Source: Erythrobasidium yunnanense (Eukaryota > Basidiomycota > Cystobasidiomycetes > Erythrobasidiales > Erythrobasidiaceae). Taken from it: DNA of 64,000 nucleotides. Location: positions 635,968-699,967 of the forward strand of contig BCJC01000006.1 of NCBI GenBank assembly GCA_001600175.1, read 5' to 3'. Position 1 is the stretch's first letter, and each line of letters opens with the position of its first letter. Positions 1 through 64,000 of this stretch are shown piece after piece. Made by a program: the position numbers and the translations under genes. The notes under the pieces were generated by a model. That model was not told the origin of the DNA. It ran no database searches and saw nothing but the letters and a program-made list of their open reading frames with translations.

Positions 1-2
1 GA

Positions 3-3000
3 GACAGACAAGCATCATCAGGCTCGAATGATCCCTTCCACTACGACACCCTCATCACATCCGGCGACCGAAACAAGGAGCTGCCTTCACAACCTACAGA
101 GAACGCTCGCAACAGCTCAGACGCGCTCGCAAACACTACTGCAACACTCTTTGAATACGTACAAGCCCTACACGACTATTCGGCACAAACTTCGGGATCG
201 AATGTCTGCTTGTCATTCCAGGCGGGCCAGATTATCAAAGTACTCAGTAGAGACGTATCAGGATGGTGGGATGGTGAACTGGAAGGTAGAAGAGGATGGT
301 TCCCTTCAAACTACGTGGTGCGCTTGCAATCCTTTTGCAGCAATGTTACGAATGTAGCTGAAATCAAGGGGTTCTCGCAGGCTGTGACGGCAGCTCCAGC
401 GAGCGCATCATCGCTGCATCTACCACACCAACACCATGCTGCTGAGCCCATGCGACGCGCAGCTTCTTCTCCCGCATCCACCGTCTTCGCGAGCACCTCT
501 ACCTCCTCTACCTCCCAAAATTCCAGCACGACGAGTCTTTTCGGCTCGCGTCCGGACTCTCCTCCCTTTGACAGTTCTCGAATACCTCAAGCCAACGAAG
601 GTATAACGGCATCCATAATCCACGCCATTTCTTTACTTCAGAACGCAGTGCACAATAAACGATATTCGCACTATGGACCAGCAGCGACGTGCTTGATCGC
701 ATCTGTGCGCTCTGTGCTTTCAGCTACAGACTGCCTAGCTAGGGAATCTGTGATATTGAGAACGCATCTGAATCTGTCGAGATTGAGGAAACAGATCCTG
801 TCGAATCTAGCGAGTCTGGTTACCAAGGCGAGAGATATCTCGACGGCTACTGGTACAGGCATGAGTGATATCATGAGAAATGAAGAAGAGAAGGAAATGC
901 TGGAGATGGCGCACAACGTCCTTGAAGCCGTGGAGCATTTCCTGGAAACGGCTGTCAAATGCGGTGTGCACGTCCCTTCTTCCGTACTCGATACAGCAGG
1001 TTCTCCTGAGCATTATCAGCAGAATGGCTCCTCTACGTCAAATCTGTCAGTCGCGGAGAACCATCTACAAGTCTCGCAACTCCTCCGATTAGAAGACATA
1101 TCTACTCCAAACCTCGATGCTTGTCTGCAGTTCTTTCCTTCGACCAGCGCAAGCGCAACTACAGATATTGCCGATTTCGCTACGTTTCCCGCTTCGTCTT
1201 CTTCATCTTCATCGGCGACGAAAGGGCCACAGAAAACGAAGAGTCTTGCGGATGTCAAGAGTCGAAGAAAGGCGTCAGAAGCTAGTAATGCAAGCAGTGG
1301 TGGATCCTCTTCTCATGGCTCGCAGGGGTCGATTACAAGACAGCACTACAGCCCACCTCCTCAGCATTCCGGCTTGCCTCAGAAGGCTTCTTCATCAGCA
1401 GCAGTTCCGGGGACCCAGCCTGGTCTATGGCGGAATGCAGCTCAGCAAGCAGCGATGCTTCGGCGACCTTCTATGCCTGCTGTATACACTACTTCGACGC
1501 TTCCAGCTCCCCTTCTTCCTTCACAACAACAGCCAGCCTGGCAAGCGAACGACTCGATAAGTTCCGTCGCGTCTTCCATCGTCTCACAGACTTCTTCTCC
1601 GCGTTCAATGACGCCTGCACTCTCTTCTCCGAATGCTCCCCTGCTTCCGGTAGAGGTATATAGGATGTTATCAAACATCCACGACACGCTCCTTTCCACC
1701 ATCGCAGCGCTGATAGGACACGTTCATGCGCATTCTCGATCTTCGCACTCTTCGTCATACGCGCATCTTATCGACATGACGCGCGAGACTATCGAGCGCG
1801 TCCGCGAAATCTTGCATATCGTAGATATCGTCCTGAATCTCCCTGCCGTCCAAGCTCAATCATCGTCGAACAGCTTGAAGAGTCTGCATAAATACAGAGA
1901 ATCGCTCTATCTCTCAACGACGTCCTTGGTCAACGCCGCTAGGAAAGCTACGGGTCCCATCGACGAGAATGACATAGACACGAAAGATCAAGCTGCCCTA
2001 CATGACTTGGAGGAAGAAGAGAAGGAGCAATTGCTCAAAGCTGCTACGAGTATCCTGAGAGCTAGTGCGGACGTAGTCAATGCGACAAAGCCTATTCTTC
2101 TCAAAAGGGGACTGGATAATGTCACTATCGTCATTGATTTCGGTAGTCACCGAGAGCAAGGACAGCAACAGCTGCAACAGCAAGTAGGAATCCCGAATAG
2201 CGAATCTACATTGACGGAAGTCATGATGAGCAGGGAGAGCAGTCAGGACTCAACGCTATTGAATGAAGATTCTGGAACTGGAATGACAACGGGTGATACT
2301 ACTGCTTCGTCTTCCTCTCCCTCATCCATTATCGGGAATGGTACAGATGGAGCTGCTATAGGCAGTACTTTACTATCCTTCGGCAAAGAAACTGCAAGCA
2401 GCCCAGCTGTTCAGAAGAGAGGTTCCAAAGACATCGGTAGTAATGCAGCGCCTGGCAGGGTTGCGGAATGGCAGCGGCAACAACAGGAAGAAAGACGGTC
2501 TCGGACAAGTCTGGACAACAATGGTCTTCCGCGCCATACGCAATCTGCCAGGAACTCCCTCCTACTTTCATCTTCTACTACTTCTCAGAACTCGGCTTCC
2601 TCTGCTTCTGCTATCCAGGAAGATGTGGTGGCGGTACAAGAGAGGTCGCAAAGCTCACTATCTATGAGAAGGGGAGTGCCTATTCCTGCAAATCTTCAGC
2701 TTCAGCAACCAAAACCTCCGAGACATGTCAGAACACCTAGCTTCGGGTCAATGTCCGCTACGAGCACTGTTACTTCGCTGCGGGAGAAGGCAGCTACGCC
2801 TGCACCTACTCTACGAGCCATCATCCCGCAGCAGCAGCCTATTCAACAGCAGCAGACACCGGTATCGGCGACTTCGTCGGCTTCAGGTACTTCAAGTAGA
2901 GCAGGTGGAGAACCCATGTCTCGAGACGAGTCTTCACGAGGAAGCGCCACAAGCACTGCTACATCTACTTTCCGATCCGTCTTTTCAGAACAAGCTTCTA

Positions 3001-4969
3001 CAGCAGATACTTCTCCTCGGTCGTCTGTCTTCCTCTATTCTCCAGCCGAAGAGAAGGTTGACTGGCAGAATCAGCAATTACAGCTACAGCATGGCGAGCC
3101 ACCTTCAGCTTCAAGTCTCAGCTTCGGCAAACCTGGCAGACCCGGTTTCTTGCGAGCTAGATCAGGATCAACACCTGATCGCTTGACGGCACTCAGAATC
3201 TCCGAGTTCGGCAGCAACGTCCAAGCTCTGCTGCCTTCTCCTCTCAGTCCTCGTCTTCCTCCTATCCCTTCCTCCCCGCTCGAGAGCCAGACTTCTGGCG
3301 GACGTGCATGGATCCTGGAGAGGGACTACGAGACAAGAGAATGCGAATTCTCGTCAGATGGAAACGTTCGAAGTGCAACTTTCAAGTGTCTTATCGAGAG
3401 ATTGACTCTGCACGACCAGACTATTGATCCAGTCTTCGCGAATACCTTCTTCCTCACTTTCAGAATCTTCTCTACCCCGCTTGAGCTTACGGAAGCACTC
3501 ATCGATCGATACAATATCACTGCGTCCTCTACATTACCAATGAGCGAGAGTGAGGCGCAGCTGTGGCATGACAAGAAGCTCATTCCCGTCCGTCTACGTG
3601 TTTACAACTCCTTCAAGACTTGGCTGGAGAGTCATTGGAAGCCAGAGTCGGACAATGCTATCCTTGATCGCTTACTTGCATTCACAAGAGAGACGATGGC
3701 TGCTTCAATGGCCGCGCCTGCACAACGGCTCGTCGATCTTATCCAGAAAAGATCGCTCCTTTCTGGCTCTGGTCCAACAGGAAGGCCAAGGGGCTTGACT
3801 CGCATGGCGTCTGCCGAGAAGCTGAAAGCAGGCAAGCCAATCAATGATGGACTTGGATCTGCGACTTTCCCAAGCTATCATTCTTCCTTGCCTCCTTCTC
3901 CCATCGTTTCGAAAGCACTCTTTGCGATGTTGCGGACGCATCCATACGCTCCGTCGTCAATAGCCGACATCGATCCACTTGAACTTGCCAGGCAGTTCAC
4001 AATCATGGAATCAAGGCTATACTGTGCTATTCTACCAGAAGAGCTTATCGGACAGGAGTTCGGCAAGAAAAGTAATAACAAAGTTAGCAATGTTCGGATG
4101 ATGAGCTCGCTTAGTACGCGGATTACGGGCTGGATCGCAGAAATCATTCTCAGCGAACAGGACGCAAAGAAGCGGACTTCACTCGTAAAGTACTTCATCA
4201 AGCTTGGAGATGTAAGTATCGCTTCTCGCCATGATTTGCGTTTCAGGCTAAGTATACTTTTTATCGCAGCGCTGCCATTCGCTGCAGAACTACAATACGC
4301 TCATGGCTATTCTAGCTGCGCTCAACTCTTCGACCATCTCTCGCCTGAAAAAGACATGGGAAGGCCTGTCAAACAAGTACCGCACTATCTTGGAGACTCT
4401 TCGAAGGTCGACTGAGCATGCTCGCAACTACACCGAATACCGTGCAACCATCCGCAGCGCAGTAGCACCATGCCTTCCTTTCCTCGGTCTATACTTGACC
4501 GATGTCACTTTCTGCTACGACGGCAACCCATCTCATCGACCTTCTCCTGTCGATGCGTCCCTCAAACTCATCAACTTCGATCGATATCAGGTGGGTCCGG
4601 CCGGAAGCGAGTCTTGGTGTCTCAACAAGCTAATTATTGCGCTCTTAGAAAATCGCAAAATATGTTGGCGATCTACAGCGCTTCCAGCAGCCATACAACC
4701 TCGTTGAAGTCCCTGAAATTCAGTCGTTCTTGCACAGTGGTAAGTTACGGTTTTCATACAGCCTGAGCATAGATACTAATGTATGGCATGCTACAGCTTT
4801 GGCCAACGTGGAGAATGGCGGCGATGTACACGCTCTGTACCGACGAAGCCTGATGGTCGAACCGCGCGAAGGTGCTGCAGAGCCGCAGCCCGTCTATGCT
4901 AGCACAGCGGGCAAAGACCTCTTCAACTGGAAGATGCATCAAGCACCTTCTTCCCTCGGCATCGTGTAG
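3..4969 (+). CDS. CDC25: Cdc25-type Ras guanine-nucleotide exchange factor (SH3 + RasGEF), 5' end outside window
   Basis: Activates Ras GTPases by GDP release at the plasma membrane, upstream of cAMP signalling in fungi. The frame is open from base 3 with no start codon, so the gene begins left of the window. An SH3 domain is encoded at about 153-320 (ALHDYS, then GWWDGELEGRRGWFPSNYV). About 950 mostly low-complexity Ser/Thr/Gln-rich residues follow. A RasGEF_N domain lies near 3300-3600 and the catalytic RasGEF domain begins near 3960. Exons read as 3-4211, 4270-4590, 4649-4739 and 4797-4969; the junctions restore the family motif around NYNTLMAIL and INFDRYQ. The gene ends convergently with the SMP/C2 gene. 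Domain identity is seen directly; the choice of Ras rather than Rap as substrate follows from the SH3/RasGEF layout. Confidence 0.93.
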
Positions 4970-5275
4970 GACTCCGTTTAGCGGAGTAGGTATTCCCAGA
5001 GTACCTGGTAAAATAGTTCTTTATGCTTTAGTTTTGCTGTAGCGCGTGATTCTTCTCGCAGTTTCGTTAGGCTTTTGTATCGTTCCGGTCTAGACTTATA
5101 CGTAGCATAGAAGTGGGTGGAAGGGGATCAAAAGTACAAATAGTCGTTCTTGTATACAACGCGGACACTGCTTAAGGCTACAGTACTGTACTGCGACATA
5201 CTTGACGCGGATGCTCACGCAAAGACTACAACTGATTGGACGAAGAATGCATAACGATGATGACTCTATATGGAT
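4970..5275. other. Convergent intergenic spacer
   Basis: Spacer of 306 bases between two convergent stop codons, presumably holding both 3' ends. Nothing else is recognised. Confidence 0.6.
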
Positions 5276-8200
5276 CTACGTCAGATGAGATATGTTCTCC
5301 GTTTCGGGCGCCGTTGGCAGATTGTCAGTATGACCAAATTTATTCCTAAGATTATGACCTTTTCGTCGAGAGCTGTCTTTGAGCCACTTGGCTGTCCGAC
5401 CGATCTTGGACTGGAAGACTCCTCTCTCATGCATGCGATCAGATCTGAAGTCTTCTCGCTTCTCTGCAAACAAGCCTTTGTTGTTCAAAGCATCCTTCTC
5501 TGCGTCTTCAGCTGCATCTTCCTCTTCCCAGTCTTCTTCGTCGATGAGTTCATCTTGATCCCCTGCTTCTCCTTGGCCCTCCGCTTCATTGAGTGCACTT
5601 CGAGGGATTTCGGCCAATCCTCCGCCCTCGGCCGCAGGTATTGATCCTAGATTCATTTGGTTTGCTTCACTCGAAGACACGGCGCTATTGTGCTCTTTGT
5701 TGTTGTCCGATGCAGCATCACGCGCTTGAGACAGGTTTCTTTCGCGCTCGGCTTTCTGTGCAGTATCGCGGTGATTGAAGCGTGCTGATCCTGCTCTCCG
5801 TTCGCCAGCCTGAATCGCATGCTCCCTCATGCGAAGAGTGTCCTGAAGCGAAGCAGGCGCCACATCTCCAAGTAGAGTCGAATGGAGGGAGGACAAGCCG
5901 CGACTGAAGCTAAGGGAGACTTGCAAGCAGAGACCTTCCTGGCGGACTTCTACACCCTGAGAACTTTGCACCGCCGAACGCGTCCTTCGGATATCAGAAA
6001 TGTGTCGACCAGAGTCTTCCGGTGTGTCGGCTGAAATCCCTTCCGCCAACGAGTTGTCGTTATTCGCACGACGTCTACCATAGGAATAGATCAGCGCGCC
6101 GCGGCTAGTACGAGATAGATGGGCTAGATGGGCCTACCGCTTGACATCGTCGCCATAATAGAGTCGGATCTCAGGCTCAGATGCTGTGTCATCCACAACA
6201 TTCGACATCCACAGGATGCCTTCTCCGATAGTCTTGCCTGAACCTAGATTGTGGGAGGTATCTACTAACTTGAAAGACAGAGCGCGCTGGTAACGGCGCA
6301 GCATGGGAACACGTAAGGGCGGCTTGCACTTCCAAGTCACTGAAAAGCCGCGATGTAGTCAGTCATTTCTTCTTGGTGTAGGTTTCAGTGAGAGGTGTAG
6401 ATACCTGCTCCTTGGCCGTCGCCATCCTCCAAGCTTTGCACTACCGTGCTTGTCTTGACTTTTGTGCCTGCCATACTGACTACGATTTTACCCTTAAAGT
6501 TCGCGGGAATATTGTGACCCTTGATCTGATCAATCAGCATTGTGCCAACGTTCCATCCTTTCAGAGTGGGCGGTAGGTATATATGTATAGGTTTGAATAG
6601 GATCGAAAGGCGGCATCGACCAGTACCTATTGAAACTGACAATCAGCTCAAGAGGGAGTTCACAGAGCTGATAGTTCACCTATGCCGCCGAGCAACGGAC
6701 GCCAAGAGCTGACTTGTGATGTATTGGCCAAAATGTCCGCTAGGCGCAGTGAAATTACTCCGAGAACGGCATCATTTTCTTGATGGCAGCAGGATGAGCT
6801 GTTCTACGGATCTTGGAAATACATCGAATGCTCACCTCGCTCACGATAGTCCAAGATCACGATATCTACCCTTGTGCGTGTCCAGTCCTTGCAGAAAACT
6901 TCGGTTCTTGCATTGATGTAGGGCGAGCTAGAGAGTCTCTTCAAGCGCGTTGTGAATATCAAGTCATCGTTGACAAACTGTAATTGGCAGAATCAGCCAA
7001 GGTAACTCGTGAAAAAATCGACTTCGCTTACAATTTGAGCGTAGGTCGACGGCGTATTTGTTTCGACCTTGCTGTCACCAAGTCCAGGTATCGCGTTCTT
7101 CTGCTGAACATCCAGCTCGTCCATTTGATGCAGCTGAATAGCAAGTATACCACTGCTTTGCTTGGGAGACGGCGGAATTTTTGCGTCCATCTAACCCGAC
7201 CAGGGGTGAGCTACAGCCTCCCTTCGATAGATGCATGACTTACAGTATCCTTGATCCTGGATGAATCTAGGCGACGGATCACATCAGCTTTGGAAGCTGA
7301 TCTTATTAGAGCTTGAATATACATACAGTGTCGCGCTCTCTCATTTTTCGGACTGTCTGCCTCTAGAGGGGCTCCGGCATCTCCGACCCGCATCGACACA
7401 ACTGTTCCAGCAGGAGCTTTCGTAGACCCAGCCGAAACATCTGCTTTCTTGAAGTATCCGGCTGAGAATTTGACATTGCCTTTGTTGTTGCCCTTCCGGA
7501 TGGCACCAGATAGAGGCTCGTCGAATGTTTGCATCCTACCGGCATTGTCGTACATATCGTTAATGTTCAATTCGGCTTTGCCGAGAGAACTGTCAGAAGG
7601 TTTTAGTTTAGACATTGATAGCATATGACTGACTCAGTCTCACTCGTCCGCTGTAAACCTGTCTGAGTCCCATATTGTGATGCAGAGTCTATCGCCGTCA
7701 CGTAGAGCGTCTGTGGCTCCGAAGTCAGTCAAAGCCGAACGCCCGCAGATGGTCTAAGCCCGTTTCTTTACCTGGCGGTACCGGGATGAATACTGCCTCC
7801 TCCCATTGCGGATGCAGCTCGTTGCGTATGACTCGAGAAGTATATCTGCATGGGTCCGTATCGATCAGCCGATAGCTCGCCTTCGCACCACAAGGCTGCC
7901 GCACAAGGTTTTGCCGAGCTTTGCCCAGGTGATAATGACGAAGGGATCTGATTTTGAGCCTCTGTCCGTATTACTGAGGCCATATGCCGAGTGTAGCACT
8001 ACAACCAACAGACCTTGCGCTTGTGTAGCTGAAGATAGATAATCACGATCAGCAAACAGAAGGAGGTTGGAAGAGGAGAATCATGAGGTACTTAGGTCAA
8101 CATCCTGTCCCATAATCAGTCTCGCGACGTTTAGACTGAATGCGTCGGGTGCTATAAAGCGGCTTATCACATCGCCAATTGCCTTTTTGACATAAGAAGT

Positions 8201-9321
8201 CATCAAAGGGAACCGCATGACGTCGACGGATTTGAGAGGCCGTGCAGATAACGTAAAGTCTGGCATTTGAGGGAAGGATACTGTCGCCGTCCTAGGAGAA
8301 CTCGCCTTAGTAAAGTCTGTAAAACAGTTAAGTGTGTGCAGACCCAGCATACTCAGCGAAGGGTGGGTCTGAGATCAGTTCCATCCGTATCCGCATGGTT
8401 CCTGATGCATGACTGAGCTCCGCGAAAGTAGGTATCTCGATAGTTGCGAGTTTTGACGGGCCGAGCCCCATGTAGATAAGCATATGAAGATTATCCTGCA
8501 AGGAGATAGTCAGTCAGATGCTATGTCAGTCAACGACAGAGCACTTACGCTTGCGACTTTCCGGTTCTCGCCTCGATACTCAAAGTCGACCTCCATATTG
8601 ACGAATCTACTACTGTCCGATTCGACATCATGTCCTTCCGATATACGGGACTCAGGGTCCAGATACTTCATCTTGACTATTCGGAATGGGGTGACTCCAA
8701 GGTCTAGTTCTTCGATTCGTACCGTATCGATTAGCTTTGGGTATTTGTCCTTCAGGGCGTCTTCCACTATATCAAGCATGGGTAGCGCAAGATCTGTGTT
8801 GATTATAGGCCAGAGCTTTGCTATAACAGCATTCATCCATTCCGCGCTTTCGCTGTCGAGGATAGTGGGATCTCCAGACTTCGGGGCTTTTGGCTATTTT
8901 CCACGGCAAGCTAGCATCAGCAATGTCCGTGAGATGATGGTGAGACGATACTGACATCCTTAGCTGCATCTGCTTTTCTTTCCCGGACTTCGGCTAAGAA
9001 GGACTCGCGGATATTGCTTGAGAGCCAGAGGTAGAGGGGGGCCACGGCAAGTAAGGAGGTAGCAATCCATTTGAAGCCGTAGTGAAGGCGGGTGAGGAGA
9101 TGTACAGAAGCAGCAACGATCACCAGGCAGCCAGCGGTGAGAAGCCATGCAGCTCGCTCAAATTTGGTGACATCTACCGAGAGAGCGGCTTCTTCTTTCT
9201 CTTCTTTACGTTTCCTGTTTGCTTCCTCGACTCTGTGTCTTGATGCAGCCTTTACTGGGTCACGGTCTTCATCCTTGAAACCGTCATACTCCTCAGCAGA
9301 CGGCCTTTGATGCTTGTTCAT
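5276..9321 (-). CDS. mug190: Mug190/tricalbin-like protein: ER membrane hairpin, SMP domain, C2 domains
   Basis: Predicted lipid-transfer/tether protein at ER contact sites. The N-terminal exon (9321-8956) starts MNKHQRPSAEEYDG. It carries a basic stretch and two close hydrophobic segments (about residues 52-100), as in the ER hairpin of tricalbins and extended synaptotagmins. The next exon (8893-8549) encodes an SMP domain (SAEWMNAVIAKLWPIIN, then a DLGVTPFRI core). C2-like segments follow (LAIQLHQMDELDVQ near 7.1 kb; WNVGTMLIDQIKGHNIP near 6.55 kb). The last exon (6049-5276) is hydrophilic and acidic (a DEEDWEEEDAAEDAEKD stretch). At least nine exons are needed; only the first junctions were traced base by base. 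The order SMP then C2, with a long charged tail, is closest to S. pombe Mug190. Family is well supported; orthology is inferred. Confidence 0.82.
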
Positions 9322-9574
9322 CGTCGTTGTATCGTCATGAGGTAGGCCGTGTATTCGAAGTCTTGCTCGCAGTCATCCAGAGCGAAGAAGCTGCATGCTG
9401 TGTCTTGCGTTTGTCCCGTTCGCGTCAGGAATCGTCATCAGAAGTCAAACATCGGCGCAGCGTTACAGAACTGCAGCAAGTCGTTCGCAGGCTGGTTGAA
9501 TATCGTATCGTGATACTCCAGGAGCGCTGCGAACCTGTCCAGAATCCGTATCAATCTGAAGACCGCGAACGACC
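9322..9574. promoter_or_regulatory. Shared divergent promoter, mug190-like / ARL8
   Basis: 253 bases separate the two opposing start codons (ATG complement at 9319-9321, ATG at 9575). No other gene fits here, so both promoters must lie within it or overlap the neighbouring 5' ends. No specific binding site could be assigned. Confidence 0.6.
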
Positions 9575-10638
9575 ATGGTCAATTTCTTTACGGCCTTCTT
9601 TCAATGGCTTCAAGGGCTCTTCTTCTCTAAGGAGCTCGAGATCACGCTGGTTGGCTTGCAGAATGCTGGTCCGTAACAGCTTTGTTGGCTCGCGTAAAGC
9701 GTTGGTCCTGATCATGAACAAACCCTCTCTGCCCGCATAACAGGAAAGACCTCCTTAGTCAACGTACTATCTGTGGGCTTATCATTATGTCTATCTGACT
9801 TGGCGCGTTGCTGAGTTCCGTTTCAGGCTGGCCAATTCTCAGAAGAGATGGTGCCGACTGTGTAAGTATCTAACAGCTTCGTCACTTGCGAGCTGATGCT
9901 GACGCCTCTATGTAGTGGGTATGTCTCGGCTTCGTCATCAACAAGGTCAAGGACCCTGAGCCAATCCTCTTCCAGCTTTAACATGAAAAAGGTCAAGAAA
10001 GGCAACGTGACAATCAAGTTATGGGACATTGGAGGGTGAGTATCATTCATTATTGTGAGGATGTACAGCTCAAACGCATTTCGACAGACAAGCGCGATTC
10101 CGATCCATGTGGCAGCGTTATGCCAGAGGCGCCAACGCGATACTGTGAGTATAGTACATCGCTTACGACATATCTTAAACTGACTCACACTTACCATAGC
10201 TTCATCGTCGACTCTGCCGATATGAACCTGATGGAGGACGCGAAAGCCGAGCTTTGGGCCTGTTAGTCGAGCATATCCTTAGTTGCGGCGGATCACTGAT
10301 CCAATCTCGATAGTGCTGGACAAATCAGAGCTCTCTGGCATCCCTATGCTGGTGCTATGTAATAAGAACGACCTGCCTAACGCTCTCAAGGTAGAAGAAA
10401 TGATCGATAGGCTGTGCGTCGTCACTCCGCGCTCGATTGACTAGATATCGCTTACGCTCTCTATGATATTCTCACAGCGATCTTGCGAAGGTGACTGGAA
10501 GAGAATGCAGGTATGCGTGATACTCACGTGAAGCAGATCTAATTGCTGACGCTAGAGATCCGCAGTATATACTCGATATCGTGTCTCAGCTCAACGAATA
10601 TCGATATTACTCTGAATTGGCTGATCAAGAGAGCATGA
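9575..10638 (+). CDS. ARL8: Arl8 family small GTPase
   Basis: Arf-like GTPase that in animals positions lysosomes and recruits kinesin adaptors; the fungal role is presumably vacuolar. Ten exons: 9575-9668, 9744-9772, 9827-9861, 9916-9918, 9976-10035, 10088-10144, 10200-10261, 10314-10413, 10478-10510 and 10566-10638. They sum to 546 nt (181 residues plus stop), against about 186 for animal Arl8. Seen motifs are the P-loop GLQNAGKT, switch I PTVGFNM, DIGGQ, NKND for guanine recognition, and the Arl8-like tail SISCLSSTNIDITLNWLI. It starts MVNFF, so it lacks the Gly2 used for Arf myristoylation, as expected for Arl8. Exon four is only three bases (TGG) and supplies parts of Val and Gly of PTVG. 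The usual GGQPRF is GGQARF here. Confidence 0.95.
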
Positions 10639-10782
10639 CGAGCGCCTTTCGACATCGTAGCGTACCGATACCTGTAATCTTCCTAAGTCGCAACCAATGC
10701 AATGCAGTAGTAGTTTCGTTCACACAACAACAAAACGGATCCTATTACGTACTCCACCTCTTCCCGAAATGACTCCCATCTT

Positions 10783-11592
10783 CTAACTGCTTTTCCCATT
10801 CGCCGATGTATCACTTTGTGCTGTCGTAGGAAACGGCCTGACAGCATCCACCGGCACAGGAGCATTATTATCATCATCTAGAATGACAGCTACAGGCTTA
10901 TAGATGACTCTTTTCACTTGATGCGGCCGTGTATCCCAAGTTCCTTTGGCTGTACGCGCTGTAACAGCTTGGCCAACTTCGTACTCGCCATACGTAGGAT
11001 TCGAATTGTCACTGCGCGCGTATCACTTCAGTCAGAGCAGGCTAGATGGATCGCTGATGAACGTACAAACTCTGGTTTACACCCTCATATAGATTCTTCC
11101 GCCGTAGGTTTCCAGGTCCGACACTGTGTAAAGCTTCAGTGAATTGCTACATGAAAGTGTGTAGTGAACTCACCACGGCAAGCTCTTGCTTTTACAGAAA
11201 GAACACCTGACATCAAGCAAGACGGTCAGTCTCCCAAGATTCAAAAGAAGATAGGGAAGGAATATGCATACATATCTTCTTCACTGTCGCGTATGCATCG
11301 TACATTGGCTACCTTGCAGAAGTCTGACAAGTCAGGCAACGAGAGCTTCAGTTTCTTGTTGATCTTCGTATCAATTGGAGCTTCGGCATCATCTCTCGCC
11401 CCTTCCGAACCACGTACCACACGCTTGAGCATCTGTCGTCGCTTCTCCCAGCTCCCAATTCGTATGCGCATTCGTTACGTGACCCGTCGCGTTTGTCGCA
11501 TAGGCTGCAAAGAGCATGCTAGATTCTTGCTGGGCGCGCAAAGCATCGAGCGCTGGTTCGACAGATGCATCTGTACTGCGAGTTGTGACCAT
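10783..11592 (-). CDS. Unknown small protein with a CxxC-containing segment
   Basis: Not recognised. The start is taken at ATG 11592 (MVTTRSTDASVEPALDAL). After splicing, a conserved-looking core is read: SLPDLSDFC, then CSFCKSKSLPCVGPGNLRRK, then NPTYGEYEVGQAVTAR, ending near PFPTTAQSDTSANGKSS. Several Cys residues are closely spaced (CSFC and one Cys seven residues later), which could bind metal. The YEVGQAVTAR...GTWDTR stretch has the look of a small beta-barrel (Tudor/SH3-like), but this is only an impression. At least four introns are needed, and one junction near 11420 is uncertain. It ends 144 bases from the ARL8 stop, in convergent orientation. A real gene is likely because several splice junctions keep frame; function is unknown. 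Confidence 0.55.
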
Positions 11593-11779
11593 GATGCTGT
11601 CAGGAGAAGGAGGTATTGGCGATGATCAAGTGGACGAGTCTTGAAGGCAGCGAAGCTGTTGACTGTCGGAATGCTCTACTGAACCCTTTATACATTGATG
11701 CAGTTTGATCGTATATTCACAAACTGGCAATGCTAACTATCTTGAAAAGCTAGGGATACAGCAAGTTATGATATGAATT

Positions 11780-14700
11780 TCATGCATCATAAGCTACACG
11801 GGCACCAGCAAACACATACGGGTAATTGGCTTGGTACTGTGTACGTGAAGCCATGTCAGCATGTAGCTTGCTCAGTGAGAAGCGGAGCCAGGCTTACCCA
11901 ATTTGTAAAGGTCTTCCTGCCAGCTACACGAGGGATGGTAGCTGAAGCAATGCGAAGAAGCTGTCAGCGGACGAGAAGGTGTGTGCAAGCTACTGACTCA
12001 CCAAAAGATCCACCCAGCATAACCCAATGACAGCCATCAAAGAAATCGCGTGAATAGTCTGGGTAAAGCTCAGATGCTTGCCATCCTTCCCACGCTTCGA
12101 AACAAGTGCTTGTCCACTCCCAGACACCTCCGTTGGAAGCGCCTGTCTGCGTACCGTTGCGGAGTCTATTCGGCAGACGAGCTCTGTTAAACAGAATGGG
12201 CGGCATCAGCCAAGCACAGAGAAGAAAGTTCGAAAGATCATAACTTACGGGACTGGATGCCAGTTCATGAAGCCTATATTGGCTCCGACATGATCTACCG
12301 GATGATCCTCCAAGAATCGCCGAAGTTCAGGCTCGGTAGGTAATCTGCCTCCTACGCTCTTTGCGTAAGCCTCAAGCTGCTTTCCAGATGCCATGCATGG
12401 CCAGTCTCTCCCAATGTCCAGGTTTACTCGACTCGGCTCTGTGAGCACTTTAATGGACACTTCGCCATCCGATGAGACTGTCCACGAGCCAGGAGTTAGA
12501 TTATCAGGTCTGCCATGCTCTAACCAGAATCTGTGATAGTCGGAATTGCTGATCGGTAGAAGGGATACCCTGAAAGCTGGTACCGAAACATCGCGCCTTG
12601 GAGCTTCGTTATCCCAGCCGAAAGTATGCTTGGCGTCATACTTTGTTTCAGCATCCAGATGATCTGAATCATCGTGTCCTACGCTGATCGTACTAGCCTC
12701 GAATGACTGAACAAGATTGCGCGTGGGCCGTCTTTCTGAAGCGACCTGTTTCTCCCATAGTGCAGATAAGCCTGCCCAGTCTGGCTTGCTAAAGCTTGGT
12801 GCACAATGGAGCTTTCCAGCTGGGATTTGGGCGGCCATGCTGTAAGGACAATAAGATAGGACATCAGTCTCATAAGTTCCGCTGACCATGTCGGTCCGGC
12901 GCCCCAGACTTACTATAGCAGGGTCTCCAAATGCATAACCTCGTGCTCGTACACCATAGCCATGGTTCTTGCCAATCTCCTATCCGTCTTTTCCGGATCT
13001 GCCAGACGAGTCTCGTATATGTTGGCCAGTCTAGCTCGAACGCGATTCCGGTATTCTACGATCTCGGATACCGAAGGCCAGTCTTCCATACGTGTAGGTA
13101 CAACGGAGTGGGCGTGCACTTTCGATGGATCATCCATATTTGGGTCGATACCTGCATTTATCGCTTAGCAAGAGATTCGTGTTCAGTCATGACTGGAAGA
13201 AGGCGCACCTCGCTCGAACATATCTGGGAAATGGGCTGGCTCGGTGTATGGCTCCTTGAGATACCTCTGTTTGCATGCATCAACACAATCAGCATTGACG
13301 AATCCGATATGCCTGATATCCGATACCCACACTCATGTGGATATCCAAGAAACCTGGAATATGTCCGAGATAGAAGAGGCAGATATGTCTGAGGTCGATC
13401 GGCTTGGTATGCAGAAGATCTTGCGGGATCATCGAGAGAGTCTGAATTTACACTTAGCATCAGCTTTACAGTCATACACGCTTGAAGGATAATAGACACG
13501 CACTACACAGTCCCAAGCCTTCCACAATCTATCCCATTCACTGAGCGTAGGCAGTCCGAACGGGTTCTCCCCTCGTTCAATGATATCTCTCGTGCTCTCA
13601 AACCCGAACCCAGGCTTTTCAAGTAGCCATAGATGGTAGTCTTCTCCTTGTGCGTCTGTAGACCATCTATCTACTACTCGAAGACCACTTGAGCCGAATA
13701 AATCGAGTGCTTCGTGCAGGGAATACTTGTAAGATCTCTCGATGCGGATCAGCTCGTCTTGAGCAAGAGTGATGGGTGCGTCGCGGTATGTGAATGCGAC
13801 CTCTTTCTTTGGTACTATGTAAGCCTAGTCCAAGCCTGCAAGTCAGCAAATTTACAAGCGACAGGAGAAATGACACATACCTCGTGTCTTCCCTTCTCCT
13901 TGTTATATCGATTCTTATACTCGAAGTCCTCCTGCTTCAAGCCTACATCCCCCAGAATCTGATTGACGTGATCGATTCCATTCAGAATAAAGCCTTTTGT
14001 GACATTGTCGGAGTCGTTATAGGCTTTCTCAATCATCGGCTTATCGTTCGTCGAGTCGATACCGATGAGTAGAGTGTCGCCAACTTTCATGCCTTCGTTC
14101 GCGATCTGGCGGAGGAAGTCGATGGCTTCCGTGCGCGAGTAGTTGCCGATGGAGGAGCCTAGGAAGAGAATGCATTTCTTCTCATCTGCATCTTGAAGCT
14201 TGCCGTCGGCGTTGTTACTGTCATATGATCCATCGCGTAGATGCGGGAAAGCTTCTTCGTACGAAGCGCAGATACCTTTGGCGACGATCTTATCGTCTGC
14301 ACCTTCTTTACTTCCATCGAGTGTAACAGTATCTTTCGAGCCTTCTTCGAGCTTAGCAAGCGTTTCTTCCAGCTGTCGATATTCGAGGTCCAAAGCGTAA
14401 TACTTGATCTTTCCACTTGTAATAGCTTCGCCTTCGGTGGCCTTGTTTGCAGCTCGTACGTTCGCTAAGGCTTTCAAGAGCACGGAAGTCTTCTTTAATG
14501 ACCCCGCGCCGAGCTCAATGATGGAGGTCGTCGTGGTCGATGATGGGATGGCACCTTCGCCAAGGCCAAGATTCCCGTTGACACTGTCATTCAAGTGATC
14601 TCAGTAAAGACATGGTGCCCGAAAGCAAAACTATCTAGCCTACCCGAAGTTGTTTCTCCCAACGCTCGCATCACCCCTACAAGCCGTCGAAACAGTGCTC

Positions 14701-15462
14701 AGCATGCTGAAAAGGACTTCTCATGTATAGAGTAGACGAGGCGACTGACCACTTCTCCTCGACGTCCAGTCTCTGTGGGAGTCCGATATAGCCGGAATCC
14801 TCTTCTCCATCTTCTGTTTCTTCATCATTTTTGCCTTCCTTGTCATCTGATGCAGCACTACTCTCATCTGTCAAGGCATTCTCTGACAGCGGAGGCGTCG
14901 ATGCCGCAGACCGACTTGGCGATGCTGACGGAGGACCGGTTAATTTGGATGCGGAGACTGGATACGCCAGCAGTCGTTTGGCCTGCGAGTATCGTGTATG
15001 AGTATAGGAATGTATGAAACAGAGAAGCACGTCGACTTGCGATGCTCTCGCCGTGCTCCTGCAGGATCGTCAACTCCGAGTTGTAAAGGTAGTATTCCTC
15101 GCATTGGGTGATCTGGTCGTATATGTCGAGGCCTGGAGGTAATTGTAAGCTTCTAGAACTACTACGAGCTTCTTATTCAGGCCAGCTTGCCTTTGTCATC
15201 GTACAGCACCACTGCGATTTAGGGGTCAGTTACCGTTCGCAAGGCATACAGAGCTCTTCGGCTTGTACTCACTTGTTGGTATATGCTTTGTGTATGTATA
15301 CTGTTTGCTCTCATCGTCTGTGCCCGTCGTGCGAAGCTCCGTTCTTGTCAGGCCCTCGATGATGCTTTCTGCCAGCGGGTTGTTTGATGTAGTTTCTTCG
15401 TCGTCACTACTGCTATTGTTCTTGATGCTGTTGTGCCCTCGTAGATTGACTATCTGCGCCAT
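11780..15462 (-). CDS. egt1: Ergothioneine biosynthesis protein Egt1 (EgtD-EgtB fusion)
   Basis: Bifunctional enzyme: the N-terminal half trimethylates histidine to hercynine with SAM; the C-terminal half is an iron-dependent sulfoxide synthase joining hercynine to cysteine. The N-terminal methyltransferase shows EEYYLYNSELTILQEHG, IIELGAGSLKKT, YALDLEYRQLEETL and FLGSSIGNYSR. The DinB_2 part has LRHICLFYLGHIPGFLDIHM and YEHEVMHLETLL, giving the metal-binding histidines. The FGE-sulfatase part has GGVWEWTSTCF and ends FTNWYQANYPYVFAGARVAY. The start is ATG 15462 and the stop TGA 11782-11780. Many short introns; two early ones use GC donors (GCAAGC and GCAAGT). Residues near 14.8 kb form a Ser/Glu-rich insert not usual in the family. 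The 5' end is duplicated at 17.4-17.9 kb. Confidence 0.95.
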
Positions 15463-15614
15463 GTTGTTTGGTTGTTCTTAAGAAGCAATGACAGGTGATG
15501 ATCCTCGCTTAGCCGGTCTCCAAATATACAGCTACCGCAAGTGAACGATTTCCATCAAGATCCTCGTCAAGAAGGAGATTCTACGTGCTTATTTGCTGCC
15601 GCCAATCTGCCGTT
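15463..15614. promoter_or_regulatory. Divergent promoter of egt1 (copy A of a duplicated block)
   Basis: 152 bases between the egt1 ATG (15462) and an ATG at 15615 that opens a relic of the PEP-mutase-like gene. It shares clear stretches with 17855-18032, for example GAAGCAATGACAGGTGATGA and CCTCGCTTA, so this promoter region is one of two copies. No individual regulatory motif was assigned. Confidence 0.65.
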
Positions 15615-15665
15615 ATGACTGCATCTACCTTCCGCCTGGCCGCTTCTATGTATATTGTGAAAATC
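15615..15665 (+). pseudogene. Relic of the 5' end of the PEP-mutase-like gene (copy A)
   Basis: Reads ATGACTGCATCTACCTTCCG and then GCTTCTATG, against ATGTCTACATCTACCTTTCG and GCTTCTATC at the intact gene (18033). The encoded start is M-T-A-S-T-F-R-L-A-A-S versus M-S-T-S-T-F-R-P-A-A-S. After about 45 bases the reading frame is lost. Only scattered similarity may continue to about 15.8 kb. It is placed relative to egt1 just as the intact gene is placed relative to the egt1 fragment, so it is best read as a decayed duplicate. Confidence 0.7.
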
Positions 15666-16250
15666 ACCTGACTGTAAACAAGTCAGTCGCAGCTTCTGAC
15701 GTCTATGCGCTCGCAGTCGAGGCCCTCTCTCTACATGACAGCATGACGGAAACGCAACTTTGCTCCCTCAGCGTCTTGGCGAGCTTCGACCAGCGGCTTC
15801 CCTTGTCCGTACCGACAAGGTTGTGGATATGGCACACCCACTTGTATCACTATTCCTCTTCTTCTATCGATCTTTAGTCCAGCCAAATCCAAGATCCACA
15901 AAGCGACTTCTCGATGTCACGCCTGTTGTGATCTCGAAGGGTCTTGCTCTGGCATGGCACACATGTCAGCGGATAACTTCCATCTGCTGTGATCCGTCTG
16001 AATGATCGAAAGGGCTTGGACTGAAACAAAGGCCATGTCCCAGTGTAGGCTCATCTCCGATCTGAGAACGGTGAGAAAGCCGCTGCCGCCCCGCTGACCT
16101 GACTGTTGCAGCTAGCTCTTTTGCTTTCGTCCTTCACAGTCTTGCCCACATAGAGTGTGAGTGACAGCGCAGCACCCCCAACAGCACTATAATGCAGATG
16201 AGTTAGCAGCACTCCCCGCCTGCTCCTCGTAGAGTGTTTCCTTTTGGCTG
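15666..16250. other. Non-coding spacer, possibly decayed gene
   Basis: No convincing gene. It may be the eroded remainder of the duplicated PEP-mutase-like gene, but by eye the similarity is too weak beyond the first 50 bases to claim this. It also holds the upstream region of the 16251 gene. Confidence 0.4.
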
Positions 16251-16862
16251 ATGTGGAGCATTACAGTCCGCACAATGGCAGTTTACGATGTCGTAGCTCT
16301 GAAGGGATACTGGGCGTTCGACCCGTACAAAGACCTCGACTATCCGATGCAGAGTTACTTTGTGAATGTGTCCGCCAACCTTGGCTCCCCATCGCAGCCA
16401 AAAACCGTCGAGAAGTCATTCGCAGTGGACCGAGACAACCTCAAGCTCCCCAACAGGTATGGAGGGTTTGAGGATGGAGAATGGATGCTTTCAAAGTGTC
16501 CAGGTCACATCAGGAAGAAGGATCCCTACTTTGTATGGAAGTACCTTGTGGAGCATGTTCCTCAAGGTCAGGGACATCTTGCTCTCAAGATGAAAGTCTG
16601 GGAGGATTGCCTCGACTACTACGGCAAGCCGCGATGGGAGCTCGTATACGTCAAGCCATCCACAAGAGTGACGCAGCTGCAGACTCCAGGCGGAGCAGCT
16701 CCAGTACCTCCTCTACGTACTGGTTCCTCTTCGCAGACGTCTATCAGCATGCCTACAAGGAAATCGTCTCGCTCTCCGAACGTCACTTCGTCCTCGAGCA
16801 TCAGTCGTCCACGATCCAACAGCATGCAGTCTCGTTCTTCCTTGTCCGTGAAGAAGGCTTGA
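16251..16862 (+). CDS. Hypothetical protein, 203 residues
   Basis: Uninterrupted frame from ATG 16251 (MWSITVRTMAVYDV) to a stop at 16862; a second in-frame ATG at 16275 (MAVYDVVALKGYWAF) could be the true start. The first 130 residues look globular and aromatic-rich (GYWAFDPYKDLDYPMQSYF, then DPYFVWKYLVEHVPQGQGHL). The last 60 are Ser/Arg/Pro-rich and probably disordered. No signal peptide or membrane segment is seen. The family is not recognised. It sits between the two copies of the egt1/PEP-mutase promoter block, so it was either present in the ancestral interval or inserted there. Confidence 0.55.
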   Translation: MWSITVRTMAVYDVVALKGYWAFDPYKDLDYPMQSYFVNVSANLGSPSQPKTVEKSFAVDRDNLKLPNRYGGFEDGEWMLSKCPGHIRKKDPYFVWKYLVEHVPQGQGHLALKMKVWEDCLDYYGKPRWELVYVKPSTRVTQLQTPGGAAPVPPLRTGSSSQTSISMPTRKSSRSPNVTSSSSISRPRSNSMQSRSSLSVKKA

Positions 16863-16930
16863 TGGGATCCGTATACTGCTGGGTATGGTACGTATTCCTG
16901 GTGGAATCGTGTACACTATACCGCGAATCA

Positions 16931-17137
16931 TTAGACGGATAGGTTCCTCATTCGCTCTTGTAAAGCCAATCTCTCCTCTTCTGCCGAATGCTTCAGCGCT
17001 TGCTCTTGTCGATCTCGTCTCTCCTTGATCCTGCTGAGTATTGCGCTATACTGCGGTCCAACACATACTTTGGTAGGATGAGCGCCTCTCCAACACCGTG
17101 ATCTGCGTCTTCTTCCAGGTCTGTCTGCAACACTCAT
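16931..17137 (-). CDS. Possible short basic protein or terminal exon
   Basis: A 68-codon frame (SVADRPGRRRRSRCW..., ending RLALQERMRNLSV) with a charged, helical-looking C-terminus (ERRDRQEQALKHSAEEE). It may be the last exon of a gene whose earlier exon lies at 17160-17381 (MKFVAFLETKRAKYD), but no clean splice junction was found. Convergent with the 16251 gene. Weak. Confidence 0.25.
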   Translation of the reverse strand: MSVADRPGRRRRSRCWRGAHPTKVCVGPQYSAILSRIKERRDRQEQALKHSAEEERLALQERMRNLSV

Positions 17138-17444
17138 CAGCGGTCAATGAGATTGATCATCAAAGCGTTGCCAAATCGTATTTTGCCCTTTTCGTTTCAA
17201 GAAATGCGACAAACTTCATGATGGCAGGTAGCGCTGCGCCTAGTGGATTCTTCGAACGTAGCCTGGAGCCATTCGTCCGAGCCTTTGAATTACATCCCAT
17301 AAGTTCCTGCGGGTCTGCGGGGTTCCAGGTCGATTCGATGATTGCGGACAATCTGTATGAGAGACTCCAGACCGGATTCATCTATACCGCTGTGGATGAT
17401 CGACATTCCATTCGTTTTCAGTCTGCAGACGTCAAATGGAGAAG

Positions 17445-17860
17445 ACTAGCGTTCAGCTCCGAATTGTAGAGGCAGTAATCCTCGCATTCGGTGATGTTCG
17501 TAGTGGCCGAGTCCTAGAAGCAGTTGTAAGCTTCATGACTTCTGAATGCTCGCTGATGTCAGGCCAGCTTGCCCTTGTCATCCTAGAGCAACACTGCAAT
17601 GCAGGGTTCAAGTACTTAGCGCTCGCAGAGCACGCCCAGCTCTTCGGCTTGTACGTATTCGTTGGTACATGCTTGGTATATGTGCACTGCTTGCTTTCAT
17701 AGTCTGTCCCTGTCATGCGAAGCTCCGTCTTTGTCAGGCCCTCGATGATGCTTTCTGCCAGCGGGTTGTTTGATGTAGTTTCTTCGTCGACACTACTGCT
17801 ATTGTTCTTGATGCTGTTGTGCCCTCGTAGAATGACTTAGACTATCTGTGCTATGATGTT
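17445..17860 (-). pseudogene. Duplicated 5' fragment of egt1 (copy B), non-functional
   Basis: Closely matches the first three exons and introns of egt1 at about 15070-15462. Both share the exon-1 end (E-S-K-Q-Y/C-T-Y-T-K-H), the GGGCAAGCTGGCCTGA stretch around the GC donor, and GCCTCGTAGA/CTCGTAGAATG near the start. The initiator ATG of egt1 corresponds to ATA here, and homology stops near 17445 in exon 3, before any catalytic motif. The remaining methyltransferase, DinB and FGE parts are absent, so this cannot encode an enzyme. It is adjacent and divergent to the intact PEP-mutase-like gene. Confidence 0.85.
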
Positions 17861-18032
17861 TGGTTGCTCTAAAGAAGCAATGACAGGTGATGATGGATCC
17901 TCGCTTAACCGGGCTCGAAATATACTAGTGACTGCAAAAGTGACTGATAGTTCAAACGACCAGCTCTCAGCTTCCTGCTAACCATCAGAACAGAAAGTCT
18001 ACCCTTACCTAGCTGTTCAATCTGCCCTCATC

Positions 18033-19010
18033 ATGTCTACATCTACCTTTCGCCCAGCTGCTTCTATCCTGCGCGAACAACTCGCTGGGAACAAGACAAT
18101 CGTAGCTCCAGGCGTATATGATGGCTTCACTGCTCGACTCGCGCTTGCAGCTGGACACAAGACGCTATACATGACGGGCGCAGGCACTTCTCTGTCAAGA
18201 TTAGGTCAGCCAGACCTGGCGTTGATCACCCTGACCGAGATGCTGCAAAACGCCGCTATGATTGCTGGACTTGAATCATCCGTGCCTCTCATCGCGGATG
18301 CGGATGTTGGGTTTGGTGGACCACTCTCCGTACGAAGGACTATCAAGGCATATATCGATGCGAATATTGCTGGGCTGCATATAGAAGATCAGGTCTGTCT
18401 TCACGTCTTTTCTGAGATTGCCGTACGTGCTAAGTAGATTGTATATTTGTCATCCTAGGTCATCTCAAAGCGGTGTGGTCACTTACAGAGCAAGCAGCTC
18501 GTTAGCCAAGAAGAGTTCGTTACACGCATACGAGCAGCCGTAGCTGCGCGTGAAGAGTCTGGACGCGACATCGTTATCATAGCAAGGACGGATGCTCTCC
18601 AATCCTTCGGCTACGACGAAGCTATCAAGCGCTTAAAAGCTGCAATAGCTGTAGGCGCCGACGTAGCGTTCTTCGAAGCTGTACAGAGCGAAGAACAGAT
18701 GCGAAATTCGATTCGTGATCTCAGTCCAACTCCATGCCTGGTCAACATGATCCCCGGCGGAGCAACACCTATCCTTACAGCAGCGCAAGCGCAAGATATA
18801 GGATACAAGATCATGATCTGGCCCGTCATGTTGCTTTCAGAAGTCTATGCGAATGCAAATAGAGCTTTGAAGCAGCTCAAAGAGACGGGCTATGCGGACC
18901 CACCAAAGAAGGGAGAGGGTCTCATCAGAGAACTGTTTGAAGTAGTTGGACTTAATGAGTGCCAGGACTTTGATGCGAAGATAGGTGGGAAAGCTTACGA
19001 AAAGGTGTAA
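18033..19010 (+). CDS. Isocitrate lyase/PEP mutase superfamily enzyme
   Basis: Two exons, 18033-18392 and 18459-19010, giving 303 residues, normal for the PEP-mutase/methylisocitrate-lyase-like group. It starts MSTSTFRPAASILREQL. Seen motifs are APGVYDGFTARLA, the metal-binding ADADVGFGG, IEDQ, then KRCGHL with the presumed catalytic Cys just after the intron, IIARTDAL, and GADVAFFEA. Such TIM-barrel enzymes cleave or form C-C or P-C bonds of 2-oxo acids (2-methylisocitrate, oxaloacetate, phosphonopyruvate); the actual substrate cannot be told. No targeting peptide is evident. It was divergent with egt1 before duplication and loss separated them, which suggests, but does not prove, shared regulation. 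Confidence 0.9.
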
Positions 19011-19252
19011 TTGAGAAGACGCTCGAAGTTCCTAGTAAGAAGCAAGGGTCGATTAGCTCCAGACTGCCAATACCCTATTGTCTCACATCTAGCAAGTAAC
19101 GCCGCCCTGACATAGAGATAAGATTACCTCTGAAATTGAGTTTGGACGCGCCTTGCCTCTCTCCATCAATAAAAGCCTTGACAGCCTCTCAGAACCTCTG
19201 ACAGATTTCAACATACATTCATTAGATCCACATACGACACCACACATACGCA

Positions 19253-20278
19253 ATGCGCTCCTCAGCCTTTATCGCAGTAGCCGCTGCTTCCCTGGCCTCA
19301 AGCGCGATGGCCCAGCTCGACGGGATGCGAGGTGGGCTACAGAATGCCATCGACACTGGATGTTTATTGACATGTTGTGCAATGTCCACAGCTACCATTC
19401 CTGGGTCACTCCATCAATGCGAAAACACAAACCTTTTGTACGTTTCAGATGCAGCGCAGCACTCTGTTGACATTTGCGAAGGAATGCTGAGTGTTCTTGT
19501 ATCGCAGCTTCTTCGACAGCGATAACAGCCGGTAGATATATCTTGTACACAATCAATGGCCAGCTGTTGACGCGAAACCTCTCGTAGCCCCCTCACGGTC
19601 CTCTTCCTGCCTTCAGCAGATGTACCTGATTCAGCGCGCAGCGGGACAGTCCAGCTGAGCGACGCAGCGACGTACAACCCACTCCAAGTCATTGAAGGAA
19701 TCACCACTCCAGATGCTCAGGCATACGATTTCGAATTGCAACTCGCAGAAGGAGCTGTCTTTGAGGTGTTCGGATTCTTGGATAACGGAGAAGGAAAAGC
19801 TCTCAGCCTGACAAGAACCGTCACTACGCCTCTTCCTACCGCTACGAACTGCTTGAGCGGTGTGCAGACTACGTGCGTAAACAAAGTTGAACTCGCGGCG
19901 CGTCAGGCTGAAATTGTGATCGGATGCACAGCGTTGGAGGCATTACTGCCGCTGCTACGACTACTCGCTCTTCAGCCTCTTCTTCAAGCGCAAGCAGCCG
20001 CGCCGTGCCTACAACTACTTCCACAAGACCTACCTCAACAGCTAATGCTAGATCTACATCGACTACAACTCAGGCTACCACACTTTCGTGCGTATTCTCT
20101 TCGACTGCATGTGCTAGATCTATGCTCGGACTGATCTTGAAATATATCCCACAGAGACGCCGCGACTCAGAGCGCAGCTTCTGCCTCTCCCACCGGCGCC
20201 GCTATCTCAAGCAGCAGTATCGCTAGATCCCTCGCAGGGCTCACGGCTGCCTTCCTTATCGCCACTGTCTTGCTTTAA
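19253..20278 (+). CDS. Secreted GPI-anchored Ser/Thr-rich wall protein
   Basis: Starts MRSSAFIAVAAASLASSAMA, a clear signal peptide. Splicing four further exons gives a beta-sandwich-like region (TIPGSLHQCENTNLFFFDSD, PLTVLFLPSADVP, AYDFELQLAEGAVFEVFGFL). A long Ser/Thr tract comes next, then a hydrophobic C-terminus (SLAGLTAAFLIATVLL, stop at 20276-20278) typical of GPI attachment. Introns: GTGGGC...CACAG, GTACGT...CGCAG, GTAGAT...CGTAG, GTGCGT...CACAG and GTGCGT...CACAG. It resembles the common basidiomycete family with one Kre9/Knh1-like N-terminal domain. Role presumably in the cell wall. No enzymatic motif is seen. Confidence 0.75.
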
Positions 20279-21002
20279 GGTCGACGACAGCGGATTCTCC
20301 GAATCAATCACGGACATTCTTTTCCCCTTACCTCACTTTTCCTTCTGTCATGCGGGTATCGCATATACCGCTAGATGCTGTATATAGCGCATTCGCCTAC
20401 AAGCACTCCCTATTCGTTGGTCATTCTTTTGACTATGCCTGTGCCAGGCTCTAAGGTATATGGTTCGAGGTGCATCTGGCTAATAGTCGTGAACGTCTAC
20501 ATCTGACTCCCAAGATCATTAACGCACGTTATGAAGTCGGCGAGGCGAGCTGTGCTATACTCCTCTGTACGGAAAGCGTCGCGCTCTCTTTAGGCGCGCT
20601 TGATGGATGGCCCTTACTCTGCACGTTTGTCGTGTCGTCTACACTCCTGCTAGCAGTCGGTATTAGTGTGAGATCAGACCTCCGGTCTGCCAAGCCATCG
20701 TGTGTGATGCGCAGCATCTGTTTGGTGCTGTTTTGAGTTGAAAGAGGAGCGAAGAAGCGTACACTTCTGCTGCTACTTGTCATCTCTGAATCGCCTAGTC
20801 TCCTTCACCAGCTTCTGGATCTTGTGGGTTCTTTTGATCGATAAGATAGGACACTATTTATAGACTAGTCAGGCACAAGTGAGGACAAAGTTGCAAGCTA
20901 ATGCATCGATAGTCAGATGGGATGCATGTGGATCAATTACTGATGATATACTTCCTCTTCCTCTTTCCTCTTCCCTTCTCTCTATCAAACTTTGTAGCAG
21001 AA
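20279..21002. other. Intergenic region, nothing assigned
   Basis: About 720 bases. Two short overlapping frames on opposite strands (88 and 84 codons, 20470-20783) show no family features and no splice support, so they are not called. The right part is likely the LtrA-like gene's promoter. Confidence 0.4.
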
Positions 21003-23707
21003 TGGTCGCTGTCAGCATTAGCAGTCTCGAAGTTGACAAGGAAAGCCATTGGAAACCTGGAGTGTGAGTCGGAAAGATTGGATGCTGGTAGAACGCGTTC
21101 ACACATTGAAGCTGACATACTCGCTGATAGTCGCAACTTCTTTACGCGCTTTCTCCGCAACGAGGCGGCAGTAAAGCCAATCGCAAACCCCTATACTCAC
21201 GGCGGCATCCAAGAGCAGGATGGACATCTCTATCGCAAGCAGAAGGTGGTCGGTACACTGGAACTGTTCTATGATCTGTTTTTCGTCGCTGCGCTCAACG
21301 TCTTCACCCTCGAAAGCGCTTTTGGGAATGGTGTGCTTCTTCTCCAGGCGCTTGTCCGATTGTTAAAAGCTAATATCTTCTGCATCTGATCAATGCAGCT
21401 CTCGAGATAGCAGTAAGTTCACCTCCAATGCCTGCGGGAAGGGGCATACTGACGCCGATTCTTCCAGGACTATGTCGTCTTCGTCTGCATCCTTTTCTCT
21501 CTATGGAGTAAGATTGTCACTATGGAAATACCGCACGTTGTTCTCAGACTAATGCACCCCTCCGTACAGTATCGCAGACCTTCTTCGATGCACGCTTCGC
21601 CATGGAGGACAGCCTGTCCTGGCTCTACTCCTTCACCAACCTGCTCGTATACGGTTACATTGCAGCCAGTTCAGGCAACTTCGATGTTGCCTATGGTATC
21701 TCCCCATCATCTAGCCATCACGGTGAAGAGGAAGGATCGGAGACAGTCCTGCAATACGTCGAGCATGTCGGGGTTCCCGAGTCCGAAGGCGATTCGTCCG
21801 TCAGGATATCTCTACAAGCCGTCTCAGCAGTATATGCAATCTCGCGCATCCTCCTCTGCCTTCAATATCTGCGCTGCCTTGCCATGGCGAAAAGAGCAAA
21901 ACGCAGTATCAGACCCATGGCATATTCAATCTCTGGCCTGCTCCTATCGGCTGCCTTCTTCCTGGGCGCGCTGGGTTGCTCGTTGGGAGAACCATCAAGG
22001 CCAAAAGCTATAGCTAGACTCTGCTTGTGGATCGCTGGCTTGCTCGTTGAGCTCGTTTCGCTCTTGGTAGCATCTGGGACCTCACAGGCTCTGTATTTCG
22101 AACTCGAGTACTGGGCTGAGCGGTTCGCTGCTGTCGTCCTTATCGTGCTTGGAGAAGGAGGTGAGTGGGAGATAGTCTCAGCCTTCAATGAAATGGAGCT
22201 GAATGCTTTGAATCAGTCATCGGCCTCTTTGAGCAGTTTAGGAGCGTGTATACGGGAGTAACCGTCGGGTTTCGCGCAAGCATCATAGGCCAGCTCTTCA
22301 GTGCCGTTGCGATCTATCGTATGATCTACGGTGGGTTACAGCCCCAAGTATATCATCGACGAAAGCTGACTGTATTCTCACCGACTGCAGCCCAATACTT
22401 CGGAAGCGCTCACTCGCCTCACATCAGAGGTGGTCCGCTCATTCACATGTTATGGGGTCTCGTCCACCTACCCTTCCTACTGTCCCTTCTCCTATTCTTA
22501 CAATGCATAACAAAGACAATAGCAGCTACGAACGTGATAATCGGTAATCTGGAGTATGTCAACATCGTTCAATCCCTCTTTCAACAATTGGCCGGATCGA
22601 CTGTCGCTCAAGAATCGATCGGGGGGTTCGTAGAGACTGTAGAAGCATCGCCGGTCTTCCCAAGGTTAGAACATTTCGCTGCCGAGCTAGGTGTCAATCT
22701 TAGCCGTAAGTGGCCTCACGTGGAGGATGGCCGAACGTTACGAAGTATCTGAATCTCATCTTTGGGAATGTGTAGGCAACTTGGGAACGTTGGCTGCTCA
22801 AGCTGGAAACGATTTGGGACAGGCTCGGAGGCTCTTCGCGGGCACTATTTATTCAATTCTAGCGCGTATTTTCGCTAGCTATGGCTATAATCCAAGTGTG
22901 CGTCGCGGAGTCTCTCCTTTGGTACATGGCATTAACAGTCTAACATATTTTCGTTTTGGCAGGAAGAGGCATACGATTACGTGGACAATGCTCTGCAAGG
23001 GACCAACCCGGATTATTCACTCATCTTTGGAGAATCTGTCGTCTCCCTGCTCAGACCCGTGTATACATCAGTCGTATATGGCTTTACGGTGCTCGGTGGC
23101 TATCTAATCTGCCTCACCGCACTCGCTTGGCTGGAAGACAAACCCAAAAGTACCATTCACTTTTGCACTGTAAAATTCGCCTACTGACTTGCCGCTCTAC
23201 TTGCCTGTCGCAGCCACATCTTGGTATATCCGCTATGGCTATCGACTGGGCCTAGGCATTCTCATGCTCTTCCTGACCTCCTTGGAGTAAGTCTTTGCGG
23301 CCCAGCGCTGACCAGCTCTCTGCTGAACAAAAGATCTTTCTCTTGCTCTCTCTGTCTACAGCATCGGTCATCAAGTGACAGCAGAACGTCTCCTCGGCAA
23401 GGGTGGATCTATGGCGCCTATTTATGTGCTTATAGGATCGTCTACCTTTACGGCGACGCTCTTCTTGATCCTGTTCTCAGTCATGATTGTCGATTTGGTG
23501 AGTCTGGCCATTCGGATGAGACACTGAGAGAAGGGATGACTGCAGAAGGGTACTTAATTTTTTGATGTGTGGCAGATCATGCATTTTGTTGGGATGTATC
23601 GCAGAGATCAAGAGTACCAGGGCAAGAAGCCGCCATCCACAGGGAAGGCAGAGAAAGAAAGGCTGGACCAGAAGCCTAATAACGAATCGGGCACGCTTGC
23701 GGCGTAG
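21003..23707 (+). CDS. LtrA-like multi-spanning membrane protein
   Basis: Belongs to the low-temperature-requirement A family, named from Listeria and also found in fungi; biochemical role unknown. The start is ATG 21003 (MVAVSISSLEVDKESHW); the next exon begins after an intron GTGAGT...GATAG near 21062-21131. It encodes the family signature VVGTLELFYDLFFVAALNVF, later FELEYWAERFAAVVLIVLGE with the conserved Glu-Arg and Gly-Glu. Many hydrophobic segments are seen: YSISGLLLSAAFFLGALGC, ARLCLWIAGLLVELVSLL, HMLWGLVHLPFLLSLLLFL and more. The C-terminal tail is hydrophilic (EYQGKKPPSTGKAEKERL). Several introns, including small ones inside membrane segments, so exon details beyond 21.6 kb are approximate. 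Confidence 0.85.
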
Positions 23708-23894
23708 GAGTCCTTGCTTGTTCAGCTTAGCTTGTGAAATACATTCCTGTTCGATTAGCGATGTCACATGGTCCAATTTGTAGGGTAAGGGAGCGGAAAC
23801 AGGATACATCTTGTTGTGTAGTTACATATCACTGCAGAACTTCGATATTCTCCTTCTACGGTCGTAAAGAGTCCGTATATGTACATATGACTAC

Positions 23895-25702
23895 TCAGAC
23901 TGCGTTTACTACATCTGTTTGTGCCGGAGCTGTAGTCTCATCTGTTGTGGCTGCGGTCGCACTCGTCAATCTCCTCCTCCTCCTGCCTTTCTTACCCTCG
24001 CTTCCCTTCTCCAAGATAGGCTGCTGGCAAACCGGACACCTTCCACTAGTCTGTAACCATGGTCCCAGACAGTCTTTATGGATGGCATGTTTGCACGGCA
24101 GCAAGTTCAGTGTGTCCAGATTACTGATTGCCTTCTTCTGCTCAGCGGGTGTAGAGCATGAAGATAGCAGAGGCGGGGCTTCATAGTCGCATAGACAGAT
24201 CGGACAGCTTGATAGGTTGTCTGGAAGAGGGTAGAGAGGATGAGGAGTTGAGATATAGGTCTGAGATCCAGAAGTATTGTTGGAGCTGGCCGAGGCGGAC
24301 GTAGAAGCTTTTGACCTGTCGCGCTTGAACAGGAGCCGTAATAGATTTCGCTGTCGGCGAGGCTTGGCAGAAGAGGGTGCAACTGAGCCAGCGGACGAAT
24401 CGATCTTTTCCGCGCTTTGCTCTTTGGGTGGTTCTGCTGCTGCTGTGGGTGCTGCGGTAGTTGCTTCAGTTGCGCTGGCATCCGGATCCGTATTGGCTAC
24501 AGGGTCGGTGGCTGCCTCCTGTGATTCAGTAGCTGTCTTCGCTGACTCTTCGGTTGTTGGCGCTGGTATGTAGTACACCAGAGGAATCTTGGCAATCTCA
24601 TCCTTTGTGAGCGGCCCGATTTCGTGCTTCTTTTCCAGTCCTCCGAAATATCGTAGTCCGAAAATGACGGCTGTTCGTACACATATAGGATCAGTTACAG
24701 GAAAAGCTAACAATGTCACCAGCGAACGTTTCGCTTACCAGGCAGGAAGAACACGACGGCTAGCACCATAAGCAGAATCTCTGCTATCCTCAAGTAGGCA
24801 ATGATGAGGACCACAAGGGAAGGCCACCAGAGATAAGGGCTTGTAGTCTTGCATTGCATCCCTGAGTACACCCAGACGTTGCCGAGGAAGAACCAGACGA
24901 TCGTGAATATGCTGATGAAGTCCGCAAGGCTGGCATATCAGTATCAAAATCAGCTTGATGACGATAGGTTGATGAGGCGAGCATACGTACGACCGCAGAC
25001 GAGCATCCAGGATTGGACTGCCTATCACACGTCTGGCTTCTCTAGCCGCACGCGATTCTGGCGTATCTTCCTGACCTCTTGGCGGTCTACTGTAAACGAC
25101 ACACACCAAACGTATCAGTACACGAAGGCCTGTCCATCGGTGTGCAGCGCTACGACTCACTTAGGTGGCGCCAAGGCGATATAGAAATGGATAGGATACG
25201 AGATTGCGATTCTTACGATATGGAGGCTCAAGAAGGCGTTCAAAGTTTTCCCACACGACTGATTCCTTCCCAGCACTAAGAGCGTAATGAATGTAGCTAA
25301 TTGCGCGAGCGTGAACAGGCCTTGGTACAGCAGGATGTATCTTGACCGGGACTTGAGCTGCAGAACACCAGCTTGAAGACGCCGTGCTAGGCTTAAGCGC
25401 ATACGAAGAGCGGGCGTCAATGGTGAAGAGGCGCCATTGCCGGCGTCCTGCGGCGTCGGCGTTGTCGACGTTGATGGGATTACGGCTGGGATCGCTGTCG
25501 GTCCATCACCACTACTATCTTCATTCTCGTTACTGCTTGCAACCGCCGCTCTGCTTGCTGTTGTCCTAAACGATCTTATGGACGGCCCAGGCGAGTTGGG
25601 TACTGGCGGATAGCTCATTGCGATGGCATCCTGAAGGTCACTGTCATCTTGAAGCTGATGGTCTTGCTGCTGTTGAGGTGATATACTGCTTTCTGCCGAC
25701 AT
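23895..25702 (-). CDS. Membrane-anchored RING-H2 E3 ubiquitin ligase
   Basis: Starts at ATG 25702 with a disordered Ser/Gln-rich N-terminus (MSAESSISPQQQQDHQ). Hydrophobic helices follow (YILLYQGLFTLAQLATFITL, a second near 25.2 kb, others in the exons at 24.75-24.95 kb such as IFTIVWFFLGNVWVY and VVLIIAYLRIAEILLMVLAV). The final exon (24719 leftwards) has an Ala/Thr/Glu linker and a C-terminal RING-H2: CPICLCDYE, then LLPCKHAIHKDCLGPWL, then CPVC, a C3H2C3 pattern with an enlarged loop between the second and third Cys pairs. This topology (four or so N-terminal helices, long linker, C-terminal RING) fits fungal membrane ligases acting in ER/Golgi or vacuolar quality control. The substrate is unknown. 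Confidence 0.85.
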
Positions 25703-25994
25703 AGAAGTCGACAGCTGAACAACCCTTTCAAACGCCTTGTAAAGTGCACTTTGTATATTCAGAGAGACCGAGGCGGTGTTTGTACATTCAAGAACTCTCT
25801 ATCTTGGCATTGCTGTGTTGGAGAACATACAACAAACAAACAATTTCGATAGATACCTAAAAGCCGAACCTGACGCGTCATGTCATCCTTTGCGAAGGTA
25901 TAGTATATCGACTTCTAGCGCACATAAGGGTTTCGTAATGACTGCAGTGGGATCGTAAATAACGACAGATGACCAGAAGAGCCGGAAATGCCCT

Positions 25995-26909
25995 CTATAT
26001 AAGCTTTTCTTTGATGAACCATGTCTGCAAACGGCCAAGACAACCATTTCAGTCCAGCTCATCCAGAGTGTACAGACGATGCAGCTCACCCTCAGCGTTC
26101 GCATCTGCCATGCACACGTCCCCAGCAGGACGACAATCTGCAAGACACTCCACCAAACAGCGCCTCTGTTTGCTTTGTCGCTCAGCGTCCTGAAGTCATG
26201 TTCTCTTTCTCTTTGGAATTGCTGTTCTTTGCGGATATCTTCTAGCTTCTTGTTCAGTTCTCGTACTTTTGAGGCGAGATCATGGACGTGTGACTTTTCA
26301 GCGTCTTCGTCGACTCTGGCTTCCCCGACGCTGTCACAAAGACGCTTAGTATGTGCTCACTTGCAAAGGCCAGGCGGGCCAGCTCACGCTATGTCTAGGT
26401 GCATCCTCACACGCGGCGTCTGGAACCATCCTCCGGTGTAGTTTGTCTTCAAGCAGATGCTGTGGTCGCCAGAGATATGTGATGTGAAGACAAACTTCCC
26501 TTCTGCGGCGCCTCTTGTATTAACTACTCTATCTTCAGTCTCCGTTTCCTGGTGCGAGCAAGCAAAGCCAGATCAGACAAAGGGTTTTGAGTCCATAACG
26601 AGGGAGTTGCGCACATCCACTGTGATTTGGATACCTAGTCTGTCATTCAGGATCCACTTGTTCTCTTCTTGCGCCCATTCTTCAGCCTTGTAATGGCCCA
26701 CGACGATGGTATCGAGCGGGAGCTCCTCGAGGAAGCAGCGCGTGTCGCCGGCCTGTAAGACAGCATCGCATTTCAATACAGATTCAAAGCCGTTTCTTCA
26801 TGTGAATCGTCGAGCCAACCTGCAGATAGAAATAGAGCGCGCGCGTCTGAGGGACGAGCAAGGCCAGCGTCGCCAGTCCAGCGTAGATTGTCCAGGACAG
26901 CGAGGGCAT
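25995..26909 (-). CDS. p24/emp24-gp25L family cargo receptor
   Basis: Type I membrane protein of COPI/COPII vesicles that sorts GPI-anchored and other cargo. Starts MPSLSWTIYAGLATLALLV (signal peptide, ATG 26909). A GOLD domain follows (GDTRCFLEELPLDTIVVGHY, then SGDHSICLKTNY with the paired Cys), a coiled coil (ASKVRELNKKLEDIRKEQQF), one membrane helix (SVLQIVVLLGTCAWQM) and a short cytosolic tail from a tiny last exon, TWFIKEKLI. The tail has an aromatic residue and basic residues as in p24 proteins. Length is about 215 residues, normal. The start codon lies 74 bases from that of HEN1 on the other strand. The subfamily (delta-like Erv25 or other) was not settled. Confidence 0.9.
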
Positions 26910-26983
26910 CTTGACTAAACTCTTGAATACTTGCTGTTTGACTGTTTGACGTTTCTTTGGCCTTTCTGTGTATCTTCTATGCT
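26910..26983. promoter_or_regulatory. 74-base divergent promoter, p24 / HEN1
   Basis: Only 74 bases lie between the ATG of the p24 gene (26909, minus) and the first in-frame ATG of HEN1 (26984, plus). Promoter elements must be extremely compact or overlap the 5' coding parts. No TATA-like element is evident in the gap. Confidence 0.55.
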
Positions 26984-29320
26984 ATGCGAGCAGATCCAAG
27001 CTTTGATCTCGACAATTCTCGTGGCCTGATGAACCCAGAGCTGGAAACGCAGCAAAAACACAAGCAAGAAGATCACGACTACGATGATGAAGACGACGAC
27101 GACGATGCCTATGATCCTGCGCAGACTTCTGACGACTGGCCGGCCTACTTCTTCCCGCCTTTGAGCCAACAGCGACGTGTATTCTGCATCGACGTCCTCA
27201 AACGCGAGGACATTCCATCGGTAAGGTTCTCAACTCCATACTGATCCTACTCTCCCATCCTTCCCATTTTCCACCTTGACCTGTCAATCAATTGCCGACG
27301 ATCACATGGTTCTGACATTGTTTGTATATTCAGGTCTGCGAGCTGGGATGCGGCGAAGGAAGTGCTCTAAGACCTATGATCAATGGCGCCAGCCATAGCG
27401 ATTCTTTCCCCGAAGTCTACCTCGAAGTGCCTCAGCTGGAAGTGGAAGATGAGGAGTCGGACGGGAGTCTTCTTCCAACAGACGACAGTGACGCAGCTAT
27501 TGAGAGAGATGTCATGCAGGAGGAAGCAGCAGAGGATCTAAGCACGTCCGCCAAGCCAGGCTCTTCCACCTCGCGGAATAAGACTATCAATACCGAAATA
27601 CTGAAGAAATACAAAGAGATACCTACGTTACGTCCACAAGATAAAGAGCTACATCTACGTCGAATAGCAGGGCTGGATGTGGTGCCAGAACTGCTGGAAG
27701 TGGCGATCGAAGCGACGGCTCCTCCACCTCCCCGGCCTTCTTCAGATATGTTCGCCATGGACTGGGACAGATGGGAAGATCTACGCGTGGAGCTATGGCA
27801 AGGTTCTCTCGATGTCTACAACGATGCACTAGACAACTTCGACTCCATCATCATGACCGAAGTCATCGAGCACCTGAACGAGAAGACTCTAGCCAAGTTT
27901 CCGGAGATCGTCTTTGGCAGTTATAGACCGCGTCTCGTTATTATCACTACTCCAAACTACGACTTCAATCAATTCTTCCAGCGAAAAGCATCGGGGAAAG
28001 GGAAACAGAAAGTAGATGAGGAAGCGAAGCATGAGTTCAAAGATCCAACGGGGAGAACAGAGCGTGTCTTCCGAGACTCAGACCACAAATTTGAATGGAC
28101 ACAGGATGAATTCAAAGAATGGTGCGATTCCATTACGTCCACCTATGATTATTCAGTATCGATCAGCGGAGTAGGGTCTCTTCGAAACTATTTCGGCAAA
28201 GGAGGCTTCCGTGCTATTTCAGACGACGGTACTCCTTCAAAAGGTATTCCTGAACACATCCAAGACTATATCAACACATGTCCAGGAGGAGACCCTTCCC
28301 AGTTCTTCGCGACGCAAACTGCTATTTTCAGGAGGAAATTCGCTTATGAAAGTGAGCGGTCTCCACGGAGTCCAGTACAAGTTCCTCTGGCCTTCTACGG
28401 CTCGCCGAAACAGAAAGTATCCCCGCTGGGCCTGGGTAGGGATACGCTGCATGCGGACGTGAATGGGAAAGGCAAAGCAAGAGCATCGAGTGGTGGAAGT
28501 GCGGACTCTCAAGAAAGAACGCCTGAACCACATAAACTACTCAAGACGCACTTCTACAAATCTGTAAAAGAAGCTGGTAATCCTAAAAGTCTACACCAAA
28601 TACGGTACGTAGAGGGCTACTTATATCATAGATCGCGCTGATATAGGCTGTCCAAACAAAACCAGAGCCGCTCTGGAGGACCTCATGCGCGAGCGAATGC
28701 GTATGCGAACATGTTCTATCCGCGAGCTATGGGGCCGTACCGAGATCTCGCGCGCCTGCGGTGGGTATATAAACAAGATCATCGAAGCCATCATTCAAGA
28801 TCCCGACTCTTCATGGGACATCGACTACCGTTCTGAAGTGCTAGAACGCGGAGCACAGATCGAAGATGCCGTCTTCCTTATTCTCAAAGATTTCGTCGAA
28901 CCGGAATATACGTGGGAAGATCCAGAGGAAGCGGAAGCTGCTGCTGCTGCTGAGAAGAAAGAGAAGAAACTGAAGTGGCATGAGAGGGATCTGGAATTGG
29001 AGGACGACATCCAGGGAATGAGGATAGACGATGCAAACGAAACTATCAATGATACAGGCAACGCTATGATGCAGATCGAGGAGGACGAATGGACGACTGA
29101 GACGCCTCCTCAAGGACATCAGCAGCAAGACGATGCGTTCGGCCAGGATGAGACGTGGAAAGAATGGGATACGCCTGATCCTTCTCCTTCGGGACTACCT
29201 GGAATGCCAGCACATCAGTCAGCAGGCTTAGGGTGGGGAAGCGACAGTGAGGGAGAAGACGACAAGGTGAAGAAGACTAAGACCACGGAAATCCCTGATG
29301 CCGCAGGCTGGGATGACTGA
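26984..29320 (+). CDS. HEN1: HEN1-type small-RNA 2'-O-methyltransferase
   Basis: Methylates the 3'-terminal ribose of small RNAs, protecting them from decay. Exons 26984-27220, 27334-28604 and 28666-29320. Motifs seen are a SAM-binding VCELGCGEGSAL, GLDVVPELL, the metal-binding TEVIEHL (two Glu and one His), RLVIITTPNYDFNQFF, and SDHKFEWTQDEFKEWC with the fourth metal ligand His. A long acidic insert (about 27390-27640) separates the SAM motif from the next motif. The C-terminal third (from 28666) is acidic, with Glu/Lys-rich helices, and unlike known HEN1 domains. The N-terminus is Asp-rich (DYDDEDDDDDAYD). Presence of the enzyme suggests an active small-RNA pathway; Dicer and Argonaute are not in this window. 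Confidence 0.9.
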
Positions 29321-29626
29321 AATGCGAGGTGGTGTCTGGTGAAACAGGTTACGCAAGACAGACGCGAGGAAGAGTGAGTAACATCATTGTTGTAACAAAT
29401 ACAGTCTATCTACCTAGCAGACCTCCGTAAGTGACATTCTCTGTCGAAGTCATTTTGTGGAGCATAAACAGTTCAACTACCTGTAGACTAGCTTAGTACC
29501 GATCCTTCCTACATTTCCAACCAGCTTTACCAATAGTTGATTCCTACCTTCGAAGCTGCAATATCGTCCTTGCTCACCTCACAATACACCGTATCTGTTT
29601 CTCACGCCGCGTCATTCGCGAAAGCC
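29321..29626. other. Intergenic spacer
   Basis: 306 bases between the HEN1 stop and the UBX-protein start, both plus strand. A frame opening at 29537 runs into the UBX gene but uses no ATG near its start, so it is treated as 5' untranslated sequence. Confidence 0.5.
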
Positions 29627-30700
29627 ATGGATCAACAAGCTGTAACGAGCGAAGGCGAGGTTGAACGTCAAGCTCAAGCTTCGACATCTTCTGCGTCGGC
29701 CTCAACCTCTGCTGCTGCCGCTGCTCCTGCTTCAGCTATCAAGGTCTATAAGCCGGTCTCAGCTGGAGCCGCCATCAAGCTTCGTATGTCAAGCAACGCT
29801 TCAGGCTATCTCTTCTATGATCTAAATATTACGTTCTGCATCAGCCGAACTTCCAGACTCCTACTACAACCCGACGGCAAGCGAGTTACGTGCAGCTCAT
29901 GCTGGCCAAGCAAACCGCCTGAAAGCACTAGGTGTCGATACGAACTTCTCTACACGCGCACAGAGGGACAAAGATGCAAGAGCGAAAGAAGCAAAGAGAG
30001 TAAACCGGTTCCCGAAGGTGAGGCGTAATTCGGCTTTAAGTACAAGACCCGCTGATCTGATGTGATCAATGTGCGCAGACTGTCGTCAGGATACGATTCG
30101 CAGACAGACATCAGATAGAAACTACCTTCCCTTCGTCAAAAACAATTCAGGCCGTCTATGATTTCGCAAGATCAGTCTTGGCAGAAGAAGCTCAGTCCGA
30201 GCCATTCATACTTTGTGAGCAGTAAAGCATCAATGTTTACGATACAGAAGGTGCTGAGCCTTCTCATGTTACAGACGTGCCTCCGCGGACGGAACTCAAG
30301 CTGAATGATCCGAAGATAGCGGATAAGTCTCTGCTCGACTTACAGCTTGCACCCTCTTCCGTTCTCCTCATCCGCTTCTCCAATGACTCCCTGAACGGTA
30401 CGTGCCATCTCACTTCAGGCTAGAACAGCAACAATCGCTGAGCTGCTATTTACGCCGTTTCTTCCAGACGCCTCTCGGATAGCACCTCTTTCGCCCTCCC
30501 TTCTTTTCGAAGCGGAAGAGCTTCCCAAACCACCGACGTTCGATCCAACGCCCGAACAGCTTGCTGCCAAAACACAGCCAGAGGGAGAGGACCCTGCTGA
30601 TAAAGAGAAGAAAGGGAATACGTTAGGTAGCGGAAGTGGAGCAAAAGTACCCAAGTGGTTGCAGAAAGTCAGCGGAAGTAGGTTGACTGATTCCCCTTAG
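29627..30700 (+). CDS. UBX-domain protein, TUG/ASPL (Ubx4)-like
   Basis: Adaptor for the Cdc48/p97 ATPase. Starts MDQQAVTSEGEVERQAQAS with an Ala/Ser-rich tract. Then comes a conserved segment before the UBX domain (LPDSYYNPTASELRAAHAG, TNFSTRAQRDKDARAKEAKR). The UBX fold itself reads TVVRIRFADRHQIETTFPSS, IQAVYDFARSVLAEE, LYVPPRTELKL and APSSVLLIRFSN. The tail is Pro/Glu/Lys-rich and ends near VPKWLQKVSG. Five exons; first intron GTATGT...ATCAG after 29784. The end is either TAG 30698-30700 or, with one more intron (GTAGGT...TACAG), a few codons later near 30750. The N-terminal ubiquitin-like domain of full TUG is missing, so Ubx4-like is safer. Confidence 0.8.
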
Positions 30701-31408
30701 AAGATAGGAGGCGACAATGCTGATTCCTTGAATCTGGCTTTACAGAGAAATAAGTGGACTGGATTTCACTGTCACGATTGCCCTGTATCTTTCTCTGTGA
30801 GATGTTGTGTCCAATCTGATGTTGGTAGAATGCTCGATGCGCACAAAACTTGCGAGAGCCAGCGCACGGTGATAGCTGCTTGCTGATGACCCAAAGCGGT
30901 CGAATTGGAAGCTTGGCATTTCACTGGTCACCTCAACTTGCGATCGGTGTGCATAACGGCATCAAGGCATACTCTGCAAAGGGTACAGACTGGTTATTAT
31001 CGGCATTCTACATTAGGCGTGTAAGGTATATTTTGTTCTCCTACTACTACGTTTGTACTGTAAACTTCATCTATTATCAAAGATTGATAAACTAGTAGGG
31101 AATCGGTTACAGGGTCAGGCTTTGCGTTGGCCTGATGTTGTACTGCTTACGCTGTTCGGGCAGCTAGCATGGTACTATACAGTAGGGGAAAGTGTCCTTT
31201 GTTATCACTTTATACTCTAGTTCATCCTCATGGGTGAAAAGTGTGCTAGAAGCGGGTATGAATGGGTTTTTGGGAACGTGGCAAGTACGATTGCGATGGG
31301 ATGGAGAGGGGCGAGGCAGGCCGGACAAGACTCCGCTTCATCTTGCTAACATTGAGCCAGAAATATGCGAGAGTGCTTGGAATGCGACAGGTAGTTTCGC
31401 TAACGGAC
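30701..31408. other. Convergent intergenic region
   Basis: About 700 bases between the convergent UBX and bZIP stop codons. Short AT-rich frames only; no RNA gene or repeat recognised. Confidence 0.45.
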
Positions 31409-33130
31409 CTAGTGCGTAGAGGAGGCGGAGGAGCTTCTCTCATCAGAGATCCTCGGCTTGGTCTCCGTCTCGGTACTGTCTTGAAGATCCATCACGGTAT
31501 CCGTCGTTTTCGTGATTCCACTCATACCGTCTGCCGGACCCAGCTGCTCCGGCGAGCGGGATCCTCGCTGACGGACTGCTTCTTCTGCCTGTGCAGCGTT
31601 CTCGTTCTGTCGCTGCCCCTCCTCTTCGGGATAGACAAGCTGCTGCTGATATGGCGCCGGTCTCATGATACTTTCGCTCCTTCTTCTATCTCGGTATTTC
31701 CCATCATTGGCTTCCGGGATATCTGGACAGTCGATGATGCCATTACAGCATGCAGCTTTGGACGCTGACGAAGCTGGAAGGAGCCCAGACGAGAGCGGAG
31801 TCGGTAAGGCCTGATGATGCTGGTGCTGGAATATGTTACCGCTATCTGGATACGAGGAGAGTGATTGCGAAGCGGTCGTCGAAGTTATGGACGTTGACGG
31901 GAAGGAAGAATAGGATAATGAAGGAGTTGCGCCTCGTGATGTGTCCCTGCCTGGAATGGCATAGTCTTCGCCTGATGAACGGCGGCTGCTGGGCAGATAC
32001 GTGGATCCTGATGCTCCACCTCGCAGGACACCAGCAGGATATGTTGAAGGCGGTGAAGTGATATTCTGCGAATGATGCTGTCTCTGCGAACTATAGTGAA
32101 TAGGGCGTTCCTGTGCATGCTGCGATAGATGTGTAGGGTTGGGAAGCGGTAAAGAAGGCGGCGAGTCACAGCTTCTGCCAGGTGATAGTAGCAGAGGCGT
32201 CAATGTTGACGGAAGGGAAGTAGCTGGGAGACGATTGTGCTGCTGATGGAAGTAAGGCGAACTTTCGTCCATGACAGGCATCGCGGGAATGGGAGGAAGT
32301 GTCGTTCGGCCGCCTTGGGATGAAGAAAGAGCTTGTCGCTTTGCATGTCTTCCGTTGATCTGATAACGATGTGCGTTAGTCAGCTTGAACGGCCCACATC
32401 GGACTTAAGCGCGAAAAGTGTAAATTACCTTCTCGCTCGCTGCGGCCTCGTTCGACTGTCGTTGTTCTTGCTGGGAATATGCATCTGCATGCTCTGCGGC
32501 TTGTAAGATGGATGCCAGCGATGCTGCTCTCGAAGGAGAAGGCATCATTACGCTGGGCAGAACTGCTCCGTTTCGGGCTGGATGGAGCGCATGCTGTAGA
32601 GCGTGGTGTATAGTGCTTGTTGTGCTACTGCTGTGGTCATCTCCCGAAGTACTTCCGTCCAAGCTGCTCTTTCGCTTCTTGCTGCCCGCGGAAGTCGCAG
32701 CAGCAGGAGCAGAATTGTTCATGCCATTCGTAGTCGCATAGTCGGGGATATTGGAAGCTTCTCCAGCACTTGAAGTGTTTGCAGCTCCCTCCTGCGACTC
32801 TCCAAGCTGTCTTCTGAGCCAATGATTTTCCTCTTTCAAACGTCCGTTCTCTCCTTTCAGCTGTGCATTTTCCACTTCGTACAGTGCGACTTTGCGTTCT
32901 AGATCCTGTAGATGAGCTGCTTTTCTCTTGCGGAAAGCTCGCTGAGCTTCCAATCCTCTTCGGCGCTTAATTGCCTGGGCATCTTCTTCTGCGCCGGCGC
33001 TGCCAGAGGCAGCTGCTGTAGGAGTCGCTGATGGCGATGCATCTGCTGCATCGTTCTCTGGATCAAACAAGCTTGGACTGCGTTCTTGCTGCGCCCTTGA
33101 CCTCGATGCGTTGCTTGCTGATGGCGGCAT
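31409..33130 (-). CDS. bZIP transcription factor with atypical basic region
   Basis: Two exons, 33130-32429 and 32359-31409, joined in frame by an intron GTAATT...ATCAG; 550 residues. The bZIP domain lies at about residues 55-100. The basic region reads KRRRGLEAQRAFRKRKAAHL, followed by Leu heptads (L, Y, L, L, L at seven-residue steps) with Asn inside the zipper. In the N-x7-R signature the invariant Asn position is Gly, while the Arg eight residues on and the nine-residue spacing to the first Leu are intact. AQRAFRKRK is Yap/AP-1-like. The rest is Ser/Gln/Pro-rich. A CCNGIIDCPD segment (two adjacent Cys and one downstream) might be redox-sensitive, as in Yap1, but is not the canonical c-CRD. 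Nuclear role is inferred. Confidence 0.85.
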
Positions 33131-33708
33131 GGCGTGCGTGCGTGCGTGTCGGTAGATTACGATATCAAGTCAAGTCTATGTCTTGCGTTTGTCGTAATGT
33201 GAAGGTTTTAAGGCTGCATCGTGGATACCTGAGTTGGTGGGGAGCAGAGCCAACCCTGAGAGTCGGTGCGTATTTGATTTGATTATGAAGATGCCGAGAC
33301 TTTGAGGTTTGATTGGATTTGCAGATGCTCGGCGACTTGGCCCTTTTTACAAAGAGTGACAGCAAAAGGCTAATCGAGGCGCAATGGTGTCCGGATTTCA
33401 GGATAACTCAATACCTACAGACTTGAGATACCGTTCTCCAAGACGATGTTGATGTCGAAATCAACAAGCAATGCTGGTTTGCGCTTGCTCTGTCAGCAGT
33501 CTGGTTTTATTCCCCGACATGATATGATGCTGCGGATCTTATCTCCGTCCCGGCACAAGGACAGCCAAGGACCCTCGGCCGGCATTCAAAGTATTTACCC
33601 GACGTCAGCTCTGATAACGTAAGCGCGACAGCACTCATTTGACAGCGACCCTGATGTAGGCACACAGTTGTCATTAGTACATATATTGCATACTAGCACG
33701 GTTATTCC
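33131..33708. other. Upstream region of the bZIP gene
   Basis: About 580 bases between the bZIP start and the 5S rRNA gene. No gene; it presumably holds the bZIP promoter and long 5' leader. No further element recognised. Confidence 0.45.
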
Positions 33709-33826
33709 ATCTACGGCCATACCAAGCAAGAAGCACTGCATCCCGTCCGATCTGCAAAGTTAAGCTGCTTAGGGCCTCGTCAGTACTATGGTGGGGGACC
33801 ACATGGGAATCCGAGGTGCCGTAGGT
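33709..33826 (+). rRNA. 5S ribosomal RNA gene
   Basis: Recognised from the strongly conserved 5S core: CTACGGCCATACC at the start, AGCACTGCATCCCGTCCGAT, CTGCAAAGTTAAGC and GGTGGGGGACCACATGGGAA, ending GGTGCCGTAGGT. The ends pair as helix I over nine bases with one G-U (AUCUACGGC with GCCGUAGGU). Length about 118, normal. The internal promoter boxes for TFIIIA are within the gene. It is a single copy between protein genes, as in fungi with dispersed 5S genes. Confidence 0.95.
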
Positions 33827-33831
33827 TCTTC

Positions 33832-33836
33832 TTTTT
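33832..33836 (+). terminator. RNA polymerase III terminator (T5)
   Basis: A run of five T six bases beyond the 5S gene, the usual pol III stop signal. Confidence 0.7.
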
Positions 33837-34115
33837 CCTGGCTTTCTCCTTCTCCTCTTTTTTTCTTCGTCTCAACACGTCCATCGACTTCAGCCTAAGG
33901 AGCTTGTTTTCGCAGTCCATGCGTCTCCTACAACGCAAGCTCCTGAGGACAGACATGATGCAACCTTCCTCCATCGATCTTCTACACGCTAAGTGTGCTT
34001 TGCGGACCATTCCCGAGCACGGGTCTCTCCTGTGCAAATTTTCGGTTTCTCGTCTGGCTGCGACCTTCTCCTCTTTCTGCCCAATCCCCTTCCCTCCCTG
34101 CAAATCGGCCTGAAG

Positions 34116-35492
34116 ATGACCAACGTTGTCCCATGGCGTGTACAAGAAGGGTCTGCTCCTGCGATCATCCCATCACTTTCGAGCAAGACGAGCATAGACT
34201 CCCTGCCAGACGAGATGCTGGCCCGCATAGTGCAGGAAGTCGCTGGCTTCCTTGAATACGACGAGATGTGGCGTGGCTATACCAGAACTCCCGACTCCAA
34301 TGCAGATCTTCGCTCCCTTCGTCTCGTTAATATACGCCTTTCTGGCATGGCTCAGCGCGAGATGTATCGCGCTCCTGGCACACTAGCCAACCTCCGCTGC
34401 CCACTCTCAAGGACCACACAGCATATCCTGCTTCATCCGCTGGTGGGCGAAGTAGCGCAGATGTTGAGCCTGGCCGGGGACGCGGGCCTCTTCGCCGATC
34501 TACTGGAAGGAAGCTTCTTCAATCTCACATCTCTGGCTCTCGTCTTTACGGTGCCGACAAATCTTGATGCCAGCGATGTCGACCAATTGTCGCACTTGTC
34601 GCGTCGTTACGCTCTTGATAGGATGCGCAAGGCAATACAGCGGCTCTCGTTGAAGAACCTGTACCTTTACTTTCGGCCAGATTTCCATGCCTTGAGAGTC
34701 GACTTCTCTCGGGTTGTGTTAATGGCAGCTGGCCACCCCACCCTGCGACACTTCACTATAGACGGCCTAAACTGTAATGGAACAACGGAACGGGAACGGG
34801 CTATACGACAGGATCGCGTATCTCCATTCCTCTCATCGCTGGACATACGGAATTGCAGCAAGCAGCAGATCCAGATCCTGCATCATGAGCTCGGCAGCAT
34901 GCCACTGTTATCGAGAATCAAGATGCAGTGCTCCCAGCCTGGACGCGACAACGATCTGGTGCATACACTAGAAGCTCTTCGTTCCGATGTCAAGGGTCAG
35001 ATCCTAAACTTGACACTGAGTCCTCACGCCTGGCATGCTCAAGTCTGGCAGAACTTGGCTGGTTATCACGATCTACGGCGCCTTAACATTCATTTTAAGG
35101 CCGGGTCAGCATTTGAGGTCGAGTTCAGCGATATAGTTCTTCCCAATCTGGAGACGCTTGTCGTGGAATGCTACCGGGTCTTACCTTTCGCAATGGCAGC
35201 CCTCAAGCAAGCTGCAAAGCGCCATCTTCTGCCAAGCTTGAGGAGTCTCGAACTTTACGATCTATACATCCAACCTCGCCCGTGGGAGAAGGAGCGTACA
35301 CACGCTCTACTCACTGCCTACGATGAGTTCGTCGCTTGCAACACTGAGATCAGAATTACGCCGCCCGATATTAGAGAGACTGTGGCCCGGCAACTGGAAA
35401 AGCTAGAGAATAGTAGCGATGGAGAGACGGCAACAGACACCTCAGAGTCAGAAGATAGCTCAGATTCAGAATCGGGTAGCTCAGATGGGTAA
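34116..35492 (+). CDS. F-box/LRR-like protein, tandem paralogue 1
   Basis: Single exon, 458 residues from ATG 34116 (MTNVVPWRVQEGSAP); the frame is open further up but only from a GTG. An F-box-like motif lies at about residues 22-75 (SIDSLPDEMLARIVQEVAGF, then LRSLRLVNIRLSGMAQREMY), giving presumed Skp1 binding for an SCF ubiquitin ligase. Degenerate leucine-rich repeats follow (NLTSLALVF, HPTLRHFTIDGL, SPFLSSLDIRNCS, LPNLETLVVEC, LPSLRSLELYDL). The tail is Ser/Asp/Glu-rich. Intronless, unlike the surrounding genes. Paralogues 2, 4 and 5 share the landmarks SLAG.A.FFA.LL and AAGHPTLRH. The target protein is unknown. Confidence 0.8.
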   Translation: MTNVVPWRVQEGSAPAIIPSLSSKTSIDSLPDEMLARIVQEVAGFLEYDEMWRGYTRTPDSNADLRSLRLVNIRLSGMAQREMYRAPGTLANLRCPLSRTTQHILLHPLVGEVAQMLSLAGDAGLFADLLEGSFFNLTSLALVFTVPTNLDASDVDQLSHLSRRYALDRMRKAIQRLSLKNLYLYFRPDFHALRVDFSRVVLMAAGHPTLRHFTIDGLNCNGTTERERAIRQDRVSPFLSSLDIRNCSKQQIQILHHELGSMPLLSRIKMQCSQPGRDNDLVHTLEALRSDVKGQILNLTLSPHAWHAQVWQNLAGYHDLRRLNIHFKAGSAFEVEFSDIVLPNLETLVVECYRVLPFAMAALKQAAKRHLLPSLRSLELYDLYIQPRPWEKERTHALLTAYDEFVACNTEIRITPPDIRETVARQLEKLENSSDGETATDTSESEDSSDSESGSSDG

Positions 35493-35707
35493 GCATCCGG
35501 TTCCGAGGCAGACTCTGCTGCAGCGAGACAAGGGGTGTCAAGAGCGTTGTGATACACAGTCGGATGCTCGATTACCTTCCAACATGCCGAGGTTGTACTT
35601 TCCATAGCGTTAGCTCGTGGCTTTGCTTCTTTCCTTTAACTCCTGCTGAAACGGCAATCTCTCCTAGTCATCGGCCGCTTGTGTGTCGATGTATGAGCTG
35701 TCAGATC

Positions 35708-35743
35708 CTGCGCAAGGAGTGTCAGATCCTGCTCCTTGCGCAG
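35708..35743. repeat. Perfect 12-bp inverted repeat (hairpin)
   Basis: CTGCGCAAGGAG (35708-35719) and CTCCTTGCGCAG (35732-35743) are perfect reverse complements around a 12-base loop. GTCAGATCCTGC also occurs as a direct repeat overlapping the arm and loop. It lies 26 bases before ATG 35770, so it is either in the 5' leader or in the first codons of paralogue 2. Confidence 0.9.
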
Positions 35744-35769
35744 CACCTTTGATATTAAGCAAGACGAGC

Positions 35770-37008
35770 ATGGCCTCCCTGCCAGACGAGATCCTCCAGA
35801 ACATAGTCCAGCACCTCGCTGGCGAGCTCGTCTACGATAAGGGATATGAAGGATACATCAGACGCGGACGGGCAAATTTCTGGCTACGGAATCTTCGACT
35901 CGTCAAACGACGTTTCGCTCAGATGTGTCAGAACGAGCTGTACTGTGCTCCAAGCACAATGACAAGCCAGCAGGAACCCCTTTCCAGTGACCACCTCGAC
36001 ATTCTTCTCCATCCAGGCATAGGCCAATCAGCCCGCATGCTGAGTTTGGCTGGCAGCTCGGCCTTCTTCGCCGGACTGCTCAAGACAGGCTTCACAAATC
36101 TCACATGTCTGACGTTGCTATTCACGGTGCCCCACGTTAATTACAATGCAATTCAAGCCAGAAGCATCCTTGAAGAGAAGTCGGTCGCCCAGCTTCGCAC
36201 TATCATACAGACTCTCCCGCTCAAGGAGCTCCGAATCCGCTTCAAGGGCAAGCTCAATGCAAGAATACGTAGTTATTTCCAGACCGTGCGTCTGGGTGCT
36301 GGCCATGCTATAATGCAACACTTCGCAATAGACGCATGGCCTCAGTCCGGGCCAGGCATCCTTCACGATGATCCTGAGTACGAGACAATGGATTGCACTT
36401 CCTTCCTCACATCATTGACCCTGCGACACATCTGTTCGGACGAAGCGGAAGACGTCCAAGTGATTGAAGCTGGATTGGGGAGCTTGCCAAATCTGACAAG
36501 ATTATCCATTGACACCTCGAACGACTCGGGCGACGTTACAGGCGCAATCAAAGCTCTCACATCTGCTTTGAAGCAAAATGTGCCCTGCTTAAATCTGGCA
36601 GTGGATGTTCTACCGCCTACGATATGGGACCTTTTCGGAAGCTTCCCCAGGCTGCAAAGCCTGATACTTCGATCTTGCTGGTTGGAGAAGAGCGATATGG
36701 AGCTTGCAGAAGCCCATCTTCCTGCCTTGAAGACTATTCGACTTGACTGCATATCGGGGGTCTCATTCATCACCACCTTTCTCAACAGCTTGGCCGCTGG
36801 ACGCCTCTTTCCCAGTCTGAGAAGCCTTCACATCGTCATAGGAGAGTACAGCTTGCCATATAGCAAGCAGGAGGAGCTACTGGCGCTGATCAGCGCGTAT
36901 GACGGCTATCTAGCAAGGAGCACTGGCGTCTCTGTTACTCCAGCAAACATTAGAGAGACTCTCGTGCAGAAATTGCAAGTCCTGGTAGATAGCGGATCTG
37001 GCCGGTAA
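35770..37008 (+). CDS. F-box/LRR-like protein, tandem paralogue 2
   Basis: Single exon. ATG 35770 (MASLPDEILQNIVQHLAG) aligns with the F-box of the others; an upstream in-frame ATG at 35689 would add 27 residues and read through the hairpin at 35708-35743. The second half of the F-box is LRNLRLVKRRFAQMCQNELY. LRR-like segments follow: NLTCLTLLFTV, LPNLTRLSIDTSND, FPRLQSLILRSCW, LPALKTIRLDCI and FPSLRSLHIVIG. It ends with the family's C-terminal motif (AYDGYLARSTGVSVTPANIR). Divergence from paralogue 1 is high, only the framework being shared, so the duplication is not recent. Confidence 0.78.
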   Translation: MASLPDEILQNIVQHLAGELVYDKGYEGYIRRGRANFWLRNLRLVKRRFAQMCQNELYCAPSTMTSQQEPLSSDHLDILLHPGIGQSARMLSLAGSSAFFAGLLKTGFTNLTCLTLLFTVPHVNYNAIQARSILEEKSVAQLRTIIQTLPLKELRIRFKGKLNARIRSYFQTVRLGAGHAIMQHFAIDAWPQSGPGILHDDPEYETMDCTSFLTSLTLRHICSDEAEDVQVIEAGLGSLPNLTRLSIDTSNDSGDVTGAIKALTSALKQNVPCLNLAVDVLPPTIWDLFGSFPRLQSLILRSCWLEKSDMELAEAHLPALKTIRLDCISGVSFITTFLNSLAAGRLFPSLRSLHIVIGEYSLPYSKQEELLALISAYDGYLARSTGVSVTPANIRETLVQKLQVLVDSGSGR

Positions 37009-37320
37009 ATCAGCTTGCAATTGATCTTGAAGCTGAAGTCGCGGAAGGTACGAAGCAGCCTCGCGTGCTTTCAGTGACAGCGGCAACTTTTCGGCTGTCA
37101 TGCAATCAGTGCGCCAACAAAGCCCAATTTCGCCATACTTATGATATACGCTGATGCACAGCCTTACCGCAGAGTTTTCCGTACCACCTCGATACCTCTG
37201 TGTTGGTGGCCTCGTTGTCGCATGACCCTATCTGGGGATCGCTCGTTTCGCGTGCCATGAAGGTATCTGACGAAATTCATACGATTTCCAGCGATGCGCT
37301 TTTGGTCTATCCCGAATCGC

Positions 37321-38341
37321 AGAACGCGAATTATACCGCATACCGAGCAGCATGAAGAACGATCAACAACCGTTCATATGCGATCACCTGGACATTCTCT
37401 CTCATCCTTCAACCATGGCACTAGCTCAGATCTTCAGCGTAGCCGGAACGCCTGCTTTCCTTGCCGGACTACTTAGCTAGCGCTTTGCGAATCTGAGGTT
37501 GCTAGGACTGGTATTCAAAAGTTCAAATACTGGATTTGAGTACCGCGAGAGCGATCTCTTGAAATTTGAAGCGCAAAAAGCCCTGACTCGCTTGCGAGGC
37601 GTAGTGCAGGCTATCCCGCTGCAGGGACATCACCTATACTGCGAAGACTATTCTTCAGGAGAGGAGTTTTGTCAGACACTCATGCTCGCCGCTGGTCATC
37701 CCACGCTACGACACTTAGTGGTAGACAGAGCTTGTACAAGGCGGGGCGGGCAAGACAGGCTAGACGACCTTGAACAGGGTACTACAGCCTCGACATCTAT
37801 TACTTCCCTCGACGTGCGTCGCTTCAGAAAGGAAGACGTTAAAATACTCAGGAATGCCCTTGGCGCGCTCCCGAATCTATCAGAACTCTCATTTGACTTC
37901 CGTAAAACTCCAGCCGATCCTCTACAGACACTCAAAGCCCTCACTGCTGGTCTGAACCAGAGCATAACTCGCTTGAATGTTACTAGCGATTCTCTACGGG
38001 GTGCATTCTGGACAAATCTGCCTCACTTTCCAAATTTGCGGATCCTAACGCTCGATTCGTCAGGAGGCAGCGACAGCAAGTTACAGCTGGGTGATGTTCA
38101 CTTATCACAGCTAGAAATCGTCGTTGCAAATCATCACGAGCTGGACGTTTACGCCCATATCCGGCGAAAGGCCGCAAACAGGCGTCTTCTCCCAAACTTG
38201 AGCCGCATCCATTTGCATGTAAGGAAGCGAGGACAAGGGTGGGATACGGAGGACGGCCATGCGCTGCTGCTCGCATAACAGGATGTCGTTGCTCTCGATG
38301 TCGAGATCAGGATTATGCCCGCGAGTCTGTAGGGAGATGGT
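37321..38341 (+). pseudogene. F-box/LRR-like paralogue 3, decayed
   Basis: Aligns with paralogues 4 and 5 from ERELYRIPSSM-like codons near 37325 (read as E-R-E-L-Y-R-I-P-S-S-M) through CDHLDILSHPS, VAGTPAFLAGLL, LAAGHPTLRHLVVD, LPNLSELSFDF and LPNLSRIHLHV. The F-box itself is not found upstream. An in-frame TAG at 37478-37480 interrupts the SLAG...FFAGLL...RFLNL region. A TAA at 38276-38278 falls where relatives read AYDE/AYDG, after which the homologous tail (VEIRIMPASL) continues to a further stop. Loss of the F-box plus two nonsense codons makes this a host pseudogene; the remaining 259-codon frame 37499-38278 might be transcribed. Confidence 0.8.
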
Positions 38342-38692
38342 TCTTGACAAGTTAGCGCGCCTAAATCGTCTATCTTGATTCTTCGTGTTTGTTGTGCGCG
38401 ACTCGCGGCACTCGCATGTGGTCATTTGATGCTGCTTCGCTTTGCCCTCACAGGCTGGAAGTGCATTTGACCTTGCTTTTCGGTCACGTCAACACCATAC
38501 TCTGCTAACGGTCTACGTACTTCGGCCTTCTGGTCGGACGTTTGCGCACGGACCTATCTGCCCAAAACTCGCAAAATGGAAAAGCGATGCTCACCTTCGT
38601 GCTGATCTCTTCCTCACTGCAAATCACCGGCAGCGGCGCGAGTCTCTCTTCTTGGCAGCCTTTCTTGGTTGCGCGAGGGTCTCCTTGACGCA
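38342..38692. other. Spacer within the F-box array
   Basis: About 350 bases between paralogues 3 and 4; presumably the promoter of paralogue 4. Nothing else assigned. Confidence 0.4.
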
Positions 38693-39967
38693 ATGGCGAG
38701 CAAGAAGAGTCTGGATTCGATGCCCGACGAGATCCTTCAGAACACAGTCGAGCAGGTTGCTGGCGCGATAGAATACAACGACGATCTTCGAGGTTACACC
38801 AGGGACTTACTGGGGAACAGATGCCTTCGCGACCTTCGCCTCGTTAATAGGCGCATCTCCTCCATCGCTCGTCGCGAATTGTATCGCATCCCAAGCAGCA
38901 TGTCGAGTCTACAGAAAACGGGGCATCAGCTCTGTCTCTCCAGCGATCATCTCCACATCCTATTCCACCCATTGCTAGAGAAGGCAGCCCGACTTCTCAG
39001 TCTAGCTGGGACGTCGGCTTTCTTCGCCGGTATACTCGAGACACGGTTCCTCAACCTTACCTCTCTGACTCTAGTCTTCTCGAAGGACAGTGGTGGAGAT
39101 TGTCTCGTCGCATCGGGTTCGCGCGGTGGGACATCTCTTGCCGTGCTCGGCAAAGCTTTGCAGACTGTCCCGCTGCGAAACCTGTCAATCCATTTTCGGG
39201 AGGATTTTCGTTCATCTAGATACGAGTTCTTCCAGATCGTGTCTTTAGCCGCTGGTCACCCTAAGTTACAGTCTCTCGCGATAGACCCAGCGCCAAGAGC
39301 TTGGTCTGACGAGACTGACTCTCTCATAGTCGATACGTACGCTGTCACATCTATACGTTCTATAGACCTGGGCAGTTCTTTTCACGCGGCAATCAAAATT
39401 ATACAAAGCAGCTTGGGCAGTATGCCAGATTTATCAAGACTATCGGTCGACACTCGACATCGTTCAAACAGCCCCGTCACAATATTTAGCGCTCTATCTG
39501 CTGCCAGCAGGCAAAGCGTAACGTCGCTGGACTTTCAGATGACTGACCTTCACGCCGAACTTTGGGAGGCTCTGGCCAGCCTTCCCAACCTGCAGACTCT
39601 CGAGCTTCGAGAGCTAGCGAATAGTATCTCTGGGGAATTGGGAGAGGTGGTCCTCCCGAAGTTGGAGACCATATTCGTTGACTGCCGCTACGATCTGTCA
39701 GTCGCCTGCATCATCCTGGAACAAGCTGCACAACGTCATCTACTTCCTAGTATGACAGAAATATCGATACTTGGTGACAACAGCGGATCTATGCGACCAG
39801 ATGACGAGATGATCGAGGATCAGGAGGGCTTCCTCGAAGCATATGACGAACTGGCTGCCTTGAAAACAGGCATTGAGATATGGCCCCCGGACATTAGGGA
39901 TGCTGTCGCACAGAGCCTAAAAGATCTGCATTCGAAGGGTGTGCAAGACTTGGCACCTAGCGACTAG
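38693..39967 (+). CDS. F-box/LRR-like protein, tandem paralogue 4
   Basis: Single exon, 424 residues from ATG 38693 (MASKKSLDSMPDEILQNTVE); the frame continues upstream only to a TTG. F-box halves are SLDSMPDEILQNTVEQVAG and LRDLRLVNRRISSIARRELY. LRR-like strands follow: NLTSLTLVF, HPKLQSLAID, MPDLSRLSVDTRH, LPNLQTLELREL, LPKLETIFVDC and LPSMTEISILG, then the tail motif IEIWPPDIRDAVAQSLKDL. Closest in layout to paralogues 3 and 5. Presumed SCF substrate receptor; ligand unknown. Confidence 0.8.
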   Translation: MASKKSLDSMPDEILQNTVEQVAGAIEYNDDLRGYTRDLLGNRCLRDLRLVNRRISSIARRELYRIPSSMSSLQKTGHQLCLSSDHLHILFHPLLEKAARLLSLAGTSAFFAGILETRFLNLTSLTLVFSKDSGGDCLVASGSRGGTSLAVLGKALQTVPLRNLSIHFREDFRSSRYEFFQIVSLAAGHPKLQSLAIDPAPRAWSDETDSLIVDTYAVTSIRSIDLGSSFHAAIKIIQSSLGSMPDLSRLSVDTRHRSNSPVTIFSALSAASRQSVTSLDFQMTDLHAELWEALASLPNLQTLELRELANSISGELGEVVLPKLETIFVDCRYDLSVACIILEQAAQRHLLPSMTEISILGDNSGSMRPDDEMIEDQEGFLEAYDELAALKTGIEIWPPDIRDAVAQSLKDLHSKGVQDLAPSD

Positions 39968-40312
39968 ACGTGGATCTTGGGCTTGTCGGTGCGTCTCGCA
40001 AGGCACAGCGCAACCAACGCCGTATTGCTGCTACAGTGCTAAGCGCTTGCTGCAATACGGCACAACACTCTAAGTCACAGACCTTTTCGAAAACCTTTAG
40101 TAAATTGTTAGCGACTCGATACGATAGGAATAGCGTTTCGAATCAACCACGAGGTGTTGTATAGCAATGTGCGTCAGCATAGATACTACATTTGCATCAA
40201 CGAGAACTGGCTTGCTCGAAAGGCACAGCCATCGACAGGATTTTCGCGTCTGGCGACTGTTTACTCTTATCCATCTACCCAACTGCTCAAATATCTCTGC
40301 ACCAGATCTCTC
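39968..40312. other. Spacer within the F-box array, with a hairpin
   Basis: About 345 bases between paralogues 4 and 5. A perfect 10-bp inverted repeat, GCCGTATTGC (40019-40028) and GCAATACGGC (40052-40061), with a 23-base loop, lies just downstream of the paralogue 4 stop. It could act in 3'-end formation or be chance. Confidence 0.5.
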
Positions 40313-41605
40313 ATGGATCTGCAGAAGGAACATCGTGAAATCATTGCAAAGACGTCTCTGGATTCGCTGCCCGATGAAACCCTACAATATATAGTCGAGC
40401 TGGTCGGCGGTCCTATATCCTACAGCGAATCCGGTCGCAGTTACTCCAGGCAATGGAATTGCAGTTCGCACCTCCGCAACCTTCGTTGCGTCAACAGGCG
40501 CCTGGGTCATCTCGCAGGGCTGGAGCTATATCGCACTCCAAATACATTGATAGCGGCCGAGGGGCCTTTGTCTATCAAGCATCAGCGCATTCTCGATCAC
40601 GGGCCAGTCACTCATGTCGCCAAAAACCTAAGTCTGGCCGGAACGGCCACTTTCTTCGCTGGGCTGTTCGAAAGTCGCTTCCTCGATCTTATCTCTTTGG
40701 CCCTGGTCTTCCAGAGAAATGCTGTCGGCATTGTAGATGTCGCAAACGACCCGCCTTGCGTATTCGACCCGACAGCCCTTACTTCTCTTCGCAACGCCTT
40801 ACAAAGTCTCCCTCTGCGCGAACTCCGCATCCATTTTCAAGGTGTTATCCATGCATCCACATACGAGCACTTCCAGCTACTATCCCTTGCCGCCGGTCAT
40901 CCTACCCTGGGACACCTTGCTATGGGCAGACCACCCGTTGCCAGCGTCTCGGTGGCAGAAGAAGGCTCTGGCTCTACGAGGACCCCTTCGGATACATATA
41001 TCACGTCACTGGCGGTCCGTTGTCACGAGCTGGACGTCGAGAATATCCGAAAAGCCTTAGGGAGCCTGCCTTATTTGTCGAAACTTTCCATCGATTGTCG
41101 AAAAGAATTAGGCAACCCTACGCGGACTACGACCGCTCTCACTTCTGGTGTCAGTCACAGCATTTCCTACCTAGAGCTCGCGGTGGACAGCGTCGAGCCT
41201 GAACTTTGGCAGTCACTGGCCAGCTTTCCCAACCTAGCGAGCTTGACATTGCGGTCCTTCCCTTCGTCGGGTGCCGGTAGGAGATTGGATCTTGGGGATG
41301 CTTGTTTACCAAATTTGAAGGAAATTACCCTCGACGCCTCGATAACTGTTGATAACGCAATCCTCGAGCAAATCGTACAAAGACGACGTCTTCCTAGCTT
41401 GGCTAGTCTCTACCTCCATTTCACTGCAATCCGGCTCTATCGATTCGAAAGAGAGGCGGCTCGCCTGTTCTTTTCGCTGTACGACGGGCTTCAGGCATCG
41501 GATAGTGGTGTGGTGATTCGCCCTGCTGGCATCAGAAGAACCATAGTATACATGTTAAAGACTATGGAGGAGAGACTAGGCCTGAGGCCGGAAGATCAGT
41601 CTTAG
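40313..41605 (+). CDS. F-box/LRR-like protein, tandem paralogue 5
   Basis: Single exon, 430 residues from ATG 40313 (MDLQKEHREIIAKTSLDSL); the open frame reaches 40154 but only through a TTG. F-box: SLDSLPDETLQYIVELVGG and LRNLRCVNRRLGHLAGLELY. Body landmarks are SLAGTATFFAGLFESRFLDL, SLAAGHPTLGHLAM, LPYLSKLSIDCRK, FPNLASLTLRSF, LPNLKEITLD and LPSLASLYLHF. The tail motif is VVIRPAGIRRTIVYMLKTM. It ends the array; RPT2 follows 330 bases downstream on the same strand. Confidence 0.8.
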   Translation: MDLQKEHREIIAKTSLDSLPDETLQYIVELVGGPISYSESGRSYSRQWNCSSHLRNLRCVNRRLGHLAGLELYRTPNTLIAAEGPLSIKHQRILDHGPVTHVAKNLSLAGTATFFAGLFESRFLDLISLALVFQRNAVGIVDVANDPPCVFDPTALTSLRNALQSLPLRELRIHFQGVIHASTYEHFQLLSLAAGHPTLGHLAMGRPPVASVSVAEEGSGSTRTPSDTYITSLAVRCHELDVENIRKALGSLPYLSKLSIDCRKELGNPTRTTTALTSGVSHSISYLELAVDSVEPELWQSLASFPNLASLTLRSFPSSGAGRRLDLGDACLPNLKEITLDASITVDNAILEQIVQRRRLPSLASLYLHFTAIRLYRFEREAARLFFSLYDGLQASDSGVVIRPAGIRRTIVYMLKTMEERLGLRPEDQS

Positions 41606-41935
41606 GTACGAAGTATGGAAGCCTGCAGGGTCCAAGGGATCACAAGAAACGTCAGTACCCTAATGCACTCGTATCACCGACAGGTACTCTCATATAGTCT
41701 TGGACTAGGGCAGTCATTATAGACGTATTGGAGTTGTAACTACCTTCTTGACATGTCGGCAGCGATGCTAGGACTTATTCGCATAAGAGTCACTGCCAAT
41801 TCTGTTTCTAGAGTGTTAGAAGTGTAAGACTCTTGAAATCGAGGCTAGTCAGCGTAACGTAAACACCAGACCCAGTCTGGCCGCGTCATTTCTGTACCTT
41901 TCGCTTTCGCCAACAACTTCGCTACTTGCCTCAAA
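41606..41935. other. Spacer and RPT2 promoter
   Basis: 330 bases between the F-box array and RPT2. Presumably the RPT2 promoter and leader; no individual element identified. Confidence 0.4.
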
Positions 41936-43559
<1,624 letters not shown>

Positions 43560-43915
43560 AGGTTGTTTTGTTCGGTTTTCGGCATGAAATGCTGTGCAAG
43601 CAGTTTTTGTGACGTGACAAGCGCTGTTTCTGCTTGTACCTATTCGCGAGCTTCACTTTCTTCGCTGATAGAAGACACCTGCAACATACATCTTCAGCGT
43701 ATTGCTGCAATTCAACCTTGTACTCCGGCTGCAAGTGCGACTGGGACTTGGCGGTGACAAATCAGCAGGAAACCATCGAAATCGCAGCCAGAAAGCAACA
43801 GCAAGCAGATATTTGTGCAAACATATACTAGTAGAAAGCTCGCGAGCTTGAACGGATCCGGAATACCTACTTCACGGGTTCTCGGGTTTCGGCTGGTCGC
43901 ATAAAGCAGCAAAAC
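43560..43915. other. Intergenic spacer
   Basis: 356 bases between RPT2 and the HUA1-like gene, both plus strand. No element assigned. Confidence 0.4.
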
Positions 43916-45207
43916 ATGGCATCGACTTCGCAGAGCATTCGCAGCAACACCCACAATGTAGCTTCCAACGACGACTCGTTCGCCGAGGCAGAACCTCCAC
44001 CCGCATATTCCGCGATTGCAACCGGCGATAGCACTACCCTTGAAGCGAACTATAGCAGACCTTACGAGGTACAAGATAGTGGAGCTTTCAGCCAACCTTC
44101 TCATCCTCCTCCTTCTTCCTCTACTTCTCATAGCAATGCCTTCCAACAGCCTGCCGGTCCTCCGCATAATGGCCAAGCGCAAAGTGCTGCGCCTGCACCA
44201 CCTCCTAGACATCCTTCTCATATTCAGCAACAACCGACGGGCAACCCTACGCCGCATATAGACGGGGTATCGTCCTTCAACAGACCGGCGCTTCCGAATC
44301 AGCCGCCTGCTCATATACAACCTCCGCGGCCGCCTGCACAAGCACAGCGATACTCTCCCACTGTAATGCCGAGTAGTGGTCAGGCCCTGCTGCATAGGGG
44401 CAGAATATTAGTTTATGCAGACGGTTTCGTCTGTCCGAAGTGCCGTGAGTAGGCCTCCAGCAGCTTCATACCTGTGTCATTGACTATGATACTTCAGATA
44501 ACACAGGATACAAGGCCTATGATCCTTCGGCACCTCATATGCGGGTACGCCATAAACACTCGCCGTTTTGCTCGCAGAATGCTAATTTCGACTGTGACAT
44601 GTACATAGTGTTGGGACAAGTACGGAAAAGTCTATACATCTGCTCTGCAACATTCTCCCAATTTCAACTTCTCCAACCCACATCTTCAGAAACCACTGCC
44701 GAATACTCGACCTCCTCCGCAACCACATTATCAGCAACAGCAGCAACAGCACCCAGGATACTACGTAGCAGGACAGCAACAGCCTCATCCGCCGATACCA
44801 CAGCAGCAGCCAGGTCATTACCCTGGGCAGCAATGGCGCCAACAAGCTCCGCAACAGTATTCGCCGCACTTCGGTGTGTATCAATCATATAGTGCACCAG
44901 TGCCACAAACAGTCTTTGGTGGACCGCCGCCAGGCGCGTTGGTGGTACAGCCTGGTGATCCGAGGATCGGAGGTCAGTATAATCAGCAGCTAGTTGGAGG
45001 ATTGTAGTCCTGACTTACTTTCCATACACAGGGAGACTATGTTATAACTGTGATGGAAGGGGTGAAACGCTCGGTGGCGGCCTCTTCTTTCTGGATTATC
45101 AGCAGTGCTCCGCGTGCAGAGGTGTGCTTGCTCCCTGCTGGCTAGACAAGACAAGACAAGACGCTAACTCACTTAATCTTGATGAAGGTACTGGCCGCCT
45201 TTTCTGA
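43916..45207 (+). CDS. HUA1: HUA1-like Pro/Gln-rich protein with zinc-ribbon CxxC motifs
   Basis: Starts MASTSQSIRSNTHNV. The first 170 residues are Pro/Gln/Ser-rich with a PPPAYSA (PY-like) motif that could bind WW-domain ubiquitin ligases such as Rsp5. After RGRILVYADGFVCPKC an intron splits the motif; it continues HNTGYKAYDPSAP, then RCWDKYG. A second Pro/Gln/Tyr-rich part comes next (QQQQQQHPGYY). The C-terminus has YNCDGRGETLGGGLFF and CSACRGTGRLF, stop at 45205-45207. Paired CxxC with GxG spacing and the order of segments match yeast Hua1, linked to actin patches/endocytosis. The last intron contains a short (ACAAG)n-type repeat near 45145-45163. Confidence 0.75.
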
Positions 45208-45422
45208 GCGCACATCCGCCGCTTTGTTTGGCATTATAAGCCAACCCGCATCGAGGCAGTAGATGCGTGCAAAGTTTAAGCGAGACCTAAAGGAGCATCG
45301 ACAGCCGCTCGTAGCTACGCTGACATATATATGAGGCATACGATCTATTCTGAAGGCGCATCAAGGTCGGGTATAGCAAAACAACGAAGAACATGCAGGT
45401 CGGACTCGACACCGCCTACAGA

Positions 45423-46041
45423 CTAGGCATAAGCTGTGATCTGGAAGAGCTGTGGAAACGTTCATGAGTCAGCCAAACTCTTTTCGATGGTGCTGGAATC
45501 CTACCTGGTCTGCCGTCGGCTTGAACAGAGAGCAATCGCGCTTCTGCAGCCAGCGACCCTCTGCATCTCTTCCGACACAGTTGTTTTCTACTGTATCACC
45601 ATGGTAGATGGAGCATAGAGAGCTGCCTTCGGAAACGCCAGACCCTTTGGCGCACCTGAAATTCCAAACTCGTTCTGCAGCGGGCCACCCTGTAAGGCAG
45701 TTAGCTGAATAACCGACTGTGCCGTCGTTGGGATTCCATCCCATGCATCCATTACCACCGTCTATGTCGACGTTGTGGATCAGAAACCCAGTCCCCTCGC
45801 GGCCAAGCTTGGCCCCTCTGACAAAGATACTTGGGTTGATGGCCAGATTAGCATTGGCCGTAGGAATGGTGGTAACAGCATGCATGGTGTAGATCGATCC
45901 GTCCTTGAAGCGGTCATCGGCGACTTCGAAAAGCGTCAAATCTCTGACTTCTCGGGCTTGAAGATTGCTGGTCTCGACAGGCATGGCGGCGCCAAAGATA
46001 GTGCCAGTGACCAGTGCAGCAGCAGCGTATCTGTATAGCAT
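45423..46041 (-). CDS. Small secreted protein, family A member 1
   Basis: Starts MLYRYAAAALVTGTIFGAAM (signal peptide) followed by a short propeptide-like stretch (QAREVRDLTLFEV). The mature part has spaced Cys (NGCMGWNPNDGTVGY, ANCLTGW, VWNFRCAKG, SLCSIYHGDT, NNCVGRDAEGRWLQKRDCS). A last intron GTAGGA...CACAG joins ADQ to LFQITAYA and a stop at 45425-45423, exactly as in member 2. About 190 residues. No known domain recognised. Size, secretion signal and tandem duplication fit effector-type or surface proteins, but function is unknown. Confidence 0.75.
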
Positions 46042-46665
46042 GCTGAGATCCGGATTTAGGGTGCTTTGTGATCGAATGTGGTATGTGTGTGCGCGGCGGT
46101 GTCGCTGCTGTTGGTCTAAAGCGAATGAGTTGTGCAGAATGAAGAGAGAGGAAGGCCCATCGATATAGCGGTTTTATCTGTCAGTATTTGGCTCAGGTAC
46201 AAAGGTATGTCACGAAAAGCTAACGGCCCATACAAGCGGACTAGCACCTTCAAGCGCTGAGAACGTCGCACGCTTTTGTGACAGTTCCGCTGTTTGAGCT
46301 CGATTCAGAGAAGCTCGACAGCCGGATGACCTTTTACGAGATCTTGACAGGTTTGGAAGAAAGCCGTGAAGATGGTTGCTTAGCAGATCGGAAGCCATGC
46401 AGACGTGTTTGAGGATGGGATATTTATATTAGCTGCGGCATTCATAGAGAGGAGTATTTTGCCATTGACCGAAACACTCTACGCGGAAAAGCCTTTCGGG
46501 TGACTACTTCAAGGCTGGAGGTCGAAAGCCAGCGATCAGTAGCTAAACAAGAAGAACGTGTTCCTCGCGGAAGGGAGGGGAATACACTGATATGTTCGTT
46601 TATTGATCGTAGCAAAGGGGTATATAGGCTGACGAAGATAAACGAAGAAGAATACTGCCAGAAGA
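46042..46665. other. Spacer between secreted-protein genes
   Basis: About 620 bases upstream of family A member 1. Short frames only; presumably its promoter plus the 3' end of member 2. Confidence 0.4.
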
Positions 46666-47276
46666 TCAGGCATAAGCGGCGATCTGGAAGAGCTGTGACA
46701 CCTCTTCGTCAGCCTATGGCTGCTGTTCAGCCCCTTTGGCACGCAACCCACCTGGTCTTTGCTTGGATTCGTAATACTGCAATCCTTCTTCTGGGTCCAC
46801 TTTCCAGCGTCACCTCTTGAAATGCATGACTTCTCTGCAGTATCGCCCCTATATAGTGAGCATACTGCACTCCCACCGACAGTTCCAAAGCTGTTCCAGC
46901 ACCTGATATTCCATACTCGTTGGGATACAGACCATCCTGCTTTGCAGTCCGGATTAAAGCCAATAGAACCATCGCCGTCATTCCATCCAACACATCCTCT
47001 ATCTTTCAGGATCACATTGTAGCCGGTACCTTCTTTCTTCAAACTGAGTCCCATGACATAGATGGCGGGATCGACAGCTAGCGTAGCATCGGCAGTCGGT
47101 AATTGTGAGATAGCGTATGTGAGGTATGTTGACGTCTCCTTGAAGTAACCGTCGTTCAACTTGTACAGCGTTAAATCCCTGACCTCTCGGGTTTGAAGAT
47201 CGCTGGATTGGACAGGAATGGCGCTAATCAAGAGAGCGCCTGTGGCTAGTGCAGCACCGATGTATCTGTAGAGCAT
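46666..47276 (-). CDS. Small secreted protein, family A member 2
   Basis: Paralogue of the 45423-46041 gene. Starts MLYRYIGAALATGALLISAI (signal peptide), then QTREVRDLTLYKL. It shares the Cys-spaced core (RGCVGWNDGDGSIGF, DCKAGW, VWNIRCWNS, AVCSLYRGDT, KSCISRGDAGKW). With the same final intron (GTGGGT...CACAG) it ends DQ-LFQIAAYA, stop 46668-46666. Reading through that intron would give a longer hydrophobic tail, but conservation of the spliced end in both paralogues argues for splicing. Function unknown. Confidence 0.75.
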
Positions 47277-47670
47277 AATGGTTTGTCGACAGAAATTCTG
47301 GTCTGAACTCCGGTTTGGGTGTGTGTTACGCAGAAAGCTACCAGAGCTGTTGTCGGCGTGAAGTGAGTGTGGTGAATAGTCAGTCGTGCTGAAGGAGAGC
47401 GAAAGGAGGGGTAGTTAGTATGCTGGCATACCTGTCATCAGCCTTTGTTTGCCTGTATCTAAGGGAACATACTGAAAAGTAAGCAATCCGTTAAGATCGG
47501 GTTTCGACCTTCGACACCTGAGACAGTGAATACTTCGCAGCTCGTAAAGCGCCTCTGCTAGCTCAGAGGAGTTAGCTGACAATGGCACAGAAGATTGATC
47601 GGATAACAAACATTAACGAGCTGACCTTGAAAGAGACAGAAGAGCCGCTGGAGTACAAATATTCGAAATA
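47277..47670. other. Spacer between secreted families A and B
   Basis: About 390 bases; upstream region of family A member 2 and downstream region of family B member 1. Nothing else recognised. Confidence 0.4.
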
Positions 47671-48632
47671 TCACGAGCAGAAGCCTTCGACGGCACCGCA
47701 TCGCTCCTTGCAGAGACCGGACTGATGATTGAACCAGACCCTCAAGCGCATATTTGTGTGAGGATACTCCACTACATACTTGGCCATTGTGTACGTGCCC
47801 TCCCAAAGGTACCCCTCTACTTCTGAGTTGGGTACATCTGTTGAGCCCGGAAAGAAGCGGCTCGCAGCTCGTATGCTGGCAGCTATATCGCCGCCGAGTG
47901 TTCCTGAAGTCAAGCGTCAGCCATCACTCGATTCGCATAAGGTAATGTTCCTGACCAAACTCCTTGACTTCGTTGGCCTCCATCGCTTTATCGACGTAGC
48001 TGAAAGCGATGTCAGCGCTGAAGAGGAAGCAGACTCGGATGCTTACAGATCGAATCGACATGTACCAAAGTCTGTCGAGATGGGTACACATGTACCATCC
48101 TTCTTCTTCACACTGAAATCCAAAGGTGCACGCTGAGGGACCTGTCAGACCTGATCAAACGCTCTGTACACGGCCTTACCTGACCCGCTCCAGCGCGCCA
48201 GCGTATTAAAACGCTCTCAGCATCTTTGGTGCTGTCTTCGATCTGCTTGGCTAGGCCTATACAATCGTTCTGGACTAGGAGATCAGCTCAGGCGGGGAGA
48301 GCCTTGCTGTTTACTTACTACACCGGGAGAGCATGTCTTCACGGGCTGGCCGTGAGCATCGTTATCCACCCAGGACGCAAAGCAGAACGTTTGGCCAGAT
48401 TCAAGGAGAGCGTGCTTGCCTTCACCGCAGCCCGCGGGTGGCGCTCTCGGACTAAGTTGTTGCAAATTAGAGGAAGTTCCATACCGAAAGCTGAAGCAGT
48501 GACTGACCTGATGTAAGCACCATTCTTGAAGGTCCAGCATTCACCGCGCTTGCTCAACTGACCGGACTGGCCGGCAGCGATCAGTGTTGGAGGGTGGATA
48601 ATAGCGGGCAGGATCATATATATGACTCGCAT
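47671..48632 (-). CDS. Small secreted protein, family B member 1
   Basis: Starts MRVIYMILPAIIHPPTLIAA (signal peptide), then GECWTFKNGAYI. Spliced exons give CGEGKHALLESGQTFCFASW, then NDCIGLAKQIEDSTKDAES, FGTCRFDLYVD, and the final exon LGGDIAASIRAASRFFPGS, ending GLCKERCGAVEGFCS. Around five introns. It shares the Cys layout and the blocks DC.(A/G)LA..I, TCRF(D/N)LYVD and R.A..FFPGS with members 2 and 3. No known domain recognised with confidence; the DC...W...C.F layout is faintly like Hce2/Ecp2 secreted effectors. Secretion is well supported; function is not. Confidence 0.65.
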
Positions 48633-48993
48633 GATTCTGTTTGTGTTGCTTGTGTATTGGAGATGAATATAGCTGCAGAAATTAGGATCCAGCTGTACCT
48701 GGGAGACTTTGTTATGTGTAAGCGGTCAACACACAGAGCGGTTCAGATACGAAACCTTTGCGCTCAAGAGGATATGTTCCGCAGACACTCAAACGGGACT
48801 GCGGATGTGACTATGCCGATCACGGGCCGCAGGCGGTTTTATGACGGTATGCAGACGGGCCTGGATGATGCCACTCGATGTAGACTAACAGGGAGTGAAC
48901 GGAGAAGACTGTGTTTCACATTCATCGACAGAGATGTAGGCGAGTCATACAGGCAATCGAGGCAGGTCCAGATCTGAGTATAGGGGAAGGGGT
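48633..48993. other. Spacer upstream of family B member 1
   Basis: About 360 bases; presumed promoter. Nothing else recognised. Confidence 0.4.
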
Positions 48994-49985
48994 CTAGGAG
49001 CAGTAGCCTGTAAAGCGCCCACGTTTTTCCTTGCAAGAAGCATGAGCTGGGTCCAACCAGATTCTAGCTGAAAGTGCTGTAATGGGAGCTGTAGTTTCGA
49101 AGGTTCCATCTGGCTTATGTCCACCTGCGCAGATGCAACTTCAACTTCATTGTTGGGAGCGTTCGCGTCCGAGCCTGGAAAGAAAGCCCCGCTACTCTTT
49201 ATAGCTCTGGCGAGTTCGCCTCGGAAAGTGCCTGAAAACGAAGTGAAGGATTGGGAGGCCTGACATTAGCAGAAACTCATCGAGTACGAGGACAAGCAAA
49301 CGTACGCCAAGCTTTGGGTCCGTTGACAGCAGGTGGAGCGTCGACATAACTGTCAGGAAGATCAGCGACTCGGACCAAAATGTCTCCAGGCATAGTGCGG
49401 GACTTACAAGTTGAATCGACAAGTTCCGTAAACGGTATTGAGTTTCTGACACGGGCTGTCATCATTGCTGCTCCAAATCGCTAAGGGAGTGTGCTATGAA
49501 CAGATATGAGTCTCGGATGTTTGGACCAAGGCGAGACGCTTACCTTGCCAGAACCACTCTCCCACTTTATTACGAGTTGCTCGTTCGCATGAGCATCTTT
49601 AGCGATCGCGTCGGCCAGAGCTCGACAATCGTCCTGTCAGCGCCACGATAGGTAAGCCTGGCTGCGCATGTTCATGACGGCCGACCCACTGCCACTGGCA
49701 TGCACTCTTTCAGTACCTCGCCTCCCACATAATTACGCCAGGGGGCAAAGCATGACTGCTGTCCTCCATCACTCCACCCATACGTCCCTTCGGGGCATTG
49801 GGCAGTATTGGACCTGGGACTTCTTTGGACGTCAAAGGAATGCATAAACGGAAAAGGCTAAACCCTCACCTGATGAAGTCTGCCGCAACGAGACAGCTGT
49901 TGTCTGCCCGGTCCCCATTGATGTGGCTGTTACTGAGATGCAGAATGAGAATGCCAAAGAAGGCCGTGGAACTCTGATGTCGCAT
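48994..49985 (-). CDS. Small secreted protein, family B member 2 (possibly degraded)
   Basis: Starts MRHQSSTAFFGILILHLSNS (signal-peptide-like). Conserved family blocks are AQCPEGTYGWSDGGQQSCFA, DDCRALADAIAKDAHANEQL, IKWESGSGK, YGTCRFNLYVD, GELARAIKSSGAFFPGSDAN and ALSARIWLDPAHASCKEK. Closest to member 3 (DDCRALADAIAKD and the FFPGSD.NAPNNE block nearly identical). By eye, one place in its C-terminal third does not keep a single frame under simple splicing, so the gene may be non-functional or the exon model incomplete. Function unknown. Confidence 0.5.
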
Positions 49986-50520
49986 CCTGATGTGGTTGTG
50001 AGAGTGTGATATAGGGGAGGAAGAGCGCCGCTGTATTGTTAGAAGCGTATGTAGTGTTCAGTGGTAGAACGAAAGCCAGGACTTTCAGTTTCGCGAAGTT
50101 TATGGAATAACGGAGAGACAGCCCGCTTCAAAGGCAGTAACAAACAATACATTCGTTTCCGATCCAATTTGGCATATAAAGGTGCCGGGCGGCTGGCGGA
50201 TCCTTTGGGCTCAGCCAGATGGGAGCAAAGGAGGAAAGGAGGGCTGCTCTGGAAGTAAAGCGAGATACTGTGTGACTTGGCGTAGGACCTTAATATCTGC
50301 GAGGTCTGCAGCGTTTACCATATGCTGTGTGAAGTGTCGGTACAGCTGGGATGTGATCTGAGGCGATGGATCGGGATGCGGAGGAAGGCCTGAGATGTAA
50401 GGCATATTAACAGTGAACCTTCAAAGAATGCTACATGGGGTAAGAGTCGCTGAGGCATACAGGCTTGAAGAAAGCCCTTCAAGTCCAGTCAGGGTCCAAA
50501 GGAAGACGGAAAGCAGATTC
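49986..50520. other. Spacer between family B members 2 and 3
   Basis: About 535 bases with only short frames. No element assigned. Confidence 0.4.
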
Positions 50521-51464
50521 TCAATAGCAGTAACCATCAATCTTGCCACATTTATCCTTGCACGATGCGTGGGCTGGGTCCAGCCAAATCCGGGCCTTAA
50601 GGGCATTGTTCAAGCCTGTGCTGGAGTAGGTTTGCCCATCATCTGAGACATAAGTGCCATCGAAGACACGAAGTTCCAATTCGTTGTTGGGTGCGTTGCT
50701 GTCGCTTCCAGGGAAGTAGGCAGCTGAAGCTCGAATGCCGCTTGCCAGGTCTCCGCGAGGAACGCCTTGTATACAGGTAATACGATCAGTTCCTCCGATT
50801 CAAAAGTAGTGAACGATACGTTGTGCGAACTTACGCCAGTTCTTCTTCCCATTCTCAGCCGGTACGTTATCGACGTAGCTGGAAAAGGACCATCAGCGTA
50901 CTGTCAGGCCGGCAGACATGCATAACGGGATGACGTACAAATTGAAGCGACAAGTTTCATGCGCTGTATGTAGCTTCTTGCATTCCGTGTCGTCATTACT
51001 AGTCCAGATCGCCAGGGGCGTGTTCTGCAGAGAGGTAGCTGTCAAAAAGCTATCAAGTACAGTGACCAGCATTCTCTTACCTTGCCTGAACCTGTCTCCC
51101 ACTTGATCACAAGCTGCTCCTTCTTGTGAGTATCTTTGGCAATGGCGTCCGCCAGAGCTCTGCAATCATCCTGAGAGCGTCATATTTCAGCGGACGTAGC
51201 CACGTGCAGCTCGTAATATAGCCTACTTACAGGATTTGGCATGCATTGCTTCTGCTGCTCGTCCCCAGCATAGTCTCGCCAGGATGCGGCGCACGTGGTG
51301 ATTCCATCGCTCTTCACGGCATACAGACCTTGCCCGCAGGTTTCGGTATTCGACCGGGGACTGATCCAATCGCCGGAGGTCCAGCATGAATCATCTCCCG
51401 TCACTATCGATGTTTGCTGAAGGAGGAGAGTGCCTAGCAAGGCGGATATAGTGCTGGATTTCAT
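50521..51464 (-). CDS. Small secreted protein, family B member 3
   Basis: Starts at ATG 51464, MKSSTISALLGTLLLQQTSI, a signal peptide ending near IVTG; the frame is open upstream but without a better ATG. Mature part: DDSCWTSGDWISPRSNTETC, GQGLYAVKSDGITTCAASW, DCRALADAIAKDTHKKEQLV, IKWETGSGKNTPLAIWTSND, HETCRFNLYVDNVPAENG, and the C-terminal exon RGDLASGIRASAAYFPGSDS, ending CKDKCGKIDGYCY. About four introns. The best-preserved member of family B. No recognised domain; extracellular location is the only firm inference. Confidence 0.7.
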
Positions 51465-51699
51465 AGGTAGTGATTGCTGGCTGCGATATGAAGTATTGGT
51501 ATGCAGGAAAGAGACGCATACTCTGGTAGGGTAGGTAGTAAGCAGAGGTAGCGTGACGGGCAGAAGAAAGGGAAAGCCATCCAGTGCAGTCAATTATTCG
51601 GATGTACGCCATGGCAGTAATGGATCAATTGGGCGGAAGGAAAGCGGTTAATAGAAATTGGCAACTCGGTGAGAGAACCGAATTTCTCGTAGATTTGCG

Positions 51700-52621
<922 letters not shown>

Positions 52622-53382
52622 ATGCCTGCATACGAAGACAGTCTACCGCCTTTACGCATAGAGCCGCCGCAAGCTGTCGATTCTGTGGTCATCTTCTGCC
52701 ATGGATTAGGGGACGAAGGGTCAAGTAGGCAATACAGCCTTTGCGCAGCTCGGTCCACGCTGACCTGATTATGCCAGGCTACCGCAATCTAGCTGAACAG
52801 ATCCACAAAGCCGGCAAACTGCAATCTACGCGCTTCATCTTCCCCACAGCCGACTTTGACAAAGATGCAAGCGAACGCGCCTGGTATCCACCTCAAAGTG
52901 TCTCAATAGACGAGGATCTGAACGGCGAAGTCGACGGCTTTCTCCCTGCCCTGGACGTAGTTGACAGCCTGATAGAAGAGGAAGTCAAGAATGGCATACC
53001 ACGAAGCCGTGTAATCCTCGGAGGCTTTTCACAAGGTGGTGCAGTCACCGCTTTATGGGCTATACTTCGACAGAAGCGCATGGAAGATCGGCTCGCAGGC
53101 CTCATTCTTACCGCGACCTACGTGCCTCTCCGGGGAAAGTACAAGGACCTCATCGCCAATCGCGAATGCGTTAAAGACCAGCCTCTCTTCATTCTACATG
53201 GTCAGAACGACACGCTCCTCCCGCTATGGGTAGCGATGAAGGGCAAGCCGGTGCTGGAAGAAGCTGGATTCGAGGTAAACTATGTGACTATCCCAGGCAT
53301 GAGACATGATATCCCAGGATCTGCGATCGGGTACTTCTGCATGTTCATAGAGAGCGTCTTCAGCGAACAAGCGGGAGAGTAG
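52622..53382 (+). CDS. APT1: Acyl-protein thioesterase 1-like serine hydrolase
   Basis: Alpha/beta hydrolase expected to remove palmitate from cytosolic proteins. Exons 52622-52724 and 52778-53382. Starts MPAYEDSLPPLRIEPPQAVD, with the oxyanion-side motif VIFCHGLGDEGS, RFIFPTA, nucleophile Ser in ILGGFSQGGAVT, catalytic Asp in FILHGQNDTLLP, and His in IPGMRHDIPG. Length 235 residues, normal for the family. The stop is 43 bases from the convergent ETR1 stop. The W.P...S...ED segment is longer than in yeast Apt1, so lysophospholipase-type substrates are possible too. Confidence 0.9.
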
Positions 53383-53425
53383 AAGGCTTAGTGACGAATC
53401 ATGGGTATATGTAGCACATTTGCAC

Positions 53426-54910
53426 TCAGGCATCGGGGAACCTGAATACAATCTTCTTTCCCTTCGTCTCTTTTATCGCTTGTACTGCTCGATTTGCGAA
53501 GTCTTCCTCACTGCCGCTAAGCTCGACAATCTCGCAATCTGGCGCTTTCAACGCTCCACTTTCCAGATAGTCTACCAGCTGTTGCGTCATTTCCCTCCTT
53601 TGCTCGATCGTACAGCTGTTATACCAAGTCGTCATCCAGAAGCCGCTACTCGTGAGATTCTTGAAGATAAATAAAGACGAAGGCAGAGAAAGTGGCTGCA
53701 TGCTCATCGCTCCATATGTGACCAGCTGAGCATCTTTGCCTAGCAGCTTGGCCATATTAGACGTGTCTTTACCGCCAACGCAGTTAAGAGCAAGCTTAAG
53801 AGGCGCTTGCCCGGTCTTCTCGGCTACTTCGGACTTGAAGGACTTCTCGGCCAGCTGAGAGTATGTATAGACTTGATCCGCTCCTAATGCTTCCAGCTGG
53901 CTGCGAAGGCTTGCCATGTCTTCCCTGCGACTCCTTCTCAGCTGTTGCACCCGGAGCGGAATACTTTGCCCACCTATCTCGAACGAAGTTCAGCGTCTTG
54001 ATGCCCCATTGCTTCGCTAGCTGAATGACAGCTAAGCCGACTTGTGAGTTGGCACCATTCTGTACTACCCAGTCGCCTTCTCTGAGGTTGACAAAGTCTC
54101 TCAGCATCCGGAAAGCCGTTCCAGGATTGATAGATATTGTCGCTGCCTGTATCTCTGTTAGCTTTGATGACTTGGGTAGCGGGAATAGCGAATCGGCAAA
54201 TATGTTTGAATGGGAAGTCCAGGTTCCTAGTGCCAGGAATCAGCATAGACGCGGCCAGTATCCTGAAAAGACTTACCGAGTTGAGGTCGCCCCATGATGA
54301 CTGTACATTCACATCTCAGCACAGAATCTACTGCTTTTGCGTGCGGGCCTACCCCGATCGCCCTTTTTGAGCGCAGTCTCGGTATCGCTGGGGATATGCT
54401 CCACGACTGCAAGACCTTCATTTCCTCCTATGAAGATGTCTTCGCCGTCATGAGAAAGCTCTTGCCGCGGTTTCGGCCGTTCAGGATAGGAGCCTTAGGT
54501 ATTGCAGAAGTCAGATCTTGCACTTTCTACTCCGCCAGAGCAGGTAGAGAGACTAAGTCACCTTGGATGACATTGAGATCTGCAGGATCTGTCGCAACAG
54601 GTTAGCTCAAACGCGTGGCAGAAGGCTGTCCAAAACGTCTGACTTTGAGGGGACAGTCTGAACTTGACGCGGACTTCGCCTTTCGTAGGAGGTCGTAGAT
54701 CATATGTTAGTCCTTTTAAGACCTTGCATATGGAAGAAAGAGAGCCAAAAGCATGAGTTTCGAGGAACCGGTTTTCGGCAATGTACAGGGGTGACGGACT
54801 TCGGAAGGCTCGCCGCGCTGGCTGTATACAAGAGCTCTAGCGCGTGTTGAAGTTGAAGCTTGTCGGCATAAGGTGTAGCACCGGGATTTGCAAGGTCTAA
54901 GGAGTGACAT
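53426..54910 (-). CDS. ETR1: Mitochondrial trans-2-enoyl-CoA/ACP reductase
   Basis: Last reductive step of mitochondrial fatty-acid synthesis (NADPH, MDR superfamily), needed for lipoate and respiration. The start is at ATG 54910; the first residues, MSLLRPCKSRCYTLCRQAST, look like a mitochondrial presequence, followed by RARALVYSQRGEPSEV. Later exons give DIFIGGNEGLAVVEH, MGRPQLGTWTSHSNIFAD, INPGTAFRMLRDFVNLREGD, WVVQNGANSQVGLAVIQLAK (cofactor-binding, GANSQVG for the usual GANSAVG), ALGADQVYTYSQL and LALNCVGGKDTSNMAKLLG. It ends KKIVFRFPDA. At least six exons. Typical length. Confidence 0.93.
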
Positions 54911-55117
54911 ATTCGAAAGAAGGTGACCCATATCGATTTGCACTTGTTGCATATTACTACCGACTGACATTTTATCACAACATACAAGGCGACTGTGCGT
55001 CTCTTACGCCTGGAATATCCGAGCAGCTGCCGGATCCGCACTAAACCCAAAGCATGAGACGAAGTTTAGAAGCCCTTTGAAGAGTATCATCCTTTTGTGA
55101 TCTGCCGACGCGTCTTT

Positions 55118-55747
55118 CTATGCGATGTAATGGGAGTACTGCGTGTACATCCAGAACAGCGAAAGAGCTGTGTGAACAAGGTCAGCCGAAGTCTCCTGGT
55201 CAGCCTGGATTTGGACTTACAAGACACTATCATCGGCGATATCACAGTTGCATTGAGCGTAGCTGTCCTGAAGAGCAGGAACTCCGACATGAAGTGGAAC
55301 CAGGCAAACGCGTAGCTGGCTAGCGCTAGATCATATACGCTATAGACAGGAGATTGGGCAGACAGGCCACGTCAGCAGATTGTCATATAGTATATACAGT
55401 GGACGCACGCCTTGTTATGTATATCGTATGCAGCAGCGAATCTGATTGCGGAAGAGGTGATGTTCCAAATGCCGAATGCTCTGGACTGCAGCGGTGTGAC
55501 TGGGGACGCGAAGGAAGACAAAGAGGAGTCATAGAGAATCAGGAAGAGAATGGAGCTTGTCAGAAAGCTGGTATAGCTCGCGCCATGTTAGGCCGGCCTG
55601 ACCATTTGCTTTGGGATACATCTTTCGCGTGTTCTTCGAGGTGAAGAGACATGATGCACCATTAACGAGCGCTGTCACTGCTACGACCAGCTGCCAGTAT
55701 GGAAGATAGCCAGCATTGTTGTTTGGCAGAACTGGAATTTCGGTCAT
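55118..55747 (-). CDS. ERG28: Ergosterol biosynthesis scaffold Erg28
   Basis: ER membrane protein tethering the C-4 demethylation enzymes (Erg25-27). Starts MTEIPVLPNNNAGYLPYWQL (ATG 55747), then helix VVAVTALVNGASCLF, and after an intron TPLQSRAFGIWNITSSAIRF with the family's RxFGxW motif, AAAYDIHNKA, then VYDLALASYAFAWFHFMSEF, LLFRTATLN, ISPMIVSSLSLFWMYTQYSH, ending YIA with stop 55120-55118. Four exons; four hydrophobic segments as expected. About 140 residues. The ATG lies 227 bases from the divergent MED19 start. Confidence 0.92.
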
Positions 55748-55974
55748 AGGCACGATAATGCATCAGGATGGACTCTCTTCCCGCATATCAGGGTAGCCAT
55801 AGCATACAGGACGTCAGCTTATCCATGCTTTAGACTTGCTGTATGTTCGAGTTGGCGAGAAGCAGCCCTTTGCATCATAGCGATTCAGTCTTTACTTTCA
55901 AGGCTTTCCGAACGAAGCGCAGCTCGATGGAGGACAGGATATACATCAAGAACAGTCACAGATAGTCGCCAACG
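55748..55974. promoter_or_regulatory. Divergent promoter, ERG28 / MED19
   Basis: 227 bases between opposing start codons. No specific element identified. Confidence 0.5.
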
Positions 55975-56861
55975 ATGCAGGGCGACGCTACCGCTGGACC
56001 CAGTAATCCCAAAATCAACGGACATGCAGAACCAGCTACGATCCATCCCGTACAGATGAGCGGTATGCTGCTCTCATACGATGTTCGTATTGAAAGATCC
56101 CCTGTCTGAGCCTGGTTCTCCTCGCGATCGCTTACTCTCCCAGGCCTGGCTCCATCACATCTCTCTGGCTCGCAGGATCTGATGACTCTCTTTGGCCTGG
56201 GACATTGCTATGATCGTTATGTGCGGCCTTATATCATCTCGAATGCTGGAGCAGCAACCGAAGGCGAGAATGGTACATCTGGCGATGCGAAGCCAAAAGG
56301 CCGTGCTACGAACGACGCAACAACCCCCGCTCCAGATGGATCTTCAGCTGCTGTTCCTGTGCTTGCTGTGGACGGAACGCAACCGGCGAAGGAGAAGGAA
56401 AAGGTCAAGAGTATGAAGAAGCATTACTCGCATCTGATAGCCGATGTACCAGGTCAGCATGCGTTCATCTGTAAGGCAGCAATATGAGAATGTGCTGACG
56501 CTTATTATGCAGGCCAAAACAAGCTAGCCAAAGACACCCACCTTCGAGATCTTCTGCTTAATCCGGATCCGCCGCAAGGCATTTCTCTTCTACGTTTCGA
56601 CGAACAAGCCTTACGAGATGCACTCACTCTAGAAGCTGGCTTACTGCCTGAAGTGAGCCTGCCTATTCATCTTGTTACGCTTTCCAGCATGCTGATCAGG
56701 GACCTTGCCAGTTCGACAATTCCATATGGCGGGCTGATGCCGATGAGAGGCGAAAGAAGAAGAAGAGGAAAGCGGATGACGGAAGTCTGCAAAATGGAGC
56801 ACCTTCTCCAGCGAATGCAGGGACGCCGGGCGGCGGAAGCAACAAGAAGCGGAAAGGCTGA
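55975..56861 (+). CDS. MED19: Mediator complex subunit 19 (Rox3)
   Basis: Head-module subunit of Mediator bridging regulators to RNA polymerase II. Exons 55975-56062, 56144-56452, 56513-56652 and 56712-56861 give 228 residues in frame. Starts MQGDATAGPSNPKINGHAEP. It has DLMTLFGLGHCYDRYVRPYI, an Ala/Pro/Ser spacer, the family core MKKHYSHLIADVPGQNKLAK, HLRDLLLNPDP, and FDEQALRDALTLEAGLLPEF followed by DNSIWR. The C-terminus is very basic (RRKKKRKADD, SNKKRKG), a likely nuclear signal. The core matches fungal Med19; N- and C-terminal parts are low complexity. Confidence 0.85.
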
Positions 56862-56890
56862 TCAAAATATGGAGGCAACGCAAGTATGTG

Positions 56891-56937
56891 TCACACAGTG
56901 GTTATTGTAGCACTATCACACAGTGGTTATTGTAGCA
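56891..56937. repeat. Two perfect 22-bp direct repeats
   Basis: TCACACAGTGGTTATTGTAG followed by CA occurs at 56891-56912 and again at 56916-56937, just beyond the MED19 stop. Local tandem duplication in a 3' region; no coding effect. Confidence 0.9.
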
Positions 56938-57039
56938 GTAAAACAATAGGTTATCAGGCGTAGAGAGTCAAGAGCAACGATTTACAGCGGCGTCTCACCG
57001 AAAGAACTTTATACAACCGAACGCTACAGTAAGCAAAGT

Positions 57040-58869
57040 CTACGAGAATCGATCCGGCATGAGCACCGGTGCGATGAGGCTCCACCCGTACAGCGCCAAG
57101 CAGAGCCAGCTCGAAACTATCCTAACCCACATAGCAACTGTGCTCCTACCTACCCGGACTGGCTGGTAATTGTCGTTTGCGTTTGTGATAGAGACTACGT
57201 TCCAATTAGTAAGGAGCATAGCGATGTACATCGTCGACATGAAGAAGCTGCATACCATTTAGTCAGTATATGACTTTCAAGGAATAGCTAGATTTTGCTC
57301 ACATGATGTGGAAGTAGGTGTAGTTGTATCGCAGCCCGTGCTTCTCGTCGTCCCTCTCATCAGCACCTGGTGCGCCAGCATCTGAGTCACTATCGCTATC
57401 ATCGTTCATCTCGTCTAGCGCCGAAGCAGGCAGTGATCCCGCATCTATAGCAGCTTTGAGAGCTTGTATACGCATATTCTCCTTCCTCGCTGGCTGCTGC
57501 CGGTTCACTGTCGCTAGCTCTTCATCTCCCGGAGAAGGGTTCGCATCATCGTCCGGCAGGCGTATCGCTCCTTCTATCGTTGATAGACCTCCTTTGGGTG
57601 CCTTTCTGCCTCGAAGAGCTTTGCTCTGCGTCGCAGCTCGCGATGTCGAATAAGCGATAGCTAAGAATGTGAAGAGCGCTCCCAGAACGATCATACTCGT
57701 CTGAGCTCCTTCACTACGCGATGCAAGCGGGTTGCACTCTTTGTTCTCCCTGTTTGCGACTGCGGAAGTGACCAGATAGGTACAATATGCTACGACCATG
57801 CCGGATTGACCAAGTCCAGCTTTCGGGTTGGCATCTTGTACAGATGGCGCAACGCTCATGAACGACACGAGGAGACATGTGACCAAGTTGAAAGTGATGA
57901 AGAACTGATTGAGACCACACGAGCTTTTCGAGCCGAAGAAGACGTAGTCAACGACCGTCAATGCGATTTGGGCAGCGTAGCACGACAGAGTCGAGCCAAT
58001 GAGGATATTCTTCCATAAATTGCTGTTCTCGTCGCCTGCTTCCCAGTTGTCTAGGCATCTTTCAGACCAAGAATGGGCAAAGTCGACGAGGAGCAAGAGA
58101 CCGATGAAGATGAAGATAGAGGCGCCGATGAGGGAGATATAGCGAGAGTAGAATATAAAGAAGCCGTTTGGGATGAAAAAGGTCGCAACGAGAAGTGCGA
58201 TCCATGCCAGGATCTTGGGACCCCACCAGCTGCGATACCGCTCAGCTTGCTTCATGGCGGCAAGAAATGATTTTCTTACCCATTTTGTATGGCTGCTCTC
58301 TTGTTCCGTGTGTCCTTGACGCCTACGAGGAGACCAGCCAAGATGAGATGGAAGAGGCCTAAAGCGAAGTTAATGCGGTGGACCTGCAGGTAAGAGACGT
58401 AAGAGAAGCTCCAGCACTGTCAACAAGTATACTGACAGCCAGAACGCCATAGCAAGTGCCTTCTTTGCAGGACATCTTGATGTAGTCATAGCTCCACGAT
58501 TCGAGCCGCTTTATAGCCCAGTCCGAGAGCATCATCCATGAGATTATCGAGTTTGTCATGAGAATGATAGAAAAGCCAATGCGTGTCCTGCATGAATCGT
58601 TCTTCTTAGGCTTTGCTACGTGTACAGAGGGTATGGAGCTGCCGGCTTACGCTACCGAGCTGTTGCAATTGCATGACTTGCAGAAGGCAGTCGCAGCACG
58701 TCCAGTACAAGCTATGAAGCATAGCTGCATCAGCACCAAGCTCCCTTTCATTCTAACTTGATAGCTCATCGCCCTTACCGCCTACAAGTCCGCCTAGACA
58801 GCTCAGGGCTGCGCCAGAGACCAGCGAGCCCACTCCGCCAATGAGCGGTATCGACAGCAGCGCGCCCAT
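57040..58869 (-). CDS. TMS1: Serine incorporator (Serinc/TMS1) membrane protein
   Basis: Polytopic membrane protein of the TDE1/Serinc family, linked to membrane lipid arrangement; in yeast Tms1 is vacuolar. Starts MGALLSIPLIGGVGSLVSGA (ATG 58869), the conserved family N-terminus. The large exon (58255-57299) shows WWGPKILAWIALLVATFFIP, ISLIGASIFIFIGLLLLVDF, HSWSERCLDNWEAG, DYVFFGSKSSCGLNQFFITF and MSVAPSVQDANPKAGLGQSG. A long acidic cytosolic loop (DDSDSDSDAGAPGADERDDE) comes next. The last exon is STMYIAMLLTNWN, then WVRIVSSWLCLALYGWSLIA. At least five exons. All family landmarks are present. Confidence 0.94.
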
Positions 58870-59090
58870 GCTGCCTTGAAGAAAGTAGATGCAATACGCG
58901 CAGAGGAAACCGGGACAAGTGGCGGCAGGCCAGAGGAACATGAATTAGGTCTAAAGTAGGAGCCTTACAGGTGACAACAAGGGATATGGGCTATGATACG
59001 GACAATGACATGATGGCTGGGGCGTAATATGAATCGGGATGGAGAAAAGGATGCTAGTAATTTAAGGCCGAGAGGAAGATGGAAGTAGAG

Positions 59091-60370
59091 CTATAACTGT
59101 TGGGGTGTAGGAGCCGGTATGGCCGTAGTGAAGCTATCCAGGCTCTCATGCCGCTCATCTCCAAAGTCTTTTCGAAGATTCTCTACCGCCAGCTCAAGCT
59201 TGAGCAGATCGGCCGGGTCTGCTTTCGAGATTGTGTTTGACCTCGTTAATTTATCCTGCTGGATCTTCTCGTCATCAACCGTAATAGCCTGATCAACAAT
59301 ATTCTCCATGCTTGACGAAAGTGCTAGATTACGGAGAGTACTGCTGTGCGAAATGCCAGGCTTGGTGGGAGAAGCATTCGCAGGCGCCGAAAGCAGATCA
59401 TCGCCTTTAGACGGCTCGCCATCTGTTGGCATGCCATCTACCGGTCCATCGAGCAGTTTCTCGATATCTCGCCGAATGCTGGAGACCGTAGGAGGCAGAG
59501 GCGCCGCAGCCAGGTGTCCATTGGCTCTTCCAACCGTAAGCATATCATTCCTCTCTGCGTAGAAGCCTCCGCCTGCAGCCGTTGTCACATTTGCGTCCTC
59601 GATTGGCGGACTCGCAACAGATATCGGACGCTTCTTCCTCTCAATTACGAGTATCTCGCCAGCTTCCGGTACCGCTGGCACAGGCGGCGCGCTTGAATGA
59701 TCTGGTGAAGGAAGACCTGCTGCTTTGATGATGCTGGCTGTGATGGGAGGAGGCGCTTTGCGCTTGGCAGGAGCTGCCGGTAGAGGCTGACCCGAAGGCG
59801 GCGCCTGCCCTACTGCCTCTGCCACAGGTAAGGCAAGATGTCGTGCGTGGTCGGCCTCCTGCGACTCTTGAGGTACGTTTCCGTCCTTCGCTTGATCCGT
59901 AGAAGGTGCCGGCAGATCGCCTTGGACGTCTTGTAACTCCTACAGGGCACAAGCATTGAGTACCTCTTCATACGTGTCGTGCTGAAAGGACCTACCTTGC
60001 TAGAAAATGCATTCTTCGCATCACCCCTTTCCATGTGCGAGCAATGAACGAAGTTTGTAGGCACGCCTATCATGGTCTTCGAGACTCTGTATAAGTAAGA
60101 TCAGTATTGTAACAGACTGTCGACAAGACCGCCAGCCTACCTCGCCCGCTTCTGTAGTTTCGCACCATTCCGCTTGGACAGATCGCGAGACGATAAGGCT
60201 CTCGCTGGCATCTGGCCGTTCCATGACATAGGTCGTGCTGATACTCGGACAGCTTTTGCATCGTTCGAGCCATCATTGAAGGTTTGCAACCCGGGTCGTC
60301 GAACAGGCCGGCTGCTGGATCTCGGGAGGGTCTGATGGGCGTCCGGGCTGACGCAGCTGAATATAGCCAT
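59091..60370 (-). CDS. CRIB-domain protein, putative Cdc42/Rac effector
   Basis: An exon read near 60080-60010 encodes KTMIGVPTNFVHCSHMERGD, matching the CRIB consensus I-S-x-P-x(2-4)-F-x-H-x2-H-x-G except for Gly in place of Ser and Arg-Gly spacing. Upstream is a basic, Ser/Arg-rich stretch (SSRPVRRPGLQTFNDGSN, ALSSRDLSKRNGAKLQKR). Downstream is a long disordered Pro/Ala/Ser part (APAKRKAPPPITASIIKA) and a C-terminal acidic segment (LKLELAVENLRKDFGDE), ending at 59091. No kinase domain follows, so it is not a PAK; it is more like Gic- or WASP-adjacent scaffolds. The 5' end is uncertain: ATG 60370 is used here, but upstream exons to about 60640 (MPSKAKRGFLSQQELDARF) are possible. Confidence 0.65.
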
Positions 60371-60823
60371 CGTTACAGCTCGTCTTGAGGCTCTTCAAGT
60401 GGTCGACAGAAGAAATAGAGAGGAGGTAGGCGGGCTGACGATTTGCGCTCGCCAAATCTCCAGCGGCTTTGGATCTCAACGGTCGAAGAATGCATGATCC
60501 CCTTGGTTCTCGACTATTCTTCGAAAGAATGCCTTGTCATAGTCGCAAGTACTTCGAAGTAGCTGACCATTTACAGCTGAAATCTTGCGTCAAGCTCCTG
60601 CTGCGATAAGAAACCCCGCTTGGCTTTTGACGGCATCGCTGGCATCGTTGTTCGTCGCATCCTTCCTACTTGAAGAAGCGGTCTTCAACAAGCGACATAT
60701 CTTCTGACTGGAAGCTTGGTTTCTCTGGACATTGGTACTGAAGACGAAGAGCGCATGGCCCGTGGAAGACCGAAAATCCGATAACAAGGTAGCAGGCTAT
60801 GCTGGACCACGCCTATTCACGTA
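60371..60823. other. Region between CRIB gene and FUSC-type gene
   Basis: About 450 bases that may include 5' exons of the CRIB gene (a plausible coding stretch lies near 60640-60570 on the minus strand) and the divergent promoter. Exons could not be joined convincingly. Confidence 0.4.
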
Positions 60824-63800
60824 ATGCTTACACAAACAGATGCATACAACGATAAGAGCGAAGAATATGTCTGCAAGCTACCAGCTTTAGTAGATGAGCT
60901 GGAATACGTCGAACCTTCTTGGCTGGCATCTATCGTTTCTATCCTTCAACGACTGCTTCCTTCCTTGATCACCATCTTCCTCTGTTCCATCCTGGTGGTT
61001 GTGCGACCGGTCGCCGAGCTTTCTGGGTCAGCTCAATATGCCTTTCTCGTGCTGGTCGCGTATACCCTGTTCTTTCACGTAGGGGGGCATACGCTGGGCC
61101 AGCATATTCAAAACACCGTCATCGGTGTACTGGGAGCCTGCATTGGCTTGGGCTTGTCGGCTCTTGCGGTAGAGCTGGGCTGCATCGCAAACAGACAAGC
61201 TGGAAAAGACGATTCTGTTGGCGGTCGAGCCGCACCAGGTATGTGAGCTTTTATCAGCGTGAAAAATACCCCCAAAACTTACCTCCCCATCTGACCGTGT
61301 CTAGCAATCTTCCTGGCGGCCATAGCCTTTATGGGTGCCGATCTCAAGTCTAGATTGCCGCGAGTGACCTCAGGCGCCTTAGTTGCTATCTTCGTATCTA
61401 TATGGTCCCTCGCTGGTTCTGTAAGAATCTCCGAGATATCGGCAGCGCCATTTCTAGGCCTACTTTACGCTATTCTGTTCCCCGCTGGCATTTCGCTCCT
61501 GGTCAATATACTTGTGCTGCGAAAAACAGCTCACAGGCAGTTGGCAGACGGTATTGATACCGCCTTGGACACCAGTACGAAGCTTCTCCTCGCGTCACTT
61601 CATCTCTTCCAGGCAGAACAGCAGCACGTTCGTAACCTGTATGTGCGAGTCGCCGATCTAAGGAAGGGCCTGACAAGCAATGTAGCTGGCCTCCCTGCCG
61701 TATACGAGGAGGCTACCTACGAGATTATCTTGTCTACGAAACCTGTTACGAGCTACGAACCCGTCGTCCAGCTAGCCAAACATCTTCAGATGGTTCTGTG
61801 TAGTCGAACTGGCCTAAGTACACCTGGAGAAGAGAGTTCGATGCGCCAATCGCGCATGCCACCTCAGTTGCGAGCTTTGGTGGATGACCTCGGGGTTAGC
61901 ATGTTGCAAGCGCTGTTCTTCGTCCGCCAACGCCTCCAGGAAGATACAGAAATGAAAAAGTCTACTAGAATACCGAACAGAGAGAAACAGCAGCCGAGCT
62001 CTACGAACTTGGCCAGGGACATTCAATTTTCAGCCGTTGCCCTACGCCAGGCGACGAGGGATGTTCTTCATTCATCGATGATTGCCTTCGCCAGAGGAGA
62101 AAGTGTCGACGAGAATGTCTGGATTTTCCGGCAAAACACGTATCGTGATGCCTTTTTTATTACTTCCTTACTGGAGGTAAGTCTCCCCTTACATACCCAC
62201 AATCATTAGCTGACAGGTACCATAGCTGTCGGACGACATACTTAAATGTATCCTTGCTGTGACCGACCAGCCTACTACCGCGAATTTAGTAGCCAAGAGA
62301 CGCGTCTGGTTGCCTAGTGTCGATTGGCGGCGCTTCTTCACCGGAAGGAGAGTAGACATACAAGGTCATCAAGACGTTGACGGGCTCACAGATCATTTCG
62401 ATGAGCATGATGACAGGGCCTCTACCATGGAAGCCTTGTCCGACCGTGGTCGACGACCGTCCAGAAGTCCCTCTATACAGTTACAGCGGCCCAGACATAG
62501 GAAACGACATCGGCTTTTCAGACTCTCTTACTACGCAGCTCTCATGGCTAGCATCGCAGAAACAATCTATACAATCTGGGATTCGCCGCATACCAGAGCT
62601 CGCAGAATCGCTCTACATAGACGCATACATGCTGTTCGCGGCTCTCAGCACCTGAAGCACGGAGTGAAGTGCGCAGTTGGAGTATCGCTACTTACGCTTC
62701 CCGGACATCTTCCGGCTGACTCTGCTGGTCGGTGTAGAATCACATCAAGGCAAGGTTCTCATACTGATTCACTAGAAGCACAGGGTATCGATGGTTTGAG
62801 AGTATCCGTGGCCCATGGATTGCCATATCGTTCCTCTATGCGTTCCAGACCACAACGGCCCTCACATATCGGGTAGCCTTCTTCAGAACTGTAAGGGCGA
62901 TTTTTGAGAATCGTCAACAGTCTACTGATCTGCCTTCTTACAGCTTGGAACTCTGCTAGGGTCATTGTATGCTCTAGCTTGCCAGCGGATAGCAAGAGAG
63001 AACGCATATGGGCTAGTCGCATTCATCGTACCAGCTGCTCTTCTAACAGATTACTGGATCATATGCGCCCCTCGATTTGCAAATTTGGGCACCGTGGCGC
63101 AACTGACACTGCCCTCGATCCTCTTCGTGCCCTATCTACGGCTCAGTTACCCCTCTGTGGTCGGTCTGGCCTTCGAGCGGGCTTACGATATCGAAATTGG
63201 CATTGTTGCTGCTCTGATAATAAGCGTAGCTATCTGGCCGTACCATGCGAACGTTCAGATCGTCGTCACCTCGGCCAAAGCAACGGACAAACTAATTCGG
63301 CTGTATTTATCTATGTCGAAGATGAACATGCAGAGACGCCAGAGGAGAGATCAGATAGCACTCATGCAGTTCGAGCAGCTCGAAGACAATATACGCGTGA
63401 GCTCGGACAGACGATGCTGGCCTCTATGACTGAAATGAAAGTCGTAGATGTCACTGGCTCGCTCCAACGAGCTCTGTAATCTCCTTCATTTGGAAATCAG
63501 TCTTTTACCGAAACCAATAACGGCTTACAGAGCGATGCTGGCAGGACTCGGCCATATCCTGCATCTCTTCTCGGGCATCCGGCTCATCCGGCAACATATC
63601 CCTCGTCAATTAACGGTCCTAGACGTGCTTCATCAACGTACAGAACTCGTATCATCGATACTTATCGTACTGCATGCGATCTCACATTCGCTTCACACCA
63701 GCTCGGCAGTCCCGCAATTTCTGCCTCATCCCCGCGCCAATCTCGAAGCTCTAAGTGATGCTATAGAGGAGCATGTCAAGGACATATACAGATCGTCCTT

Positions 63801-64000
63801 AGCTGCAAACCAAGCAGAGGATGCTTCGCCGCCGTCGAGTTCAGAATCTGGCCAGGCAGCCAATCTGCACCGACTCGGCAAAGTCGATTGCATCGATTTC
63901 GACTTCATATATGCCTTGGCAGAATGCGAAGCTATTTCGGAAGCTATACAAGCCATCGAAGACCTCCTTGACACCTGCAAAGCGCTTTACGGAACAGCGG
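60824..64000 (+). CDS. FUSC/ArAE_2-type membrane protein (BRE4-like), 3' end outside window
   Basis: Starts at ATG 60824 (MLTQTDAYNDKSEEYVCKL). The first helical block is LLPSLITIFLCSILVVVRPV, YAFLVLVAYTLFFHVGGHTL and NTVIGVLGACIGLGLSALAV; after an intron GTATGT...TCTAG near 61240-61302 it continues FLAAIAFMGADLKSRLPRV and GLLYAILFPAGISLLVNIL. A long soluble middle part comes next. A second helical block near 62.9-63.3 kb has YGLVAFIVPAALLTDYWII and IVAALIISVAIWP. Two membrane bundles with cytosolic domains fit fungal BRE4/aromatic-acid-exporter-like proteins. Several further introns lie at 62.2 kb and beyond. The frame is still open at the right edge (ending KALYGTA), so it is 3' partial. 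Transport substrate unknown. Confidence 0.8.

Follow-up and report, generated by a model that had tools for sequence, protein, structure and literature searches.

Two copies of a divergent promoter, each with one intact gene, between egt1 and a lyase gene in Erythrobasidium yunnanense

In reciprocal gene loss or subfunctionalisation after duplication, each copy retains a different gene. The locus described here is similar, in that each of its two copies keeps a different gene, but two complete copies of both genes probably never existed.

A second point of comparison is break repair. In Magnaporthe oryzae, repair of breaks made with Cas12a or Cas9 yields tandem duplications or inserted genomic fragments, and the duplications are described as small and are listed separately from insertions from other chromosomes (PMC9684475). 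The locus here appears to share with that filamentous fungus a duplication by a break and coding sequence inserted from elsewhere, and by analogy it resembles double-strand-break repair with inserted DNA. Unlike in M. oryzae, the duplication and the insertion share one junction here, and the event would be old and natural, would span a divergent promoter and split two genes, and would have used a repair pathway that we infer from the structure of the locus. In yeast, insertions following such repair are rare, according to PMC9779921. The part of PMC3403606 that concerns taking tandem duplicates out of analyses has no bearing on the present locus.

Short divergent intergenic regions of yeasts act as bidirectional promoters, and the minimum sizes of promoter-containing regions, which differ by species, span 80-255 bp (PMC3128071). 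The two predicted promoters here (152 and 178 bp), which lie between head-to-head starts of both genes in both copies, have the structure of a bidirectional promoter pair and fall inside this span; unlike in the yeasts, the region is doubled, with one intact gene per copy. In a literature search of titles and abstract openings, we found no report of a gene pair formed by egt1 and this lyase.

Two direct copies of a promoter and two gene starts

The window, which is the whole 64,000-nucleotide stretch of DNA that we analysed, was reported in an initial annotation to contain one block twice, in the same orientation and about 2.4 kb apart. A search of the 20.9-Mb genome with the 901-base query 15000-15900 matched three places, namely itself, copy B (82%, query bases 71-530, E 2.6e-125), and a 74-bp stretch on contig C1, and this search and pairwise alignment confirm the repeat. 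Copy A occupies 15070 to about 15745 of the window, with its left border at 15070 rather than at the annotated 15040, and copy B occupies 17453 to about 18165. Each contains egt1 exons 1-3, the divergent promoter, and the first codons of a gene of the PEP-mutase superfamily (the lyase gene), and both outer borders of the repeat fall within coding exons. Homology in the same orientation is unbroken from 15070/17453 across the promoter into the lyase coding sequence, and the offset between the copies grows from 2383 at their left edge to 2418 where the lyase coding sequence begins; the promoter half nearest the lyase aligns only loosely (21/79 sites differ, with 9 gap openings). Divergence between the copies ranges from 1 to 30% depending on the region and includes indels, and other DNA lies in between, which makes an assembly artefact or an allelic duplicate scarcely credible. 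Retroposition as the source of copy B is ruled out because copy B keeps intron sequence. The features of the repeat and of the two genes are:

11780-15462, minus strand: intact egt1 (copy A), 14 exons, 957 aa, with Methyltransf_33, DinB_2 and FGE-sulfatase domains
15345-15445 and 17731-17831, no strand assigned: near-identical tract, 1 mismatch in 101 sites, candidate gene conversion
15463-15614, no strand assigned: divergent promoter, copy A, 152 bp between both start codons
15615-15745 (end approximate), plus strand: lyase relic (copy A), first ~45 codons, ~130 bp
17453-17854, minus strand: egt1 fragment (copy B), exons 1-3 (part), with start codon ATA, in-frame stops and a broken donor
17855-18032, no strand assigned: divergent promoter, copy B, 178 bp
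18033-19010, plus strand: intact lyase gene (copy B), PEP-mutase/isocitrate-lyase superfamily, 303 aa, intron 18393-18458

In the exon model of egt1 copy A, all 13 introns are GT-AG or GC-AG, and PF10017, PF12867, and PF03781 all score above cut-off (in a model with one extra alanine). With a histidine methyltransferase, a DinB domain, and an FGE-sulfatase domain in one protein, it fits fungal EGT1, an EgtD-EgtB fusion. Among 7991 candidates scored there were 24 matches, and the 21 with an organism name are, by our reading of the names, presumably 17 basidiomycetes and 4 early-diverging fungi. In copy B, the start codon has changed from ATG to ATA, exon 1 has an in-frame TAA, the intron-1 donor is lost and exon 2 contains TAG (alignment inspected by eye), and exon 3 also contains stops. 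The annotated contrast between an intact egt1 in copy A and a start-less fragment reaching exon 3 in copy B is borne out.

The lyase gene is likewise intact in copy B, as had been proposed, running from an ATG at 18033 to a stop that ends at 19010. It belongs to the PEP mutase / isocitrate lyase superfamily, with a PF13714 (PEP_mutase) domain at E 3.6e-41 and 141.7 bits against a cut-off of 31.5. It scores below the cut-off of TIGR02320, for phosphoenolpyruvate mutase proper (77.9 bits vs 319.55), and also below those of prpB (241.2 vs 354.4) and CPEP (203 vs 420.05). The closest solved chains are 3fa3 (281.7 bits) and 3lye (275.9 bits), and in both alignments they share with the lyase a KRCGH motif, which is considered diagnostic of the fungal 2,3-dimethylmalate lyase / oxaloacetate acetylhydrolase group; the lyase may belong to this group. 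In copy A the gene is a relic, as the annotation had stated, but one of about 130 bases rather than about 50. The relic aligns with a score of 72, whereas the best of 500 shuffles gave 39, and its reading frame stays open for 18 codons.

The spacer and its foreign gene pieces

The spacer, or filler, between the copies is 1703 bp long, and 740 bp of it, besides the orphan frame, are without known source. It contains the following:

15756-15829, minus strand: MCM4 fragment (winged-helix domain), 82% to contig C1, parent with Pfam PF21128
16275-16862, plus strand: orphan open frame, 195 aa, intact, with coding-like codon usage
17152-17454, minus strand: AVL9 gene fragment, parent on contig C3 with Pfam PF09794, 73/278 aligned sites differ

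The MCM4 fragment lies about 10 bp past the lyase relic. The AVL9 fragment has a BLAST core at 17180-17355, from which similarity extends to 17454; its final 99 bp of similarity were reached by none of 500 shuffles, and the adjoining stretch of egt1 gave no AVL9 match (110/500 shuffles scored as high). AVL9 and egt1 copy B meet at 17453/17454, where the two alignments overlap by 2 bp, too little to judge microhomology at such divergence. Two direct copies with pieces of other genes, MCM4 and AVL9, next to their edges have the structure of a tandem duplication with DNA inserted from elsewhere.

The orphan frame has a codon usage score of 0.117 in frame (shuffle mean -0.167, sd 0.060). We considered it as a possible conserved neighbour and rejected it, with 0 of 143 candidates at E <= 0.001 and no Pfam family at E <= 0.1. 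In its own genome it matches itself and one other place weakly (E 0.04), and its single-sequence structure model is of low confidence (mean pLDDT 42).

We also searched the spacer for what a longer duplication might have left behind. For the remaining lyase gene the best score was 30, equalled by 118 of 200 shuffles, and for the remaining egt1 it was 36, equalled by 30 of 60; for the downstream flanks of the two genes, 18/100 and 19/60 shuffles were as high. Simulated remnants of 100 bp were detected in 39/40 cases for the lyase and 17/20 for egt1, and those of 60 bp in 20/40 and 10/20, so that remnants under about 100 bp, or complete deletion, are compatible with the result. As background, 38 kb of the same window, covered with 19-kb queries and with the best candidates scored (3/4 and 4/5), a design in which short old fragments may be missed, gave 7 scored matches. 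Two were at a 5S rRNA gene and the other five were inside open frames that by eye resemble gene-family members; no stray gene pieces were apparent among the seven.

History of the locus

We propose that egt1 and the lyase gene would have stood head to head across one short promoter in the ancestor. A break-repair event would then have copied a segment of about 0.7 kb, from egt1 exon 3 through the promoter to about lyase codon 45, and the same event would have left other DNA between the copies, including the MCM4 and AVL9 pieces from other contigs. With the segment ends inside genes, egt1 would have stayed complete in the left copy, next to the first part of the lyase, and the lyase in the right copy, next to the first part of egt1. 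Both partial genes would have decayed afterwards, a short stretch would later have been homogenised by gene conversion, and each intact gene would now adjoin its own, presumably active, copy of the old shared promoter. We believe that a single break-repair duplication with inserted DNA, followed by decay and gene conversion, probably explains the locus.

The ancestral head-to-head pair and the tandem duplication, both part of the initial annotation, are supported because both copies, direct and about 2.4 kb apart, hold the starts of both genes. On our reading, each gene is truncated in one copy because the duplicated segment would have ended within egt1 on one side and within the lyase on the other. 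Such a duplication truncates one gene per copy automatically and requires no reciprocal gene loss. The other steps that had been suggested, in which each copy loses one partner and selection preserves a single copy of both genes, are not implied by a complementary pattern that one step suffices to give.

Duplication of the whole pair in tandem, with the opposite partner then lost from each copy while selection preserved one of each gene, would produce the same final pattern with both starts in both copies. We consider this history improbable, as the search of the spacer past the shared block gave no trace of either missing 3' end above shuffles, with good power for remnants of at least 100 bp, and as it requires two clean deletions halting beside foreign gene pieces. 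The absence of 3' remnants and the foreign fragments at the copy edges speak for a single event, as does a like level of mismatch at codon positions 1+2, at which egt1 exon 1 (5/48), egt1 exon 3 (6/42), the lyase relic (15/67), AVL9 (33/185), and MCM4 (8/49) are homogeneous (p = 0.53; pooled filler vs duplicate, p = 0.89). Pooled third codon positions of filler and duplicate also gave p = 0.55. This apparent single age, together with the position of both foreign pieces at the copy edges, argues against a simple internal tandem duplication whose 1.7-kb spacer was inserted later or stepwise or partly existed before, and which we regard as unlikely. In its favour, AVL9 third positions (40/93 differ) are more divergent than the non-coding duplicate parts (50/192, p = 0.0045), so the parts may differ in age and the AVL9 piece could be older than the duplication; compared with third positions in the coding portions of the duplicate (26/79), the difference is not significant (p = 0.21). 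The single event is further weakened by the length of the filler and its intact orphan frame, with which a spacer already in place or an insertion made afterwards would also agree, by an order of events that is presumed, and by a junction too diverged for microhomology to be read. The small, separately listed duplications of M. oryzae and the rarity of such insertions in yeast also count against it, although the M. oryzae repair outcomes are a precedent.

The near-identical tract suggests later gene conversion, with 1 mismatch in its 101 sites vs 118/477 outside it and full identity at its 34 third codon positions. The same figures count against constraint on a regulatory element used by both genes, which is a rather unlikely source of the tract; in copy B its distance from the lyase ATG, some 200-300 bp upstream, would suit a promoter, but binding sites seldom fix every base and copy B is without coding constraint there.

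The mechanism is ordinary, and the locus is instructive. Complementary intact and broken genes are easily read as selected reciprocal loss and can arise in one step when both ends of a duplication lie inside a divergent gene pair. The locus is a readable case of a shared promoter that exists twice, each time beside a single intact gene, and loss of coregulation could be measured at it.

Origin of the lyase gene

Acquisition of the lyase gene by horizontal transfer is possible but unproven; the genome is that of a basidiomycete, and the named relatives of the lyase look ascomycete. The acetyl-CoA synthetase of the genome is nearest to chain 5ifi, from Cryptococcus, at 901 bits, ahead of chains from ascomycetes, the first of them at 802 bits, and its ribosomal protein L3 matches several ascomycete chains with scores about 20 bits or less apart. 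From 8000 candidates scored, 120 matches were listed, 72 with and 48 without an organism name, and there were 7569 further matches. By our reading of names (Neophaeococcomyces was looked up), we take all 72 named matches among those listed to be Pezizomycotina. That a lyase of ascomycete origin entered the genome and took up a head-to-head position at the egt1 promoter, and that a single break-repair duplication then separated the genes, is a tentative and somewhat doubtful scenario. If true, it would be a one-step split of a shared bidirectional promoter by which an acquired gene becomes independently regulated, and a transferred lyase would add a route by which new genes gain a working promoter. 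A quick tree of 66 rows, made up of the query and 65 of the 120 listed matches, has no row known as a basidiomycete. P0069, a lyase fragment 90% identical to the query and derived from a 3.7-kb metagenome contig, joins it together with P0001 and P0002 in one group (support 97), itself part of a set of 27 rows (support 99). Nesting of the query among named ascomycetes has a support of only 39.

Extent of the repeat and state of the genes

A query of 15000-15900 against the 20.9-Mb genome matched three places: its own position, a second copy in the window (copy B), and 74 bp of another contig (C1). The initial annotation placed the egt1/lyase block twice in the same orientation, and the pairwise alignment of copies A and B is indeed continuous in equal orientation, from 15070/17453 through the promoter and into the lyase gene. 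The features are as follows.

15070-~15745, copy A
15615-~15745, lyase relic in copy A, ~130 bp
15756-15829, piece of MCM4, 74 bp, 82% to contig C1
16275-16862, orphan frame, 195 aa, uninterrupted, with coding-like codon usage
17152-17454, piece of AVL9, ~300 bp, with a BLAST core at 17180-17355, 71% to contig C3
17453-~18165, copy B
18033-19010 (+), intact lyase gene, head to head with egt1 (-)

In copy A egt1 is intact, as first described. The gene model has 14 exons, 957 aa and all three EGT1 domains; its 13 introns measure 56-74 bp, and two (15190-15133 and 15040-14983) read as GC-AG. Copy B holds the intact lyase gene (303 aa) and the expected start-less egt1 fragment, which has ATA at the start codon position, an in-frame TAA in exon 1, and, in an alignment read by eye, an altered donor site of intron 1 together with an exon-2 TAG, and which stops short in exon 3 at 17453. 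The lyase gene of copy A is a relic, although at ~130 bp it is longer than the ~50 bases originally claimed (alignment score 72, the best of 500 shuffles reaching 39); its reading frame is closed after 18 codons. The promoters of 152 bp (A) and 178 bp (B) lie within the 80-255 bp over which lower size limits of yeast promoter regions range in excerpts of PMC3128071, which also associate short divergent regions with conserved bidirectional promoters in yeasts.

One internal duplication or reciprocal loss

If a duplication begins inside one gene of a divergent pair and ends inside the other, each copy necessarily keeps just one of the two genes in full beside a truncated partner, gene 1 being complete in one copy and gene 2 in the other. 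Such complementary truncation requires neither loss nor selection. From the sequence we infer that one duplication of this internal kind took place, with DNA from elsewhere at its junction, in place of the duplication of the whole pair and reciprocal loss under selection proposed earlier. Reciprocal loss predicts 3' remnants of both genes, but none of either lyase or egt1 were detected in the spacer between the copies, in a search that found simulated 100-bp remnants in 39/40 (lyase) and 17/20 (egt1) cases but only half of 60-bp remnants. If each copy did lose the opposite partner, the 3' parts may have been deleted completely; a single duplication suffices.

The spacer is 1703 bp, of which 740 bp have no assignment. 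The parents of its pieces were identified through Pfam MCM4_WHD, MCM, and Avl9. The MCM4 piece starts ~10 bp after the relic ends, and the AVL9 piece adjoins the egt1 fragment, the two overlapping by 2 bp. AVL9 similarity at 17356-17454 is reached by 0/500 shuffles, the short left end (17152-17179) is weakly above shuffles (15/500), and the adjoining sequence within egt1 B has no AVL9 match (110/500 as high). The orphan frame sits between the two pieces, and a homologue search found no relatives of it.

In 38 kb of the window, the same search tool gave seven scored matches to the genome, none of which looked like a displaced piece of some unrelated gene, although these queries were longer than the 1.8-kb spacer query and perhaps less sensitive. 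Four fall within an AAA-ATPase-like frame (read by eye), one within a 446-aa frame that belongs to a tandem gene family, and two at a 5S rRNA gene (33709-33827), which is 98% identical to a copy on contig C7.

We infer a break-repair pathway at the locus. The outcomes of induced breaks in Magnaporthe oryzae, as excerpted from PMC9684475, include small tandem duplications and, separately, insertions from other chromosomes, sometimes with coding sequence. According to excerpts of PMC9779921, theta-mediated end joining yields templated insertions, and insertions are rare in yeast.

Ages of the parts and the near-identical tract

At codon positions 1+2, differing sites number 5/48 and 6/42 in egt1 exons 1 and 3 (counted outside the near-identical tract), 15/67 in the lyase relic, 33/185 in AVL9, and 8/49 in MCM4, and this decay is homogeneous across the five parts (p = 0.53). 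A common age of the AVL9 and MCM4 pieces and the duplicate is supported but not settled, because AVL9 third positions (40/93) differ more than the non-coding duplicate parts (50/192, p = 0.0045); against duplicated coding third positions (26/79) the difference is not significant (p = 0.21).

The tract 15345-15445 (17731-17831 in copy B) has 1/101 mismatches against 118/477 in the outer parts (Fisher 4e-10), and a run of its length arose in 1/20000 permutations of 458 well-aligned sites. A short gene conversion later than the duplication would fit best; the rival explanation is that constraint kept the tract. Third positions differ in 0/34 cases.

Relatives of the lyase, and other repeats

The intact lyase belongs to the PEP-mutase superfamily, and "PEP mutase" is a superfamily label only, since the protein scores far under the cut-off for PEP mutase proper and its closest solved relatives are 2,3-dimethylmalate lyase and oxaloacetate acetylhydrolase. 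Elsewhere in the genome only two matches to it were found, short and distant (39% and 35%), both on contig C1. Among the 120 homologue matches listed, 72 carry organism names, and all 72 are ascomycete (names read by eye). The query falls in a 27-row clade with several named ascomycete matches, and support for a position nested among them is low (39). Organism-named EGT1 matches are basidiomycete in 17/21 cases (also read by eye), and matches of acetyl-CoA synthetase, L3, and EGT1 point to a basidiomycete genome, for the first two through what we take to be the organisms behind the matched PDB codes. As the named lyase relatives are ascomycete and the genome is basidiomycete-like, the lyase gene (18033-19010) may possibly have come by horizontal transfer from the ascomycete side.

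Other repeated sequence occurs in the window. Five long frames in a row at 33993-41605 look related and F-box-like by eye, and three of them have a common 80-nt repeat (66-76%). Two related tandem frames on the minus strand (45469-47414) look secreted-protein-like by eye, and a 107-nt direct repeat (49539-49645 and 51076-51182, 1537 bp apart) is 79% alike.
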